DNA of 64,000 nt, taken from NCBI GenBank assembly GCA_938003835.1, contig CALKXJ010000017.1, positions 1 through 64,000 of the forward strand, read 5' to 3'. Both the position numbers and the translations under genes were made by a program. Shown piece by piece: positions 1-64,000 of the stretch. Numbering within the stretch: position 1 is the stretch's first letter; each line of letters begins with the position of its first letter. This DNA is from an uncultured Bryobacteraceae bacterium (GTDB lineage Bacteria > Acidobacteriota > Terriglobia > Bryobacterales > Bryobacteraceae). The notes beneath the pieces were generated by a model. That model saw only the letters and a program-made list of their open reading frames with translations, was not told the DNA's origin and made no database searches.

Positions 1-116
1 TCGCTCTCTTGATCGGCCCGCTCGGTCCAGATCGGCAGAAAGATGGTGAAGCGCAAACCGGGCGAGGCTTCCTGAAAGTTTCGACCGAGATATTTGGGGA
101 CTGCGGCAATGGGCAT
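1..116 (-). CDS. cmr6: Cmr6, type III-B CRISPR RAMP protein (partial, N-terminus only)
   Basis: Only the first 38 or so codons lie in the window; the rest runs off the left edge. The translation begins MPIAAVPKYLGRNF and continues EASPGLRFTIFLPIW, the usual opening of Cmr6 RAMP proteins. Cmr6 caps the 3' end of the crRNA-bearing backbone of the Cmr RNA-targeting complex in the cytoplasm. It lies just downstream of cmr5 on the same strand (17 bases between cmr5 stop and this ATG, with a GGGAGAAAG ribosome site), completing the order cmr1-2-3-4-5-6. Identification rests on the N-terminal motif plus context; the glycine-rich RAMP loop cannot be checked. Confidence 0.85.
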   Translation of the reverse strand, partial: MPIAAVPKYLGRNFQEASPGLRFTIFLPIWTERADQES

Positions 117-133
117 CTTGCTTTCTCCCGGGG

Positions 134-529
134 TCAACCCACGCGCGCCGAGGCCATCTGACGGAGCCACCGCAGCAGCGCGAAGGCTTCGGCGGTCACC
201 GCCTGATACGTCGCGGGATCTGTCCCCATCAGCGCTTCCATGAAAACCGGGAACTCGGACTTGGAAAAAACTCTCGGAAAGCGGTCTTTGAGCCAGTTTC
301 GCAGATCCTGTGAAACCAGCTCGGCCGCTCCGCCCTTGTCGTGGCAAAAGGCCAGCACCTGCATCAGCCCGGAATTCATGATCAGCGCCGGCAGGCCCTT
401 GGCAAAGTTGGCGTGCTCTTTGCCGTAGTTGCCGCACTTGTCCCAGGCATATTGCGCCCGCTGCTGCTCGAGCGTCGCGCGGGTATTCGTTGATCCCCGA
501 GCGGTGTTGATCCTACCGGAAAGCTGCAT
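134..529 (-). CDS. cmr5: Cmr5, small subunit of type III-B CRISPR complex
   Basis: Small helical subunit of the Cmr complex that stacks along the Cmr4 filament. The protein of about 131 residues has the family signature QQRAQYAWDKC near the N-terminus, then GLPALIMNSGLMQVLAF and a helical C-terminal part (FALLRWLRQMASA). I chose the ATG at 529 (MQLSGR) rather than the in-frame ATG at 544, because it sits one base after the cmr4 stop with GGAGGGT just upstream. Length is usual for Cmr5 (110-150 aa). Function follows from family and operon position. Confidence 0.92.
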   Translation of the reverse strand: MQLSGRINTARGSTNTRATLEQQRAQYAWDKCGNYGKEHANFAKGLPALIMNSGLMQVLAFCHDKGGAAELVSQDLRNWLKDRFPRVFSKSEFPVFMEALMGTDPATYQAVTAEAFALLRWLRQMASARVG

Positions 530-530
530 C

Positions 531-1466
<936 letters not shown>

Positions 1467-2711
1467 TCACTCCTCCGGCCACTCGGCCAGCCAGATGCGA
1501 TTGAAGCCTTCAGCCCGCCGCGGCTCGGGCGCCTCCGGCTGCGTCCACAAACCCCAGCGGACGAGCCTCTCCAAGTCGGCGGATGTCGCTTTCAGCTCTT
1601 CGAGCCAGTAGACGCTCCCCGGCGCCGCAGCCCGGCAAGCCGCTTTGGGCAGCCAGCGGGCCAGGTCCCAGCCCGAGACGACCTGAAAGCGGGAAACGGC
1701 CGCCGCCACCAGACGGGCTTCGACGCCGTGCAGTTCGAAAATGATCGAGCTGCCGTCCTTGCGGCAACCTTCGGGCAACCAGCCTTCGGTGAAGATTCCC
1801 GGCGAGGCCAGAATCATGCGACAGCGACGGGCGTCGCAGAGCCGGCCGTAGTCCACCGAGGGCAGCTTATACTCCTTGACCTCATTTACGACGGCGGCGC
1901 GGTTGTCGCCGCCCAGGCGAAGGAGCGCGCCGTCTTTAAGCGAGCCAGGCGCCGCGCCCGTGTAGGCGACTAAAAGGCCGACGTCGAAATGTGCCCCATC
2001 CAGGTTTCCGTGCTCTTGTTTACGGAAGGCGACGGCCCGGTTAGAGAACAGCCTGCCCTCCGCGGCCGCGCGGGTCTCGCGGCTGAGACCTACGCCGACG
2101 CGCGTCTCCGACTGCCAGAGCGAGGCGACTGGAATCAGATCTTGCGCCGGATCCCAGGATCGCCGCCCCGCGAGATACTTCTTCCAGCCAGACTCGGTGA
2201 ACCACCAGCCGGGGCTCGGTTTGCTCCGCTTGTCTTGCGGCAGCACGGGCAGTGACGAGAGCTTGTAGGAGCAGACCCACCCCGGGGGAGCGCCGTCAAA
2301 GATCTTTGGGCGTAATTGGTTGACCGCGAGGTTCAGTCGCGGGCCCGTCGAACTGTTCGGCGCCGGCACGGCTTCCGCCTTCGCCGCCTCGATGACCACG
2401 TCGGCCGGCGGGGGCACCAATAGCTCGGTGCGGCCATCCGCGAAGCGCCGGGCCAGGGAACAGAGCGTCAGAGTGAACGGCCCCGGCTCCTCCGGGGTGC
2501 CGAGCTCCCGATGTCTGATCCTTCCGGCGGCGAACGAGTTCAAATCCTCTTTGCTCTCCACCAGCAGCCGCGAGCGCAGCGCCCCGGCCACCTGGCTCGG
2601 CCAAGGGGGCATCAGGCTTTCGCCAAAGCTGCCCGGCTCGCCAAACAGCCTGTTGCCGCGAAAGAGCAAGATGTCGAAAGCTTCGAGAAAGCGTATCTGG
2701 ACGTGATTCAT
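1467..2711 (-). CDS. cmr3: Cmr3, type III-B CRISPR RAMP protein binding the crRNA 5' tag
   Basis: In characterised complexes Cmr3 pairs with Cmr2 and holds the 8-nt 5' handle of the crRNA. The protein of about 414 residues starts MNHVQIRFLEAFDILLFRGN and continues with FGEPGSFGESLMPPWPSQVAGALRS, the typical Cmr3 N-terminus. The start at 2711 is set by an ATGA overlap with the cmr2 stop, which implies translational coupling; an in-frame upstream extension to 2780 would lie wholly inside cmr2. A second RAMP-like half is expected from the family but has no sharp motif I can point to. Confidence 0.92.
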   Translation of the reverse strand: MNHVQIRFLEAFDILLFRGNRLFGEPGSFGESLMPPWPSQVAGALRSRLLVESKEDLNSFAAGRIRHRELGTPEEPGPFTLTLCSLARRFADGRTELLVPPPADVVIEAAKAEAVPAPNSSTGPRLNLAVNQLRPKIFDGAPPGWVCSYKLSSLPVLPQDKRSKPSPGWWFTESGWKKYLAGRRSWDPAQDLIPVASLWQSETRVGVGLSRETRAAAEGRLFSNRAVAFRKQEHGNLDGAHFDVGLLVAYTGAAPGSLKDGALLRLGGDNRAAVVNEVKEYKLPSVDYGRLCDARRCRMILASPGIFTEGWLPEGCRKDGSSIIFELHGVEARLVAAAVSRFQVVSGWDLARWLPKAACRAAAPGSVYWLEELKATSADLERLVRWGLWTQPEAPEPRRAEGFNRIWLAEWPEE

Positions 2712-5700
2712 CGCTCGTCTCCCGCCGATCGTGTCTCGCGCGCCAGAAACTCCGCTACGCCCAGAAATTGGGCCAGCCACTCCAGCCGGTCGCCGGGCTG
2801 CTCGAGAGCCAGTTGCGTGAGCCCCTCCGCCAGCTTCGGCGCCTTGTCGGCGGCCTGATTCCCAGCCTGGCGCGCAAGTTGGTAAGCCAGCATCGTACGG
2901 AGCATGTCAGCAGAGCTCTGGTCGGGCTCCGGCAGGTCTTTGAGCCATTCCAGGGTGTTATAGACGGCCCTGCGCGAGACATCCGGATCGGCCAAAAATT
3001 TCCGCAGCCCTACGAGGAGCTCGAGCGGCTCGCCCCAATCTGCCGAGAGATTCAGCGTGCCGCCGGAGCGCTTGATGATGCGGATGTGGAATGCGTCCCG
3101 GTCGAGCTCGCGCCGCAGCCTCTTGCCGTTCTCTTCGACAACTCGGATCCGCCGGTAGCGCTTGGCCGCCTGCTCGGCGTCCCGGAGCTGGTCGAGCACG
3201 AAGCCGAGCGGCGCCATATGATGCGCGATGACCACCCCGCAGCAGATGCCGGCCCGAGTTCCCATCATCTGCATGAGGCGGCGTCCGAGGTATGCATAGC
3301 CGCGGCCTAAAAGCAACTTGCCGGAGCCGTCGAGCTTTCCAACCTCCTCCTTGCCTTCGCCGCGATAGGCCTGACGCAATTTGCTGATCGCGGAAAAGAC
3401 GTCGGCGACCGGCAGCATGGCCATGACGTCGTCGCCGCCGGAGTAAATCAGCCGCCCGAGATGCTCCTCTTCGATGATGTAGGGCACCAGCACCTGGGAG
3501 AAGTCGTTCAGAGCGCCCGAGATGCTCATATGGCGCGCGGGGGAGGGCGGACGCTGCTGAGCCGCATATTGCCGTAGCAGCGGCGCCGCTTTTAGATTCT
3601 CGATTTCGCCCCGAATCTCGGGGTGGAAGCTTTGAAGGAAGCTTGCCCCGGTGGTCCCATCCTCGCCGGACAAAATGGCGCCGAGCCGGTCCCCGTCCAT
3701 CAGAATCAGCGCATAATACGTCTCGAGCTGTGCCTCTTGATCCTGCTTCTTGTCGCCGGCGAGAAACCGGGCGATTTCGCGGCGCGCCTGGGCGTAGCAG
3801 CCCCGATCCTCCTCGACCTCACCTTGGAGCTCGCGAAGCCGGTCGAGATAACCCGGAATCAATTTGATGAAATTGCGCCGCTCTTCATCGGCTACGGTCA
3901 TCTGGATCAGTTTACGGGGCAAAGCGACGCGCTCCGCGCCCTTCTTTGCGGACCTGCTCGAGAGCTCCTGATCGACGGCTTTGCCAGCTTCCAACCACCG
4001 CTCGAGCTGATGGGCAAGGGCCATGGTGTGGGTGGAGACGACAAAACGCTCCAGGCCTCGCGGTGCAAGCTCCCGCAGCTCTTCGACGAACAGTGACGGC
4101 CAGAGGCGTTTGATGGCCGGCAGGGCGCTGAGGTGCTCACCCTCGCGGGCCCACCCCGGGCGGCGACCGGCAATCCGCGTCCATAGGGTCTCCTTGCGAC
4201 CGGATCCGGAGCCGCGCTGTCCGGGCGGCAGGCGCAGCAGCTCGCGGTCATGCGTGAGCCACTCAGCCTCTCCGGTGAGGCTGCAACGCCAGCCTTCCTG
4301 CCTCGATTGTGAAAACTGCCGCAGGCTCTTGGCCGCCGCCAGCAATCTCTCCCCAAGGTCGTAAAAGGCCGGGTACAGGACACCGGGATTGGGTTCGTAG
4401 AAGCGAACCCCTGACTCCTCGGGCCATTCGATCTGCTGGGAGAGCACCTTCCAGGCGGGACTGGCCAGGAAGCCGGCCTCCTGCTGCTCGCCAACCCCAT
4501 AAAACGGGGCCATGAAGCGGCGCAGGGGCGCCACGTCCACGCCCGTCTGCCGCTTCTCATCCTGCGGGCTTGCGAGCGAGAATGGCACGCTGGCCCAGTG
4601 AACCTCGGGGAACTCGCGGAGCTGATCGCGCACCTGCTGGTAAGCGGGAATTGACTCATCGCGCTGCTCGTTCTCTGCTTTGAATCCCGCAGTCTCTAGC
4701 AGCCGGTCGACGGTCCGAAAACCCAGCTCGAGCACCCAATCCCGAACGTTGGACGAACAGACCTTGGCAATCGATCTGACCTCGCTGGCCGGCACAATGG
4801 CGACAAAGCGGTTGGGCAAGCTCGCCCCGAACAGCGGGTTGGCGTCGGGCGGTTGCTTGCGCCAGTCGAGGTCGTCGAACAAGCGTTCCGGCAATTCCTG
4901 ATCCCGCAGGAGCCAGACGTCGGTGAGCGCCACACCCCGCAGCCGAGGAAAGAGGATGGCGTCCGGCCCAAAACGCTCGCAGACCGGCTTCATGGCCTCC
5001 CAGGCGAGGCGCGCCAACAAGTGGGAGCCGGCCCACAAGTCCTCCATCTTGCGAGCCGCCGCAATAAAGCTCTGCACGGGGCCGATGGTGAATGTCAGCA
5101 GCGCCGCGCGGCCCTCGGGATCCGCGGCAAAAGCCCCGGCAAAGGCCGAAACCAGGTCCAGATGATCCCAGATGGAGTGATCGGGCGTCCGCGTGTCGGC
5201 CGGCAAGAGCCTCCAAAGCTCGCCCAGTTTGCCGAAATCCTCCTCCTCGACCAGCTCCGGTCCGAAGCGCCAGAAGGCGAGCAGGAGTTTTTTGTAGTCG
5301 ACAGCGCCTGGACCGGGACAGACGGCTTGGCGCAGCCGCTCGAAATGAGTCAGGCTCCGGTCCTTGATATCGCCGATCTCGGTGTCGCGGAGCGTCAGGA
5401 AGCGAAGGTCCTCGCCGGTAAGGGGATGAACCAGGGCCGGATTGGCGGTCCAGCGCAGAGACACTCGCGTTGGCCATTGCGGCCGGTCGGCAGCGGCGGC
5501 CCACCAGTCGGCGCGCTTGACGATGGCCTCGAGGCCGCTTTTCCAACCATCGCGGAACAGGCAATGCTTGCCGAGTGCAGCGGTCTGCTCCGGCTCGGCC
5601 TCCAGGTCGAGTAGCTCCTTGAGCGTGCGGACCGTGCCGCCCTCATGACCCGCTGGGTCGCGAAACAGCACCAGGGCCTTCTCAGCCGGATCATGCAACC

Positions 5701-5743
5701 TCGCGGCGAGTTTGACGCGCCAGAGAAGATCGGTGTTCAACAT
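2708..5743 (-). CDS. cmr2: Cmr2/Cas10, large subunit of type III-B CRISPR complex
   Basis: Signature Cas10 protein, 1011 residues, normal for Cmr2. An N-terminal HD motif is present (H17-D18 in ARLHDPAEKAL), so a DNase centre may be intact. The Cmr2 first cyclase-like region (TFTIGPVQSFIAAARK, about residues 217-232) follows, then ALILMDGDRLG (about 678-688), and the Palm2 GGDD motif at residues 769-772 (LIYSGGDDVMAML). An intact GGDD centre predicts cyclic oligoadenylate synthesis on target recognition. The start at 5743 has GGAGG upstream, 12 bases after cmr1, and the stop overlaps cmr3. No cOA-responsive effector (Csx1/Csm6, Can1/2, CorA) is visible in this window. Confidence 0.96.
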   Translation of the reverse strand: MLNTDLLWRVKLAARLHDPAEKALVLFRDPAGHEGGTVRTLKELLDLEAEPEQTAALGKHCLFRDGWKSGLEAIVKRADWWAAAADRPQWPTRVSLRWTANPALVHPLTGEDLRFLTLRDTEIGDIKDRSLTHFERLRQAVCPGPGAVDYKKLLLAFWRFGPELVEEEDFGKLGELWRLLPADTRTPDHSIWDHLDLVSAFAGAFAADPEGRAALLTFTIGPVQSFIAAARKMEDLWAGSHLLARLAWEAMKPVCERFGPDAILFPRLRGVALTDVWLLRDQELPERLFDDLDWRKQPPDANPLFGASLPNRFVAIVPASEVRSIAKVCSSNVRDWVLELGFRTVDRLLETAGFKAENEQRDESIPAYQQVRDQLREFPEVHWASVPFSLASPQDEKRQTGVDVAPLRRFMAPFYGVGEQQEAGFLASPAWKVLSQQIEWPEESGVRFYEPNPGVLYPAFYDLGERLLAAAKSLRQFSQSRQEGWRCSLTGEAEWLTHDRELLRLPPGQRGSGSGRKETLWTRIAGRRPGWAREGEHLSALPAIKRLWPSLFVEELRELAPRGLERFVVSTHTMALAHQLERWLEAGKAVDQELSSRSAKKGAERVALPRKLIQMTVADEERRNFIKLIPGYLDRLRELQGEVEEDRGCYAQARREIARFLAGDKKQDQEAQLETYYALILMDGDRLGAILSGEDGTTGASFLQSFHPEIRGEIENLKAAPLLRQYAAQQRPPSPARHMSISGALNDFSQVLVPYIIEEEHLGRLIYSGGDDVMAMLPVADVFSAISKLRQAYRGEGKEEVGKLDGSGKLLLGRGYAYLGRRLMQMMGTRAGICCGVVIAHHMAPLGFVLDQLRDAEQAAKRYRRIRVVEENGKRLRRELDRDAFHIRIIKRSGGTLNLSADWGEPLELLVGLRKFLADPDVSRRAVYNTLEWLKDLPEPDQSSADMLRTMLAYQLARQAGNQAADKAPKLAEGLTQLALEQPGDRLEWLAQFLGVAEFLARETRSAGDER

Positions 5744-5755
5744 CCCGCCTCCGTC

Positions 5756-6946
5756 CTAACGTGGTAGCCGTTCTAACTGCACGCCTCGCAGTTGATTGGG
5801 CATGGCATTCTTCCAGGAAGAATTCGCTATCGAGCCGTAGTTCCGCTGCGCTGCCGGCTTGCAAAGCTCGTCGAGCAGCGCATGGACGCGCTGCCAGACG
5901 GACTGTAGCTGTTGGCCATCAGCCCGAAAAGCAGGTGGCGGACAGCAAGGGATGTGATAGATGACGCCGATGAGCTTCTCCGAGTTGGCCGGATCGCGCC
6001 GTACCTTGAAGCGGAGCGAGTTCGGCAGCCGCCAGGTGTTGCCCCACGCACGCGCGGTGTGCCTCGTGATGGGGTAGCTTAGCAGGTGACGCTCCTGGAC
6101 GTTTGCGTGCGGCGGCGGGGTCGTCGGAAAGCCGAACTGGGTCCGCAAGGCGATCTTGATGACGGCAAGCTCCTTCAGGACCTCTTCCCATCCGGAGTAG
6201 CTTTGTCGGGTGCGCCAGATAAGGGGTCCCTTCTCGTCCTTTCCTATGGCGTGGGGCCAGTCGACTGTCAGAGCCTGCCGCCAGTCCTGGAGCGGCAGCG
6301 AGGTGCTGTCGAGTTCCGGCGTGCCCTCGAGCGGCGTCAATTCCAGCGAACCCCAACCGTTTCGGCTGCGCCCGCCGATCGTGCCAAACAGGTGAATCAG
6401 CGACAAGGCGCGGCGTAAGCATTCGTCGTTTTGACCACCTGTGATCCGCGAGGGCTCCGAATTCGGATGCGATTCGGGGATGCCGAGCGTCAGGGTCGCC
6501 GCCTCGCCGCTGGCCACGGCGAACAGATTCTTCAGGACAGTCGCCCATCCTTGGGTAGCCTTTTTTGTCAACAAGGGACCGTAGCCCAGGTAAAGCAGAG
6601 GTCCGATGGGCTGGTTCACCTCGGGATGGCGCACCTTTTGTGGGGGCGAGGCCTCCCGCAGGCCCCATCTTTGGCCATCCAAGCTTCCCGACGACCATCG
6701 ATCCAGCCGCAGGCGGACCAGGCTCTTTCGGAAGTTGTTCACGAGCCACGCGTTGCCGAACAACTGTCCCTCTTCGACGCGCATGGCGTCGAAGCTCCCG
6801 CGAAAATTGTGATCGGCAGCCCAAACGACGCGCCACCATTGCCGGAGCAGCGCCTTGAAGGGCGGCGTTCGCCACCGGCCGTTCTGCTGCGCGTCACCGA
6901 GAAATGCCGGCGTGAGAAACGTAACCTTATATTGCCACTGCCTCAT
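5756..6946 (-). CDS. cmr1: Cmr1, type III-B CRISPR RAMP protein
   Basis: First gene of the cmr operon; Cmr1 sits at the crRNA 3' end of the complex. The protein of about 396 residues starts MRQWQYKVTFLTPAFLGDA and continues WRTPPFKALLRQWWRVVWA, the Cmr1 signature in which the first RAMP helix follows a TP(A)FLGGA-like strand. A second conserved patch, HLFGTIGGRSRNGWGSLEL, is the glycine-rich RAMP loop. ATG at 6946 has GAGGAATC upstream; an in-frame ATG at 6988 adds 14 residues unlike the family. The promoter should lie between 6947 and 7230, a gap shared with the divergent propeller gene. Confidence 0.93.
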   Translation of the reverse strand: MRQWQYKVTFLTPAFLGDAQQNGRWRTPPFKALLRQWWRVVWAADHNFRGSFDAMRVEEGQLFGNAWLVNNFRKSLVRLRLDRWSSGSLDGQRWGLREASPPQKVRHPEVNQPIGPLLYLGYGPLLTKKATQGWATVLKNLFAVASGEAATLTLGIPESHPNSEPSRITGGQNDECLRRALSLIHLFGTIGGRSRNGWGSLELTPLEGTPELDSTSLPLQDWRQALTVDWPHAIGKDEKGPLIWRTRQSYSGWEEVLKELAVIKIALRTQFGFPTTPPPHANVQERHLLSYPITRHTARAWGNTWRLPNSLRFKVRRDPANSEKLIGVIYHIPCCPPPAFRADGQQLQSVWQRVHALLDELCKPAAQRNYGSIANSSWKNAMPNQLRGVQLERLPR

Positions 6947-7083
6947 GCCTGATTCCTCGTCAGCCACCAACCCGGAAGCTTGAGGCACTCCCGCCTCCTG
7001 TGAAAATGACTGCGCGTTGCGCGCCTTGCGCGCGCTGAAATCGGGGCGGTTTTGCCGCCTTCGTGCCGTGCCGACTTGCTGTT

Positions 7084-7113
7084 TTGCTCATGGATCTTCG
7101 GAATTTGTATCAT
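7084..7113 (+). promoter_or_regulatory. Candidate sigma70-type promoter for the TPR/cytochrome/propeller gene
   Basis: TTGCTC at 7084-7089 and TATCAT at 7108-7113 are 18 bases apart, about 120 bases before the ATG at 7231. The -10 matches consensus in 5 of 6 positions and the -35 in 4 of 6. It lies in the divergent gap with cmr1. This is a sequence match only. Confidence 0.4.
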
Positions 7114-7230
7114 CCCAAGGCGCGGCTGTCAACGCCTCACAAGTTTGTGGTTCGAGCGCTCCTCGAATCCACTGCGCGATTTTGGCCGCCCCGCCGCCGT
7201 TGGCGAGAATATCATCAAAGCGTGAATGAC

Positions 7231-9603
7231 ATGCAGCGCGCTCTGATCGTGTCGTGCCTGGCTGCCGTGGCCGCGGCGCTTGTCGCCCTGTCGGCGCAGG
7301 CGCCCGCTGACGCAAGGTTTCTTGAGCATATGCGCGCCGGCCTCGAGGCGCGCAAAGACCAGCGCTGGCAGGACGCCGCCAGGGAGTTCGAGGCCGCGGC
7401 CCGGCTGGCCCCTCGGGTTGCCGAAGTGTGGGCGAATCTCGGCGTGGTGCGCCAAAATCAGGGACAGATGGCCGCCGCCGCCGAGGCGTTCCGGCGCGCG
7501 ATCGACCTGAAGCCGAACCTGCCGGGTGTGGCGGGCTTGCTCGGCTATGCCTTGTTGATGACCGGGCGGGCTGAGGCGGCCATCCCCTATCTCGAGCAGG
7601 CGTTGAAGGAAGCCCCTGGGAATCCGCGAATCGGCTCCTGGCTGGCTCTGGCCTATCTCGATGCGGGCGATTATCGCCGCGCGGCGCAGAGGTGGGAAGC
7701 CGCGCGCACGGCTTCGCCGAAGGATCTGAGCGTGCTGCTGTACCTGGCCCGCGCCTACGAAGGGCTGATCGGTCAACTCAACGATCAGCTTTACCGGATC
7801 GATGCCTCCAGGGCGCGCCAGCTCGAGCGCGTCGCGACCGAGCGGAACCGTCGCGATTCGGCGGCGAGCGACGCCCGGGCTGAGGTCGAGAGATGGGAGA
7901 AGGCGCTCGCCGCCCAGCCGGCTAGCGCGGAGGCGCTGGCCAATCTTGCGCAGGCCTACCAGCGGCACCTCGATCAGCTTTACGAGCAGATCTATGCGCT
8001 CGATCCGGCTCAGGCCGAGGCGGTGCTGGGGCCTAGGACCGACGCCGGCGGCGCGGCGCGCCCGGCCTCCCCACCCGCGCCTGTGAGTCCGGTGGCAGCC
8101 ACCGCGCGCGAAGCCGAGATCCGCCAGGCCTGCACGCAGTGCCATCGCTTCCCCGGGCCGTCGGTATTGCCAAAGCGAGAGTGGCCCGCCAAGATCGAGA
8201 AGATGTTCAGCCTGGCCAATGTGGGGCTGCTCGCCAAGTTCAACCGTCCCATACGGAACCTGAGTCTCGAAGAGGTAACAGCCTTCTTTCAGACGCTTGC
8301 GCCGGCGGAGCTTGATACGCCGCCCTGGGGACCGCCCACCGCGGAGCCGAAACTTGTCTTCGAGCGCCGCACGCTTGTCGGCGTACCTCCCGGCGAGAAT
8401 CTCCCCGGGACGGGTAACGTGCGGTTGGTGGAGCTGTTCCCGGATATCGCCGGCAGCGAGCTTGTCGTCTGCGACATGCTCTCCGGCTGGGTCTCCTGGA
8501 TGAACCCGCGCAACCCGAAAATGAGCCTTCAGGGCATCGCGCGCCTGGCAGCGCCGGACCACGCCGAAGCCGTTGACCTGGACCAGGACGGCCGCCCGGA
8601 TTTGCTCATTGCCGAGCTCGGCCAGGTGATGCCCTCCGACAAGAAGTTGGGCGGTGTCGTCTGGTTGCGCCAAGGGGAGAATCGCCGCTTCGAGCCGATC
8701 CGCATTGCGAGCAATCTCGGCCGGGTCGCCGATGCTCAGGCAGCGGACTTCGACGGTGACGGCGATCTCGATATCGTCGTCGCGGAGTTCGGTTGGATCA
8801 CCGTCGGGCGCGTGCTCCTGCTCGAAAATCGAGGCGCGCCGGCACCGGGAGAGCTGCCCCAGTTCGCCCAGAGAACGCTCGATGATCGGATCGGCTCGAT
8901 TCATGTTCCCGTGGCCGACCTCAATCGAGACGGCCGGCCCGATTTCGTCGCCCTCATCTCCCAGCAGAGTGAGACGGTGGTGGCCTTCCTCAACCGCGGC
9001 AAAGGCCAATTCGAGCGCCGGGAGATCTTCACCGCCCCGCATCCTCACTGGGGCTTCAGCGGCCTTCAGTTGATCGACTTCGACGGCGATGGCGATCTGG
9101 ATGCTCTGGTCACCAACGGCGACACCATGGACGACATGGTCCGCTTCAAGCCCTACCAGGGGGTGGCCTGGCTCGAAAACCGCGGCTCGTTTCCCTGGGT
9201 GCATCACAGCATTGCGCGACATTACGGCGTCATGCGCGCCCAGGCGGCCGATCTCGACGGCGATGGCGATATGGACGTCGTGGCCTCGACGTGGCTGCCC
9301 GAGCTCGACGAGGCCGAACGCAGAAAGTACGCTTTGCCGGGTCTCGCCTGGTACGAGCAGACCTCCGGCGGCGTCTTTCAGCCACACGTGCTGGCCGAGG
9401 ACCACTGTGACCGGCCGACGCTCGACCTGGCGGATTTCGACGGTGACGGACGCGTCGACATCGTTGTCGGCACCGCCTGGCTGGGCAAACCGCCCGCCGG
9501 GCGGCCTCCGGTGGCGCTCGAGATCTGGCGCCAGGCAGGAAAGCCTTCATCCGGGACCGCCGGCAAAAACCTGCGCCAATTTCCGTCGCCAGGCGCAAAA
9601 TAA
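7231..9603 (+). CDS. Secreted TPR - cytochrome c motif - VCBS/FG-GAP propeller protein
   Basis: About 790 residues. Order of parts: a signal peptide (MQRALIVSCLAAVAAALVALSAQAP, split here as about residues 1-25); TPR repeats to about residue 260 (WANLGVVRQNQGQMAAAAEA, LANLAQAYQRHLDQLYEQ); a single CxxCH haem-c motif CTQCH at 301-305 followed by a small cytochrome-like helical region ending FFQTLAP; and an FG-GAP/VCBS beta-propeller with calcium-type loops such as DQDGRPD, DFDGDGDLD, DLNRDGRPD and DLDGDGDMD. The start at 7231 is preferred because it gives the signal peptide; GTG at 7222 is also possible. The protein should be periplasmic or surface-bound. Ligand and function are unknown; the haem motif suggests redox activity. 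Divergent from the cmr operon. Confidence 0.85.
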   Translation: MQRALIVSCLAAVAAALVALSAQAPADARFLEHMRAGLEARKDQRWQDAAREFEAAARLAPRVAEVWANLGVVRQNQGQMAAAAEAFRRAIDLKPNLPGVAGLLGYALLMTGRAEAAIPYLEQALKEAPGNPRIGSWLALAYLDAGDYRRAAQRWEAARTASPKDLSVLLYLARAYEGLIGQLNDQLYRIDASRARQLERVATERNRRDSAASDARAEVERWEKALAAQPASAEALANLAQAYQRHLDQLYEQIYALDPAQAEAVLGPRTDAGGAARPASPPAPVSPVAATAREAEIRQACTQCHRFPGPSVLPKREWPAKIEKMFSLANVGLLAKFNRPIRNLSLEEVTAFFQTLAPAELDTPPWGPPTAEPKLVFERRTLVGVPPGENLPGTGNVRLVELFPDIAGSELVVCDMLSGWVSWMNPRNPKMSLQGIARLAAPDHAEAVDLDQDGRPDLLIAELGQVMPSDKKLGGVVWLRQGENRRFEPIRIASNLGRVADAQAADFDGDGDLDIVVAEFGWITVGRVLLLENRGAPAPGELPQFAQRTLDDRIGSIHVPVADLNRDGRPDFVALISQQSETVVAFLNRGKGQFERREIFTAPHPHWGFSGLQLIDFDGDGDLDALVTNGDTMDDMVRFKPYQGVAWLENRGSFPWVHHSIARHYGVMRAQAADLDGDGDMDVVASTWLPELDEAERRKYALPGLAWYEQTSGGVFQPHVLAEDHCDRPTLDLADFDGDGRVDIVVGTAWLGKPPAGRPPVALEIWRQAGKPSSGTAGKNLRQFPSPGAK

Positions 9604-9619
9604 GGCCAGGGAGGGTCGT

Positions 9620-9826
9620 ATGACGGAGAGGGAAGCCCTGGAGATCCTGCGCGCGCAGGGTCATGCCGTAAGCACTCCGGACCCGGCTACCGGCACCGTC
9701 CGGATCTGGGTCTACGGAACCGACCGCTCAATCGACGTCACGCTGGGCCGGGAGCTGATCCACCTGGCCGAGGGGAAGCTGACCTTCGAGGTTCTTGCAG
9801 CCGAGCGGCGCCCGGTAGCCGCCTGA
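9620..9826 (+). CDS. Small conserved-looking protein, 68 aa, unknown function
   Basis: A compact 68-residue protein (MTEREALEILRAQGHAV ... VRIWVYGTDRSIDV ... FEVLAAERRP). It starts 17 bases after the propeller gene with an AGGGAGGGTCG ribosome site, so it is probably co-transcribed. No signal peptide or membrane segment. The pattern helix, then 'VRIWV' and 'IDVTLGRELIHLAEGKLTFEVL' suggests a small alpha/beta fold. I do not recognise the family. The good ribosome site and typical codon use support its being real. Confidence 0.6.
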   Translation: MTEREALEILRAQGHAVSTPDPATGTVRIWVYGTDRSIDVTLGRELIHLAEGKLTFEVLAAERRPVAA

Positions 9827-9866
9827 GCGCCACGACGGGGACTGAAACGCGGTAGAGGAGGGGACA

Positions 9867-10340
9867 ATGTCACTCGGGCGCTGTCGCAAGCTGCTGGCTC
9901 TCGTGGTGGTAACGGCGGCCGCCTCAACGGCCCAGGTGGTCGATCTCACCGGCACCTGGGTTCTGAACGTCGAGAAATCGCGTTGGGGCAAGCTGCGCCC
10001 GCCGTTGACGATCACCGTCACCATTGACCACCAGGAGCCGAATCTGGCCTACTCAGGACGCCTGATCTCGGCCGAGGGGGAGGAAGCCCGAGAGTTCGAG
10101 TTCCGCGGCGCTATCGACGGGCGTGAACACCCTCTGGTCCGCTCATTTGCCCAAGGCACCATCGTGCTGAAGCGGGTCGATGCCCGGACGCTCGAATCGG
10201 AATTCAAGTCCAACGACGGTCTCTGGACGGAGTTCGCCCGGACGAGTGTTTCGGGCGACGGCAGGCTCATGCGGAGGTCGGTCCGGCGGGAGGGACCCTC
10301 CGGGCGTCTGGAATGGACGGAGGTCTACGAACGGCGTTAG
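9867..10340 (+). CDS. Exported lipocalin-like protein of unknown function
   Basis: 157 residues with an N-terminal signal peptide (MSLGRCRKLLALVVVTAAAS, cleavage after ASTAQ). The mature part opens VVDLTGTWVLNVEKSRWG, a pattern common in secreted lipocalin-like or 'contains signal peptide, unknown' proteins of Acidobacteria: a Gly-Thr-Trp strand and then alternating beta strands. The ribosome site GAGGAGGGG precedes the ATG. It lies 40 bases after the 68-aa gene and before a strong promoter, so it likely ends this transcription unit. The beta-barrel assignment is by pattern only. Confidence 0.7.
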   Translation: MSLGRCRKLLALVVVTAAASTAQVVDLTGTWVLNVEKSRWGKLRPPLTITVTIDHQEPNLAYSGRLISAEGEEAREFEFRGAIDGREHPLVRSFAQGTIVLKRVDARTLESEFKSNDGLWTEFARTSVSGDGRLMRRSVRREGPSGRLEWTEVYERR

Positions 10341-10414
10341 GGCGGTGCGCGGCGGACCCGGCGGGCGCGTGGCCGACCGGAGGGGAACCCCATCACGTAA
10401 ATAACGGTTAGTTC

Positions 10415-10443
10415 TTGCCAAGCCGCCGCCTCTGGTGTATACT
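10415..10443 (+). promoter_or_regulatory. Strong sigma70-type promoter for the TonB receptor gene
   Basis: TTGCCA at 10415-10420 and TATACT at 10438-10443 with a 17-base spacer. Each hexamer matches consensus at 5 of 6 positions. It is the best promoter match I found in the window, about 140 bases before the ATG at 10584, leaving a long untranslated leader. Confidence 0.65.
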
Positions 10444-10583
10444 CGACTCGGTTTTCGAGAGTGTGAGGTGGGTTTCCCTGGGGCGGGCGGAACACTACCC
10501 GGCGAGGTGGAAGCTGGCGGCCCACCGTCAACTCTCGCGGTTGAGGCATTTGTTTCTGCATTCCGCTGAGGAGCGGATCTCAC

Positions 10584-13500
10584 ATGGCAAATCGGCTCTT
10601 TGGATCCTTTTCCAGGCCGGGGTGGACTGCGACCATCCTGGCATGCCTGCTGCTCGTGGCTGGCGCGGTCGGGCTTGAAGCCCAGGAGGTCCGCGGCACG
10701 GTCCGCGGCGTCGTCACCGATGCAAGCGGCGCCGTGGTGCCGGGGGCGAAGGTCACGCTCTCCAACGACAACACCGGCGTCGAGATCCACCGCGAGACGA
10801 ACGAAGTCGGTCAGTATCTGTTCGACTTTGTCATTGCGGGCACCTACACCCTGCGGGTGGAGGCGGCCGGCTTTCGCGGTTTCACGCAGCGCAACATCCT
10901 GGTGCAGACCCGCGGCGACGTCACCGTGAACGTCACGCTCGAGCTCGGCGCCGTCACAGAGACGGTGACCGTCGAGGAGTCACCCGTGGCGGTCAGCTTC
11001 AATCGGACCACCATGGAGACGACGCTCGACACCCGGATGACCAACAGCCTGCCGCTCATCAATCGCAATCCGTTCCTGCTGGCGCAGCTCAATCCGGCGG
11101 TCAACTACACCGGCGGCGTCGAGACGAGTCCGTATCACCACTGGGCGGCGAGCCAGTTGGACGTCGGCGGAAACACCTCCACGAAGAACGACATCTTGGT
11201 GGACGGCTCCCCCAGCATGGTCGTCAACAAGAGCACCTACACGCCGCCGATGGATGCCGTCTCCGAGGTCTCCGTGCAGCAGAACGCCGTCGACGCCGAG
11301 TTCGGCCACAGCGCCGGCGGCATCATCAGCGTGCAGATGAAGAGCGGCACAAACGACTTTCACGGCACGGCGTACTATTTCGGCCGGCATCCCAAACTCA
11401 ACGCCGTTTCCGATTCCACCACGCACACGCCCAATACCATTAAGAATCACACCTGGGGACTGACCTCGCAGAATCCGTTCGTGCGCAACAGGATCTTTAA
11501 CTTCTTCGCCTACGAAGGCACGAACATGCGCGACGCCCGGACTCAGAAGTACACGCTGCCGACCCGAGAACAGCGGGCGGGCGACTTTTCGCAGTCCTGG
11601 GTGAGCGCCGGCGTGATGCGAGTCATCTACGATCCGCTGACCAGTGCATTCAACCCCGCCACGAACCGGGCGCCGCGGCAGCCGTTCCCCGGCAACCGCA
11701 TTCCCCAGGACCGCATGGATCCGACAGCGCTTCGCATCCTGAAAGATATCTGGGAGCCCAACAACAGCGACAACATCACGGGCGCCAACAACTACGTGCG
11801 CACCGGCCCGATGCAGTTCCGCTATTACAACTTGAGCGACCGCGTCGACTACAACGTGAGCGATGCGGTGCGCATCTTCGCCCGTTACAGCATGTTCAAA
11901 ACAATTCAGACGGAGAAAAACTTCGTCGGCTCACCGGCTCTTCAGAAGGCCGGCAGCGAGCGGAACTCCTTCCAGGGTCAAGCCGACCTCGTCTGGACGA
12001 TCAACCCGACGACCTTCTTCAATATCCGCGGCGGCGGTCAGCAACTCACGGACTCGTTTTACGATGCCGACATGGTCATCAGCGGTTACGAAGAGTTCTG
12101 GCCGAATAATCCCTGGTATCAGGAATACATCAAAGAGCTTCCAGTGTTGTACTACCCGGGGATTCAGGTCCGGGACGCCACCACCAGCACCTTTGGCCGC
12201 GACGGTTACTGGTACCAGCAGCCGATGAGCTGGAACGTTCAGTCGAAGCTTTCCAAGCAGGCGGGTAGCCATTACCTCAAAGTCGGCGGTGAGTTCCGCA
12301 AGACCAAGAACGACTGTGCCCGGCCGCGCCCGATGGGCTTTTATTTTGAGCGGGGCGACACAGCTAACGACGGCCTCAACCCGGACACGGCGCGCTATGG
12401 CAACGCCTGGGCGACGTTCCTGCTTGGTCATCCCGTGGCTTCGTCACGGATTCAGACCGTGGCTCTGAACCTGACCCGCCACGAATTCTACAGCCTGTTC
12501 TTCCAGGACGACTGGAAGCTGACGCAGCGCATCACGTTGAACCTCGGGCTGCGCTACGAGTACGAGTCGCCGATCAAGGACCCGCAGCGGCGGCTGTCTC
12601 GGTACCTCGATTTAACGCAGCCGATTCCGGAATTTCAGGGGGCGGGCGCGCCCAGCCTGCCAGCGCAGGTCATGGCAATTCGTGGGAGTGCTCCGCGTTG
12701 GAACGGAGCGTGGGTGTTTACGGACGACAACGTTCCGGGAGCATGGGATGCCCCACACCTTTTGCTGCCACGCGTCGGTTTGGCGTATCGGCTCAACGAC
12801 CGCACGGCGCTGCGAATCGGATACGCGCGGTTTGCCGTGCCGCCCACGATTGAAGGCGATGGCAACGTCGCCCTGCTCGGCAGCACGCCGTACCCCGGCT
12901 TCGAGGCGACCACGAATACGCTCGGGCCGATCCAGGGCATCCCGCGCACGCGGCTCTCGGATCCTTACCCGGCCAGCGGACCCAACGCCAACCCGCTGGT
13001 GCCCGCCGTCGGCAAATCGCTCGGCCGCTATACCGGACTCGGCGATTCCCTGAACTGGTTCCGGCAGGATTGGCGCGTCGGCATCAACGAGCGGATCAAT
13101 TTCAGCCTCCAGCGGCAGATCTGGAACCGCATCGTCGTCGACGCCACCTGGTTCTTGAATTTCGGCTACAACCAGGCCAATTATCTTGAGGGCAGCGAAA
13201 CGCTGCTGAACCTCATGGACCCCCGCTATGCGTTCACGCACAAGGCTGCGGTCGACGCCCGGGTTCCCAACCCGTTCCTTGGGTTATTACCCAAGGAGAA
13301 GATGCCGGGGCCGCTACGCTCGCTCAGCACGCTCACGGTGCGCGAACTGCTTACGCCCTTTCCGCATTACCGGACCCTGCATGAAAGCCCGGCAGGCAAC
13401 ATCTCCAGCCGCTACCAGGCCTTTCAGCTTCAGGTGCAGCGGCCGTTCTCCAACGGTTTCAACCTTCTGCTCGGCTACAATTACAACCGCTCGCGCGAGC

Positions 13501-14075
13501 AGATGTACTTTGACGACCAGGATCGCTTTGACGGCATCCTCTCGTGGTTCGACGGCTTCAAGCCGCGGCAGCGGCTGACCTTTGCCAGCATTTACGAGTT
13601 CCCGTTCGGGCGAAACAAGAAATGGGGCGCCAACTGGCACCCCGTGCTCGACGGCATCTTCGGCGGCTGGTCGGTCAGCGGCATCTTCCAACGGCGTTCC
13701 GGCTGGTTGTTGCGCTTCAGCGGCGTGGATCTGGTCACCGGGGATCCGCGGATTCCCAACCCCACGCGTGCCCGGTGGTTCGACACGTCGGTCTTCCAGC
13801 TCCAGCCGGCTTATACGCGGCGCAGCAATCCGCACCAGTGGCCCGGCCTGACCGGCCCGCGTTACCAGAACCTCGATCTCACTGTCCAGAAGATGTTCCG
13901 GATTACGGAGAAGGTGAGCTGGGAGTTCCGCATGGAGGCCTACAACGTGAGCAACAGCTTCATGGGCGCTAATCCCAGCACCAGCCGGACTTCGGCCACC
14001 TTCGGCCAAGTGGTTAACCAGCTCAGCACGCATCGCGGCCGCGAGTTCCAGTACAGCGGGCGCTTTTACTGGTAA
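10584..14075 (+). CDS. Large TonB-dependent receptor with carboxypeptidase-regulatory domain (Oar-like)
   Basis: 1163-residue outer-membrane protein. A signal peptide (to about residue 34, GLEAQ) is followed by a carboxypeptidase regulatory-like domain (VRGTVRGVVTDASGAVVPGA ... GTYTLRVEAAGFRGF), a plug-like region with the small-loop motif NDILVDGSP and VQQNAVDAEFGHSAGG, and a long beta barrel ending in aromatic residue W (YSGRFYW). The family takes up large substrates or acts as adhesion/secretion proteins; in Acidobacteria dozens of paralogues are usual. No TonB box is obvious. It has its own promoter and GAGGAG ribosome site. A paralogue lies at 24734-28402. The transported ligand is unknown. 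Confidence 0.9.
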   Translation: MANRLFGSFSRPGWTATILACLLLVAGAVGLEAQEVRGTVRGVVTDASGAVVPGAKVTLSNDNTGVEIHRETNEVGQYLFDFVIAGTYTLRVEAAGFRGFTQRNILVQTRGDVTVNVTLELGAVTETVTVEESPVAVSFNRTTMETTLDTRMTNSLPLINRNPFLLAQLNPAVNYTGGVETSPYHHWAASQLDVGGNTSTKNDILVDGSPSMVVNKSTYTPPMDAVSEVSVQQNAVDAEFGHSAGGIISVQMKSGTNDFHGTAYYFGRHPKLNAVSDSTTHTPNTIKNHTWGLTSQNPFVRNRIFNFFAYEGTNMRDARTQKYTLPTREQRAGDFSQSWVSAGVMRVIYDPLTSAFNPATNRAPRQPFPGNRIPQDRMDPTALRILKDIWEPNNSDNITGANNYVRTGPMQFRYYNLSDRVDYNVSDAVRIFARYSMFKTIQTEKNFVGSPALQKAGSERNSFQGQADLVWTINPTTFFNIRGGGQQLTDSFYDADMVISGYEEFWPNNPWYQEYIKELPVLYYPGIQVRDATTSTFGRDGYWYQQPMSWNVQSKLSKQAGSHYLKVGGEFRKTKNDCARPRPMGFYFERGDTANDGLNPDTARYGNAWATFLLGHPVASSRIQTVALNLTRHEFYSLFFQDDWKLTQRITLNLGLRYEYESPIKDPQRRLSRYLDLTQPIPEFQGAGAPSLPAQVMAIRGSAPRWNGAWVFTDDNVPGAWDAPHLLLPRVGLAYRLNDRTALRIGYARFAVPPTIEGDGNVALLGSTPYPGFEATTNTLGPIQGIPRTRLSDPYPASGPNANPLVPAVGKSLGRYTGLGDSLNWFRQDWRVGINERINFSLQRQIWNRIVVDATWFLNFGYNQANYLEGSETLLNLMDPRYAFTHKAAVDARVPNPFLGLLPKEKMPGPLRSLSTLTVRELLTPFPHYRTLHESPAGNISSRYQAFQLQVQRPFSNGFNLLLGYNYNRSREQMYFDDQDRFDGILSWFDGFKPRQRLTFASIYEFPFGRNKKWGANWHPVLDGIFGGWSVSGIFQRRSGWLLRFSGVDLVTGDPRIPNPTRARWFDTSVFQLQPAYTRRSNPHQWPGLTGPRYQNLDLTVQKMFRITEKVSWEFRMEAYNVSNSFMGANPSTSRTSATFGQVVNQLSTHRGREFQYSGRFYW

Positions 14076-14120
14076 GCTGGGGCGGGAGGCGGCGGGCCCG
14101 GCTCGCCGCCTCACCTCCTC

Positions 14121-15320
14121 ATGGCCACCATGCCCACCAGACGGGCCCTGCTCGCAGGCGAGGTCCTGGCCGCCGCCAAGCGCATTCCGGCGCAGGCCCG
14201 GGCCGAAGGCCGCATCCAGATCACTCACTTCGTCCTGCACAAGGCGACGCTGCGCTGGCGCGACCTCTTATTCCTGGAGGTCCATACTGACGCCGGCATC
14301 GTCGGCCTGGGCGAAGGCACCTGTCACAATCGTGTCGACGTCGTCGAAGCCGCCATCCGCTGGCTCGAGCCGTACATGAAGGGGCAGGATCCCTCCGGCG
14401 CCCAGTTCCACTGGAACCGCAACTATTACGGCCTGACCCGGTGGCGCACCGGGCCGATGCTGATGACGGCGCTCTCGGCCGTCGACATCGCGCTTTGGGA
14501 CATCGAGGGCAAGCGGCTCGGCGTGCCCGTCTGGCGCCTGCTCGGAGGACCGGTCCATCGGAAGTTCCGCGTCTATTTCACGCACTGGACCAATGAGATG
14601 AAGGACCGGTCGATTGCCGGATTCGCTGCCTGGGCCGCGGAAACGAGGGCGAAGGGGTGGACGGCGGTGAAATGGGCGGTGCCGCGGGCCGGAACGGAAG
14701 GCGAGCGCATCGACCAGACGGTCGCTCAGGTGGAAGCGGTGCGCAAAGCGGCGGGTCGCGGCTTCGACATCTGCCTGGAGCTGTTCGAAAGCTTCTCACC
14801 GCGCGCCGCCTTGCGCCTGGCCCGCGCGGTGGCCCCGTACGACGTCTTTTTCATCGAGGAGCCGATCCAGCGTGAAAACCCTTCAGCTTTCCGGGAACTC
14901 GCCGCCCAGAGTCCGGTGCCCGTCGCCACGGGTGAGGGACTGCTCTCGCGCTTCGAGTTCAAGCAACTGCTCGACGCCCGCGGGGCGGCCATCATCCAGC
15001 CCGACGTGGTCAAGTGCGGCGGCATCACCGAAATCATCAAGATCGCCAACCTCGCCGAGGCCTATGGGGTGGAAGTGGCGCCGCATCAGTGCTACGGCCC
15101 GATAGCCCATGTCGCCTCGTTGCACGCCATGTCGGTTGTGCGCAATCTCGTCATTCACGAATGGGAGGCCGACGACGAGCAGCTCTACTTCGAGCTCACG
15201 GGCGGAAGGTATCCGCGACAGCAGGGCGGGGAAGTCGCCCTGACCGAGGGGCCGGGACTCGGCCTCGAGGTCGATTTCAAAGAGTTCGTGCGCCGCTATC
15301 CGTATCGGCCCCAAAGCTGA
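14121..15320 (+). CDS. Enolase-superfamily sugar-acid dehydratase (mandelate racemase/muconate lactonizing family)
   Basis: 399 residues. Conserved features: the N-terminal capping domain (ITHFVLHKATLRWRDLLFLEVHTDAGIVG), ALSAVDIALWDIEGKRLGVPVWRLLGG, metal-site acidic residues in CLELFES, FIEEPIQ and ATGEGL, and the catalytic-type His in VAPHQCYGP. This pattern is closest to galactonate/gluconate-type dehydratases, which remove water from aldonic acids to give 2-keto-3-deoxy acids. The first 26 residues (MPTRRALLAGEVLAAAKRIPAQA) look like a short Tat-type leader, with the start at 14121 or the next ATG at 14130, so the enzyme may be exported. Specificity cannot be read from sequence. Confidence 0.85.
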   Translation: MATMPTRRALLAGEVLAAAKRIPAQARAEGRIQITHFVLHKATLRWRDLLFLEVHTDAGIVGLGEGTCHNRVDVVEAAIRWLEPYMKGQDPSGAQFHWNRNYYGLTRWRTGPMLMTALSAVDIALWDIEGKRLGVPVWRLLGGPVHRKFRVYFTHWTNEMKDRSIAGFAAWAAETRAKGWTAVKWAVPRAGTEGERIDQTVAQVEAVRKAAGRGFDICLELFESFSPRAALRLARAVAPYDVFFIEEPIQRENPSAFRELAAQSPVPVATGEGLLSRFEFKQLLDARGAAIIQPDVVKCGGITEIIKIANLAEAYGVEVAPHQCYGPIAHVASLHAMSVVRNLVIHEWEADDEQLYFELTGGRYPRQQGGEVALTEGPGLGLEVDFKEFVRRYPYRPQS

Positions 15321-15351
15321 GCGGGCATGCTGAGGCGCGCTCAAGCGCCAT

Positions 15352-17895
15352 TTATTTGGCGATGGGAATCAGCGCCGACGGGGACTCGCGCCCGTCAAAG
15401 ACCACAACCAGCGGGACCGCGTCGCCAGTCGGAGCGGTCAGCCCGAGTACAAAGAGAAGCTCGCGCAGATCCGGGCGGCCGGCGACCGCGCTAATCTGCT
15501 CGACGGGATGGCGTACGCCTCCCACCTCCACACTGACCCGATCGGCTGCGATGGCCTCGTCCGGCTCACCCAATCTGGCAAGCTGGATGGCGAGAACTTC
15601 ACCCAGCCGCGCCGGGCGGTTCGGCCCGATGGTCTGCCCCCCGGTGCCACGCAGCGAGACGATGATGGGCGGCGCCGGCTGCACCGTGAAGGCGATCGGG
15701 TAAGACTCGCCCTGGGCCGTCCGGACCCGCAAGATGCCGGCTCCGGGTGTCACCGCCGGCGGTACCTCGAACACCAGCCGGTCGCCTTCGAGAGCACGAA
15801 CGGCGGCCGGCTGCTCGTTGACCGTCACGGCGAGATCTGTCGGCGTCGAGCCCACGCGCAAGCCGCTGACCCGCACGGCGACCAACCCACCGGGATAGCC
15901 GCCCTCTCGCCCCGTCGCCGCGTCCACCACGGGCGGTGACAGCGCAACGCGGACGCCGTTGGGAGGCAGTACCTCGAACGGAACGGGCGAGGTCACCGCT
16001 TCCAGCCCGTCGACCAAAGTCACCGCCGAACGCCCCGCCCCCTGCGGAGCCACCCGGACGTTCGCCAGCAACCGGCCCGGGCTGAGCACCCAGAGCCCAC
16101 GCACGGAAATGTCGCTCGAGCCGAAACCGATCTCGGTGCGTCCCTGGCGGAATTGCGTGTTGATTCCCAGAACCTCGATCATGGCCTCGGCTCCGGCGGG
16201 GAGCCCTGGCGGGTCAAGAAGGAAACTGGCCGGTTCCCTCGGTCCGTAGTCATAAACCGGAGATTGGACTCCGTGCATGTGCCAAGAGCTCTGACCGTCC
16301 TCGTTGAGCGCAATCACTGTGGCTCGGTGCCGGTCTGGAGCCGGCGGCGGCTCCACCACCAGTACGCCATTGTTTTCCGCCGACAGGATGGCGGCCGGAA
16401 CCCCGTCAAAAAGGATGCGCGTGCCGCGGCGCAGGTTGGCTCCGGCGATCGCAAGCGCCGGGCGCCCTTCCGGCCCTGGAATCGTTGTCAGACTGGTGAT
16501 GGCCGGCGGGCCGCTGGTGACCAGATGGAGTCCGGAGGGCCGGACGTGTATGTCGTTGTTGAGCGCAAACAGCAGGTGGCGCGGTCCGGTGCCGGAAAAG
16601 GGGTGGAACTCCAGATTGAGCTGCACGTATCGCGGATCCGGCCCGTAGGGAAGAAGCCCGCCGGGCGGCACTACTGCGGAGCCGCCGATCACCGAAACGC
16701 TCAGCCCGGGCGCCGGCGCCGTCCCGGTAGAAAGGCCGACTCCCGACATCACCAGGAAACGGCGGGAGGCCAGCGGGCTCACGAATGCCTGCGAGACCGC
16801 CACATTCGCCGGGAACGTGTACGTGGAGACTGCGTAAACGTCGAGGCTTGTTCGCCGGCGCACGGCAAAATCGATGCCGCTCAGGATGTCGCCGGCCCGT
16901 ACGACCACCGCGCGAGCTGCCTCCACAGACTTGGCGCCCGGGTAGAACTCGGTCTCGAACAGCGGCCCCGCGCCGATTGGCTCACCGCCAGGCAAGCGAG
17001 GGAGAACAACGTTGCCCGGCGTGACCTCGCCGTAGAGCGGCGGCGGCAACGGGTGCGCGTAGATGTAATAAGAACCGGGGGGCACACCCGCGATCAGATA
17101 GGCGCCATCCGGATTGGTCAGGGCGCTGATCGCCACACCGGCTGGGGAGAGGGCCACCACCGAGGCCAGATTGACCCCGGCGCCCGCCAGCGTGACCCGG
17201 CCCGAGATCATGGCCGTCGTCTCGCGGAACTGAGGCGTCGGATAAAGCAGCGAGAGCCCGGCGATGTCGTCCTCGGCCAGGGGCTTGGCACGGGAGGTAG
17301 CGCGCGTGATGCTGGTCGACATCACCGACGAGGTGAGCGTGTGCTGAAGCCCAAGGGCGTGCCCGAATTCGTGAACCAGGGTAAGAAAGAACCCTTCGCT
17401 GGCGCTGCGCTGGGCGCTCAGGTCCCGGTTCAGCACCACCACGGAACGCAGAATCGGCACAAAGCCGCCCGTTTCGGACGCCGTCAGCTCCCCGCGGGTC
17501 GTCGGTCCGCCCAGAGCAATCAATCCGGGGGGAATTTCATCGAAGATGACGTCGATGTAGGGCGAGCCGCCCGCGCCGACTTCACCGTTGCGGATTCCGC
17601 CAAAGGCCAGCCGCAACTGCGACGTCTTCACCTCGTTCCAAGCGGCGGCGGCCAGCCGGATCTGGCTGATGACGGATGCTAGGGAGTCCCCGGGCGCCAG
17701 CGCCACCGGGCCGCTTCCGCTCACATAGTAGGGCACCGTGGAGTCGGCAAGCGCCCGCAGGTCGAACTTCTCATAAACGGGCGTGTAAGGCGGACCGGCG
17801 GGATAGTGGACGAAATGGTAGTAAGCGCTTGCCGGGAAAACAGACGTCCAGACGGCTGCCAGCCCCTGAAGCCAGCCTGCCGACAAAGACCTCAT
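15352..17895 (-). CDS. Secreted matrixin-like zinc metalloprotease with carboxypeptidase-regulatory and IPT-like domains
   Basis: 847 residues with a signal peptide (to about residue 24). The zinc motif HEFGHALGLQH (residues 175-185: H175, E176, H179, G182, H185) and a following Met-turn (SSVMS) mark it as a metzincin of the matrixin type; the DIAGLSLLYP segment after it also fits. Next comes a carboxypeptidase-regulatory-like domain (MISGRVTLAGAGVNLASV ... GVPPGSYYIYAHP) and then IPT/TIG-like repeats, ending in a degenerate relative of the Solibacter-type C-terminal domain. No obvious cysteine-switch propeptide. It is 13 bases downstream of an exported small protein on the same strand. Substrate unknown. 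Confidence 0.85.
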   Translation of the reverse strand: MRSLSAGWLQGLAAVWTSVFPASAYYHFVHYPAGPPYTPVYEKFDLRALADSTVPYYVSGSGPVALAPGDSLASVISQIRLAAAAWNEVKTSQLRLAFGGIRNGEVGAGGSPYIDVIFDEIPPGLIALGGPTTRGELTASETGGFVPILRSVVVLNRDLSAQRSASEGFFLTLVHEFGHALGLQHTLTSSVMSTSITRATSRAKPLAEDDIAGLSLLYPTPQFRETTAMISGRVTLAGAGVNLASVVALSPAGVAISALTNPDGAYLIAGVPPGSYYIYAHPLPPPLYGEVTPGNVVLPRLPGGEPIGAGPLFETEFYPGAKSVEAARAVVVRAGDILSGIDFAVRRRTSLDVYAVSTYTFPANVAVSQAFVSPLASRRFLVMSGVGLSTGTAPAPGLSVSVIGGSAVVPPGGLLPYGPDPRYVQLNLEFHPFSGTGPRHLLFALNNDIHVRPSGLHLVTSGPPAITSLTTIPGPEGRPALAIAGANLRRGTRILFDGVPAAILSAENNGVLVVEPPPAPDRHRATVIALNEDGQSSWHMHGVQSPVYDYGPREPASFLLDPPGLPAGAEAMIEVLGINTQFRQGRTEIGFGSSDISVRGLWVLSPGRLLANVRVAPQGAGRSAVTLVDGLEAVTSPVPFEVLPPNGVRVALSPPVVDAATGREGGYPGGLVAVRVSGLRVGSTPTDLAVTVNEQPAAVRALEGDRLVFEVPPAVTPGAGILRVRTAQGESYPIAFTVQPAPPIIVSLRGTGGQTIGPNRPARLGEVLAIQLARLGEPDEAIAADRVSVEVGGVRHPVEQISAVAGRPDLRELLFVLGLTAPTGDAVPLVVVFDGRESPSALIPIAK

Positions 17896-17908
17896 CGCAT
17901 CCGTCCCG

Positions 17909-18457
17909 CTACTTGCGCTCCGCCAACGCGCGGCGCACCTGGTTGCGAAGCTCCTCGAGCGGCATGGAGATCGCCACGTCCTGAACAGGCAGGCCCGTGC
18001 GCCCGTCCAGCATCACCTCGCGGCTTGCCGCGCGCTCCACCAGCAGAGCGCCGTCAGGTCCGGTGCGCACCTGAAAAACGCCCTGCGAGAGCCCGATGAC
18101 CTGCGTGATACCGTTACGGCCCGTCCAGAGAAACAGCAGGTAGTCCAAGCCCGGCTCGAGCGCCGGCGCTCCCGAAAAGCTTTGTTGCAGCCGGCCGTAG
18201 GCGCCGCCCGGAATCGCCACCTCTACCCGGTCGGCGGCGGGGCCTTTCCAGCGATCGACAACCTGAACCTGAACGAAAGTGTAAACCACAGGGCCCCGCA
18301 ACGCCGTCCGGGAACTCACCATGCGCCCGCGCACGATCTGGGTGGACTTCTGGATCATCTCCTCCAGGCTCAATCGCTCCAGGGTGGCGGCATGGAGCGG
18401 AGCGAGCGCTACGAACAGGAAGCAGAGCTGAGAAATGAGCAGCTTCAGCAGGCGCAT
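17909..18457 (-). CDS. Exported protein of unknown function, partner of the matrixin-like protease
   Basis: 182 residues from the ATG at 18457, which gives a signal peptide (MRLLKLLISQLCFLFVALAP, cut after LHA). The mature part begins TLERLSLEEMIQKSTQIVRG and contains VYTFVQVQVVDRWKG, a beta-rich pattern. A longer in-frame extension to 18583 lacks a good ribosome site. It lies 13 bases upstream of the matrixin-like protease, so the two are probably co-expressed. It may be an inhibitor, chaperone or surface partner, but this is inference; I do not recognise the family. Confidence 0.7.
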   Translation of the reverse strand: MRLLKLLISQLCFLFVALAPLHAATLERLSLEEMIQKSTQIVRGRMVSSRTALRGPVVYTFVQVQVVDRWKGPAADRVEVAIPGGAYGRLQQSFSGAPALEPGLDYLLFLWTGRNGITQVIGLSQGVFQVRTGPDGALLVERAASREVMLDGRTGLPVQDVAISMPLEELRNQVRRALAERK

Positions 18458-18587
18458 GCCGGCCACCCGCCTTTTCACTGGCACGTCGGCGGCCAGATGC
18501 ATTTCGGCCAAATAAAGGACTTCCGCCGCGCCGGCGGGGCTGGACTGTGTCTGGCTGACACGCCGCGGGCGAAGCTGTCCCATATTC

Positions 18588-19967
18588 TCACCCCAACCAG
18601 CGCGCGGCGCTCGCCACCAGGAATGTCACCAGGAAGGCGAACCCCAGCGGCATCAGGGCCCCGAGCGCCGTCCATCTGGCGCTTCGCGTCTCCTTCCAGA
18701 TGGTCAAGATCGTGGTGCCGCACGGGTTGTGCAAAAGCGAAAACAGCATCAGACACACCGCCGTGAGCAGGCTCCAGCCGTGAGCGTCCACCAGAATCCT
18801 GCGCAACTCCTCGAGCGAACCCGCCTCGGTCATCATGCCCGCGCCCGTGTAGACCATTAACATTGTCGGCACGACGATTTCGTTGGCGGGAATCGCGATG
18901 ATGTAGGCGAGCAGGATCACCCCGTCGAGCCCGAGCGCGCGGCCGAACGGATCGAGGGAGCGCGCCACATGCTCTGCCAGGCTGGCGCCCGAGGCGTGGA
19001 TGTTGCCGAGAATCCAGATCACTGCGCCGGCCGGCGCCGAGATCATCACCGCGCGAAGCAGCACGAAAGCGGTCCGGTCGATCAGCGACGTGTAAAGGAT
19101 GCGCAGGACGCTCGGGCGCCGGTACGGGGGCAGCTCGAGCGTGAAGGCGGAGGCCTGACCGCGCAAGACGGTCCGGGCCAGTAGCCAGGAGACGAAGAAG
19201 GTGAAAACGGCGCCGATCAGCACCACGGCCACCACGCTGCCAGCGGCCGCCACCGAGGCGAGGGCCGGTGGAACCGCCGCGCCGACGAACAGCATCCCAA
19301 GCATGATCAGGGTGGGGAAGCGCCCGTTGCACGGCACGAAGTTGTTCGTCAGGATGGCGATGAGCCGCTCGCGCGGGGAATCGATGATCCGGGTCGAGAT
19401 GACGCCGGCGGCGTTGCAGCCGAAACCCATCGCCATGCTCAAGGCCTGCTTGCCGTGGGCTCCCGCTTTGTGAAACAGCCAGTCGAGATTGAAGGCCACG
19501 CGCGGCAGGTAGCCCAGGTCCTCGAGGATCGTAAACAGCGGGAAGAAGATCGCCATCGGCGGCAGCATCACGCTCACCACCCAGGCCAGACTCCGCCAGA
19601 CGCCGTGCCAGACCAGCCCGGTGAGCCACCCCGGCGCTCCGAGCGCTTCGAACAAAGCCGCGCCCACGCGCTCGATCGAAAACAGCAGGCGCGCGATCCA
19701 CTCGGAAGGGTAGTTGGCGCCGACGATCGTGATCCAGAAAACCACCGCCAGCAGGAGCAGCATGAGGGGGAGCCCCCAGACCGGCGAGGTCACGATGCGG
19801 TCGATGCGCTGGTCCAGGTCCCAGGAGGATTCACCGCGCCGTCGTACCACCCGGGCCGCAATCCGCCGCGACTCCTCGTACAGGCTCGTGACCATGCGAT
19901 CGCGAAAATCCACGCCCAGGCCGCGGCGAAGCTGATCGGCGTGGTCTAAAACCTCCTGCGGGCTCAT
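18588..19967 (-). CDS. feoB: FeoB permease half (ferrous iron transport, split FeoB)
   Basis: 459 residues holding only the membrane part of FeoB. After an N-terminal soluble helical stretch (DRMVTSLYEESRRIAARVV), the membrane segment starts IVTSPVWGLPLMLLLLAVV; two gate domains follow. The core motif is GFGCNAAGVISTRII with IAILTNNFVPCNGRFP. This is the 'CNxxGV' FeoB variety known in clostridia and Thermotoga, rather than the CNVPA form of E. coli FeoB. The gene begins inside the stop of the GTPase gene (ATGA), so the two halves are translationally coupled. Together they would import Fe(II) across the inner membrane. I see no frameshift scar; each half has its own start. Confidence 0.9.
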   Translation of the reverse strand: MSPQEVLDHADQLRRGLGVDFRDRMVTSLYEESRRIAARVVRRRGESSWDLDQRIDRIVTSPVWGLPLMLLLLAVVFWITIVGANYPSEWIARLLFSIERVGAALFEALGAPGWLTGLVWHGVWRSLAWVVSVMLPPMAIFFPLFTILEDLGYLPRVAFNLDWLFHKAGAHGKQALSMAMGFGCNAAGVISTRIIDSPRERLIAILTNNFVPCNGRFPTLIMLGMLFVGAAVPPALASVAAAGSVVAVVLIGAVFTFFVSWLLARTVLRGQASAFTLELPPYRRPSVLRILYTSLIDRTAFVLLRAVMISAPAGAVIWILGNIHASGASLAEHVARSLDPFGRALGLDGVILLAYIIAIPANEIVVPTMLMVYTGAGMMTEAGSLEELRRILVDAHGWSLLTAVCLMLFSLLHNPCGTTILTIWKETRSARWTALGALMPLGFAFLVTFLVASAARWLG

Positions 19968-20797
19968 TGGGCCCCCTCGATGGCGATCAGGCGCCCGGCG
20001 CGCTCTACCGGCGCCGCCTGCTCACTGACGAGACGGCTGAGCTCGCCGGTGAGTAGCGCCCGCCGCAGACGGTGGTCTCCGTCCAGTAGCCGAAAAGCCA
20101 CCCAGCGTGCATTGGGCAAGCCAGGCGCCACTGATTCGATCATCGGCACCAACTGCGCCACCGCCTCCTCGAGCTTGCCGTCCACCGCCGGCCGTCGCGG
20201 TCGGCAGACGATCTCACCGCGGCAAACCCCAGCAATCGTGGCCACCAGCCCGCCCAAGCCCGCCTTGGTGCGCGCCACCGTCGCGACCGCCGGCACGCCC
20301 AGCTCTCGCGCCAGCGTTCGGACATCCACCTCGAGCCCTTTGCGCGCCGCTTCATCCATCAAATTGACACACAGGACTACTTTGTCCGTAATCTCAATGA
20401 TTTGGAGAGCTAAATTTAAGTTCCTTTCGAGGACCGTGGCGTCCATCACCACCACCGTGCAGTCCGGACGCCCGAACAGGATGAAGTTCCGTGCGATCTC
20501 CTCGTCCTCGGAGGCCGACAGCAAGGAATAGGTTCCGGGCAGGTCCACCAGCTTGAAGCTGACGCCATCGTAGGAAAAGCCCCCTTCGGCCCGGGTCACC
20601 GTCTTGCCCGGCCAGTTGCCCACATGCTGCCGTAGCCCGGTCAACGCGTTGAAAATGGAAGACTTGCCCGTGTTGGGATTCCCCGCCAGCGCCACCAGGT
20701 AGTCGAAGGCCGCCCGCCGGTCGCCAAGCGGCCGCAGTCGGCCCGGCCCCGCCGGGCACCGGGCGCAGTCTGGAGTTGAGGCCGCCTGCTTGCTCAT
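19964..20797 (-). CDS. feoB: FeoB GTPase half (split FeoB)
   Basis: 277 residues from the ATG at 20797. G1 is GNPNTGKS (39-46), a G2-like region NWPGKTV follows, G3 is DLPG (85-88) and G4 is NLMD (145-148), followed by a helical GDI-like region. Before the GTPase lies a CARC motif (residues 11-14). In normal FeoB this domain is fused to the permease and controls iron passage; here the chain stops at the point where the membrane part would begin. The gene overlaps both neighbours by ATGA (regulator upstream, permease downstream), so it is part of a three-gene coupled operon. Confidence 0.9.
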   Translation of the reverse strand: MSKQAASTPDCARCPAGPGRLRPLGDRRAAFDYLVALAGNPNTGKSSIFNALTGLRQHVGNWPGKTVTRAEGGFSYDGVSFKLVDLPGTYSLLSASEDEEIARNFILFGRPDCTVVVMDATVLERNLNLALQIIEITDKVVLCVNLMDEAARKGLEVDVRTLARELGVPAVATVARTKAGLGGLVATIAGVCRGEIVCRPRRPAVDGKLEEAVAQLVPMIESVAPGLPNARWVAFRLLDGDHRLRRALLTGELSRLVSEQAAPVERAGRLIAIEGAQ

Positions 20798-21819
20798 GTC
20801 TCTACACGCGCTTCCTTGGGCCGGACCCAAACATGCTCTGCCTGGTCGTTCCGCAAGGCCACCAGCGTTCCGCGCACTCGATAGGCCCGAGGATCGCCGA
20901 ATGGCGTGCGCAGCTCGGCCACCACAGTGGCCGATGGGGTCAGGCCGAGATCCAAAAGGCGGCGGCGGGCCAGTCCTCGAAACTCGGGGTCGATTTCGAC
21001 AACCTCTGCCGGCTGAAGCTCCGGGAGCTGATCGAGCGGAATCGTGCCCGGCGGGCGGACAGCGAGGTCGGGCGCGGAGCGGACATGGATGTTGGCCGCT
21101 TCGGGCAGGGTGAGCCTGAGCCGGCGCTCGCCATCCCAGACCACCACCGCCTCCGGCGAGCTTTCCAAGACCTGAAGGCGCTGGCCGGGCCTCAGCCCGA
21201 GTGCGAGGATCTCGCGGAAGAGGAACTCCGGTTCATCTTCCACATGAACTACTTCTATCTTTTCCCCTGCAAAGCAGTCACTTAACTGGCGGGCTTGAAT
21301 CTCGGTGATCGAGCCGTTCGCCAGCGGAATCGGGTCGCCGTGCGGATCACGCAGCGGGTGGCCAAGATGAGCCTCCAGCGCATCCAGGCGCTCGCGAGAG
21401 AGCGTGTGCTCAGCCCGTTCCGCCTCACTATGAACCTTCTCGAGCGGGGTCCGCAGCTCGTCGGTGAGGTAGCGCTCCCAAAGCCGGTGGGCGCGGACGA
21501 TTTCGCGCGCCCGGCGCTCGCCGTCGGGCTGGAGCTCGATATGCCCCGCCGTGGAATGGATCAAGCCTTTGGCCTCCATGCGCGCCAGCAACCGGACCAG
21601 CTTTCTGGCGGAGAGGCGCAGGGAGCCGGCCAGCGATTCTTGCGTCGCAGGTTGACCCCGCAGGGAGTACAGCAGCAGGTGCTTGAGGCCATCTTCGGTG
21701 ACTGCGCGCTCGCGTCTGAGCCGGCGGGCCCGCCAGCGCGGCACCAATCCCAGCCGGGGCGCAAACAGCAGCAGGATGAGGCCGCCGAGGAGGAACAGCA
21801 GCGAGAGGAACCCAGTCAT
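20794..21819 (-). CDS. Membrane-anchored DtxR/MntR-type regulator fused to FeoA-like domains
   Basis: 341 residues. One N-terminal membrane helix (FLSLLFLLGGLILLLFAPRLG, residues 4-22, without a signal-peptide cut site) is followed by a basic stretch, a winged helix (about 40-105; ATQESLAGSLRLSARKLVRLL), a DtxR-type dimerisation/metal domain (about 108-170; RAHRLWERYLTDEL, VHSEAERAEHTLS, LGHPLRDPHGDPIP), a first SH3/FeoA-like domain and a second FeoA domain (LARRRLLDLGLTPSATV ... YRVRGTLVALR). The usual DtxR ancillary 'EAC' reads EAE here, as in Mn-type members. It heads the feo operon. It could sense Fe/Mn and repress the operon from the membrane, or act as FeoA. Both roles are inferred. Confidence 0.85.
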   Translation of the reverse strand: MTGFLSLLFLLGGLILLLFAPRLGLVPRWRARRLRRERAVTEDGLKHLLLYSLRGQPATQESLAGSLRLSARKLVRLLARMEAKGLIHSTAGHIELQPDGERRAREIVRAHRLWERYLTDELRTPLEKVHSEAERAEHTLSRERLDALEAHLGHPLRDPHGDPIPLANGSITEIQARQLSDCFAGEKIEVVHVEDEPEFLFREILALGLRPGQRLQVLESSPEAVVVWDGERRLRLTLPEAANIHVRSAPDLAVRPPGTIPLDQLPELQPAEVVEIDPEFRGLARRRLLDLGLTPSATVVAELRTPFGDPRAYRVRGTLVALRNDQAEHVWVRPKEARVET

Positions 21820-22057
21820 GATCGGGCCTGCGGGTAAACTTCTATTTCCCGGCGGAGTTAACTACAGTTCACGCGCATTATCGCAAGAAAGCGGCGGGCG
21901 CGTCAAGCGGCCGCTCGCTGCATGAGCGCCTGGCCGATTTCAGCCACCGCTGGTCGAATTCGGCCGGGATGAGCGGCGATTTTTCCCGGCAACTCACTGC
22001 AAAACAGGCATGCGGCGTTTGGCCCGTGGCGTGCCTCTCCTTGCGGCGGAGGTCGCC

Positions 22058-24325
22058 ATGAAGCGGTTAGGGTTGCTGGCAATCGCAATGCTGGCGTGGG
22101 CGGCGTCGCCCGCTGCGGCCGAGCCGGACGAGGCTCCCGGGCGGGGCGTGGCGCGCATCAGCTTGATCAACGGCGACGTCTCGGTGCGGCGCGGCGACTC
22201 CGGCGACTGGGTGGCCGCAGCGATCAACTCGCCGGTGATCGCGCCCGACAGCGTTTTCGTCGGCGGGGGCTCCCGCGCCGAGGTGCAACTGGACTACGCC
22301 AACCTCATCCGGCTGGGCGCCAATACCGAGGTTCGCTTCGCCCAGCTCGAGGCGCGCCGCTATCAGCTACAGGTCGCCCGCGGCACGGTCACCTTTTCCG
22401 TGCTGCGCGACTCGGACCGGGACGTTGACCTGAGCACCCCGAACGTCTCGGTGAGGCCGCTCCGCAAGGGCAATTATCGGGTCACGGTGCGCGACGACGG
22501 CACCACCGAGATCACCGTCCGCAGCGGCGAAGCCGACATCTTCACCCCCCGCGGAAGCGAACTGCTGCGGCCCGGCAGAACCATGCTGGTTCGCGGCACA
22601 GCCTCCGAGCCGGAGTTTCAACTCGCGGCAGCCCTTCCGGAGGACGACTGGGACCGCTTCAACGAGCAGCGTGACCGCGATCTGCGCCGTTCTACGGCCT
22701 ACCGCTACGTCAGCCGCGACATCTATGGCGTCGAGGACCTCGATGCTTACGGCCGCTGGGTTTATGTGCCGCCGTATGGCTGGGTCTGGGCCCCGTACGC
22801 CGCTCCCGGCTGGGCGCCCTATCGTTACGGCCGCTGGGCCTGGATCGATTTCTACGGCTGGACCTGGATCGGCTACGACCCCTGGGGCTGGGCACCGTAT
22901 CATTGGGGCCGGTGGTTCTACCATGGCCCCTACGGCTGGTGCTGGTGGCCCGGCCCGATCTACACGCGCCACTATTGGCGCCCTGCGCTCGTGGCCTTTT
23001 TCGGCTGGGGCAGCTATTCCGGCTTCCACGTGGGCATTGGCGTGGGCTTCGGGCGTATCGGCTGGGTCCCCCTGGCGCCTTATGAGCCCTACTATCCCTG
23101 GTATGGACCTCGTTACTGGCGGGGCAGCCGCACCTACATCGACAACAGCGTCCACGTCGTCAACAACGTAAACATTGTCAACGTCTACCGGAACGCGCGG
23201 ATCGAGCACGCCGTCACCGCGGTGGATGCGGCCGAGTTCGGCCGGGGCCGGGTGGCGAACGTGCACCGGGCCTCGGAGGTCGAGCTCCGGCGGGTGAGCC
23301 TTGTCCGGGGCGAAGTTCCGGTCGTGCCGCAGCGCGAGAGCTTGCGCTTTGCCGACCGGCCGGTGCGGCTGGAAAGCCTTCCGGCCCAGAGCCGCGAGCA
23401 GTTCGCCGGCCGCTGGCAGCAGGCGCAACCCGCGGACCGGATTCCTTTCACCGAACACCAGCAGCGCCTGGAGCGCGTGGCGCGCCAAGTAGCCGAGGAG
23501 CAGCGGAATCCACGCCTCGGCGGCGGCGGGCGGGGAGCGATGCTCGAACCCGGGGCAGGGCAGGCCCCGCCAGAGACTGGGCGGCGCGGCTGGCGCTCCC
23601 CTTCTGAGCCAGAGCTGGCCCCGGCCGCCGGGGCGCTGGCCGAAGGCTGGAGGCGATTCGGCGAACCGGCGCGTCCTGGGCGCGAGGCCCGCGAGGTCCA
23701 GCCACGGGGGGCCCCGGAGACGGCCGAGCCCCGCAGTCGGGGCTTCGAACCGATCACTCCCCGGGCGGCGGAGAGCCGCCGCAGCGAGGAGCCCGGCGGC
23801 TGGCGGAGATTCGGGGAGCCGACGCGGCGGATGCCGGAACGTGACCCTGACACGCCTGCCGGTCTGTGGAACAGCACGCGCCCTGACTGGACGCCGCGCT
23901 CGCGCGAGCGCACGCGAATCGAGAGGCCGCAAGAGGAGGCGACCGCGCCATCCGCCCGTTGGGAGACCTTCGGCCGGCCGGGGACCTCGCGCGAGACCGA
24001 GCGCGGCCGTCCGAGCCGCGAGGAAGCCGGACCGGAGCCGTACTGGCGGGGGAGCCGGGGCGCCGAACGCGAATCGGTGCCCATCAGCCCGCCGATCATT
24101 CGCGAGCGGCCGAGCCCGCGCTGGGGCGGATCCTCCCGTTCCGGCGGGGTCTTCGGCGGAGGCGATCCGAGCCCGCGCTGGGGCGGCGCCGGCGGAAGCG
24201 AGCCACCGGCACGCGGCGGGGGAGTCTTCAGCGGCCCTCGAGGCGGCGGGGCCGAACGCTCAGGCGGAGCTGTCGGCGGCGGAGAGGCCTCGCCGCGTTC
24301 GGGCGGCTCACGGCGCGGCCGCTAA
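22058..24325 (+). CDS. Exported FecR-domain protein with Trp/Tyr-rich (DUF6600-like) region and low-complexity tail
   Basis: 755 residues from the ATG at 22058 (GGCGGAGG upstream; signal peptide MKRLGLLAIAMLAWAASPA). The FecR-type domain (ARISLINGDVSVRRGDSGDW ... ITVRSGEADIFTP) spans about residues 30-190. It is followed by a remarkable aromatic block (YGRWVYVPPYGWVWAPYA, YGRWAWIDFYGWTWIGYDP, HYWRPALVAFFGWGSY) to about 365, then VNNVNIVNVYRN, and a long Arg/Pro/Gly/Glu-rich tail with repeats such as PSPRWGG and WRRFGEP. Such proteins are common in Acidobacteria and are thought to lie in the envelope. No sigma/anti-sigma partner is adjacent. Function unknown. Confidence 0.82.
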   Translation: MKRLGLLAIAMLAWAASPAAAEPDEAPGRGVARISLINGDVSVRRGDSGDWVAAAINSPVIAPDSVFVGGGSRAEVQLDYANLIRLGANTEVRFAQLEARRYQLQVARGTVTFSVLRDSDRDVDLSTPNVSVRPLRKGNYRVTVRDDGTTEITVRSGEADIFTPRGSELLRPGRTMLVRGTASEPEFQLAAALPEDDWDRFNEQRDRDLRRSTAYRYVSRDIYGVEDLDAYGRWVYVPPYGWVWAPYAAPGWAPYRYGRWAWIDFYGWTWIGYDPWGWAPYHWGRWFYHGPYGWCWWPGPIYTRHYWRPALVAFFGWGSYSGFHVGIGVGFGRIGWVPLAPYEPYYPWYGPRYWRGSRTYIDNSVHVVNNVNIVNVYRNARIEHAVTAVDAAEFGRGRVANVHRASEVELRRVSLVRGEVPVVPQRESLRFADRPVRLESLPAQSREQFAGRWQQAQPADRIPFTEHQQRLERVARQVAEEQRNPRLGGGGRGAMLEPGAGQAPPETGRRGWRSPSEPELAPAAGALAEGWRRFGEPARPGREAREVQPRGAPETAEPRSRGFEPITPRAAESRRSEEPGGWRRFGEPTRRMPERDPDTPAGLWNSTRPDWTPRSRERTRIERPQEEATAPSARWETFGRPGTSRETERGRPSREEAGPEPYWRGSRGAERESVPISPPIIRERPSPRWGGSSRSGGVFGGGDPSPRWGGAGGSEPPARGGGVFSGPRGGGAERSGGAVGGGEASPRSGGSRRGR

Positions 24326-24354
24326 CCGAGCAAGTTGCATCTTTCTTCCCTCAA

Positions 24355-24396
24355 GGCCCGGCCCGGGCCGGCAGAGCCCGGGCGGGCCACTTTTTT
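24355..24396 (+). terminator. Rho-independent terminator after the FecR-domain gene
   Basis: Left arm GGCCCG-GCCCGGGC (24355-24368, one bulged base), right arm GCCCGGGCGGGCC (24376-24388), then two bases and TTTTTT (24391-24396). The GC stem plus U run is typical, 30 bases after the stop codon of the FecR-domain gene. Confidence 0.85.
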
Positions 24397-24431
24397 GTGT
24401 GTGGGCGGGGGATGCGGTGTTGGGGGGAATT

Positions 24432-24459
24432 AGTTTACATAATATCCATTATCGGAAAA
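24432..24459 (-). other. dif: Putative dif site (XerC/XerD chromosome-dimer resolution site)
   Basis: Read on the minus strand: XerC-like arm TTTTCCGATAA, six-base centre TGGATA, XerD-like arm TTATGTAAACT. The 28 bases agree with the published B. subtilis dif at 22 of 28 positions by my alignment, including the whole right half, and share the ATAA/TTAT inverted core with E. coli dif. The site is an AT-rich island in high-GC DNA, in a non-coding gap between convergent genes and after a terminator, as expected for dif. No search was run; an integrated-element attachment site that mimics dif is the main alternative. Confidence 0.65.
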
Positions 24460-24733
24460 TACGTTCACCCGCCCAGCATCCTAGGTCTCGCCGTGGATGG
24501 CCGCGTGGGTGGATCTGGCCCCGCACCGGGTGGCAGCCCGGCATTCGCTCTCACTGTCATCGGCGTTCCCAATTCGCCAAATCCTGGAGCAGTTCGAGAA
24601 GCTCGAACAGCCAGCCGACGCCGATAGGGCGACAGGGACGAAACAACTCGCGCCATTGGCCTTGGCATAAACTGGGTCCTCGAACTCGCCGGGACCGCCG
24701 TGTCCCGAGCCCGTGATCATCCAGACCCTGCCC
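24460..24733. other. Non-coding stretch beside the dif-like site
   Basis: About 270 bases without a convincing gene. A 79-codon open frame on the minus strand (24481-24720) has no ribosome site and an unlikely composition. I saw no repeats, tRNA or terminator. Together with the dif-like site it makes one of the longest empty gaps in the window. Confidence 0.5.
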
Positions 24734-27700
24734 TCAGAACTCCACCCGCACGTTGAACTGCACCAGCCGGCTCAGCCCGTACTGGGAGGTCACCCGCCCG
24801 AAGTTGCCGTCGGTCGGGTTGGTGACGGGCGCGCCGAAGTTGGTGTGGTTGGTCGCATTCAGCAGATCGACGTCGAAGCTCGTGCGCAACCGCTCGGTGA
24901 TGCGGAAAACGCGCTTGACCTTCACGTCCCAGTTGCGGATGCCGTCGGCGCGCAGCGCAGCCAGGCGCGTCGGAAAGACCCGGACATGGAAGCTGCCGGG
25001 CTGCGAGCCGGACCGGCCCTCGAAACCCTGAAAGCCGGCCGGAACTGCTCCCGCCCCCCGGTAGGCGATGCTCGGGTCGAACCAGACGTGGATGTCCTTG
25101 TCGTGCATCTCGTTGTGCTTGAACAGTTCGCCGATTCTGTCAAGATCGCCGTAGAAAAACCGGTTGTCCCAGTTGGTGGGCGGGCCGCTCTGGATCTGGT
25201 AGACCCAGCTCAGTTGCCAGCCGCCGACGATATGCTGGAGCGGCCCGCTGTGGATCCAGCGGCGATCCTTGCCGAAGGGCAGCTCGTAGATGGCGCTCCA
25301 GACGAAGCGGTGTGGCCGGTTGGCGTCCTGGACGCGCCAGGAAGGCTCGCGGTCGAACTCGTTGTGGTAATAATCTGACTCTTCACTATAAGAATAGGTG
25401 TACATCGCCGTGGTTTGAAAGCCCTTCGTGAATCGGCGATTGAACACCACCTGGAGGTCGTGATAGAGGTTGGCGCCTAGCGAATCGGCGAAGTCGACGC
25501 CCGGTCGCAGGCCGTTGAGCGCTCCCGAGCCGAGGTTCGGAAACGGCCTCAGCAACTGATGGACGCGGATGGTCGTGCTGGTGAAGAAGCCTTGGGTGGT
25601 CAGGAACTGGTACAGCAGCGGATTGCTTTGCGCCAGCGGCGCGAGGTTCCGGATGTTGAACGGATTCGTCACGCTCCGGTTCATGGCGTCATCGACAGCC
25701 TGCACCCGGACGTTGCCCGTGGCCCAGTACTGCTGCGGCAGGTAGTTGACCCGCTGCAACACCGGGATCTTTGCGTAGGCTCCGTTATAGGAGACGTCGA
25801 TGACCATGTCGCGCGTGATTTCGCGCTGGAGGCCGATGCGCCACCGCTGCTGCCAGGCCGGGCGGTAGTTCCTCGGCAGGAGGTTGAAGGTCGAGCCGTT
25901 TCCCTGGAGGATGTGGCCGCCGAGGCGATTGCCGTAGGGCACATCGAACCGGGTGCCATCGGCGCGCACTGGGAACGGGTCGATTATAGGGTTGCGCGTC
26001 TCCGAGAGGTTGGCCGCGGCGCCGACGCCACAGCAGAAGCTGAGCGCGTTGTCGGTAGTGAGCACGGTGGAGGTCGGCTGGCTGAAACCGGCCTGCGAGG
26101 GCCGGTCGTTATTCGGGTTCAGCGTGTCGGCCCACCAGCCGTAGCCGCTGCGGACGACCGTCTTGTCATTGATCTGGTAGACCACGCCCAAGCGCGGCAG
26201 GAAGCGGTGCGTGCCGTCGCTGTAAGTCTTGTAGCGGGTGCCAAGGTACTCCACGCCCCCGCGCACCTTGAAGTCCGACGGCGCCAGTTGCGGGATCGGG
26301 TTGGCCGCATAGGCCGCCTCGGCGAGCTCGGCAAAGGCCGGTTTGAAGTCGAGCAGGAGGCCGCCGCCGATGCCGCGGTTGAACCGCTCGGTTATGCCCG
26401 CCTCCCGCTCATAGCGCAGGCCGAGGTTCAGGCGCAGGCGGCGGCTCAGGCGCCAGTCGTCCTGAAGGTAGAGCGCGCGGTACCGGTTCGACCAGAGCGC
26501 GCTGTCGTTGGTGTCGATGGAGATGCTGTAGGGCAGCCCCATCATGAACGAGGCCCATTCCAGCCCGTGATGGGCCGCCGTGGTGGTGTCGTCCCGCTGC
26601 ATCATGAAGCGCCGGTCGAACTGGAACCGGCCGTTGTTGTAGCCGGGCCCGGCGGTGGTGGTCCAGTAGCGGCGCTCATCCCAGCCGTACTTGAGCGAGT
26701 GGCTGCCGCGAACCGTGTTCATCTGCACTCGGGCCAGGCCGGTGGTTCCGCGGATGGTGATGGCCGGGTAGGTTCCACCGAAATCCTCGATGTTCTGGAA
26801 GTCGAGCCGCGGCAGCGTGTGCAGATCGCCGACCTTCTCGTCCAGGTACTTGGGCAGCCCGACGTCGCTCGGCTTGTACTGCGTCTGCACGGGCCTTTCG
26901 GCGCCCTCGTTGAAGCGCGTCCAGCTCACGCCAATATCCAGGACGCTCGAGCTGCTGAGGGTCCAGACGTGGTTGGCGCCGCCGCCTTTATTGATGCGCA
27001 CCAGGCCGTTGGTGTGCAGGCCGCGCTTGGTCGGGTACGTCCAGTCGTATTCGTCAGCCAGCCGGTGATTCCAGTACCAGCGCCCAAAGAGCCGGTGACG
27101 CTCCGAGAGGTTGTAGTCGTAGCGGTTCACGATGGAGTTGAAGCGCTCGTCCTTGGGCATCGCCGCGGCGTACCAGTTGTTGTAGCCTTCCGGCGAAACC
27201 AGTCCCGGCACGTCGTTCGGCTGCGGGTAGAGCGGTTCGTAAAACTTATACAGCGGGTTCAGTACGGGAATGCCCTTGTTTTGCGGAAAGGGCGTCCGCA
27301 CCACGCGGCCGCCGACGAGCGTCGCCGAGCGGGGATCGTAGATGGTGAACCGCACCGGATCGATCGCCAGCAGATCTGAAAAGTCGCCCTTCCGCCAGGC
27401 CATCTTGGGCACGGTGCGGTTGATGGATGCGGTGTCTTCCGCCTTTTTCTGGTAAATGCCGTTGTAGCTGAAGAAGAAGAACAGCGTGTTCTTCAAGACC
27501 GGCCCGCCGAGCGTACCGCCGAAGTTGTTCGAACGCCCGGAGGCCTGCTTCGGTGTGTCGGGCGAAATCTTGCCCTGGCGGACCTGTTCCTCCCAGGCAA
27601 GCCGCGTAAAGTGACGCGTAGCGTTCCAGCGCTGCTGCCAGTGCTGGTCGTAGAGCGAGCCGTGAAACTCGTTCGTGCCGGCTTTGGTCATCACATTGAC

Positions 27701-28402
27701 CAGGGCGCCGGAGGTGTGGCCGACGCCGGCGTCAAAACTGGTGGTCTCGAGCTTGAACTCCTCGACGGCGTCGGCCGGCGGAACGAATCCCACGCGTCGG
27801 CCGGTTCCGGTCACCGGGGCGTTGTCGATGGTGTACTCGTTCTGCCCGACGCCGCCCATGGTGTTGAAGGCGGACGTCCCGGCGTTGTCGAACGGGCGGC
27901 GATAGGCCGGCTCACCCGTCCAGTGCATGCCCGGGGCGAGCGTGGCCAGCGCGAACGGGTTCAGGTCGTTAAAGGGCAACTGCATGATCTGCTTGTTGTC
28001 GAGCACGCGGCCGCCGCTGGCAGTGCTGGTGTCGAGCAGCGGCGCCTCGGCGGTGACTTCCACCGTCTCGGCGATCTGTCCGACCTCGAGCGCCACCTCG
28101 ACGCTCAGGCGTCCGGCGACGTTCAGCTCCAGGCCGCTCCGGAGGGCACGTTTGAAGCCGGGCGCCTCCACGGCGATGCTGTAACGGCCCGGATTGAGCA
28201 GGTTGATCTCGAAGTAGCCGGTCTCGTTCGTTACGGTCCGACTCGCGGTGTTGGTCTCGATGTTGGTGATTAACACGCTGGCGCCGGGGACCACCGCGCC
28301 TTGCGGATCGATCACCCGGCCCGTGATGCTGCCACGCCACTCCTGCCCGAGACTCGCCCAAGCGGCGAGCATGAGTACCGAAAACCGGAGCCATCGGCGC
28401 AT
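24734..28402 (-). CDS. Giant TonB-dependent receptor with carboxypeptidase-regulatory domain
   Basis: 1222 residues from the ATG at 28402, chosen because AAAGGAGAAG lies just upstream and a signal peptide follows (MRRWLRFSVLMLAAWASLGQ). A carboxypeptidase-regulatory domain (WRGSITGRVIDPQGAVVPGA ... GRYSIAVEAPGFKRAL) comes next, then a plug-like region (NEYTIDNAPVTG, VGHTSGALVNVMTKAGTNEF) and a long barrel ending FNVRVEF with a terminal aromatic residue. Same family as the 10584-14075 protein, but not closely similar. It ends in the gap opposite the dif-like site. Ligand unknown; the group may import glycans or peptides. Confidence 0.9.
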   Translation of the reverse strand: MRRWLRFSVLMLAAWASLGQEWRGSITGRVIDPQGAVVPGASVLITNIETNTASRTVTNETGYFEINLLNPGRYSIAVEAPGFKRALRSGLELNVAGRLSVEVALEVGQIAETVEVTAEAPLLDTSTASGGRVLDNKQIMQLPFNDLNPFALATLAPGMHWTGEPAYRRPFDNAGTSAFNTMGGVGQNEYTIDNAPVTGTGRRVGFVPPADAVEEFKLETTSFDAGVGHTSGALVNVMTKAGTNEFHGSLYDQHWQQRWNATRHFTRLAWEEQVRQGKISPDTPKQASGRSNNFGGTLGGPVLKNTLFFFFSYNGIYQKKAEDTASINRTVPKMAWRKGDFSDLLAIDPVRFTIYDPRSATLVGGRVVRTPFPQNKGIPVLNPLYKFYEPLYPQPNDVPGLVSPEGYNNWYAAAMPKDERFNSIVNRYDYNLSERHRLFGRWYWNHRLADEYDWTYPTKRGLHTNGLVRINKGGGANHVWTLSSSSVLDIGVSWTRFNEGAERPVQTQYKPSDVGLPKYLDEKVGDLHTLPRLDFQNIEDFGGTYPAITIRGTTGLARVQMNTVRGSHSLKYGWDERRYWTTTAGPGYNNGRFQFDRRFMMQRDDTTTAAHHGLEWASFMMGLPYSISIDTNDSALWSNRYRALYLQDDWRLSRRLRLNLGLRYEREAGITERFNRGIGGGLLLDFKPAFAELAEAAYAANPIPQLAPSDFKVRGGVEYLGTRYKTYSDGTHRFLPRLGVVYQINDKTVVRSGYGWWADTLNPNNDRPSQAGFSQPTSTVLTTDNALSFCCGVGAAANLSETRNPIIDPFPVRADGTRFDVPYGNRLGGHILQGNGSTFNLLPRNYRPAWQQRWRIGLQREITRDMVIDVSYNGAYAKIPVLQRVNYLPQQYWATGNVRVQAVDDAMNRSVTNPFNIRNLAPLAQSNPLLYQFLTTQGFFTSTTIRVHQLLRPFPNLGSGALNGLRPGVDFADSLGANLYHDLQVVFNRRFTKGFQTTAMYTYSYSEESDYYHNEFDREPSWRVQDANRPHRFVWSAIYELPFGKDRRWIHSGPLQHIVGGWQLSWVYQIQSGPPTNWDNRFFYGDLDRIGELFKHNEMHDKDIHVWFDPSIAYRGAGAVPAGFQGFEGRSGSQPGSFHVRVFPTRLAALRADGIRNWDVKVKRVFRITERLRTSFDVDLLNATNHTNFGAPVTNPTDGNFGRVTSQYGLSRLVQFNVRVEF

Positions 28403-28544
28403 AAGTCTTCTCCTTTCCGGACACGTGTGGTGTGAAAGCCGGCTGCGCGGCCGTGCGCCGTCGCTCGAAGGCCTTTGACCGGACCCTGATTCCTCCTGCG
28501 GCACTTGGGAGCCCGCAGCATCGCCTCCACCCACGCCCACGGCC

Positions 28545-28573
28545 AGCTTAGACCCGCTCACCGTCGGTGTCAA
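28545..28573 (-). promoter_or_regulatory. Candidate promoter for the giant TonB receptor
   Basis: On the minus strand a perfect TTGACA -35 (28568-28573) is followed, after 17 bases, by TAAGCT (28545-28550), a weak -10 (3 of 6). It lies about 140 bases before the start at 28402, in the divergent gap with alanine dehydrogenase. The -35 is the main support. Confidence 0.4.
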
Positions 28574-28623
28574 GGGGAGCGCACGGTTCCTCTGGTAGAC
28601 TTGAGGCCAGGCGGAAGAGCGTC

Positions 28624-29736
28624 ATGATCATCGGAGTTCCGCGGGAAATTAAAGACCACGAAACGCGCGTCGGGCTCGTGCCGAGCGGGGTCTCTGAGCT
28701 TGTCGAGCACGGTCACCGGGTTCTGGTGGAGGCGGGCGCGGGCGCCGGCTCGACCATCTCCGACCAGGAGTATCAGGTGGCGGGCGCGGAGATCGTGGCC
28801 TCGGCGCGCGAAGTCTGGCAGCGTGCTGAACTCGTCGTCAAGGTCAAGGAGCCGCAGCCGGCCGAGTACGACTTCCTGAGGCCCGGCCTGGTCCTGTTCA
28901 CTTACCTTCACTTGGCGCCGTTGCCCGACCTGACCGAGCGGCTGATCGCCTCCGGAGTGACGGCCATCGCCTACGAGACCATTCGGGAACGGGACGGTTC
29001 CCTGCCCCTGCTGACGCCGATGAGCGAAGTGGCCGGGCGCATGGCCGTGCAGATCGGGGCCAAGTACCTGGAAGCACCCAATGGGGGGCGCGGCATCTTG
29101 CTTGGCGGCGTGCCGGGCGTGCCGCCGGCCAACGTGCTGATTCTCGGCGGCGGCGTGGTGGGCCATAACGCCGCCAAGGTGGCGCTCGGCATGGGGGCCC
29201 GAGTCACCGTCGTGGACAAGAACCTGAACCGGCTGCGCCAGATCGACGACATCTTCAACGGCGAGGTCAACACGCTCGCCTCGAGCATCTGGACGATCCG
29301 CGAGTCGATCCGGCACGCCGACCTGGTGATCGGCGCCGTGCTCATTCCCGGCGCCGCCGCTCCGAAGCTGGTTCGGCGGGACATGCTCGGTCCGATGAAA
29401 AAAGGCGCGGTCATGGTGGATGTTTCCATCGACCAGGGCGGCTGTTTCGAAACCAGCCGCCCGACCACCCACACCGATCCGATCTTTTTCGTCGATGAAG
29501 TGCTTCATTATTGCGTCGCAAACATGCCGGCGGCGGTGCCCCACACCTCGACCTACGCGCTGACCAACGCGACGTTCCCCTACCTGCGGGCGCTCGCCGA
29601 CAAAGGCGTCATCCAGGCTTGCCAGGACGATCCGGCGATCGCCGAGGGGGTGAACGTCTTTCACGGCGAGATCACTCACCCAGGCGTGGCCGAATCGCAG
29701 GGTCGACCGTGGAGGCCCCTCAGCGAGCTGTGGTGA
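28624..29736 (+). CDS. ald: Alanine dehydrogenase
   Basis: NAD-dependent enzyme that interconverts L-alanine with pyruvate and ammonium in the cytoplasm. 370 residues, the normal family length. It starts [21 protein letters not shown]15, K75 and H96 fall at the numbered positions of the known substrate-binding and catalytic residues. The Rossmann motif is [15 protein letters not shown], and [16 protein letters not shown] near the C-terminus is a family hallmark. The start at 28624 is set by this alignment; the in-frame ATG at 28567 would add 19 atypical residues. It links amino-acid use to central carbon and nitrogen metabolism. Confidence 0.97.
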
Positions 29737-29795
29737 TGCTTTTTGACCGGTGCTGAGAGCGCGTCGCGGCCGGCCTCACCATTTCAAGAGGAAAG

Positions 29796-31313
29796 ATGCC
29801 GGCCAGCGGACCCGTGCCGCGCAAAGCGGCTCCGGACACGATTCTCGAGGTCACGAGAGCCTTTCTGACCTCCTCGCGTTCCCCCATGCTGATCGAGCCG
29901 GGCGAGGAACCGCTCCCGCTGACTGCGGAGAATTTTTCCCTGCAAGTGCGCCAGGGTTGCCTGGTGTTTGAAGCCTGGGACCGGCACAGGATGATCGTCC
30001 GGCGCGTGGTCGGGCTACAGGCCGGCTCGCGCGGACGGCTGGAGCTCGCCGTCGAGCGGTTCGGCAAGCGGCAGGGCACGCTGGTGCTCTTCGACGCGGA
30101 GCGTGGCGGCGCCAGCGAGACGCGCCGCGGCCGCCGCCTGATGTTTCGCGAACGGTTCCGCCGCTCGCTCCGGCGCAATTTCCCCGGATGGCGCCTGGCG
30201 AACGTGAGCGCCGAGGCCGATCTCGAGAATTCTCTCTCGGGCATGTTCCCCCGCGCCCTGCTGGTCCGCGGCACCACGGGCTGGGCGGCGGTGGCTTCGC
30301 CTCCGGAAGCTGCCGATCCGGCCGCCGTGCTCACGTTCGGGCTGATCTGGCTGGACTATCTGCGGCGCCGCGAGCGGCGGATCCATGTCGAAGGCCTGGC
30401 GCTGTTCGTCGCCGAAGAGGGCGCCGCAACGACTTGCCTGCGTCTTCGCTGCCTCGATCCGCATCTAGCGCGGTTTGCCGTGTTTGTCCTGAGTCCCGAA
30501 GGCTTCGAACAACAGGTGGACCCGCGCGATTTCGGCAATCTCGAGACCGAGCTCCAGCCGTGCGCCCGCCCGCCGGAAGTTCTCGATCCGCTGGCGCGGC
30601 GCCTCCAATCGCTTGCGCCCGTCGAGACAGTCGCGGCGGCCGACGGCAGTCTCAGTTTCCGCGTACGGGGCCTCGAGTTCGCTCGCCTGGCCGGTGAGGT
30701 GCTCGAGTTTGGACTTTCGGCGCGGCGGGCGGCGAGCGTTGCCGACTGGCCGGAACTCGAGGGCCTCGTTCGGGAGCTCGACCAGCTGCGCTCGCCGGAT
30801 GCGGCAGACCCGAATCACCGGCTGTTCCGGCAGCGGCCGGAGGCGTGGCTCGAAAGCCAGGTGCGGCGCTCGCTGCGCACGATCGACCCGCTGCTCGAGC
30901 CGGAGCCGGTTTACAGCCATGTGCCTGCGCGCGCCGGCGTGGACCGGGGCATCATTGACCTGCTGGCCGCCGACTATGCCGGACGCCTGGCGGTGATCGA
31001 GCTCAAGGCTACGGCCGACCCCCACCTGCCCCTTCAGGCGCTCGACTACTGGATGCGCGTCGCCTGGCACCTCGAGCGGGATGAGTTTCGCGCGCGCGGC
31101 TATTTCCCGGGACGGAATCTCTCACCGCAGGCGCCGCGCCTGCTGCTGGTGGCGCCCGCGCTCGAATTCCACCCCACCTCCGAGCTCCTGTTGCGCGCCC
31201 TGGCCCCGGAGATTCCAGTGGAGCGCGTGGGTCTGGCTGCCGACTGGCGGCGCCGGCTGCATGTGGTTTTCCGCGTGGCCGGCGCCGCCCGGCCCGGGCT
31301 CGCAGGGGCTTGA
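29796..31313 (+). CDS. Protein of unknown function with C-terminal PD-(D/E)XK nuclease-like domain
   Basis: 505 residues, no signal peptide. The N-terminal 330 residues are alpha/beta and unrecognised. The C-terminal part carries the PD-(D/E)XK pattern: a helix (WLESQVRRSLRTIDPLLEPE), D388 in RGIIDLLAADYAGR, E402-x-K404 in LAVIELKAT, and QALDYWMRVAWHL as the following helix. This fold includes restriction enzymes, repair nucleases and many host-defence proteins. It sits 59 bases after ald and 72 before a sugar-binding lipoprotein, with no methylase or helicase next to it. Nuclease activity is predicted from the motif, not shown. Confidence 0.7.
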   Translation: MPASGPVPRKAAPDTILEVTRAFLTSSRSPMLIEPGEEPLPLTAENFSLQVRQGCLVFEAWDRHRMIVRRVVGLQAGSRGRLELAVERFGKRQGTLVLFDAERGGASETRRGRRLMFRERFRRSLRRNFPGWRLANVSAEADLENSLSGMFPRALLVRGTTGWAAVASPPEAADPAAVLTFGLIWLDYLRRRERRIHVEGLALFVAEEGAATTCLRLRCLDPHLARFAVFVLSPEGFEQQVDPRDFGNLETELQPCARPPEVLDPLARRLQSLAPVETVAAADGSLSFRVRGLEFARLAGEVLEFGLSARRAASVADWPELEGLVRELDQLRSPDAADPNHRLFRQRPEAWLESQVRRSLRTIDPLLEPEPVYSHVPARAGVDRGIIDLLAADYAGRLAVIELKATADPHLPLQALDYWMRVAWHLERDEFRARGYFPGRNLSPQAPRLLLVAPALEFHPTSELLLRALAPEIPVERVGLAADWRRRLHVVFRVAGAARPGLAGA

Positions 31314-31385
31314 CGGAATCACCCAGCTTTGCCTCGCCCTCTACGCGATCGTGGTTTATACTGCAAGTCTAGGAGAAACGAACAC

Positions 31386-32390
31386 ATGTCCAGCTATTCA
31401 CGCGCGCTCGGGTTTCTGCTAGCTCTTGGTGGCCTTCTTCTCGCGCTGGGATGCGGCGGCGGAGAGTATCGCAAGCAGGAGGTCTACTACCTGGTGGCGG
31501 CCAACATCAATCTGCCTTACTGGCAGAGCGCCAGGAACGGTCTGTTCCGCGCCGCGGCCGAAGTCGGCGTCTCGGCCGATGTGAAGGGGCCGGAGACCTA
31601 CGATCCGAAAGCGCAGCGGGAGGAATTCCTGAAGCTTGTCGCCATGGAGCGCCAGCCCGCGGGCATTCTCGTGTCGCCCGCCTCGGCGGAGCTGATGAAA
31701 GATGCCATCGATCAGGCGGTCGCCAAAGGCATCAAGGTCATCACCATCGATTCGGACGCGCCGGGCAGCAAGCGCCTGTTCTTTGTGGGCACGGACAACT
31801 ACGACGTCGGCGCCCGTTCGGCCGAATACGTCGCCCAGCGGCTCAACCGCGCCGGCAACGTGATCATCTTCACGATTGCCGGCCAGGTGAATCTGGAGGA
31901 ACGGCTGCGCGGCTATCGGGACGTTTTCGCGACCTATCCGGCGATTCGCATCATCGAGACGGTCGACATCAAAGGCGATCCCGTGGTGGCCTTTGACCGC
32001 ACCAAGCTGATCGTGGCCAAGGAGCTCAACCGGGTGGACGCCTTCGCCTGCCTGGAGGCGATCGCCTGTCCCGAGGTGGCCGAGGTGCTGAGCCGCAACA
32101 ACGTGCGCAATAAGGTGGTGGTCGCCATGGACGTGAGCGAGCGGACGCTCGACTGGATCCAGAAAGGAATGATCCAGGCGACCTTCGCCCAGCGGCCGTA
32201 CACGATGGCCTACGTGGGCCTGCGGATGCTCGCCGATCTTCAACACTACCCGCCGGCGAAGCTCGAGACCACGAGCTCGCTCGCCACGGTGCCGCAGTTC
32301 GTCGACACCGGAGTGAGCCTCGTCGATCGGTCCAACGTCGACCAGTTCCTCAAAGATCAGGCGGCCCAAGGCGAAGGCGGATCCCAGTGA
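31386..32390 (+). CDS. Periplasmic sugar-binding lipoprotein (RbsB-like), orphan
   Basis: 334 residues. The lipoprotein leader ends in lipobox LALGC (MSSYSRALGFLLALGGLLLALGC), then VYYLVAANINLPYWQSARNGLF opens a type-I periplasmic-binding fold. ILVSPASAELMKDAIDQAVAKGIKVITIDSDAP and FFVGTDNYDVGARSAEYV are hallmarks of the RbsB/xylose-ribose group. The start has AGGAGAAACG and a possible TATACT -10 at 31357-31362 upstream. No ABC ATPase or permease is adjacent, so it may serve a distant transporter or act as a chemoreceptor-type sensor. Sugar specificity unknown. Confidence 0.85.
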   Translation: MSSYSRALGFLLALGGLLLALGCGGGEYRKQEVYYLVAANINLPYWQSARNGLFRAAAEVGVSADVKGPETYDPKAQREEFLKLVAMERQPAGILVSPASAELMKDAIDQAVAKGIKVITIDSDAPGSKRLFFVGTDNYDVGARSAEYVAQRLNRAGNVIIFTIAGQVNLEERLRGYRDVFATYPAIRIIETVDIKGDPVVAFDRTKLIVAKELNRVDAFACLEAIACPEVAEVLSRNNVRNKVVVAMDVSERTLDWIQKGMIQATFAQRPYTMAYVGLRMLADLQHYPPAKLETTSSLATVPQFVDTGVSLVDRSNVDQFLKDQAAQGEGGSQ

Positions 32391-32416
32391 CGGCGGCCGC
32401 CGGACGGTGAGCACCG

Positions 32417-33310
32417 ATGCCGGCCCGGGTGTTCCCGCAGCTTCGCAAGGCGATCTCTGACCTCAATCCGGACCACGTCCGTTCGGCCGCCGAGCGCTAC
32501 CTGGCGATCCGCATCGTGGCGGCCGGTGAGGAGTCCTACCGCGCGATCGAAGAGTTCCTCTCGCCCGCCCGCGCTTCTAAAGGGCGGCGTCTCGAGCAGT
32601 CGCTCGTGCTGCACCGCAACGGCGACATGGCTTCGCCGGACCGCTTCGATCTCGAGATCTACGAGGCGGGACTGGAGGCGCCCCCCCACGCCTTCGCGTT
32701 CGATCCCGAGCGGCCCGAGCGGGTGGTCGAAGAGATCCTGGTGCGCCGCGAGGAGCTGGGGCTGGCGCTGGCGCGCATGTTTCCGCCCTTTCGCCGGCGG
32801 GTGACGGCCCGGGTGATCGCCACGGTCTCGAAAGAAAACGCTCTCATCGCCGTCGCCAGCGCGTTGCCGAATATCGCGCCTGGTTTGCATCTGGTGCCGT
32901 GGGCCATTACCGAGGCGACTTCGGACACGGCGCTGCTGACGGTGAACCAGATCCGGATGCTGTTCCTGCTCGCCGCGGCCAGTGACCGCGAGGTGGGCTA
33001 TCGCGCCCAGCGCGCCGAGATCGCCTCGGTGATCGCCGGGGCTTTCGGCTGGCGTGCCCTGGCGCGGGAGCTGGCGGGCAAGATTCCGTTCGGCGCCGGT
33101 TTGATTCCCAAGGCAGCCATTGCCTACGCAGGCACCTGGGTGGTGGGAAGCTCCGCCGAACGTTACTACCGGCTGGGCTACGGCTATACGCGCCAGGAGC
33201 GCCGCGAGGCCTTCCGGGAGGCCTATGAGCGCGGCCGGGCATTGGTGCGGCGCCTGGTCGAAGCATACCGGTCCGCCCGCGGGCAGGCCGTCGCTTCTTT
33301 GAGATCATGA
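32417..33310 (+). CDS. DUF697-like membrane-associated protein
   Basis: 297 residues. The C-terminal half (VGYRAQRAEIASVIAGAFGWRALARELAG ... IPKAAIAYAGTWVVGSSAERYYRLGYG) matches the pattern of DUF697/YcjF proteins, which are membrane-associated and often linked to GTPases. The N-terminal half is helical and charged, with FDPERPERVVEEILVRREELGLAL. The stop overlaps the next gene by ATGA. No partner GTPase is next to it here. The family assignment is by eye; function unknown. Confidence 0.6.
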   Translation: MPARVFPQLRKAISDLNPDHVRSAAERYLAIRIVAAGEESYRAIEEFLSPARASKGRRLEQSLVLHRNGDMASPDRFDLEIYEAGLEAPPHAFAFDPERPERVVEEILVRREELGLALARMFPPFRRRVTARVIATVSKENALIAVASALPNIAPGLHLVPWAITEATSDTALLTVNQIRMLFLLAAASDREVGYRAQRAEIASVIAGAFGWRALARELAGKIPFGAGLIPKAAIAYAGTWVVGSSAERYYRLGYGYTRQERREAFREAYERGRALVRRLVEAYRSARGQAVASLRS

Positions 33311-34047
33311 AGGATTCCCCTGTGGCCATCGTCACCGGCGCCAGCCGCGGCATCGGCCGGGGCATCGCCCAAGAGCTGGCCCGCACGCACCGTGTAGTTG
33401 CCACCTACCGCGGACGTCGCGATGCGGCCGAATCCCTGCGCGAGGAGACGGGCGTAGAGATCTTTCAGTGCGATGTCTCCTCAGCGGCGGACCGGGCGGC
33501 GCTGATCGAATTCGCCCGCGCTCGTTTCGGCCGGCTCGATCTGCTGGTCAATAACGCCGGCATCGCCCCGCGCGAGCGGCTCGACGTCGTGGAGGCCACC
33601 GAGGCGAGCTTCGACGAGCTGATCGCCACGAACCTCAAGGGACCGCACTTCCTGACCCAGCTCGCCGCCCGCTGGATGCTCGAGCAGGGCCGCGGCCGCA
33701 TCGTCTTCGTCACCTCGATCTCCGCCTATACCGCTTCTGTCAACCGCGCCGAATACTGCATCTCGAAGGCGGGGCTGAGCATGAGCGCGGCGGTCTGGGC
33801 GGCGCGTCTGGCCCCGCATGGCGTGCTCGTTTTCGAGGTGCGCCCCGGCATCATCCGCACCGATATGATCGCCCGCGTCCAGCAGCTTTACGAGGAGAGG
33901 ATCGCCGGCGGACTGGTGCCGCAGCGGCGCATGGGCGAGCCGGCCGACGTGGCCCGCGCCGTGCGCGCCATCGCCGACGGGCTGCTCGATTACTGCGCCG
34001 GGCAGGTGATCGACGCCGACGGCGGCTTCCACCTGCGCACGCTGTAG
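33307..34047 (+). CDS. Short-chain dehydrogenase/reductase (FabG-like)
   Basis: 246-residue NAD(P)-dependent oxidoreductase, normal SDR length. The nucleotide motif is TGASRGIG (10-17), then NNAGIAPR, the catalytic Ser in FVTSIS and the YCISK motif (Tyr and Lys), followed by PGIIRTDM. It is translationally coupled to the DUF697-like gene by ATGA. Substrate unknown; related enzymes act on 3-ketoacyl carriers or sugars. The proximity to a sugar-binding lipoprotein hints at sugar, but this is weak. Confidence 0.9.
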   Translation: MKDSPVAIVTGASRGIGRGIAQELARTHRVVATYRGRRDAAESLREETGVEIFQCDVSSAADRAALIEFARARFGRLDLLVNNAGIAPRERLDVVEATEASFDELIATNLKGPHFLTQLAARWMLEQGRGRIVFVTSISAYTASVNRAEYCISKAGLSMSAAVWAARLAPHGVLVFEVRPGIIRTDMIARVQQLYEERIAGGLVPQRRMGEPADVARAVRAIADGLLDYCAGQVIDADGGFHLRTL

Positions 34048-34127
34048 CCCTTCCGGGATTTCCTTTATCCTTGGGAAGACACGTTTCGAGCGCCGCCAAG
34101 GCGCCGGACAAGGAGGATAGCAACACC

Positions 34128-35072
34128 ATGCAACGGCGAATCGCGCTTCCGGCTCTGGCCGCCATCACGGCCGGCCTGATCGGTTTTGAGCTCGGTAGCT
34201 TCCGCGGGACGGAAGGCTCGGTGCGAGCGGCCGCAGCACCAGCGCAGGCGCCCGCGGACGGCAAGCTGCGAGTCATCATCTTCGGCGCTCACCCGGACGA
34301 TGCCGAATTCATGGGCGCCGGCGTGGCGATGAAGTGGGCCCGCCTGGGACACCATGTGAAGCTCGTCTCCACCACCAACGGCGACATCGGCCACTGGCAG
34401 ATCGCCGGCGGGCCGCTGGCGCAACGGCGCACCCGGGAGGTCATCGAGGTGGCGCGCCGGCTGGGCGTCACCACGCAGGTGCTCGACATTCACGACGGCG
34501 AGATCCTGCCGACACTCGAAAACCGCAAGATCATCACGCGCTTGATACGGGAATGGAACGCCGACGTCGTCATCACGCACCGGCCGAACGACTACCACCC
34601 CGACCACCGCTACACCTCGATCCTGGTGCAGGATTCGGCCTACATGGTGACGGTCCCCTTTTTCTGCCCGGACGTGCCGCCGCTTCAGAAGAACCCGGTC
34701 TTTCTTTATTCGTCCGACCGCTTCGAGCGGCCCAACCCGTTCCGGCCCGACGTCGCCATCGCGATCGACGATGTGATCGAGCCCGTGGTGGACGCCCTGA
34801 TGGTGATGGTCTCCCAGCTTCATGAAGGCGGAGCGAACGGCTATCCGGGCATCTATCCGGACGACCCCGCCGGGCGCAAGCAGCGTGAGGAGCAGGTGCG
34901 CAAGAACCTCCTCGGGCGCTACGCCGGCCTGGCCGACCGTTTCCGCACCGCTCTGATCGATCGGTACGGCAAGACGCAGGGCAGCCAGGTCCGCTACGCG
35001 CAGGCGTACGAGATCTGCGAGTACGGGCGGCGGCCGAACAAAGAAGAGCTCAAGCAGATCTTCCCCTTCTAG
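34128..35072 (+). CDS. PIG-L (LmbE-like) family deacetylase, probably exported
   Basis: 314 residues from the ATG at 34128 (AAGGAGGATA upstream). The N-terminus MQRRIALPALAAITAGLIGFELG is a leader or membrane anchor. The zinc motif AHPDDAE (residues 54-60) and the second motif HPDH (157-160) identify a PIG-L N-acetylglucosaminyl deacetylase family member. The family removes acetyl from N-acetylglucosamine-type sugars. It is the last of a run of + strand genes with SDR and DUF697; whether they form one pathway is not shown. Confidence 0.88.
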   Translation: MQRRIALPALAAITAGLIGFELGSFRGTEGSVRAAAAPAQAPADGKLRVIIFGAHPDDAEFMGAGVAMKWARLGHHVKLVSTTNGDIGHWQIAGGPLAQRRTREVIEVARRLGVTTQVLDIHDGEILPTLENRKIITRLIREWNADVVITHRPNDYHPDHRYTSILVQDSAYMVTVPFFCPDVPPLQKNPVFLYSSDRFERPNPFRPDVAIAIDDVIEPVVDALMVMVSQLHEGGANGYPGIYPDDPAGRKQREEQVRKNLLGRYAGLADRFRTALIDRYGKTQGSQVRYAQAYEICEYGRRPNKEELKQIFPF

Positions 35073-35133
35073 CCCCGCTGCGGGCGAGCGCGAATTTTAG
35101 ATCGCCGGGCGCAGCCGCCGCATCCCTACTTGC

Positions 35134-35817
35134 GTGAAAGCGCGCTCGCTTGTTTCAATTCTGTTTCTGCTCGTTCCGGCCGTGGCCGCCGAGCCCGGCA
35201 CGGATGCTGCGGTTGCGCCGTCTGCCGCGGCGGAGGATCCGGCGGCGGTGTCGTTTCTTGTCGGCGGGATCGTACCGAAAGAGGCCACCTGGCGGCCTCT
35301 CTCGGGCGACGAACGCTGGCGCCTCTTCTTCAAGGAAAACTTCGACTTCAGGGGAGGCGCCTACTTCCGGGCTTTCGGGGCCGCGTTGCCCGATCATTTG
35401 AAGAACCGGCCCGAAGAGTGGGCACAAGGCTCGCGCGGCTACTTCACGCGTGCCGGTGACCGGTTTGCCCGGTTCACCCTGTCCAAGGCCTTGGAGCACG
35501 CAGGCGCAGCCGCCACCGGCCTGGAGCCCCGCTATGTCCGCTCCAAGGAGGACGGCTTCGGCAAGCGGTTCCTGCACGCTTCCCAGCTTGCCGTGCTCAC
35601 CTACGACCGCGAGGGGAAAAAGACGTTCTACTGGAGCCGGTTCGCGGGCGCATTCGCCGGCGAAGCCATCTCGGCCTCCTGGAACCCGGCGGTTCGCTGG
35701 GAGGTGCGCGGCTATCAGGGCGCGGCCCAGCAGGTTGCCGCCGCCTGGCTGTTCAACATGATCCGGGAGTTTTCGCCTGACATCAAGCGGCTCTTCGTGC
35801 GAAACAAGGGCCGCTGA
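35134..35817 (+). CDS. Exported protein of unknown function
   Basis: 227 residues from a GTG start at 35134 giving a signal peptide (MKARSLVSILFLLVPAVAA). The mature part contains FFKENFDFRGGAYFRAFGAALPD, GFGKRFLHASQLAVLTYDREG and SASWNPAVRWEVRGYQ. The conserved-looking 'GFGxR' and 'RxxxxW' patches and length suit a small secreted family common in Acidobacteria, but I do not recognise it. It ends 12 bases before the convergent metalloprotease-like gene. Confidence 0.65.
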   Translation: MKARSLVSILFLLVPAVAAEPGTDAAVAPSAAAEDPAAVSFLVGGIVPKEATWRPLSGDERWRLFFKENFDFRGGAYFRAFGAALPDHLKNRPEEWAQGSRGYFTRAGDRFARFTLSKALEHAGAAATGLEPRYVRSKEDGFGKRFLHASQLAVLTYDREGKKTFYWSRFAGAFAGEAISASWNPAVRWEVRGYQGAAQQVAAAWLFNMIREFSPDIKRLFVRNKGR

Positions 35818-35829
35818 CGGGGGCGCCCG

Positions 35830-38800
35830 CTATCGCACCAGCACCGAAACCGGACTGGACGAGACTCCGCCGAGGCGCACTTCGACCGGTTGCCTGCCGG
35901 GGCTGATCTGCACTGGCACCTGCACGTTGATCTGATAGAGACCGGTCCAGCCGGGCACATGGCCGCTGAAACCTACTGCCGCGCTCACACCTCCGATTGT
36001 GACCTGTGGCCGTTCAACAGTCTCCTCGAGTCCTAAGGACGGGTTGAACCTGACGGGGCCCAAACCCGTCGCGTAGATCTCCAGCCACTGGCCCGGTGCA
36101 GCCGGTCGTTCCGCCGTCGAGCGTCCAGTTCCGGCCACGGTGGCTGCCGCGGTGCCGTCCGGAAGGACGAAGATGGCCGGCGCAACGGCCAACAGGCGGA
36201 GGGACACGGGCTCGGAGACGCCAAAGGGCGTCACGACACGCAGCTCGGCGAGACCCGGCTGCGCTTCGAGCGGCACGACAAAATTGATCTGCGAGTCGCT
36301 GGCGTAATGCAGCCTGGCTTTTCGCCCGTTGACCAGCACCTGCACTCCCTCGAGCCTCTCGGGCAGCGGAAGCTCCCGCGCGCCGGCCGTGACGCCGCCG
36401 GCCAGATTCGCGCCGAAGATAGTGGCAAACGAGCCAGGCGCAAGCTCCGGCGAGTAAGCGGCTGCGTTCACCACGCCTCCGGCTGCCACACTGGGCCGGC
36501 CCGTGGCCGTCACGGCGATCACCGTGGCGGCGACATCAGGAGCGCCGCCGGCCACCGTGATTCGAAGGAGGTTCCTTCCCTGCCCCGGCGTCCAGACAAA
36601 GCGGGCCAAGCCGGTTTCATCGGTGACCGGCTCAGCCGGTTCGACGCTTCCGCCGCCTTCGATGGCGACCCTGAGGCGGATGCCCGCATAGGGCAGCTCG
36701 TTGGCGTCGCTGAGGCGAACGACCACTGGTTCGCGCAGAGGCACTCCCGGCGAGGCTGACTGCCGATCTCCGGAGACCACCAGGAGGCGCAGGTCGGCCG
36801 GCGAGGCAAGCACCTGGATACGCGCCGCCGCTTCCTCGTAGACGCCGCCGGGTATGCTCGCCTGCAACTCGCCGACACCGGCCCTCAGCCCGCGAACGAG
36901 GAAGCTCGTGCTCGATTCTCCGGCGCGGATCATCACTGAACCGGGCAGCCCGAGGGCCCCGTCCGGCGAGTTCAGGAGCACGGTCAGATCGGCTTTCGCA
37001 GGCGATTGCAGACTCACCGTCACCGGCGCAGCCCCGCCGAGTAGGACGCCCGCTGCCGGAAAGGCCGAAAGCTGCAACGCCCTGCGCAGAGTCGTGTCTG
37101 CGAAAGCCCGGCCGCCTGTGGCCCGTGCGAAGAATCCCTCAAACTCGCGCCGGTAGCGGTCGATCTGCTCGACCGCCGCGGCCTCGTTCGCACTGCCGGG
37201 ACGCGTCACGAGGATGAAGGCGAAGCGGAACCTCCGCTGCGATACAGTGTGATCGGGCGTCCGCCGTCCCTCTGCGGCAATCACTTCCTCGATCGAGATG
37301 TTCCGCCGCGTCCCGTTGAAGGAGACGCCAGGCTGGGGCATGCGTCCCGGGTTGGTAATGGAGGAGTTGACCACCAGGAAGGTGTCCGGGACCTCCCAGG
37401 GCGGGCGCAGGCCCATCAGGTACTGGTCGAGAGGCGAAAAGCCTTCCACCGTCGCGACGGTGACAAAACGGCCGGCCTCGGCGGGGCCGGGACAACTCTG
37501 AACCTGCCGATCGCAGATCCGGTTCCCTTCGAGCAGCGATGCTTCGGAGTTGAACGAGAAGTTCCAGTGGGCCAACTGCCGGCCGAGCATCGGCCGGGCG
37601 CGCGGATCGGCCGGGTCGCGGACGCTCGCGTAGGCCAGGAACAGGTGCCCGGCCTCGTGCCCGAGCACCGTAAGCGGCGTGTCGCGGGCCGGGCTGCGCG
37701 CCGACAGGATGGCGTTCGGATCGGCGGGGTACTGGCCGAGGTGCCCCATGTTGAGCACGGCCTGAAGGCGCCGCGGCGAGCCGAATTCGCGAGCGGCATC
37801 CACGGGCGGATCACCGTAACCGCTCCGGTTGTTGCGCACGGTTACCTCGTAAGCGACGGCGCCGGAGGAGGCCTCGATGCTGAGGTTGTTATAAATGACG
37901 AGGTAATCGTAGGCATCCTCGTGCGTCTCATAGAACTTCTGCGCCACGAGCACGATGTCCAGCTCTTCGACGTCGGTGAAGCGCTCCACTACGGCGCCGG
38001 CAAACTCTTCCGTGCTGCCGCTCAGAAAGGAGACCACCGCCGTGGAGCCCTGGAGGCCGCCCGGAGCAATGCCGACGATGGCCGTTCTCGAAGTGACGCC
38101 CGAGTAAGCAAACTCGATCCGGCCGCCGGCATAGAGGCGCACCTGAAAGGTCTGCCGCGCGCCGGTGCCGAATTCGACGAACTCGGGCACGGAAACCCAG
38201 CTCGCCACCACGCGGTCGGGCTCCAGCAGCACATGCACGCCGGCGGCGGCCCGCGACGGGTCCAGATCGCGGAACAGCGGAGCAATCCTGGGCGGGCCGG
38301 CCGTGACGCGCCCGAGCGAGCGGGCCGAGGTGGAGGTGTCCGGCTCGTTGAAGGTCAGGTTACCGTCGGAGTTGACGTAGACGGAACGGTAGCGGGCGCC
38401 AAAGAACGGAAAAACAAACGGCAGCTCCACCAGGCGCGCATCGTCGTCGTCAAAGCCGGCGATCACGCGGCCGCGGAAGGCCGCCTCGGCGTCATAGCTC
38501 GCCTCGCCGACCTCGAACCGGTAGCGCGACGCAGCGGCGTCGGAGGGCAGCAAGCGCACGGTGCGCCGGTCGAGATTGAACGGGTTGCGGCGGGAGACGA
38601 TGTCGCCGGTGTCTTCGAGGATCGCAATATGGCCGGCGTCGCGCGCGGCGGGCCGCTGGCGCACGTCCAGGCTGAGCGGCCGCAACCCCCGCAAAGCCCG
38701 TAGCTTCTGCGCCTGCCGGTGAAGCTGGACCTCTTCCTCGCGACTGTCGCGGTGCGTCCCGCAGAGCCCTTTCTCCTCGCGCGCGCCCAGCGGGACTCGA

Positions 38801-38865
38801 ACGAGGAGGAGGGAAACAAACAGCGCGAGAGCACGTAACATCAAAAAACGCGACCGAAATTTCAT
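35830..38865 (-). CDS. Secreted metalloprotease-like protein with Solibacter-type C-terminal domain
   Basis: 1011 residues. Signal peptide (MKFRSRFLMLRALALFVSLLLVR, split here; cleavage near PLGA). The N-terminal half has a nidogen-like pattern (FVFPFFGARYRSVYVNSDGN, FRDLDPS) and a zinc-type HEAGH at residues 403-407 (VLGHEAGHLFLAY). The C-terminal 220 residues read VVNAAAYSPELAPGSF, IFGANLA, LNVQV-like strands, ASDSQINFVVP and LEIYATGLGPV, the TIGR03437 domain typical of Solibacter relatives, probably for secretion or surface attachment. Third zinc ligand not identified. Starts at 38865 or 38841 both fit; neither has a strong ribosome site. Confidence 0.82.
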   Translation of the reverse strand: MKFRSRFLMLRALALFVSLLLVRVPLGAREEKGLCGTHRDSREEEVQLHRQAQKLRALRGLRPLSLDVRQRPAARDAGHIAILEDTGDIVSRRNPFNLDRRTVRLLPSDAAASRYRFEVGEASYDAEAAFRGRVIAGFDDDDARLVELPFVFPFFGARYRSVYVNSDGNLTFNEPDTSTSARSLGRVTAGPPRIAPLFRDLDPSRAAAGVHVLLEPDRVVASWVSVPEFVEFGTGARQTFQVRLYAGGRIEFAYSGVTSRTAIVGIAPGGLQGSTAVVSFLSGSTEEFAGAVVERFTDVEELDIVLVAQKFYETHEDAYDYLVIYNNLSIEASSGAVAYEVTVRNNRSGYGDPPVDAAREFGSPRRLQAVLNMGHLGQYPADPNAILSARSPARDTPLTVLGHEAGHLFLAYASVRDPADPRARPMLGRQLAHWNFSFNSEASLLEGNRICDRQVQSCPGPAEAGRFVTVATVEGFSPLDQYLMGLRPPWEVPDTFLVVNSSITNPGRMPQPGVSFNGTRRNISIEEVIAAEGRRTPDHTVSQRRFRFAFILVTRPGSANEAAAVEQIDRYRREFEGFFARATGGRAFADTTLRRALQLSAFPAAGVLLGGAAPVTVSLQSPAKADLTVLLNSPDGALGLPGSVMIRAGESSTSFLVRGLRAGVGELQASIPGGVYEEAAARIQVLASPADLRLLVVSGDRQSASPGVPLREPVVVRLSDANELPYAGIRLRVAIEGGGSVEPAEPVTDETGLARFVWTPGQGRNLLRITVAGGAPDVAATVIAVTATGRPSVAAGGVVNAAAYSPELAPGSFATIFGANLAGGVTAGARELPLPERLEGVQVLVNGRKARLHYASDSQINFVVPLEAQPGLAELRVVTPFGVSEPVSLRLLAVAPAIFVLPDGTAAATVAGTGRSTAERPAAPGQWLEIYATGLGPVRFNPSLGLEETVERPQVTIGGVSAAVGFSGHVPGWTGLYQINVQVPVQISPGRQPVEVRLGGVSSSPVSVLVR

Positions 38866-39226
38866 TTTAGAGTACTGCTAGAGAGGCCATACTGCACCCC
38901 TTGCGGCTCTCCACTCAACGAATCGGCGGTTTCTGCTCCTCCTGCGGATCAGCCGTCGCGGCGGGGATGAGCGAGCCGGTTTGGGCGCCCTCACTGGTCT
39001 GCTCGGCGACGAAGACCGCTAGCACCGTTTTCGACCTGTCTTTCTTGGTCTGCCGCCCTGCTGCCGGTCGACGAGCGGAGGTCGAAACCGAGCCGGTCTT
39101 TGCTCGACGAGACGGCGCCCGATGCGGGAAAGCTGACGCGGGGCGAGGCCGACCCCATTCTCGTAGGGCACAGCCAAGCGCGCCTCGCGATAGAATCGTG
39201 CCACAACGGACATGAAAGGAGGGCCT
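38866..39226. other. Divergent intergenic region, no clear gene
   Basis: 361 bases between two divergent genes. Short open frames on the minus strand (for example ending VAEQTSEGAQTGSL) lack ribosome sites and change frame, so they look like chance or decayed coding. The right end holds AAAGGAGGG, a strong ribosome site for the ATG at 39227. Promoters for both neighbours must be here, but I cannot pin them down. Confidence 0.45.
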
Positions 39227-40741
39227 ATGCAACCAAACCGCTGGTTCGGCGGGCGCTGCACCATCGTCAGCGAGACGATTCCCAGCACGCCAGAGATCAC
39301 CTGTTTTCGAGGAGCTGGCGACGAGGAGACCGGTCTCGCGTTTCGCGTCAATGTGCGGCGCTGTGGCAGGCGGGCCGTCAGGTGGGCATCGGCCGGCGGG
39401 GCCGTGCTGGCCGCACTGCTCGCCCTCGGCGCCGGTCACGGACTCTCGCAAACGTTGCCCGATCCCTTCGATGCGGGGGTGACTTACGAGCGCACCTTGT
39501 ATGTGAGTCCGGAAGGTGGTCCCGACGGCGACGGATCGGCTGAGGCGCCGTTCGAGACAATTCGCGCGGCCGTGGCGCGGGCGACGCCGGGCACGCGGAT
39601 CGTGGTGAAGGCAGGAACTTACGCCGGCAGCACGTCGCTGACGGGTCTGCGCGGGGAGCCCGAACGCCCGATCGCCATCGTGGCCGAGGGCGAGGTTGTG
39701 CTGGAGGCGACCGGCGCTCAGCCCTTATTGTCCGGCAGCGACCTGCGCTACGTCGTCATCGAAGGTTTCACCCTCAGAGGCTCCACTTCGCACGGCATCA
39801 ACATCGATGACGGCGGCTCCTATGAGTCGCCTGCGGAACACCTCATACTCCGCAACCTCACCGTGGCGGGAGCCGGCTCCGGCGGCAACCACGATTGCAT
39901 CAAGCTTTCCGGCGTGGACCATTTCTTCGTGCTCGATAGCGAAGCTTGGGGCTGCAACCGCGGCGAGATCATCGACATGGTGGGCTGCCATCACGGCCTC
40001 ATCTCGGGGAACTATTTTCACGACACCGTGGCCAGCGGGGTGCAAGCCAAAGGAGGGAGTTCGGACATTCTCATCCATGGCAACCTGTTTGCCGGCATTC
40101 CCGGCCGCGCCGTGAACGCCGGCGGGTCGACCGGAGTCAAGTTCTTTCGGCCGCTCGATGCCCCCTATGAGGCGGCGCGCATTCGCGTCATCGGCAACGT
40201 CTTCGTGCGCAACGGAGCGACAGGCGGCGCCACCATCGCTTATGTCGGCTGCGACGCCTGTGCGTTCGCGCATAACACCGTCGTCGAGCCCAAAACCTGG
40301 CTGGTGCGTATTCTCCAGGAGTCGACAGCGGAGCGCTTCGTTCCGTCGCGCGACGGTGTGTTTGTCAATAACCTGCTCGTGTTGCGAACCGCGGACCTGA
40401 AGGGATTTGTGAACATCGGCCCCGGTACCGCCCCGGAGACGTTCACGTTCGGCTCGAATCTCTGGTATGCGCTGGATGGCGGCGCCGACTGGCCGGGGCC
40501 GACCCTGGGCGGGGGAATTCCGGCGGAAACCGGTTCGCTGGTTCAGGTCAACCCCCGTTTTGTCGACTTGGATCGCGGCAATTACCGCATCCCGCTGGCG
40601 AGCCCGGCGCGGGGCGCGGGGCGGCAGGTTCGTTTTCCGATGCCGCCGGACTACGAGGGCCGCTGCTGGGCGTCACCGCCGGCCATGGGAGCCTTCGAGG
40701 CAGGCCTGCCGCGCCGGGGCTGGCCGTTATCGGTCCGTTGA
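39227..40741 (+). CDS. Secreted right-handed beta-helix protein (pectate-lyase-like)
   Basis: About 504 residues. The mature region starts TLYVSPEGGPDGDGSAEAPFETIRAAVA, the standard opening of parallel beta-helix polysaccharide lyases and related proteins, then repeats of short strands (LILRNLTVAGAGSGGNHDCIKL, HHGLISGNYFHDT, ILIHGNLFAG). The start is uncertain: ATG at 39227 has the best ribosome site but adds about 42 residues before a signal-peptide-like stretch (VRWASAGGAVLAALLALGAG), whereas GTG at 39353 gives a normal signal peptide. It probably acts on or binds a polysaccharide outside the cell. Catalytic residues are not identifiable. Confidence 0.78.
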   Translation: MQPNRWFGGRCTIVSETIPSTPEITCFRGAGDEETGLAFRVNVRRCGRRAVRWASAGGAVLAALLALGAGHGLSQTLPDPFDAGVTYERTLYVSPEGGPDGDGSAEAPFETIRAAVARATPGTRIVVKAGTYAGSTSLTGLRGEPERPIAIVAEGEVVLEATGAQPLLSGSDLRYVVIEGFTLRGSTSHGINIDDGGSYESPAEHLILRNLTVAGAGSGGNHDCIKLSGVDHFFVLDSEAWGCNRGEIIDMVGCHHGLISGNYFHDTVASGVQAKGGSSDILIHGNLFAGIPGRAVNAGGSTGVKFFRPLDAPYEAARIRVIGNVFVRNGATGGATIAYVGCDACAFAHNTVVEPKTWLVRILQESTAERFVPSRDGVFVNNLLVLRTADLKGFVNIGPGTAPETFTFGSNLWYALDGGADWPGPTLGGGIPAETGSLVQVNPRFVDLDRGNYRIPLASPARGAGRQVRFPMPPDYEGRCWASPPAMGAFEAGLPRRGWPLSVR

Positions 40742-40863
40742 TCTGCGGTCGGGTTCTGTTGGGGGATCCCCCTCCGGAGCCAACCCGGGCGGGGAATGCG
40801 GCGCGGACCTATCCCCCTGCCTTGCCAAGGGATACTACAAGCGCACGGGCTAGCGTCCGATTT

Positions 40864-40875
40864 TCCCATATGGGA
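40864..40875. promoter_or_regulatory. Palindrome covering the ribosome site of the hybrid kinase gene
   Basis: Perfect 12-bp palindrome TCCCATATGGGA immediately followed by GAATCGC and ATG at 40883. The right half includes part of the GGGAGA ribosome site, so a small hairpin or a bound dimeric repressor could block translation or transcription. A second palindrome GGGGGATCCCCC lies earlier in the same gap. Confidence 0.35.
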
Positions 40876-40882
40876 GAATCGC

Positions 40883-42079
40883 ATGCCTGGGGATGAGAGC
40901 GGCGCCGGGGCCACGGAGCCAGACCGCGATCTGGGTCACGATCAGGTCTGCCGTCTGGCGGATCAATTCCTCGCCTGCCTGAACCACGGCATCCGCACGC
41001 CCCTGACGGGCATCATCGGGATGGCGGACCTGCTGTTCGAGACGCCGCTCAGTCCCGAGCAGTACGAGTACGTCGAAGCGCTCCGGCTCTGTGCCGGCGA
41101 GCTGCTGGAGATGCTCAACTCCGCGCTCGACTACACGGCGCTCAATGCGGGTGAGCTGGCGCTCGAAAAGGCCGAGTTCAATCTGCCGGAGGCGCTCGCC
41201 GCCTTCGCGGCGGAATTTGAGCCGAAAGCAGCCGCGAAAGGTCTCTCGCTGCGCTGGCGCCTGGACAGCCGGTTGCCGGAGGTGGCCGTGGGCGATGCGC
41301 ATCGCATCCGGCAGGTTCTGGCGCCGCTGCTGTCGAATGCCATCAAGTTCACTCACCAGGGCGGCGTCGAGCTATGGGCGACAGCCACGAACGAGGAGCC
41401 GGACCGGGGAACCTTCCGGCTATTGGTGCGGATCAGCGACACCGGCATCGGCATACCGGAGGAGAGCCAGGAGGAGATCTTTCGAGCATTCCGCACGCTC
41501 GACGGCGGCCTGGCGCGCTCCCACAATGGGTTGGGGTTGGGTTTGACAATCGCCCGGGGCCTCGCCAGACGGATGGGAGGCGAGATTCGGGTTTCGAGTG
41601 AGCTCGGCCGGGGCAGCACCTTCGAGGTGACGCTTCCACTCGAGCGACCTGGCGCGGAAGCCGACGCCAAAGGGGCAACCGAGGAGGAAGCGGGGGCCGC
41701 GGGCCGGCCGGCGCGCATCCTCCTGGTCGAGGACAACGAGGTAGCGCGCAAAATTCTCACCCATATGCTGCGCCAGGGAGGATACCGGGCCGACTGCGCC
41801 ACCGGCGGCCGCGAAGGCATCGAGGCGGCGGCGGCCCGCCGGTACGATCTCATCCTGATGGACATCCAGATGCCCGACGTCGACGGGCTGACGGCCACGC
41901 TCGCCATCCGCGAACTCGAAGGTTACTCCGAGACGCCCATCGTCGCAGTCACAGCCAACTACTCGGAGGAGTTCAAGCGAGCCTGCCGCCAGGCGGGCTT
42001 TGCCGAGTTCCTCGCCAAGCCGGTCGAGGCGCAGGAGCTGCTCGCCACCATCGCCCGGCTTCTGCCGAAAGCGCGCTGA
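40883..42079 (+). CDS. Soluble hybrid histidine kinase-receiver with altered H-box
   Basis: 398 residues from the ATG at 40883 (GGGAGA upstream). No membrane segment or sensor domain. H35 lies in NHGIRTPLTGIIGMADLL; the residue after the His is Gly instead of the usual Glu/Asp. HATPase_c motifs follow: N152 (LLSNAIKFT), D186 (DTGIGIP) and GLGLGL. The C-terminal receiver has ED acidic pair (LVEDN), phosphoacceptor D327 (LILMDIQMPDVDG) and K in LAKPVE. It may pass phosphate to an unknown partner or be a weak kinase. The next gene is secA, 72 bases on. Confidence 0.85.
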   Translation: MPGDESGAGATEPDRDLGHDQVCRLADQFLACLNHGIRTPLTGIIGMADLLFETPLSPEQYEYVEALRLCAGELLEMLNSALDYTALNAGELALEKAEFNLPEALAAFAAEFEPKAAAKGLSLRWRLDSRLPEVAVGDAHRIRQVLAPLLSNAIKFTHQGGVELWATATNEEPDRGTFRLLVRISDTGIGIPEESQEEIFRAFRTLDGGLARSHNGLGLGLTIARGLARRMGGEIRVSSELGRGSTFEVTLPLERPGAEADAKGATEEEAGAAGRPARILLVEDNEVARKILTHMLRQGGYRADCATGGREGIEAAAARRYDLILMDIQMPDVDGLTATLAIRELEGYSETPIVAVTANYSEEFKRACRQAGFAEFLAKPVEAQELLATIARLLPKAR

Positions 42080-42151
42080 GAAGCGCACCATCGCGACGAT
42101 CCTCGCGGGTGGTCTCTTACCCCCTGGCGTACAATAGAATTACGCCGCTCT

Positions 42152-45012
<2,861 letters not shown>

Positions 45013-45028
<16 letters not shown>

Positions 45029-45996
45029 CTTTTTTGGCGGCGGCCGGCCTTGTCGGGTTCCTGCCCGCGGCGGCAGCCATCTGGCCTGAGGAGTTTTACG
45101 GGCTCAAACGTGTCGCCCTCGAGACGGTGAAACCCGACCCGGACCCGGTGTGGCAAGAATACGGCTTCGAGCAGGGCGAAATTGCCGATTACCGCGGCGA
45201 GGGGGTGCGCTTGAGGGCGACTGCCTGGCGTTTCGCCGACTCTACCTCCGCGCTGGCCTTCTATCAGTGGCAGCGACCGCAGGGCTATCGGCGCGCCGAG
45301 ATCGTGCCGCTGTCGGTCGAATCGCCGACAGCGCTGTTTCTGGCCCACGGCAACTATGTCTTCCATTTCGAGGGCAGAAAGCCGACCATCGAGGAGCTGG
45401 CCGGGCTGTATCTCGTGCTCCCGATGGTAGAGACGTCCGCTCTGCCCACCCTGCCCTCCTATCTGCCGGAAGGCGACCGCGTGGAGCGCTCCGAGCGCTT
45501 CGTCATCGGTCCGGAAAGCTTGCGGAAGTTCGAGCCGCGCATACCGGCCTCGGTGGCGGCCTTTCAATACTCTCCGGAGGCCCAGCTTGCCAAGTACAAG
45601 ACCGACCTGGGAAACATCAGCCTGGCCGTCTTCTCCTATCCGACGCCGCAGATCGCGCGGGAGCGCCTGGAGCAGTTCCGGACCTTGCCGGGCGCCATTG
45701 TCAAGCGGAGCGGCCCGCTGCTGGTGGTCCTTTTCGACGCCGCGGATGCCGAGGCCGCACAGCAGTTGCTCGCCAAGGTCAACTACCGGGCTACGATCGT
45801 CTGGGATGAGGCCACCGGATCGGAGGCGGCCAAGCTGGCCGACCTGCTGCTGACGGTGGGTGCGCTGGTCGGGCTGTTGCTCCTGACCGCACTGGCGGTG
45901 GGCTTCGTCATCGGCGGCGGGCGTTTCCTCTACTTCGGGCGAAAAGGGGCCGAGAAGCGGGACCCGATGATCCTGCTTCATCTCGAAGACCGATAA
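45013..45996 (+). CDS. Exported membrane-anchored protein of unknown function (DUF6599-like)
   Basis: 327 residues from the ATG at 45013, which overlaps the end of secA by 16 bases. A signal peptide ([22 protein letters not shown]) precedes [40 protein letters not shown]-terminal membrane helix ([21 protein letters not shown]) comes shortly before the end. It looks like the exported DUF6599-type proteins seen behind secA in related genomes, but I hold this name loosely. Translational coupling to secA suggests a secretion-related role. Confidence 0.7.
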
Positions 45997-46055
45997 ATGA
46001 CGCGGTATCTCCGCCTTAGAGTCAACGCAGGGCCGTGGTGGAGGGCCGGCTCCGG

Positions 46056-46078
46056 TTTTTCCACAGGCTGTGGAAAAA
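46056..46078. repeat. Perfect inverted repeat between the secA cluster and ribonuclease J
   Basis: TTTTTCCACAG and its exact reverse complement CTGTGGAAAAA face each other around one central G. Each half includes TTTTCCACA, one mismatch from the DnaA-box consensus TTATNCACA. It may be a protein-binding site (dimer) or part of a terminator for the upstream gene; I cannot tell. Confidence 0.5.
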
Positions 46079-46144
46079 TAAGCTTCACCCTAACGTATTG
46101 AATCCGCGAGACTTGCCTAATCCGATTTTCGGTTTCTTTTCCTC

Positions 46145-46173
46145 TTGACATCCGCGGCATCTCGCCATAAACT
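46145..46173 (+). promoter_or_regulatory. Promoter with perfect -35 upstream of the leader/small RNA
   Basis: TTGACA at 46145-46150 and TAAACT at 46168-46173 with a 17-base spacer (4 of 6 at the -10). Transcription should start near 46180, about 80 bases before a strong terminator, and 160 before ribonuclease J. Confidence 0.55.
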
Positions 46174-46179
46174 CCAAAT

Positions 46180-46299
46180 CACATACAGGTTTCGGCGGTT
46201 GCGTTTCCGTCGGATCTGATTCTCCCAATGAACATCACCCTGTCTCAGGCAGGGGCGAAAGAAATGCTCACCTCCCCCGGACGGTGAGCATTTCTTTTT
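46180..46299 (+). ncRNA. Candidate small RNA or attenuated leader of ribonuclease J
   Basis: About 120 nt from the predicted start near 46180 to the U run at 46299. It holds a small hairpin (CCCTG-TCTCAGG-CAGGG region near 46240) and ends in a perfect terminator. No open reading frame with ribosome site. It could be a free small RNA or a leader whose terminator is regulated before ribonuclease J. It resembles no riboswitch I could match. The 5' end is inferred from the promoter. Confidence 0.5.
46258..46299 (+). terminator. Perfect 15-bp rho-independent terminator
   Basis: AAA plus GAAATGCTCACC (46258-46272) pairs fully with GGTGAGCATTTC plus TTT (46283-46297), with a 10-base loop, followed by T's to 46299. 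It may end the leader/small RNA, or also the secA operon. Confidence 0.85.
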
Positions 46300-46341
46300 C
46301 TGGACTTGCCGCTCCTTTGCCGTGTGCTAGGCTGAGGGGTA

Positions 46342-48012
46342 ATGGCCCACCCGAAGTTGCAAGTGATCCCGCTCGGGGGTCTGGGCGAGTTCGGCATGAA
46401 CTCGCTGGCGCTGCGCTATGGCGACGACATCCTGGTGATCGACGCGGGCATGATGTTTCCCGAAGCGGAACTGCTGGGTGTCGACATCGTTACCCCTGAT
46501 TTCGGCTATCTTAAAGAAAATAAAGATCATGTTAAGGCGCTGATTCTGACCCACGGCCATGAGGATCATATCGGCGCCGTGCCGTTCCTGCTATCCGAGC
46601 TCGACGTTCCGGTCTATGGGACCGCCTTCACGCTGGCGCTGGTGGAGCGGCGGCTGGAGGAACATGATCTGGCCGAGAAGGCACGGCTGAACACTGTAAA
46701 GGCCGGCGAGAAGATTGAGATCGGCCCGTTCCTGGTGGAGTTCATTCACGTCACGCACTCGATCGTGAGCGCGGTGGCGCTGGCGATCACCACCCCTCTA
46801 GGCATCGTCATCCACACCGGCGATTTTAAAGTGGATCCGACGCCTACCGACAATAAGCTATTCGATTTACACACCTTGGCCGATTACGGCAAGCGTGGCG
46901 TTCTGCTGCTGCTCTCGGATTCGACGAACGTGGAGCGACCCGGCTACACCGAAAGCGAGCGGGCGGTGCGGCCGCGGCTGGAGGAGGCATTCGATCGCGC
47001 CCAGGGCAGGCTGGTGATCTCCTGTTTTGCCTCCTCGGTGCACCGGCTTCAGCAAATCATCGACCTGGCGGGGGAATACGGCCGGCGCTTGGGTTTGCTG
47101 GGGCGGAGCATGGTGCAGGTGACTGAGATTGCACACGATCAGAAACTGCTAGAGATTCCTGATGGTATCTTATTGCGCCCACAGGACATCATGCAGGCTC
47201 CACGCTCTCAGGTCGTCGTGGTGGCCTCGGGCAGCCAAGGCGAGCCGACGTCCGCCCTGGCGCGCATCGCGGTGGACAACCACAAGCACCTGTCGCTCGA
47301 GCGCGGTGACACCGTGGTGCTCAGCGCCCGCATCATCCCAGGCAACGAGAAGTCGATTGGGCGGATGCTCGATCACATCTGCCGCCGGGGCGCCGAAGTC
47401 TTGTACGGCTCGATGAACCCGCCGGTTCACGTCTCCGGGCATGCAAGCCTTGAAGAGCTAAAGCTCATCCTGAACCTGGTCCGGCCACGCTATTTCGTTC
47501 CGATTCACGGTGAGTACCGGCAACTGGCGCGCCACGCGGCCCTGGCCCGCCAGATGGGGCATGTCGGCCTCGAAGAGGTCTTCGTGCTCGAGACAGGCGA
47601 GACGCTCGAGATCGATCCGATGGGCGCCCGGCGCGGAGATAAGGTGCCGGTCGGCAGGCTCTGCATCGATTCGGGCACGCTCGATGAGGTTGTCGAGGAT
47701 CTGGTAATCCGCGACCGCCGCCATCTCTCTGAAGATGGCTTCGTCGTCCCCATCATTGCGATCAACAAACTCACCGGCAAGAGCGAGGCGCCGCCGGAGA
47801 TCGTCAGCCGGGGTTTCGTCTCCGACAAGGACGGCGCGGAGCTGCTGGCGCGCGCCAAGGAGGTGGTGGCGCGCACCCTGAACCAGTCCACGCCGGAGGA
47901 GCGTGCCGACTGGGGGCTGATGCAGGAGAAGATCCGGACGGATCTGAAACGCTTCCTGGCGCGCGAGGCCTCGCGTCGTCCGCTGATTCTGCCCGTAATT
48001 CTCGAAGTCTGA
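46342..48012 (+). CDS. rnj: Ribonuclease J
   Basis: Metallo-beta-lactamase fold RNase (endonuclease and 5'-3' exonuclease) for mRNA decay and rRNA maturation. 556 residues, normal length. The zinc motif HGHEDHIG lies at 71-78 (H71, H73, D75, H76), with VIDAGMMFPE before it. Beta-CASP features include STNVERPGYTESER, SCFASSVHRLQQI and PVHVSGHAS, then a C-terminal domain (VRTDLKRFLAREASRRPLILPVILEV). The start ATG at 46342 follows a terminator-ending leader by 42 bases, so expression may be attenuated, or it has a separate promoter. Confidence 0.97.
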   Translation: MAHPKLQVIPLGGLGEFGMNSLALRYGDDILVIDAGMMFPEAELLGVDIVTPDFGYLKENKDHVKALILTHGHEDHIGAVPFLLSELDVPVYGTAFTLALVERRLEEHDLAEKARLNTVKAGEKIEIGPFLVEFIHVTHSIVSAVALAITTPLGIVIHTGDFKVDPTPTDNKLFDLHTLADYGKRGVLLLLSDSTNVERPGYTESERAVRPRLEEAFDRAQGRLVISCFASSVHRLQQIIDLAGEYGRRLGLLGRSMVQVTEIAHDQKLLEIPDGILLRPQDIMQAPRSQVVVVASGSQGEPTSALARIAVDNHKHLSLERGDTVVLSARIIPGNEKSIGRMLDHICRRGAEVLYGSMNPPVHVSGHASLEELKLILNLVRPRYFVPIHGEYRQLARHAALARQMGHVGLEEVFVLETGETLEIDPMGARRGDKVPVGRLCIDSGTLDEVVEDLVIRDRRHLSEDGFVVPIIAINKLTGKSEAPPEIVSRGFVSDKDGAELLARAKEVVARTLNQSTPEERADWGLMQEKIRTDLKRFLAREASRRPLILPVILEV

Positions 48013-48086
48013 ATTCCGGAAAATTGCGTTACAATGGGAAGAGAAACTTGACGTCTGGGTACAGGTTTCGCTCAGAGGAGGTCTCC

Positions 48087-48404
48087 ATGAAGAAGCTGCT
48101 CATCGCCGCCGGGGTTGCTAGCCTCTCGTTGGTCTTCGCTGTCGCTGCCGGCCAGTGGACCGGTCACATCTCCGATTCCAAGTGCGGCGCCGCACACTCG
48201 GACCACTCCGAAGCTTCCATCAAGTGCGTCCGGGCATGCGTCAAGGCCGGCGAGAAGCCGGTCTTTGTCACCGAAGACAGGAAGGTCGTCAAGATCGCCA
48301 ACCCTGAAAAGGTGATGGATTATCTTGGCCACCAGGTAAAGGTGACCGGCAAGCTGGAGGGTGACACGCTTACCATCGACGCCGTCGAAAACATCGCTCC
48401 GTAG
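48087..48404 (+). CDS. Small exported cysteine-containing protein of unknown function
   Basis: 105 residues from the ATG at 48087 (AGAGGAGG upstream). Signal peptide MKKLLIAAGVASLSLVFAVA; the mature part GHISDSKCGAAHSDHSEASI then KCVRACVKAGEKPVFV, VVKIANPEKVMDYLGHQVKVTGKL. Three Cys and several His near the N-terminus suggest a metal or redox role, followed by a small OB-like strand set. It resembles small exported proteins common in Acidobacteria; I do not know the function. A TACAAT hexamer at 48030-48035 may be its -10. Confidence 0.75.
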   Translation: MKKLLIAAGVASLSLVFAVAAGQWTGHISDSKCGAAHSDHSEASIKCVRACVKAGEKPVFVTEDRKVVKIANPEKVMDYLGHQVKVTGKLEGDTLTIDAVENIAP

Positions 48405-48430
48405 GTCGCACTGCGTTCTCGCGGGGCAGG

Positions 48431-49525
48431 CTACTGGAGCTTGCCCCTGCCTTCCACCCGCCAGATCTGCTTGACGTGCTCGCCGCGGATGCCGTAGACC
48501 ACTTCGTGGAGATTCATCGCCACGCAGACGTGGTTGGGCAGCACACGGAGGCGGTCTCCCACTCGGAAGCTCGCGCCTGAGTCGGCCAGGTCGACGTAGC
48601 CGTGCTCTTCGTTCATCTGGAAGAACCGCGCCCGCGGCGCCTCGAGAATCTCGCCAAACGTCCTCTCGCCGGCCGGCAGCAAGAGGTCCGACGAGAAGGT
48701 CTTCGAGCCGCCGTCGATGATCAGGCCATTCCTGCGCGAGGTGGAGACCACGGTCACCAGGATGGTCACGGCGCAATCGCGGCGCTCGCAGGCCCCGCAG
48801 GCCACGGTGTTGCGGTCGTTGAAAATATAGGTGCCGGGACGAATCTCGTTGAGCCCTTCGATTTCGTGGGAGTGAAACAGGGTGGGTGTGGAGCCCCCGC
48901 TGACAACGTGGGTGGCCAGGCCGGCGCGGCGAAAATCCTCCACGGCTCCCCGGACTGTCGCTGACAGTTCGGCCAGCGCCTGGCGGGCGCCATCGTCGTT
49001 GCCGCGGATATGTCCCGGATAGAAGGCGATGCCGCGCAGGCGCAGGGGGGCAAGCGAGTCGATGGCGCGGCCCAGCTCGAGGAGCTCCGGACCCGGGCGG
49101 ACGCCGACCCTTCCCATGCCCACGTCCATCTCGGCCAGCACGTTGATCTTCAGCCCCGCGGCCTGAGCCGCGCTCGAGAGCTGGGAGGCCGCCTCGAAGC
49201 TGTCGAGCGCCACCGTCATTTCGGTGCGCCGCGCCACCTCCATGAGCCGCTCGAGCTTCTGCCTGCCGATCACCGGGTAGGCCACGAGCATGTCCGGCGG
49301 CTCGGCGCCCAGCATCACCTCCGCTTCGCCCACCTTGGCGACGGTCAGGCCGACGGCTCCGGAGTCGAGCTGGCGCCGGCCGAGCGCGGGGATCTTGTGG
49401 GTCTTGGTGTGGGGCCGCAGGCGGAGCTGATGCGAGCGGGCGTAGTCTGCCACGCGCTGGAGATTGCGCTCCATGACGTCCAGATCGACGAGAAGCGCCG
49501 GGGTGTCGAGCTCGGAGATGTGCAT
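48431..49525 (-). CDS. D-serine dehydratase/D-threonine aldolase family (PLP and zinc)
   Basis: 364 residues with the alanine-racemase-like N-terminal barrel. PLP-lysine region RPHTKTHK (K41 probably forms the Schiff base), LDTPALLVDLDVMERN at the N-terminus, and GTYIFNDRNTVA. The C-terminal metal site reads LPNHVCVAMN: H332-x-C334, as in eukaryotic-type D-serine dehydratase, whereas D-threonine aldolases have H-x-D. So D-serine dehydratase (D-serine to pyruvate and ammonia) is the better guess. It lies 12 bases downstream of an exported protein on the same strand. Substrate inferred. Confidence 0.8.
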   Translation of the reverse strand: MHISELDTPALLVDLDVMERNLQRVADYARSHQLRLRPHTKTHKIPALGRRQLDSGAVGLTVAKVGEAEVMLGAEPPDMLVAYPVIGRQKLERLMEVARRTEMTVALDSFEAASQLSSAAQAAGLKINVLAEMDVGMGRVGVRPGPELLELGRAIDSLAPLRLRGIAFYPGHIRGNDDGARQALAELSATVRGAVEDFRRAGLATHVVSGGSTPTLFHSHEIEGLNEIRPGTYIFNDRNTVACGACERRDCAVTILVTVVSTSRRNGLIIDGGSKTFSSDLLLPAGERTFGEILEAPRARFFQMNEEHGYVDLADSGASFRVGDRLRVLPNHVCVAMNLHEVVYGIRGEHVKQIWRVEGRGKLQ

Positions 49526-49537
49526 TCGGGGACCTGT

Positions 49538-50197
49538 TCAGGGCTTTCGGAACCGCAAGTCGAGAGGGCCGGCCTCTCCGCGGTAGTGCAGCTCGAGCTG
49601 CTTCGGCTTGTGCTTGCCATCCATGGGGAAGTAGAGCAGCCCGGCGGCGGGGGCCGAGAGTTCGCCTTCCTTGAGAATTCTTGCCTTGAGGACGGCCAGC
49701 AGAGGATTGTCGTCCGCCTCGCCGGACTGGCTCACCTGAGCCTGAGTCCCTTCCTGGCTTGCCGCGTTGCCGATGCCACCCGAGGGGCCGGGCATACGCC
49801 GCGGCCGGGTGCCGCCCACGCCGCCCCAGACCGGACCGCGGTCTTCGACGAGCACGCCTCCGGCGTCGTAGGTGCGCACCAGAGCAAGAACGCTCGAGCC
49901 GGCGATCTGGCTGGGATCAAACGGGGTGGACTTCTGCCCGTCCTTGTCCGAGCGCAGCGTGAAGTCGTCACGCCAGAGCTTCACCGCTGCGGCGGTCTTC
50001 GGCGTGAGGCGCACCTCGACGACGACGATGCCCTCGGGCAACTCCTGGCCGAGCAGGCTGCGGATCGCCGTCTTGTCGGCGTAAACCGTGGCCTGTATTT
50101 CGATCTTCTCGTTGGCTGCGCGGCCGGAGGCCGGCGGAGCGGCCGCTTCGAGGAGCGCAAGCGCTCCCAAGCCGGCGGCGAGCATACGGAGCGTCAT
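49538..50197 (-). CDS. Exported protein of unknown function
   Basis: 219 residues. Signal peptide MTLRMLAAGLGALALLEAAA; mature part includes IEIQATVYADKTAIRSLLGQELPEGIVVVEVRL and ends FPMDGKHKPKQLELHYRG. The beta-rich, low-cysteine pattern suggests an envelope or outer-membrane-associated protein. A Gly/Pro/Gln-rich linker lies at about residues 125-160. I do not recognise it. Same strand as the downstream PLP enzyme gene, 12 bases apart. AGAGGTG is its ribosome site. Confidence 0.65.
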   Translation of the reverse strand: MTLRMLAAGLGALALLEAAAPPASGRAANEKIEIQATVYADKTAIRSLLGQELPEGIVVVEVRLTPKTAAAVKLWRDDFTLRSDKDGQKSTPFDPSQIAGSSVLALVRTYDAGGVLVEDRGPVWGGVGGTRPRRMPGPSGGIGNAASQEGTQAQVSQSGEADDNPLLAVLKARILKEGELSAPAAGLLYFPMDGKHKPKQLELHYRGEAGPLDLRFRKP

Positions 50198-50215
50198 GGC
50201 GACACCTCTGGCTTG

Positions 50216-50221
50216 ATTATA
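50216..50221 (-). promoter_or_regulatory. Perfect -10 (TATAAT) before the exported-protein gene
   Basis: TATAAT on the minus strand, 18 bases before the ATG at 50197. No good -35 at 16-18 bases; the leader would be only about 12 nt yet includes AGAGGTG. Weak support. Confidence 0.35.
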
Positions 50222-50276
50222 GCGCCCATTGCTGCCGCGGGCCTCGCCAACGCTAAACTGGCTTCACTGGCGGGGT

Positions 50277-52739
50277 GTGAGCCATCGAAGACACATCTTC
50301 TGCCTGGCGGTGGCGCTGGAGCTGGCTGCCGCAACTCCGGCTGAGCAGGAGCCGGCCGCCGAGTACGAGGCTCGCCAGTGGCGCCGCCTGCCGCTCAGCT
50401 CGAGCCTGTGGAGCCTGCTCGGCGCGCTGGGCGCCTCGAGCGCCGCCGAGCCGCCGGATTTTGGCGGGCTCGGCGCCATGCGCCTGCCGTACTATGCCTC
50501 CGAGGCGGGCTCCTGGACCAGAACCGGCTACCGGCTGAACGGGCTCGATCTGGCAGACCCCTATCAGCCGGGCAGGCCGATCCTTTTTCCGCATCTCGCC
50601 TCGGTCGGCCGCATCAGCGAGCGCAGCGGTTGGGTCCGAGTGGCGACGCGTGAAGCCGAAAGCGCATGGCGTGGGCGCCTCGGAACCGAGCTCACAGGCC
50701 GGGCCTTGGCCGGCGACAACCTTTCGGCTTTGGCCAGGCGAGCCGGACTGCTGCGGCCGGAGCGGTTCCATTGGCTTACGGAGAACTGGCTGGAGCTCGG
50801 GGGCGGCCTCGGCTCCTCCGCCGATCTGTTTGTCGCGGCGGCAGGCCGCTGGGCCAGTCAAAGCCTGCCGCGCGAGCCGGTGCACGCAAACCTCGATAGC
50901 CGCCTGCTGACCGGCTCTGCCAGCGGCGGGGTCCGCCTGGGGCGGAAAGACCGCCTCCGCGCCGCCTTCACCGGCTCGCGCATTCATCTCTCCGGCTTTG
51001 GAGTCCCAGCGGCCTTCGAAGCGCTGGCGGCGCGGCGCATGCCGCCCCCGTTCGAGCTCCACCCGCTCACGCGCGAGGATGACCGCCTGGACTCGGTGCA
51101 GGCGGCCTGGTCGCGCGAACTCAGCGCGGCCGCGAGCCTCGAGCTGCGCTACGGCTACGGCATCGCAGATTTGAACACATCCTCGCCGCCGGGAAGGGGC
51201 GACGGGCCGCGGATCGATCTGCTCAGCGGCCGCGGGGAGGGCGATGCGCCGCTTGTCGGGTTGGCCGGGCGCTCGCGCCAGGCTGCGGCGCTTCTGTTGC
51301 GCCGGCAGGGCTTGGCGAAGTCGACCGGCAGGGTCCGCGTTTCGGCGGAGATCGACTGGCAGCGCGCCGCGTTCCGCAACCGCCTGAGGGTGCCCGGCGA
51401 CCGCCACCGCTTGTTTGTGGGCGCCGCGCCGGTCTCGCTCATCGAGTTCAACACGCCGCTCGACAGCCGGGGGGTCCTCACCGAGTCGAAGCCCGCTGTC
51501 GCGGCTTCCTGGGAAGCCCGCCGGTGGTTTTCACTCGCCGCAGGCGTCGCCGTCGGGCTGGCCCGCGGTTCGCTGCCGCAGCAGTCCAGCCCGGAAGGAA
51601 CCTTCCGCCCGGCCCGGCGCTTCCCTGCCCGGCCAGCCGTTCTGGCGTGGAACGACGCAGCGCCCTGGCTCGCAGTCCGCCTCACACCATTCCGGGATCG
51701 CCTGACCCTGACCGGTCACTACCGGCGCAGTTTGCAGCCCGTGGCCGGGCGATATCTGGACTATGCCAGCCCAAACAGCCTCTCCGGGCTCGAGCGCCGC
51801 ACCTCGGACGGGGTCGTGCTGCGGCGCTTTGGCGGCGAGTGCTCCGCAATCGATCCGCAGATTCGCCGGCCGTACACGGACGAGTTCGGCGCCGAGGCGA
51901 AAGCGAAACTTCCCGGGGCGCTCGGAGGTCGCCTGCGCCTGTTCCGCCGCGACGACCGCAGGCGGCTGGCCGCCATGAACATCGGGGTTCCTTTTTCGGC
52001 CTACCACGCAGTGGCCGTTGCTGACGCCGGCGGGGACTCGATCCCAGGGACATTCGACGATCAGACGCTGCTCGTCTGGGAGCAGGATCCGCGCACGTTC
52101 GGGCAGGACCGGTTTCTTCTGACCAATGCGCGGATAGGCTCCTTCTCGGCGGGCCTGGTGGCGGAGCTGAGCCTCGAGCGCTCCCGTTACTGGTGGCGGC
52201 TGGCTTTCGCCGCCGAGAAGGGGTACGCGACGACGAATCCGGGCAATGCGCCCTGGGAGAACGACCCCGGCGTGGTCGGCTCCCTGCTTGCGGATCCCAA
52301 CACGCTCCTCAACGCCACCGGTCGAACCTATTTCGATCGCGCGTATCTGGCCCGGTTTTACGGCGGGGCGATCCTTCCGCGCGCCGCCGGAGCTCTCCAA
52401 GCAGGCTGGGTGGTGAGCTACTGGGACGGGCTGGCCTTCGGGCGGCGGCTGTTGGTGGAAGGTCTGGAGCAGGGCCCGCTGGTGGTGATGGCCACGCCTC
52501 GCGGCAGCCCCCAGGGAGGGCACCGGACCAAGTACAACCTGAACGTCGACCTGCGCCTGAGCCGGAGCGTGGCGCTGCCGAAAGGGGGCCTGCGTCTCTG
52601 GGCCGATATTTTCAACCTGCCGAATCTCAGCCATGCGACGAGGGAACGCGACTGGAGCGGCCCGGATTTCAACCGGCGTCTTCCGCTGGCGATTCAGCCC
52701 CCGCGCTTCCTCCGGCTTGGCGTCGACTACGAATTCTAG
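50277..52739 (+). CDS. TonB-receptor-like outer-membrane barrel lacking a clear plug domain
   Basis: 820 residues from the GTG at 50277 (or TTG at 50229). A signal-like start (HRRHIFCLAVALELAAATPA) is followed by a short plug-like patch (RLNGLDLADPYQPGRPILFP) and then a barrel with many alternating strands (YWWRLAFAAEKGYATTNPG, RYALVL-type strands) ending in RLGVDYEF with terminal Phe. It lacks the N-terminal carboxypeptidase-like domain of the two large receptors. The family is inferred from the pattern; function unknown. It precedes the copper ATPase gene by 67 bases. Confidence 0.65.
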   Translation: MSHRRHIFCLAVALELAAATPAEQEPAAEYEARQWRRLPLSSSLWSLLGALGASSAAEPPDFGGLGAMRLPYYASEAGSWTRTGYRLNGLDLADPYQPGRPILFPHLASVGRISERSGWVRVATREAESAWRGRLGTELTGRALAGDNLSALARRAGLLRPERFHWLTENWLELGGGLGSSADLFVAAAGRWASQSLPREPVHANLDSRLLTGSASGGVRLGRKDRLRAAFTGSRIHLSGFGVPAAFEALAARRMPPPFELHPLTREDDRLDSVQAAWSRELSAAASLELRYGYGIADLNTSSPPGRGDGPRIDLLSGRGEGDAPLVGLAGRSRQAAALLLRRQGLAKSTGRVRVSAEIDWQRAAFRNRLRVPGDRHRLFVGAAPVSLIEFNTPLDSRGVLTESKPAVAASWEARRWFSLAAGVAVGLARGSLPQQSSPEGTFRPARRFPARPAVLAWNDAAPWLAVRLTPFRDRLTLTGHYRRSLQPVAGRYLDYASPNSLSGLERRTSDGVVLRRFGGECSAIDPQIRRPYTDEFGAEAKAKLPGALGGRLRLFRRDDRRRLAAMNIGVPFSAYHAVAVADAGGDSIPGTFDDQTLLVWEQDPRTFGQDRFLLTNARIGSFSAGLVAELSLERSRYWWRLAFAAEKGYATTNPGNAPWENDPGVVGSLLADPNTLLNATGRTYFDRAYLARFYGGAILPRAAGALQAGWVVSYWDGLAFGRRLLVEGLEQGPLVVMATPRGSPQGGHRTKYNLNVDLRLSRSVALPKGGLRLWADIFNLPNLSHATRERDWSGPDFNRRLPLAIQPPRFLRLGVDYEF

Positions 52740-52806
52740 CCGCCGCTGCTAAGCTAGCATTGTTTCTGAGAAGCCGGGAGTCGAAGCTTCCGGCGGATGC
52801 TCCTCG

Positions 52807-55095
<2,289 letters not shown>

Positions 55096-55120
55096 GGCAT
55101 CCGCGGGCGACAATGGCGCT

Positions 55121-58100
55121 ATGCCCGACGCAACAGCCCCGGCGGTAATCAAGCAACGAAATCTGCCCTCCGGCGCTACCCCGTTCGACGTGAAGGTAGC
55201 GGGGGCGCAGGATGCCGATGTGCTGGCGAGCCTCGTGGCGAATTCGCCGTTTCCGGCCCGAGACATCCGGCTAGGCTCGGTTGCGCTCGAGGCGGGCGGG
55301 AGCCGCGGTGTCGAGTTCCCTACACCGTCGGGCAGCGTCGTCTTCCGGGCGAGCGGCAGCGCGTTCTCGAGCCTGGGCGTTTACGCAAGCGGCGCCGCCG
55401 CGCTCCGGGACCTGAGTCCGGGCGCACCCATTGCGCCGGCCATCGCGCTGCCTGAAGAGGCACAGCACCGCTACGTCGTCTTGCGCTGGGGCTACGATCT
55501 GGCGGGCTACGTCAAGGGCTCGCTCGGGCTCGGCGCGGGCGCGCGCGTGCGGTTCGGCGCCGACGGGCGTTCGGAGGGCCTCTTCGCGGTGATCCGGCGC
55601 ATAGAAGCCACGGCTGGAGCACGCGATGCGCTGGCCGGAGTGGTCGATGCATGGGCGATTCCCACGTTGATTGACTCCGCGGAGGCGCTCGAGCCGGGCA
55701 CGTGGATCGTGGCGGAGCTCGACGGGGCGATCGCGGCCACAGTCGGCGCGGGCTACGGCTACGACTTCCACTGGGTGCGCGGCACGCAGCTCGGTAACCT
55801 CACCGGCGACATCGGGCTGCGGCTCGAGGCGGCCGTCCAGGCTGCTTGGACCTTCTCCGCCGCCGGCCGCTACGCGCTGGTGCTCAGCCGCGAGACGGAT
55901 GAACCCGTCCTCCGCCTGCGCTTGTACCGGCTCGCCCTGAACGGCTGGAAGTTCGCCTTTGACCTGAAGGCGGCGGCGCAAGCCGAGCTGCCGGCTCCGG
56001 GCACGGCGGACGAGTTTGTCAACGCCGTTTTCGGCCTCCACGGCGCGCAGGTTGTCCGGGATCTGAAAGCGCTCGAGAAGTGGGCCAGTCTGGAGGCAAG
56101 CCCCGGAGAGGCGCTCGCGGCCCTGAGCTCGCACTATCTGCGGCGGCTGCTGGAGGCGTTGACCGGCATCCGTCCCGAGGCGGAATTCGAACGCGCGCGA
56201 GCTCGACTGCTCGAATTCATCGCTCGCTGGGACGCCCTGCCGCAACGGGTCTCGGCGCTGCTCTGGAGGCTGGTCGAGCAACGGGCGGATCTCCGGCCGG
56301 TGCGCGAGCTGGCGGCGCGCCTGGCGGGCGCGACTGACGAGCAACTGGGCGAGGAGCTCGGACGCCTGCTCGGGCAGCTCGATTTCTTCCGCCGGCCCGA
56401 AGGCCGGCTCCTCGAGGAGCTCGCCGGGCGGGGCCTGCTCGCCGTGCTGCGGGACACAGCCGCACTCGAGCAGATCCGCACTGGCGCCGCCGCGGTCCTC
56501 GGCCTTCTGGACAGCGGCGCGATCGAGGAGGTGCTCGAGCGGCTCCAGCGTTTCGTCGAGCAGCGGCTGAGCCTCGACAGGGTTCACGAGCTGGCCGGGA
56601 GCGACTTCACCCAGCTCGATGAGTGGCTCCAGGCGAAGCTGGCGGCCTTTCTCGACGACAAGCTCACCGCCGCCCGGTTCGAGGAGCTGCGCGCTGCTCT
56701 CGGCGAGCTTCTCGCCAGACGCGAGGAGTTTTACCGGGCTGCGCTCAAGGCGGCGACGCGCAAGTTTGAGGCGGCCGTGGCTTTCGCGTACGAGCGCGCC
56801 GCGGAGAGCTCCGCTCTTCTCGATTTGAGTTTCGATTTCCGGGCGCCGGGAGCTCCGGCGGCGTTCCAGCGGGCCGCGGGCGGCGAGTTCAATGAGCTGC
56901 TGCTGGCCTCGACGCCGGGCGTGCGGCTCAACCTGGGCGAGCTGACGCACGGCATCCGCCGGCATAGCGCCGTGGAGATCGCCCTGCCGTACTTCGAGAA
57001 GCGGTCCGTCGCGCTGGCCCGGTCGCTCGCCAAGCTGCGCGTGACCGAGGACGGCACGGGTCGGCTGCTCGTCTATGAGCTCGAATCGGCCGACACGGTG
57101 CGCGATCTCGTTCGCGGCAGGACGGCGCGCGAAAGCTCGCTCACCGTCGCCGGCGCCTGGCAGGCGGCCGGCAACGAGGTGCGCATCCACAACCGCGCGC
57201 CGCTGCGTTCGACGTATACGCTGCGGCAAGCCAACAACGACATGAAGACGGCGGAGCTCGAGCGGCTGCTCGAGCCGCTGGTGGCCGAGTACTTCCCGGA
57301 GCATTTCGGCACGGCGCAGGCCGGCGGCGTGGCGCGTTCCTTCAGCACCTTTCTGCGCAACCTGGACGACTACATCGAAGGGATCGCCCACAACGGCGTC
57401 AACACGTTCGGCGACACGCTGGTGGCGCTCGAAGTCAGCGTGCCGGGCGGGGTGCTCGAAGCCTGGCTCGACGCCCCAGCCTCGAAGAGAGATCCGGCCT
57501 ATCTGGCCATGTCAGTCGCCATCCAGGCGGCCCTGAAGCAGGTGATTCCTTTCTGCTATTTCGCGGACCGGAGGAAGTGGCTCGAGGGCATTGACGTGGT
57601 GGCGCCGCTACTGGTCTGGGCCTCGATTCCCCCGGCCACCAAGGGCAAGTCCGACGTCTATTGGGACTGGCCGGATCGGCAGGAGCAGGTGCGCCGCGCG
57701 ACCGATCTCCACACCCAGGCAGCCTTGCTGTGGCGCCTGGAGGAGATTCACCGCCTGCTGATCGAACGGCCCGAGCCGGAATATGTGAAGCGCGCGGCCG
57801 ATTACCGGCCCGAGGCCGATGTGGCCGCCCGGCTCACCGCGGCCGCCCTGAAAGGCAAGCGCGTGCTGCTCGAGGGATTGCTTTTTGTGGAGGCGGAGAT
57901 CATCGAGGCGGCCCGCGCGGCGGGTCTGAAGATGGCTGCATTCCGCCGCGCCAGATCGGCGCGTCCGGCCGAAGCCGTGCGCGCCCTGGCCGAGTTCGGC
58001 GAGCGGCTGACGGGAGCGTTTCATCGGAAGCTGCGAAGCGTCTATGGTGGCGCCGCCCTGCGGCCCTTGGGAACGCGGGTCATGATCGAGGCGGCCCGGG

Positions 58101-58276
58101 CGCTGCGCGGCGAGCCGGCGAGCGGCGCCCAGCTGGCCGACGCGCTGCTTTATGTCGGCGTCGTGCGGGAGGGCTCCGGGTACAAGCTGGAACGGTTCAT
58201 CGACGGGGAGCTGCCGCCCGCAGAGGAGCTGCTGGTCGAGCAGAAGCTCGTGCATTTCAAGCAAGAGCCGGCCTGA
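55121..58276 (+). CDS. Large 1051-residue cytosolic protein of unknown function
   Basis: No signal peptide and no membrane segment. The N-terminal 290 residues are beta-rich (SGSVVFRASGSAFSSLGVYASG, GWKFAFDLKAAAQ-type strands). The middle (about 300-570) is long charged helices (LERLQRFVEQRLSLDRVHELAG, EELRAALGELLARREEFYRAAL), likely coiled-coil; then beta strands and a C-terminal helical part (ALKGKRVLLEGLLFVEAEIIEAA). No known catalytic motif was found. It lies 25 bases after the copper ATPase and may be co-transcribed; no strong ribosome site. Even codon use and length argue that it is real. Confidence 0.7.
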   Translation: MPDATAPAVIKQRNLPSGATPFDVKVAGAQDADVLASLVANSPFPARDIRLGSVALEAGGSRGVEFPTPSGSVVFRASGSAFSSLGVYASGAAALRDLSPGAPIAPAIALPEEAQHRYVVLRWGYDLAGYVKGSLGLGAGARVRFGADGRSEGLFAVIRRIEATAGARDALAGVVDAWAIPTLIDSAEALEPGTWIVAELDGAIAATVGAGYGYDFHWVRGTQLGNLTGDIGLRLEAAVQAAWTFSAAGRYALVLSRETDEPVLRLRLYRLALNGWKFAFDLKAAAQAELPAPGTADEFVNAVFGLHGAQVVRDLKALEKWASLEASPGEALAALSSHYLRRLLEALTGIRPEAEFERARARLLEFIARWDALPQRVSALLWRLVEQRADLRPVRELAARLAGATDEQLGEELGRLLGQLDFFRRPEGRLLEELAGRGLLAVLRDTAALEQIRTGAAAVLGLLDSGAIEEVLERLQRFVEQRLSLDRVHELAGSDFTQLDEWLQAKLAAFLDDKLTAARFEELRAALGELLARREEFYRAALKAATRKFEAAVAFAYERAAESSALLDLSFDFRAPGAPAAFQRAAGGEFNELLLASTPGVRLNLGELTHGIRRHSAVEIALPYFEKRSVALARSLAKLRVTEDGTGRLLVYELESADTVRDLVRGRTARESSLTVAGAWQAAGNEVRIHNRAPLRSTYTLRQANNDMKTAELERLLEPLVAEYFPEHFGTAQAGGVARSFSTFLRNLDDYIEGIAHNGVNTFGDTLVALEVSVPGGVLEAWLDAPASKRDPAYLAMSVAIQAALKQVIPFCYFADRRKWLEGIDVVAPLLVWASIPPATKGKSDVYWDWPDRQEQVRRATDLHTQAALLWRLEEIHRLLIERPEPEYVKRAADYRPEADVAARLTAAALKGKRVLLEGLLFVEAEIIEAARAAGLKMAAFRRARSARPAEAVRALAEFGERLTGAFHRKLRSVYGGAALRPLGTRVMIEAARALRGEPASGAQLADALLYVGVVREGSGYKLERFIDGELPPAEELLVEQKLVHFKQEPA

Positions 58277-58665
58277 GCCCCGGCGCCGTAGCGGGGGAGC
58301 ACCGCGGCGCTTGTGTAGGCCTCCAGGTGAGCGCGCCGCCCGATCCGTTCGGGACGCGCGATGGCGGTACCCACCACCCCCGCAAAGGCGCCCCTGGAGA
58401 TTGCCCGGGCAGCTTCCTCGGGTCTGCTGAGGCGGCCTTCGACGACGAGCGGAACGCGCAGCGCGGCGCTCGGTTCACTCACGAATTCCTCGTCGAAGCT
58501 TTCCAGGTGCCGGGTTTCCGCCGTCGAACCCCGCATGGTCGAGACCACCAGATCGGCCCCCGCCGCCTTCGCCGTTTTCGCATCCTCGAGGGTGGCGACG
58601 TCGGCCATGACGGGAACACCGAGCCCGGAACGGAATTGGAGACGATCAGGCTGTGACGCAGCCTT
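58277..58665 (-). pseudogene. nanE: Remnant of N-acetylmannosamine-6-phosphate 2-epimerase (NanE)
   Basis: Only the C-terminal half of a NanE-type TIM barrel survives: LGVPVMADVATLEDAKTAKAAGADLV, then VPLVVEGRLSRPEEAARAIS and AFAGVVGTAIARPERIGRR. About 100 N-terminal residues are missing and the frame runs into the 3' end of the opposite gene. NanE normally converts ManNAc-6-P to GlcNAc-6-P. It lies directly behind a rhaT remnant, suggesting a decayed sugar operon. The exact edges are approximate. Confidence 0.75.
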
Positions 58666-58687
58666 TTTATGACATCGCCGGCAGGCG

Positions 58688-59080
58688 TTAGGCGTCTCCC
58701 AGGCTGCTCGATAGAGCGCAGAGGACAATGGCCGCCAGCAACACGACGATACTGCCTCGCATGAGCTGGACCGCGCAGCGGCGGCGCCGCACACCACTCG
58801 CCGAGCCGAACGCCCATGAGGTTGGCCACCAGGAGCGCCACCGCCAGGCTCAGCGGCCAGCCGATCGACGGCCCGATGCGGGCCGGGGCGCGGCGTCGAG
58901 CACTGCGCCGGCGCCGGGCGCCGTGGCCCAAACCATCAGGGCCGGCATCGCCGGGCACGCCGTCAGGATGAAGACAAGCCAGATGTTCTCCCACTTCCAG
59001 CGTGGGATCAGTTTCATCGGCGTGGTGAACAGCCCGTTCGCCACGCCGGAGGCTACCGCCAGCAAAATCCCGAAGGGCAT
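58688..59080 (-). pseudogene. rhaT: Remnant of RhaT-type sugar-proton symporter
   Basis: The N-terminus (MPFGILLAVASGVANGLFTT, PMKLIPRWKWENIWLVFIL) matches RhaT. It then breaks: GWPLSLAVALLVANLMGVRLGEW follows in a second frame, and the end MRGSIVVLLAAIVLCALSSS is back in the first frame with a stop at 58688. About 200 residues are missing in the middle. So at least two frameshifts and a deletion. RhaT normally imports rhamnose with protons. Tandem with the nanE remnant behind uxuA. Confidence 0.75.
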
Positions 59081-59142
59081 CGCCGTCCGAATGGACCCGC
59101 TTACGCCAAAGGGATAGTTCCCGGCGGAGCGGCCAGAACCGC

Positions 59143-60219
59143 CTACTCGTAGGGGATCCCCCGCGCCTCCAAGATGCCCTTCATGTAGCCGAAGGCGAGG
59201 ATCTTACCCATCATGGCGTAGCCCGGATTCTCGTTGGACTCGCCCTCCATGGTCGGCGCGTGATCCGGACGGATGGGGCCGCGGAAGCCGGCGTCATGAT
59301 AAATCTGGAGCATCCGCACCATGTCGGTGGGACCGTTGTCATGAAAGGTCTCGCGGAAATACCTACCTTGCCCCTCGATGTCACGGTAGTGGACAAAGAA
59401 GACCTTCCCCTCGCGGCAGAGAGTTTCGGCCAGCGCATAGATGTCCTCGCCCATGGCCTTGAAGTTGGCCTGGCAGAAGGTGATGCCGTGGACCGGACTC
59501 GGAACGATGTCGAGGATCCGGCGGTAGTTCGCAGCGCTCGTTACGATGCGCGCGATGCCGCGCAGGGGCGAAATCGGTGGATCGTCCGGATGCAGCGCCA
59601 TTCGGACGCCCGCCTTCTCGGCCACCGGAATCACCGCCTTCAGGAAGTAAGTGATGTTGTCCCAGAGCCTCTCCTCCGGCACCTCGCCCCACTGGGTCAG
59701 GCCCTGTTTCTCGGCGTCCTCGTAGCGAAACTCGCTGGTGAGGGCCCCGCCGCGTTCCTTTACCTCGAAGTTTGTCCGATACCAGCCGAGCCCCGCCATG
59801 AAGTTCCAGCAGACGAGCGGGATGCCCACCTTGCCGAGGGCTTCGATGGCCGCGATATAGTTTTCGATTTCTTCGTCGCGCCCGGGCAAGCCCAGCTTGA
59901 TCTTGCCCGTGGGCACCGGGTCGCTTTCGACGCCGGCAATCTTCAGCCCGTGCGATTCAAACTCACGTTTGATTGCCGCAAGCGTGTCCAGATATTGGCT
60001 GCGCGGCACCTGCGAAAGCCGCCCGGCCACGGTGGCGATGGCGTACTTCAGGCCCGTCTGTACCGCCAGGCGCATCCGGGAGTGCTGTCCGGGTCCAAAA
60101 ACCTCGGTAAGCTGGATGGCGCCGGCGCGGGGCTCACGCGAGGCCGGCTTGCCGGAGCTTGCCGCCGCCAGGCCTGCCAGAGACGACTGCAAATAGGTTC
60201 GGCGGGTGAGCGAGCGCAT
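59143..60219 (-). CDS. uxuA: Mannonate dehydratase (UxuA-like) with Tat-type leader
   Basis: 358 residues. Converts D-mannonate to 2-keto-3-deoxygluconate in uronate use. UxuA features: HPDDPPI, ITFCQANFKAMG, HYRDIEGQG, FHDNGPTDM, RPDHAPTMEGES and GYMKGILEARG near the end. The N-terminus MRSLTRRTYLQSSLAGLAAA carries a twin-arginine-like leader, unusual because UxuA is normally cytoplasmic. AGGAGG precedes the ATG. It is followed by rhaT and nanE remnants and preceded by a large hybrid sensor kinase. Shorter than E. coli UxuA; the family has short and long forms. Confidence 0.85.
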   Translation of the reverse strand: MRSLTRRTYLQSSLAGLAAASSGKPASREPRAGAIQLTEVFGPGQHSRMRLAVQTGLKYAIATVAGRLSQVPRSQYLDTLAAIKREFESHGLKIAGVESDPVPTGKIKLGLPGRDEEIENYIAAIEALGKVGIPLVCWNFMAGLGWYRTNFEVKERGGALTSEFRYEDAEKQGLTQWGEVPEERLWDNITYFLKAVIPVAEKAGVRMALHPDDPPISPLRGIARIVTSAANYRRILDIVPSPVHGITFCQANFKAMGEDIYALAETLCREGKVFFVHYRDIEGQGRYFRETFHDNGPTDMVRMLQIYHDAGFRGPIRPDHAPTMEGESNENPGYAMMGKILAFGYMKGILEARGIPYE

Positions 60220-60281
60220 CGGGGTTCCTCCTGTCGTTCCCCATCATACATTGAGCTGGGGCGGAACAGGTGCGCCTGAGG

Positions 60282-63200
60282 TCAGCCGGGCGATGAGGTG
60301 GGCGGAGTCCTGGCCGCCGCTCCCGGACACGCGGAGCCGGCCGCTCGCGCCACCACGCGCCGCAGCTCGACGACGTCGACCGGCTTGGCCAGGTAGTCGT
60401 CCATGCCGGCCTCGACGCATCGTTCGCGGTCGCCCGCCATCGCGTGAGCCGTGAGCGCGACGATCAGCGCCCTGCGGCCGTGCTCGCCCTCTCGGATGCG
60501 GCGCGTTGCCTCCAGGCCGTCCAAACCGGGCATTTGCAGATCCATCAGCACCAGGTCGAACTCCTGCTCGCGACAGGCCGAGACGGCCTCCTCGCCGTTG
60601 GAAGCGAGGCTCACGGCGTGACCCTCCTTTTCGAGCAGGCGCCGCATGAGGATCTGGTTGACGCGGTTATCTTCGGCCACCAGGATCCGGAGCGGACGAA
60701 CGGAGAGCGCCGGTGAAGCGGCCTTCGGCGAGGGGACCTCGACGGGCTCCTGCGCGCGCCCGCAAGGGACGAGAACGTGAAACCGGCTCCCTTTGCCCGG
60801 CTCGCTTTCTGTCCAGATCCGCCCGCCCATCAGCTCGACGAGCTTGGAGCAGATGGCCAGGCCGAGGCCGGCGCCTCCGTGGGCGCGGCTGGCGGAACCG
60901 TCCACCTGCTGGAACCGCTCGAAGATGATGCGCTGCTTTTCGAGTGGGATGCCGATACCGGTGTCGGCCACGACGAAGTGCAGGCACGACTGCCCGTCTT
61001 CGAGGGCCTCCTCGGCCACCAGCACGTGAACCCAGCCGCTCTCAGTGAATTTCACGGCGTTGCCGATGAGGTTCAGCAAGATCTGCCGCAGCCGGGCTTC
61101 GTCGCCCACATAGCCGTCAGCCGGGGTGGACACCTCACCGGCGAGTTCGAGCCCTTTCTGCCTTGCCGCGAGCGACAGCGTCCGCAGACACTCTTCGACC
61201 AGCCGGCGGAGCGAAAACGGCGCCGGCGAAAGCCGCACGCCGCCCGCCTCCATCCGCGAAAACTCGAGCACCTGGTTGAGCAGCGCAAGAAGCCCTTCCG
61301 CCGAGGAGCGCACCGTGCGGAGATCCTCGCGCTGGGCCGGAGTGAGGTCGCTCTCGAGCAGCAGGGCCGTCATGCCCAGGATGGCGTTCATCGGGGTGCG
61401 GATTTCATGGCTGACATTGGCGAGGAATTCGCTCTTGGCGCGGCTGGCCTCTTCGGCGCGCTGCCGCGCCGCTTCGAGCTCGGCGGACTGGTCTTCCAAG
61501 CGGCACACCAGCTTGGCCAGCTCGTCGTTGGCATTCGCCAGGCTCGCCGTGCGCTCGCGCACCGTGCGTTCCAGCTCGGCGTTGCGCTTTACCAGCGAGC
61601 GTACACGCCAGAGATAGGCGCCGGCGCCGGCCATCAACAGCATCCAGGCCGCGAGGGCGTAGAACCACCGGGTTTGCCAGAAGTGCGGCGCGACCTCGAT
61701 CACGGGCGCCTGTCCTTCTCCGCTCCAGACGCCGTCTCCTGCGGAGGCCAGCACGCGAAAGACGTACCGGCCCGGAGGCAGACCGGTGTAAAAGGCGGCG
61801 CGACGCGAGCCGCCGTCGATCCAGTCATTGTCGAAACCCTCAAGCCGGTAGCGAAAGCGGAGCTTGTTGGCATCCCGCAAGCTGACGGCGGTGTAGCGGA
61901 TCTCGACGTGATGGGTGCCCGGCGCAAGCCGGATCTTTCCCGCTGCCGGCAAGGTGCGGCCGTCGGCGGCGATCTCTTCGATGAGGGCCGGCGGCGGCGC
62001 GCTCGCCGGGGCAATGCGGGCGGGGTCGACGCGCGCGATGCCGCGAACCGTGGAAAACCACAGCCGGCCCCGCCGGTCCCTCAGACCTGACGACTGGAAC
62101 CCGCCGACGCACTGCCGGCTGGGCATGCCGTCGGCCTTTCCGAATACCGTGACCTCGAGCGTGCTCGCCCGCCCGCCGGCCACCGCCTCGAGTTGCGCGC
62201 GGGCGACGCGGACAATGCCTTTCGTCGTACCCAGCCACAGGAAACCCCGCCGGTCCTCAAAGACTTGCAGCACGAAATCGTCCGGCAAGCCGACAGCGGT
62301 GTTGAACGCGCTAGCGTGCTCGCCCCGGAGCCAGTACAGCCCCCGCCCGTAGGTGCCGATCCACAGGGCTCCCCTGCCATCGTCGGAAATCCATACGATG
62401 TTGGCGTCGGTCAGACCTTGCACCGTGTCCAGGTGCCGGAACCGCCCGCTCTCTAGAACTGCGAGGCCTCCGGACGTGCCGACCCACAACCGGCCTTTGC
62501 TGTCCCGATGAAGGGCTCGGATCGCCTCCTGCGGCAAGCCCTCGGCGCGGCGGTACAGGGTCAGTTTGCCGTCGCGCCAGTACCCCAAGCCCCCGCCGCG
62601 CGAGCCGATCCACATGCCGCCATCGGGATCCGGATAGAGCGCCATGATGCCGTTCCGGCGAAAGACCTCACCGTCGATCAGCTTCTCGAATCGCTCCCCA
62701 TTGCGCCAGCTCACCGACCCGTCCCAGGCTCCCACCCAGAGCCTTCCTTGCCTGTCTTCACCCAAAGCGGAGATGCAATCGTACGCCAGGCCGTCCTTGA
62801 CCTCGAACAGCGCGAGCCGCCTCTGGCTGCGGCGCGCGACGCCGCCGCAGTTCAGGCCGAACCAGATGTTGCCCTCGCGGTCTTCGAGCAGCGTGGTTCC
62901 CGAGCCCGCGCCGGGGATCTCGGCCCGGGTGAAGGAACGGATCGGCCGGTCACGAAGCTGGAGCAGGCCGCCGGAGCTGGCGCCGATCCACAAGCTCCCC
63001 TCGGTGTCCCCATACAAGGCAATGGCGCTGTTGAAAGGCAGGCCGTCGGCCTCGGAGAGCAGCTCCGTCTGGCCGTTGCGCCAGCGGATGAGGCCGCGGG
63101 AGAAGCTGCCCGCCCAGACGGTTCCCTCGCGGTCAGCCCACAACGCGCGGACCGGTACGGCAGCCCATTCCCATTGTTTGCCCAACGCCTCGATCCGCCC

Positions 63201-63929
63201 GCCGGCCCATCGGTAGAGGCCCTTTTCGGTGCCGACCCAGAGCGTGCCGGCCGAATCCTCGACCAGCGCGTGGACCATCGTGTCGGGCACCTCGGCGATC
63301 CGCTGGAGCTCTTTGCCGGCCAGCCGAAACAAGCCCCGATCCGTGCCAAGCCAGGCGGCGCCGGTCCGGTCGACGCAAATGGCCGTCACGTCGTCTTCAT
63401 CGAGCGCTTCGGCGCCGGGCAGGCGGTGGAACCGCTCCCCCTCCCACCATCCGGCTCCGCCCCGGCGGAGTCCGATCCAGAGACGACCGGAGGCATCGTG
63501 ACGGAGAGCGCGGACCGACTGGGCCGGCAGATGCTCCGGATAGCTCCAGGCCGTGAAGAACCCGTCCCGAAGCCGCACCAGGCCGCCACCGGTGCCGATC
63601 CAAAGATTCCCTTCGCGGTCGCCGGCCAGCGCCCAAACGTAATCGCTGTTGAGTGCGGGCGTATTGACGCTCGTATATAGGGTGAAACGCACGCCGTCGA
63701 AGCGGACCAAGCCTGCCAGGGTGCCGAACCAGAGGTAGCCGTCAGCGCTTTGGGTGATGGTGGTGATGGTATAGTCCGGGAGGCCGTCTTCTTCCTGGAA
63801 ATGGTGCATGCCGTAGTCGCGCAGGGGCCTGCTCGGATCGAGCGCCCTCACGCCGGGTGCGAGAAGCGTCGCTACCAGCGTGGCCCCGAGCAGGCGGCCG
63901 GCCCGGCCCATCGGGCAAGGCAAACGCAT
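60282..63929 (-). CDS. Giant hybrid sensor kinase with periplasmic two-component propeller
   Basis: 1215 residues. Signal/anchor start, then a periplasmic propeller of Reg_prop-type repeats ([34 protein letters not shown], repeated 'G.LWIGT.GGL'), a Y_Y_Y-type domain ([20 protein letters not shown]), one membrane helix ([20 protein letters not shown]), a coiled coil, HisKA with H841 ([15 protein letters not shown]), HATPase and a receiver with phosphoacceptor D1130 ([13 protein letters not shown]). No AraC DNA-binding domain, so it passes signal to a partner. Related kinases sense oligosaccharides. It sits 62 bases from uxuA; start has AGGAG upstream. Confidence 0.92.
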
Positions 63930-64000
63930 TGCTCCTATTGTGACTTATCGGCAGGAAGGCGGGAAAATCACCTGTTTGCGGGCGGTCGCGGCACAAGCGA

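Follow-up and report, generated by a model that had tools for sequence, protein, structure and literature searches.

The dif site is the spot where XerC and XerD separate joined chromosome copies before cell division. The closest described sites are those of B. subtilis (ACTTCCTAGAATATATATTATGTAAACT) and E. coli, both printed in Kono 2011 (PMC3025954). With a Firmicutes-type profile, that paper also predicted dif in three of three Acidobacteria. The motifs through which FtsK and XerD touch each other are given as RQ-QQ in XerD and QR-GN in FtsK in a second paper (PMC5357621).

The window, that is, the whole 64-kb stretch of DNA analysed here, carries on its minus strand, at positions 24432-24459, a 28-bp site that is almost certainly the single chromosomal dif of the host bacterium, a function predicted from sequence. 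Since dif has already been predicted in three of three Acidobacteria, the site belongs to a known kind; those three, too, were found with a Firmicutes-type profile. The preliminary description had named the site a putative dif. This identity is supported by its layout, its single copy, the corresponding sites of relatives, the host's XerC-like, XerD and FtsK genes, the KOPS around it and a recurrent neighbour gene.

The site reads TTTTCCGATAA-TGGATA-TTATGTAAACT and follows the 11-6-11 plan of dif, with an XerC arm (24449-24459), a 6-bp centre (24443-24448) and an XerD arm (24432-24442). The two 11-bp arms are partly inverted repeats of each other, matching in this way at 6 of 11 positions. With the B. 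subtilis dif the site shares the layout, 22 of 28 positions overall, as first claimed, and the XerD arm at 11/11; it differs from it in the XerC arm (7/11) and the centre (4/6). The right arm described earlier as complete is this XerD arm, in the B. subtilis orientation. The core, also described as complete, is so only in part: four centre positions equal those of the B. subtilis dif and the other two differ. The E. coli dif matches at 20 of 28 positions, and the same octamer, GGGNAGGG, converges on the site in both cases. That an AT-rich patch of GC-rich intergenic DNA should resemble dif by mere chance is extremely improbable. Other weak matches do occur in the window, at 15-17 of 28 positions, and the runner-up place for the B. 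subtilis dif scores 15/28; but in 200 simulated windows (first-order Markov) the top score per window was 15-18, against 22 here, and similar sites recur across genera, with a switch of KOPS orientation at the site.

The host genome is a draft of 5,001,867 bases in 38 contigs, 100% complete. A single genome copy, proposed at the outset as a check, is what we found: the 5.0-Mb draft contains one match with up to three mismatches allowed. A half-site pattern, with up to two mismatches, yields one further and poorer match, on contig C13. These counts bear on a non-chromosomal reading of the site, as a plasmid Xer site or as a dif-like site at which a mobile element of IMEX type has integrated. 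Elements that use Xer do leave dif-like sites, and the contig is only 65.5 kb long in a draft of 38; yet no two dif-like att sites flanking an element were found in the genome or in the 64-kb window, where the runner-up is the 15/28 match given above. With no second dif-like copy there is therefore no attL/attR pair and no visible Xer-integrated element, and the Xer-type integration site, offered earlier as the other reading, finds no support. The surrounding genes are of chromosomal type (RNase J, FeoB-like and alanine dehydrogenase, among others), such sites lie again near a homologue of the same neighbour gene in relatives, and KOPS converge on them across tens of kb. Altogether, we consider an element or plasmid origin very unlikely and retain the chromosomal dif.

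The site is conserved well beyond its host. The pattern ATAATNNATATTATGTAAAC, with up to two mismatches, occurs in 33 of 61 genomes (the host and 60 relatives), in one copy each; the reversed pattern, used as a control, has one match in total over the 61. The pattern ATAANNNNTATTATGTNAA occurs exactly in 123 of 299 genomes of the class, the host included, as a single copy in 122 and in two copies in one (G077); its reversed control gives three matches over the 299. No match was obtained in 28/61 and 176/299 genomes, respectively; therefore, sites there may have diverged, been lost in draft gaps or be truly absent. The exact 20-base core is also present in 32 stretches of named genomes, of several phyla by title.

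We derived a consensus, ACTTCCGATAACATATATTATGTAAACT, from the 29 sites of the ATAATNNATATTATGTAAAC search with a given locus, the host's own site being left out. Twelve of its 28 positions are invariant, the selection pattern itself covering positions 8-27. Outside the pattern, TTCCG at positions 3-7 is kept in 22, 24, 27, 22 and 26 of the 29 sites, respectively, and the last T in 27. The host site equals this consensus throughout the XerD arm (11/11) and at 9/11 positions of the XerC arm, where the two outermost bases differ.

As claimed before, the site lies in a convergent gap. It is 408 bp long and separates a FecR/DUF6600 gene on the XerD side (22010-24325, plus strand), recognized by Pfam, from a gene on the XerC side (24734-28573, minus strand) for an outer-membrane beta-barrel protein with a carboxypeptidase regulatory-like domain. 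Two mechanical open reading frames, 23841-24716 and 23959-24627 (plus strand), span dif and, in a different frame, part of the FecR/DUF6600 gene. Among the relatives, 20 of 29 sites fall within a run of 100 or more codons without a stop; such runs are common in GC-rich DNA. The terminator placed before the site is plausible: a hairpin at about 24355-24388, followed by T6 at 24391-24396, folds at -32 kcal/mol (z -2.2) and is probably the intrinsic terminator of the FecR/DUF6600 gene (24355-24396, plus strand), though absent from the output of a simple terminator scan. The dif site lies 35 bp beyond it.

By tblastn, 11 of 20 relatives have a FecR/DUF6600 homologue at most 5 kb from dif, in all 11 on the XerD side, as in the window. 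An Acidobacteriota contig (L116) likewise has a FecR/DUF6600 homologue (42% identity) adjoining a site with the shared 20-base core. The recurrence of this neighbour suggests vertical inheritance of the dif locus and, with the L116 match, that the host may be an acidobacterium. Near the contig start, the window also holds a Cas10/Cmr2 gene (2708-5743, minus strand), which points to a type III-B CRISPR system.

The strongest evidence for dif is the polarity of the FtsK guide octamer (KOPS) GGGNAGGG towards the site. On the host contig, 10 of 13 KOPS agree with a switch at dif; the switch fits best at 23.6-24.7 kb, so that orientation flips inside 1.2 kb containing the site. On the plus strand, one GGGGAGGG of KOPS type (3540-3547) and two GGGCAGGG (21103-21110 and 23553-23560, the last before the switch) point towards dif. 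On the minus strand, GGGCAGGG at 24726-24733 is the first after the switch; it also points towards dif, as do GGGCAGGG at 29000-29007, 36578-36585, 45449-45456 and 51623-51630, and GGGAAGGG at 49108-49115. The exceptions, all on the plus strand and directed away from dif, are two GGGAAGGG (51191-51198 and 54372-54379) and one GGGGAGGG (51234-51241). These three contrary sites (51191-54379) fall in a stretch of 68-71% GC, in which a heavy-metal P-type ATPase gene also lies; this is possibly acquired DNA.

For comparison, 20 relatives were hand-picked for contig room, before counting, from 53 genomes of the same family with a site, and 20 kb were counted on each side of dif (one side being 11.9 kb). 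Their flanks contain 133 GGGNAGGG towards dif and 23 away, with an excess towards it in 18 of the 20 genomes, a tie in G171 and a reversal in G032. Pooled with the host window (5:0 within 20 kb on each side) and G008 (33:3), the 22 genomes give 171:26, which places GGGNAGGG first when all octamers with a single inner N are ranked by the difference divided by the root of the sum. By the same ranking, the top exact octamer in the pool is GGGCAGGG (104:9). The best pooled switch lies at +250 bp from dif, with 138 of 161 sites agreeing, and positions from -500 to +500 bp come within one of that count. The reversed motif GGGANGGG is somewhat polarised in the 20 relatives (84:47), where GGGACGGG gives 21:24. 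A second polarised form, GNAGGGAA, reaches 142:33 in the dif flanks of the same genomes, and 89:32 where no GG precedes it; maybe it is a lineage form of KOPS. Compared with the E. coli KOPS GGGNAGGG, the commonest polarised form here is GGGCAGGG, with polarised GNAGGGAA in addition.

In 40 sampled stretches of G008, all 21 KOPS on the arm from dif to dnaA are minus, and the opposite arm has 30 plus and 10 minus. Among genomes of other families, GGGNAGGG stands at 56:14 (towards:away) in G060 (13 sampled stretches) and at 30:24 in G047 (20 sampled stretches), with no clear polarity over the latter chromosome; in G271, GGGCAGGG before dif is found 30 times towards and 20 away among the matches listed (n=50). 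The 32 named-genome stretches with the 20-base core show 43 GGGNAGGG towards the site and 4 away. A targeted search of the open-access literature for KOPS and FtsK in Acidobacteria gave Kono 2011 alone; earlier work on KOPS in this group is possible outside it.

Taking dnaA as a stand-in for the origin, we located dif relative to it in the five relatives with both on one contig; in the remaining genomes queried, dnaA was on a different contig or, in G314, not found. In three of the five, dif and the antipode of dnaA are no more than 5% apart, the distance from dnaA to dif being 48.6% of the chromosome in G008, 45.6% in G047 and about 46% in G271. In G318, at about 36% of 3.7 Mb, dif is off the antipode; this is probably the case in G076 as well, where dnaA is at the start of the contig and dif at 4.61 Mb in a genome of 6.3 Mb (rounded sizes are used for G271, G318 and G076). 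On contig 1 of G076, among the GGGCAGGG matches listed, those below 0.51 Mb comprise 13 minus and 4 plus, and all are plus from 0.57 to 3.0 Mb; polarity among them diverges at about 0.53 Mb, about 0.5 Mb from dnaA, hinting at an origin elsewhere than dnaA or at an inversion.

GC skew, the check proposed first, is uninformative, because the draft genome is split into 38 contigs and the skew around the site carries an origin's sign: the cumulative skew of the window has its minimum near 22 kb. On the host contig, skew differs little between the two sides of dif (-0.013 and +0.016). In G008 (6.69 Mb, sampled) it shows no clear switch and was therefore dropped as evidence either way. In G060 it is mostly positive left of dif; over G008, G047 and the 20 relatives, its sign around dif is not consistent. 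The chromosome terminus, which the earlier proposal placed in the window, is to be read as the FtsK/Xer terminus, the point on which KOPS converge.

The host encodes the expected machinery. Its XerD scores 351 bits, above the curated cut-off. A second Xer protein fits XerC (311.9 bits) better than XerD (268.1 bits), its score lying below the 335 bits of the curated XerC cut-off. The genome also has three weaker tyrosine recombinases. The FtsK gamma domain scores 96.6 bits, above its curated cut-off, and can be aligned to FtsK gamma domains of solved structure. Its helix reads GYGRAARLLD, against GYNRAARMIE and, in E. coli, GYNRAARIIE. The XerD C-terminus is RLQSIVDTHHPRA, against RLRQLHQQHHPRA in E. 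coli. As we read the alignments, the host XerD keeps none of the RQ-QQ residues, and of QR-GN the host FtsK keeps QR alone.

It is conceivable that the site is a relic, inherited by a lineage in which Xer resolution is no longer in use: the XerD and FtsK gamma parts that touch in E. coli differ in the host, and the two outermost bases of the XerC arm deviate from the consensus of relatives. Nevertheless, the reading frames of XerD, the XerC-like protein and FtsK are all open, KOPS on the host contig stand at 10:3, and the XerD arm equals the relatives' consensus. We regard a relic as having a next to negligible probability; a dif in current use is the reading we keep.

On this basis, dimer resolution in the host would proceed as follows. 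Recombination between sister chromosomes would give a dimer. At the closing septum, FtsK would load on GGGNAGGG-type motifs and pump DNA to the point where they converge, which would bring the two copies of dif together. The FtsK gamma domain would then activate XerD on the TTATGTAAACT arm, and XerC, on TTTTCCGATAA, would complete the exchange over the 6-bp centre TGGATA, resulting in two monomers. The sequence shows directly that the site exists, that it is unique in the draft and conserved, that the three genes are present and that the guide motifs converge on it. Binding, the order of strand exchange and the resolution of dimers are carried over from E. coli and B. subtilis, and we infer that they apply here.

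It is possible, to the point that we see the arguments as evenly balanced, that the guide motif stays near-constant while co-evolution changes the surfaces of FtsK and XerD by which it is read and the signal relayed. A family with nearly no skew would then keep a strong E. coli-like code around dif, made of GGGCAGGG and the extended GNAGGGAA, despite a changed FtsK gamma helix and changed FtsK-XerD contacts, and KOPS polarity would locate the terminus in drafts for which skew fails to do so. In the host, the segregation terminus is fixed in a draft of 38 contigs with no usable GC skew. The 28-bp target, together with the guide-motif prediction, is available for tests of Xer recombination in the host's group, and our results suggest that dif, combined with KOPS polarity, may be used as a terminus marker for the host's family.
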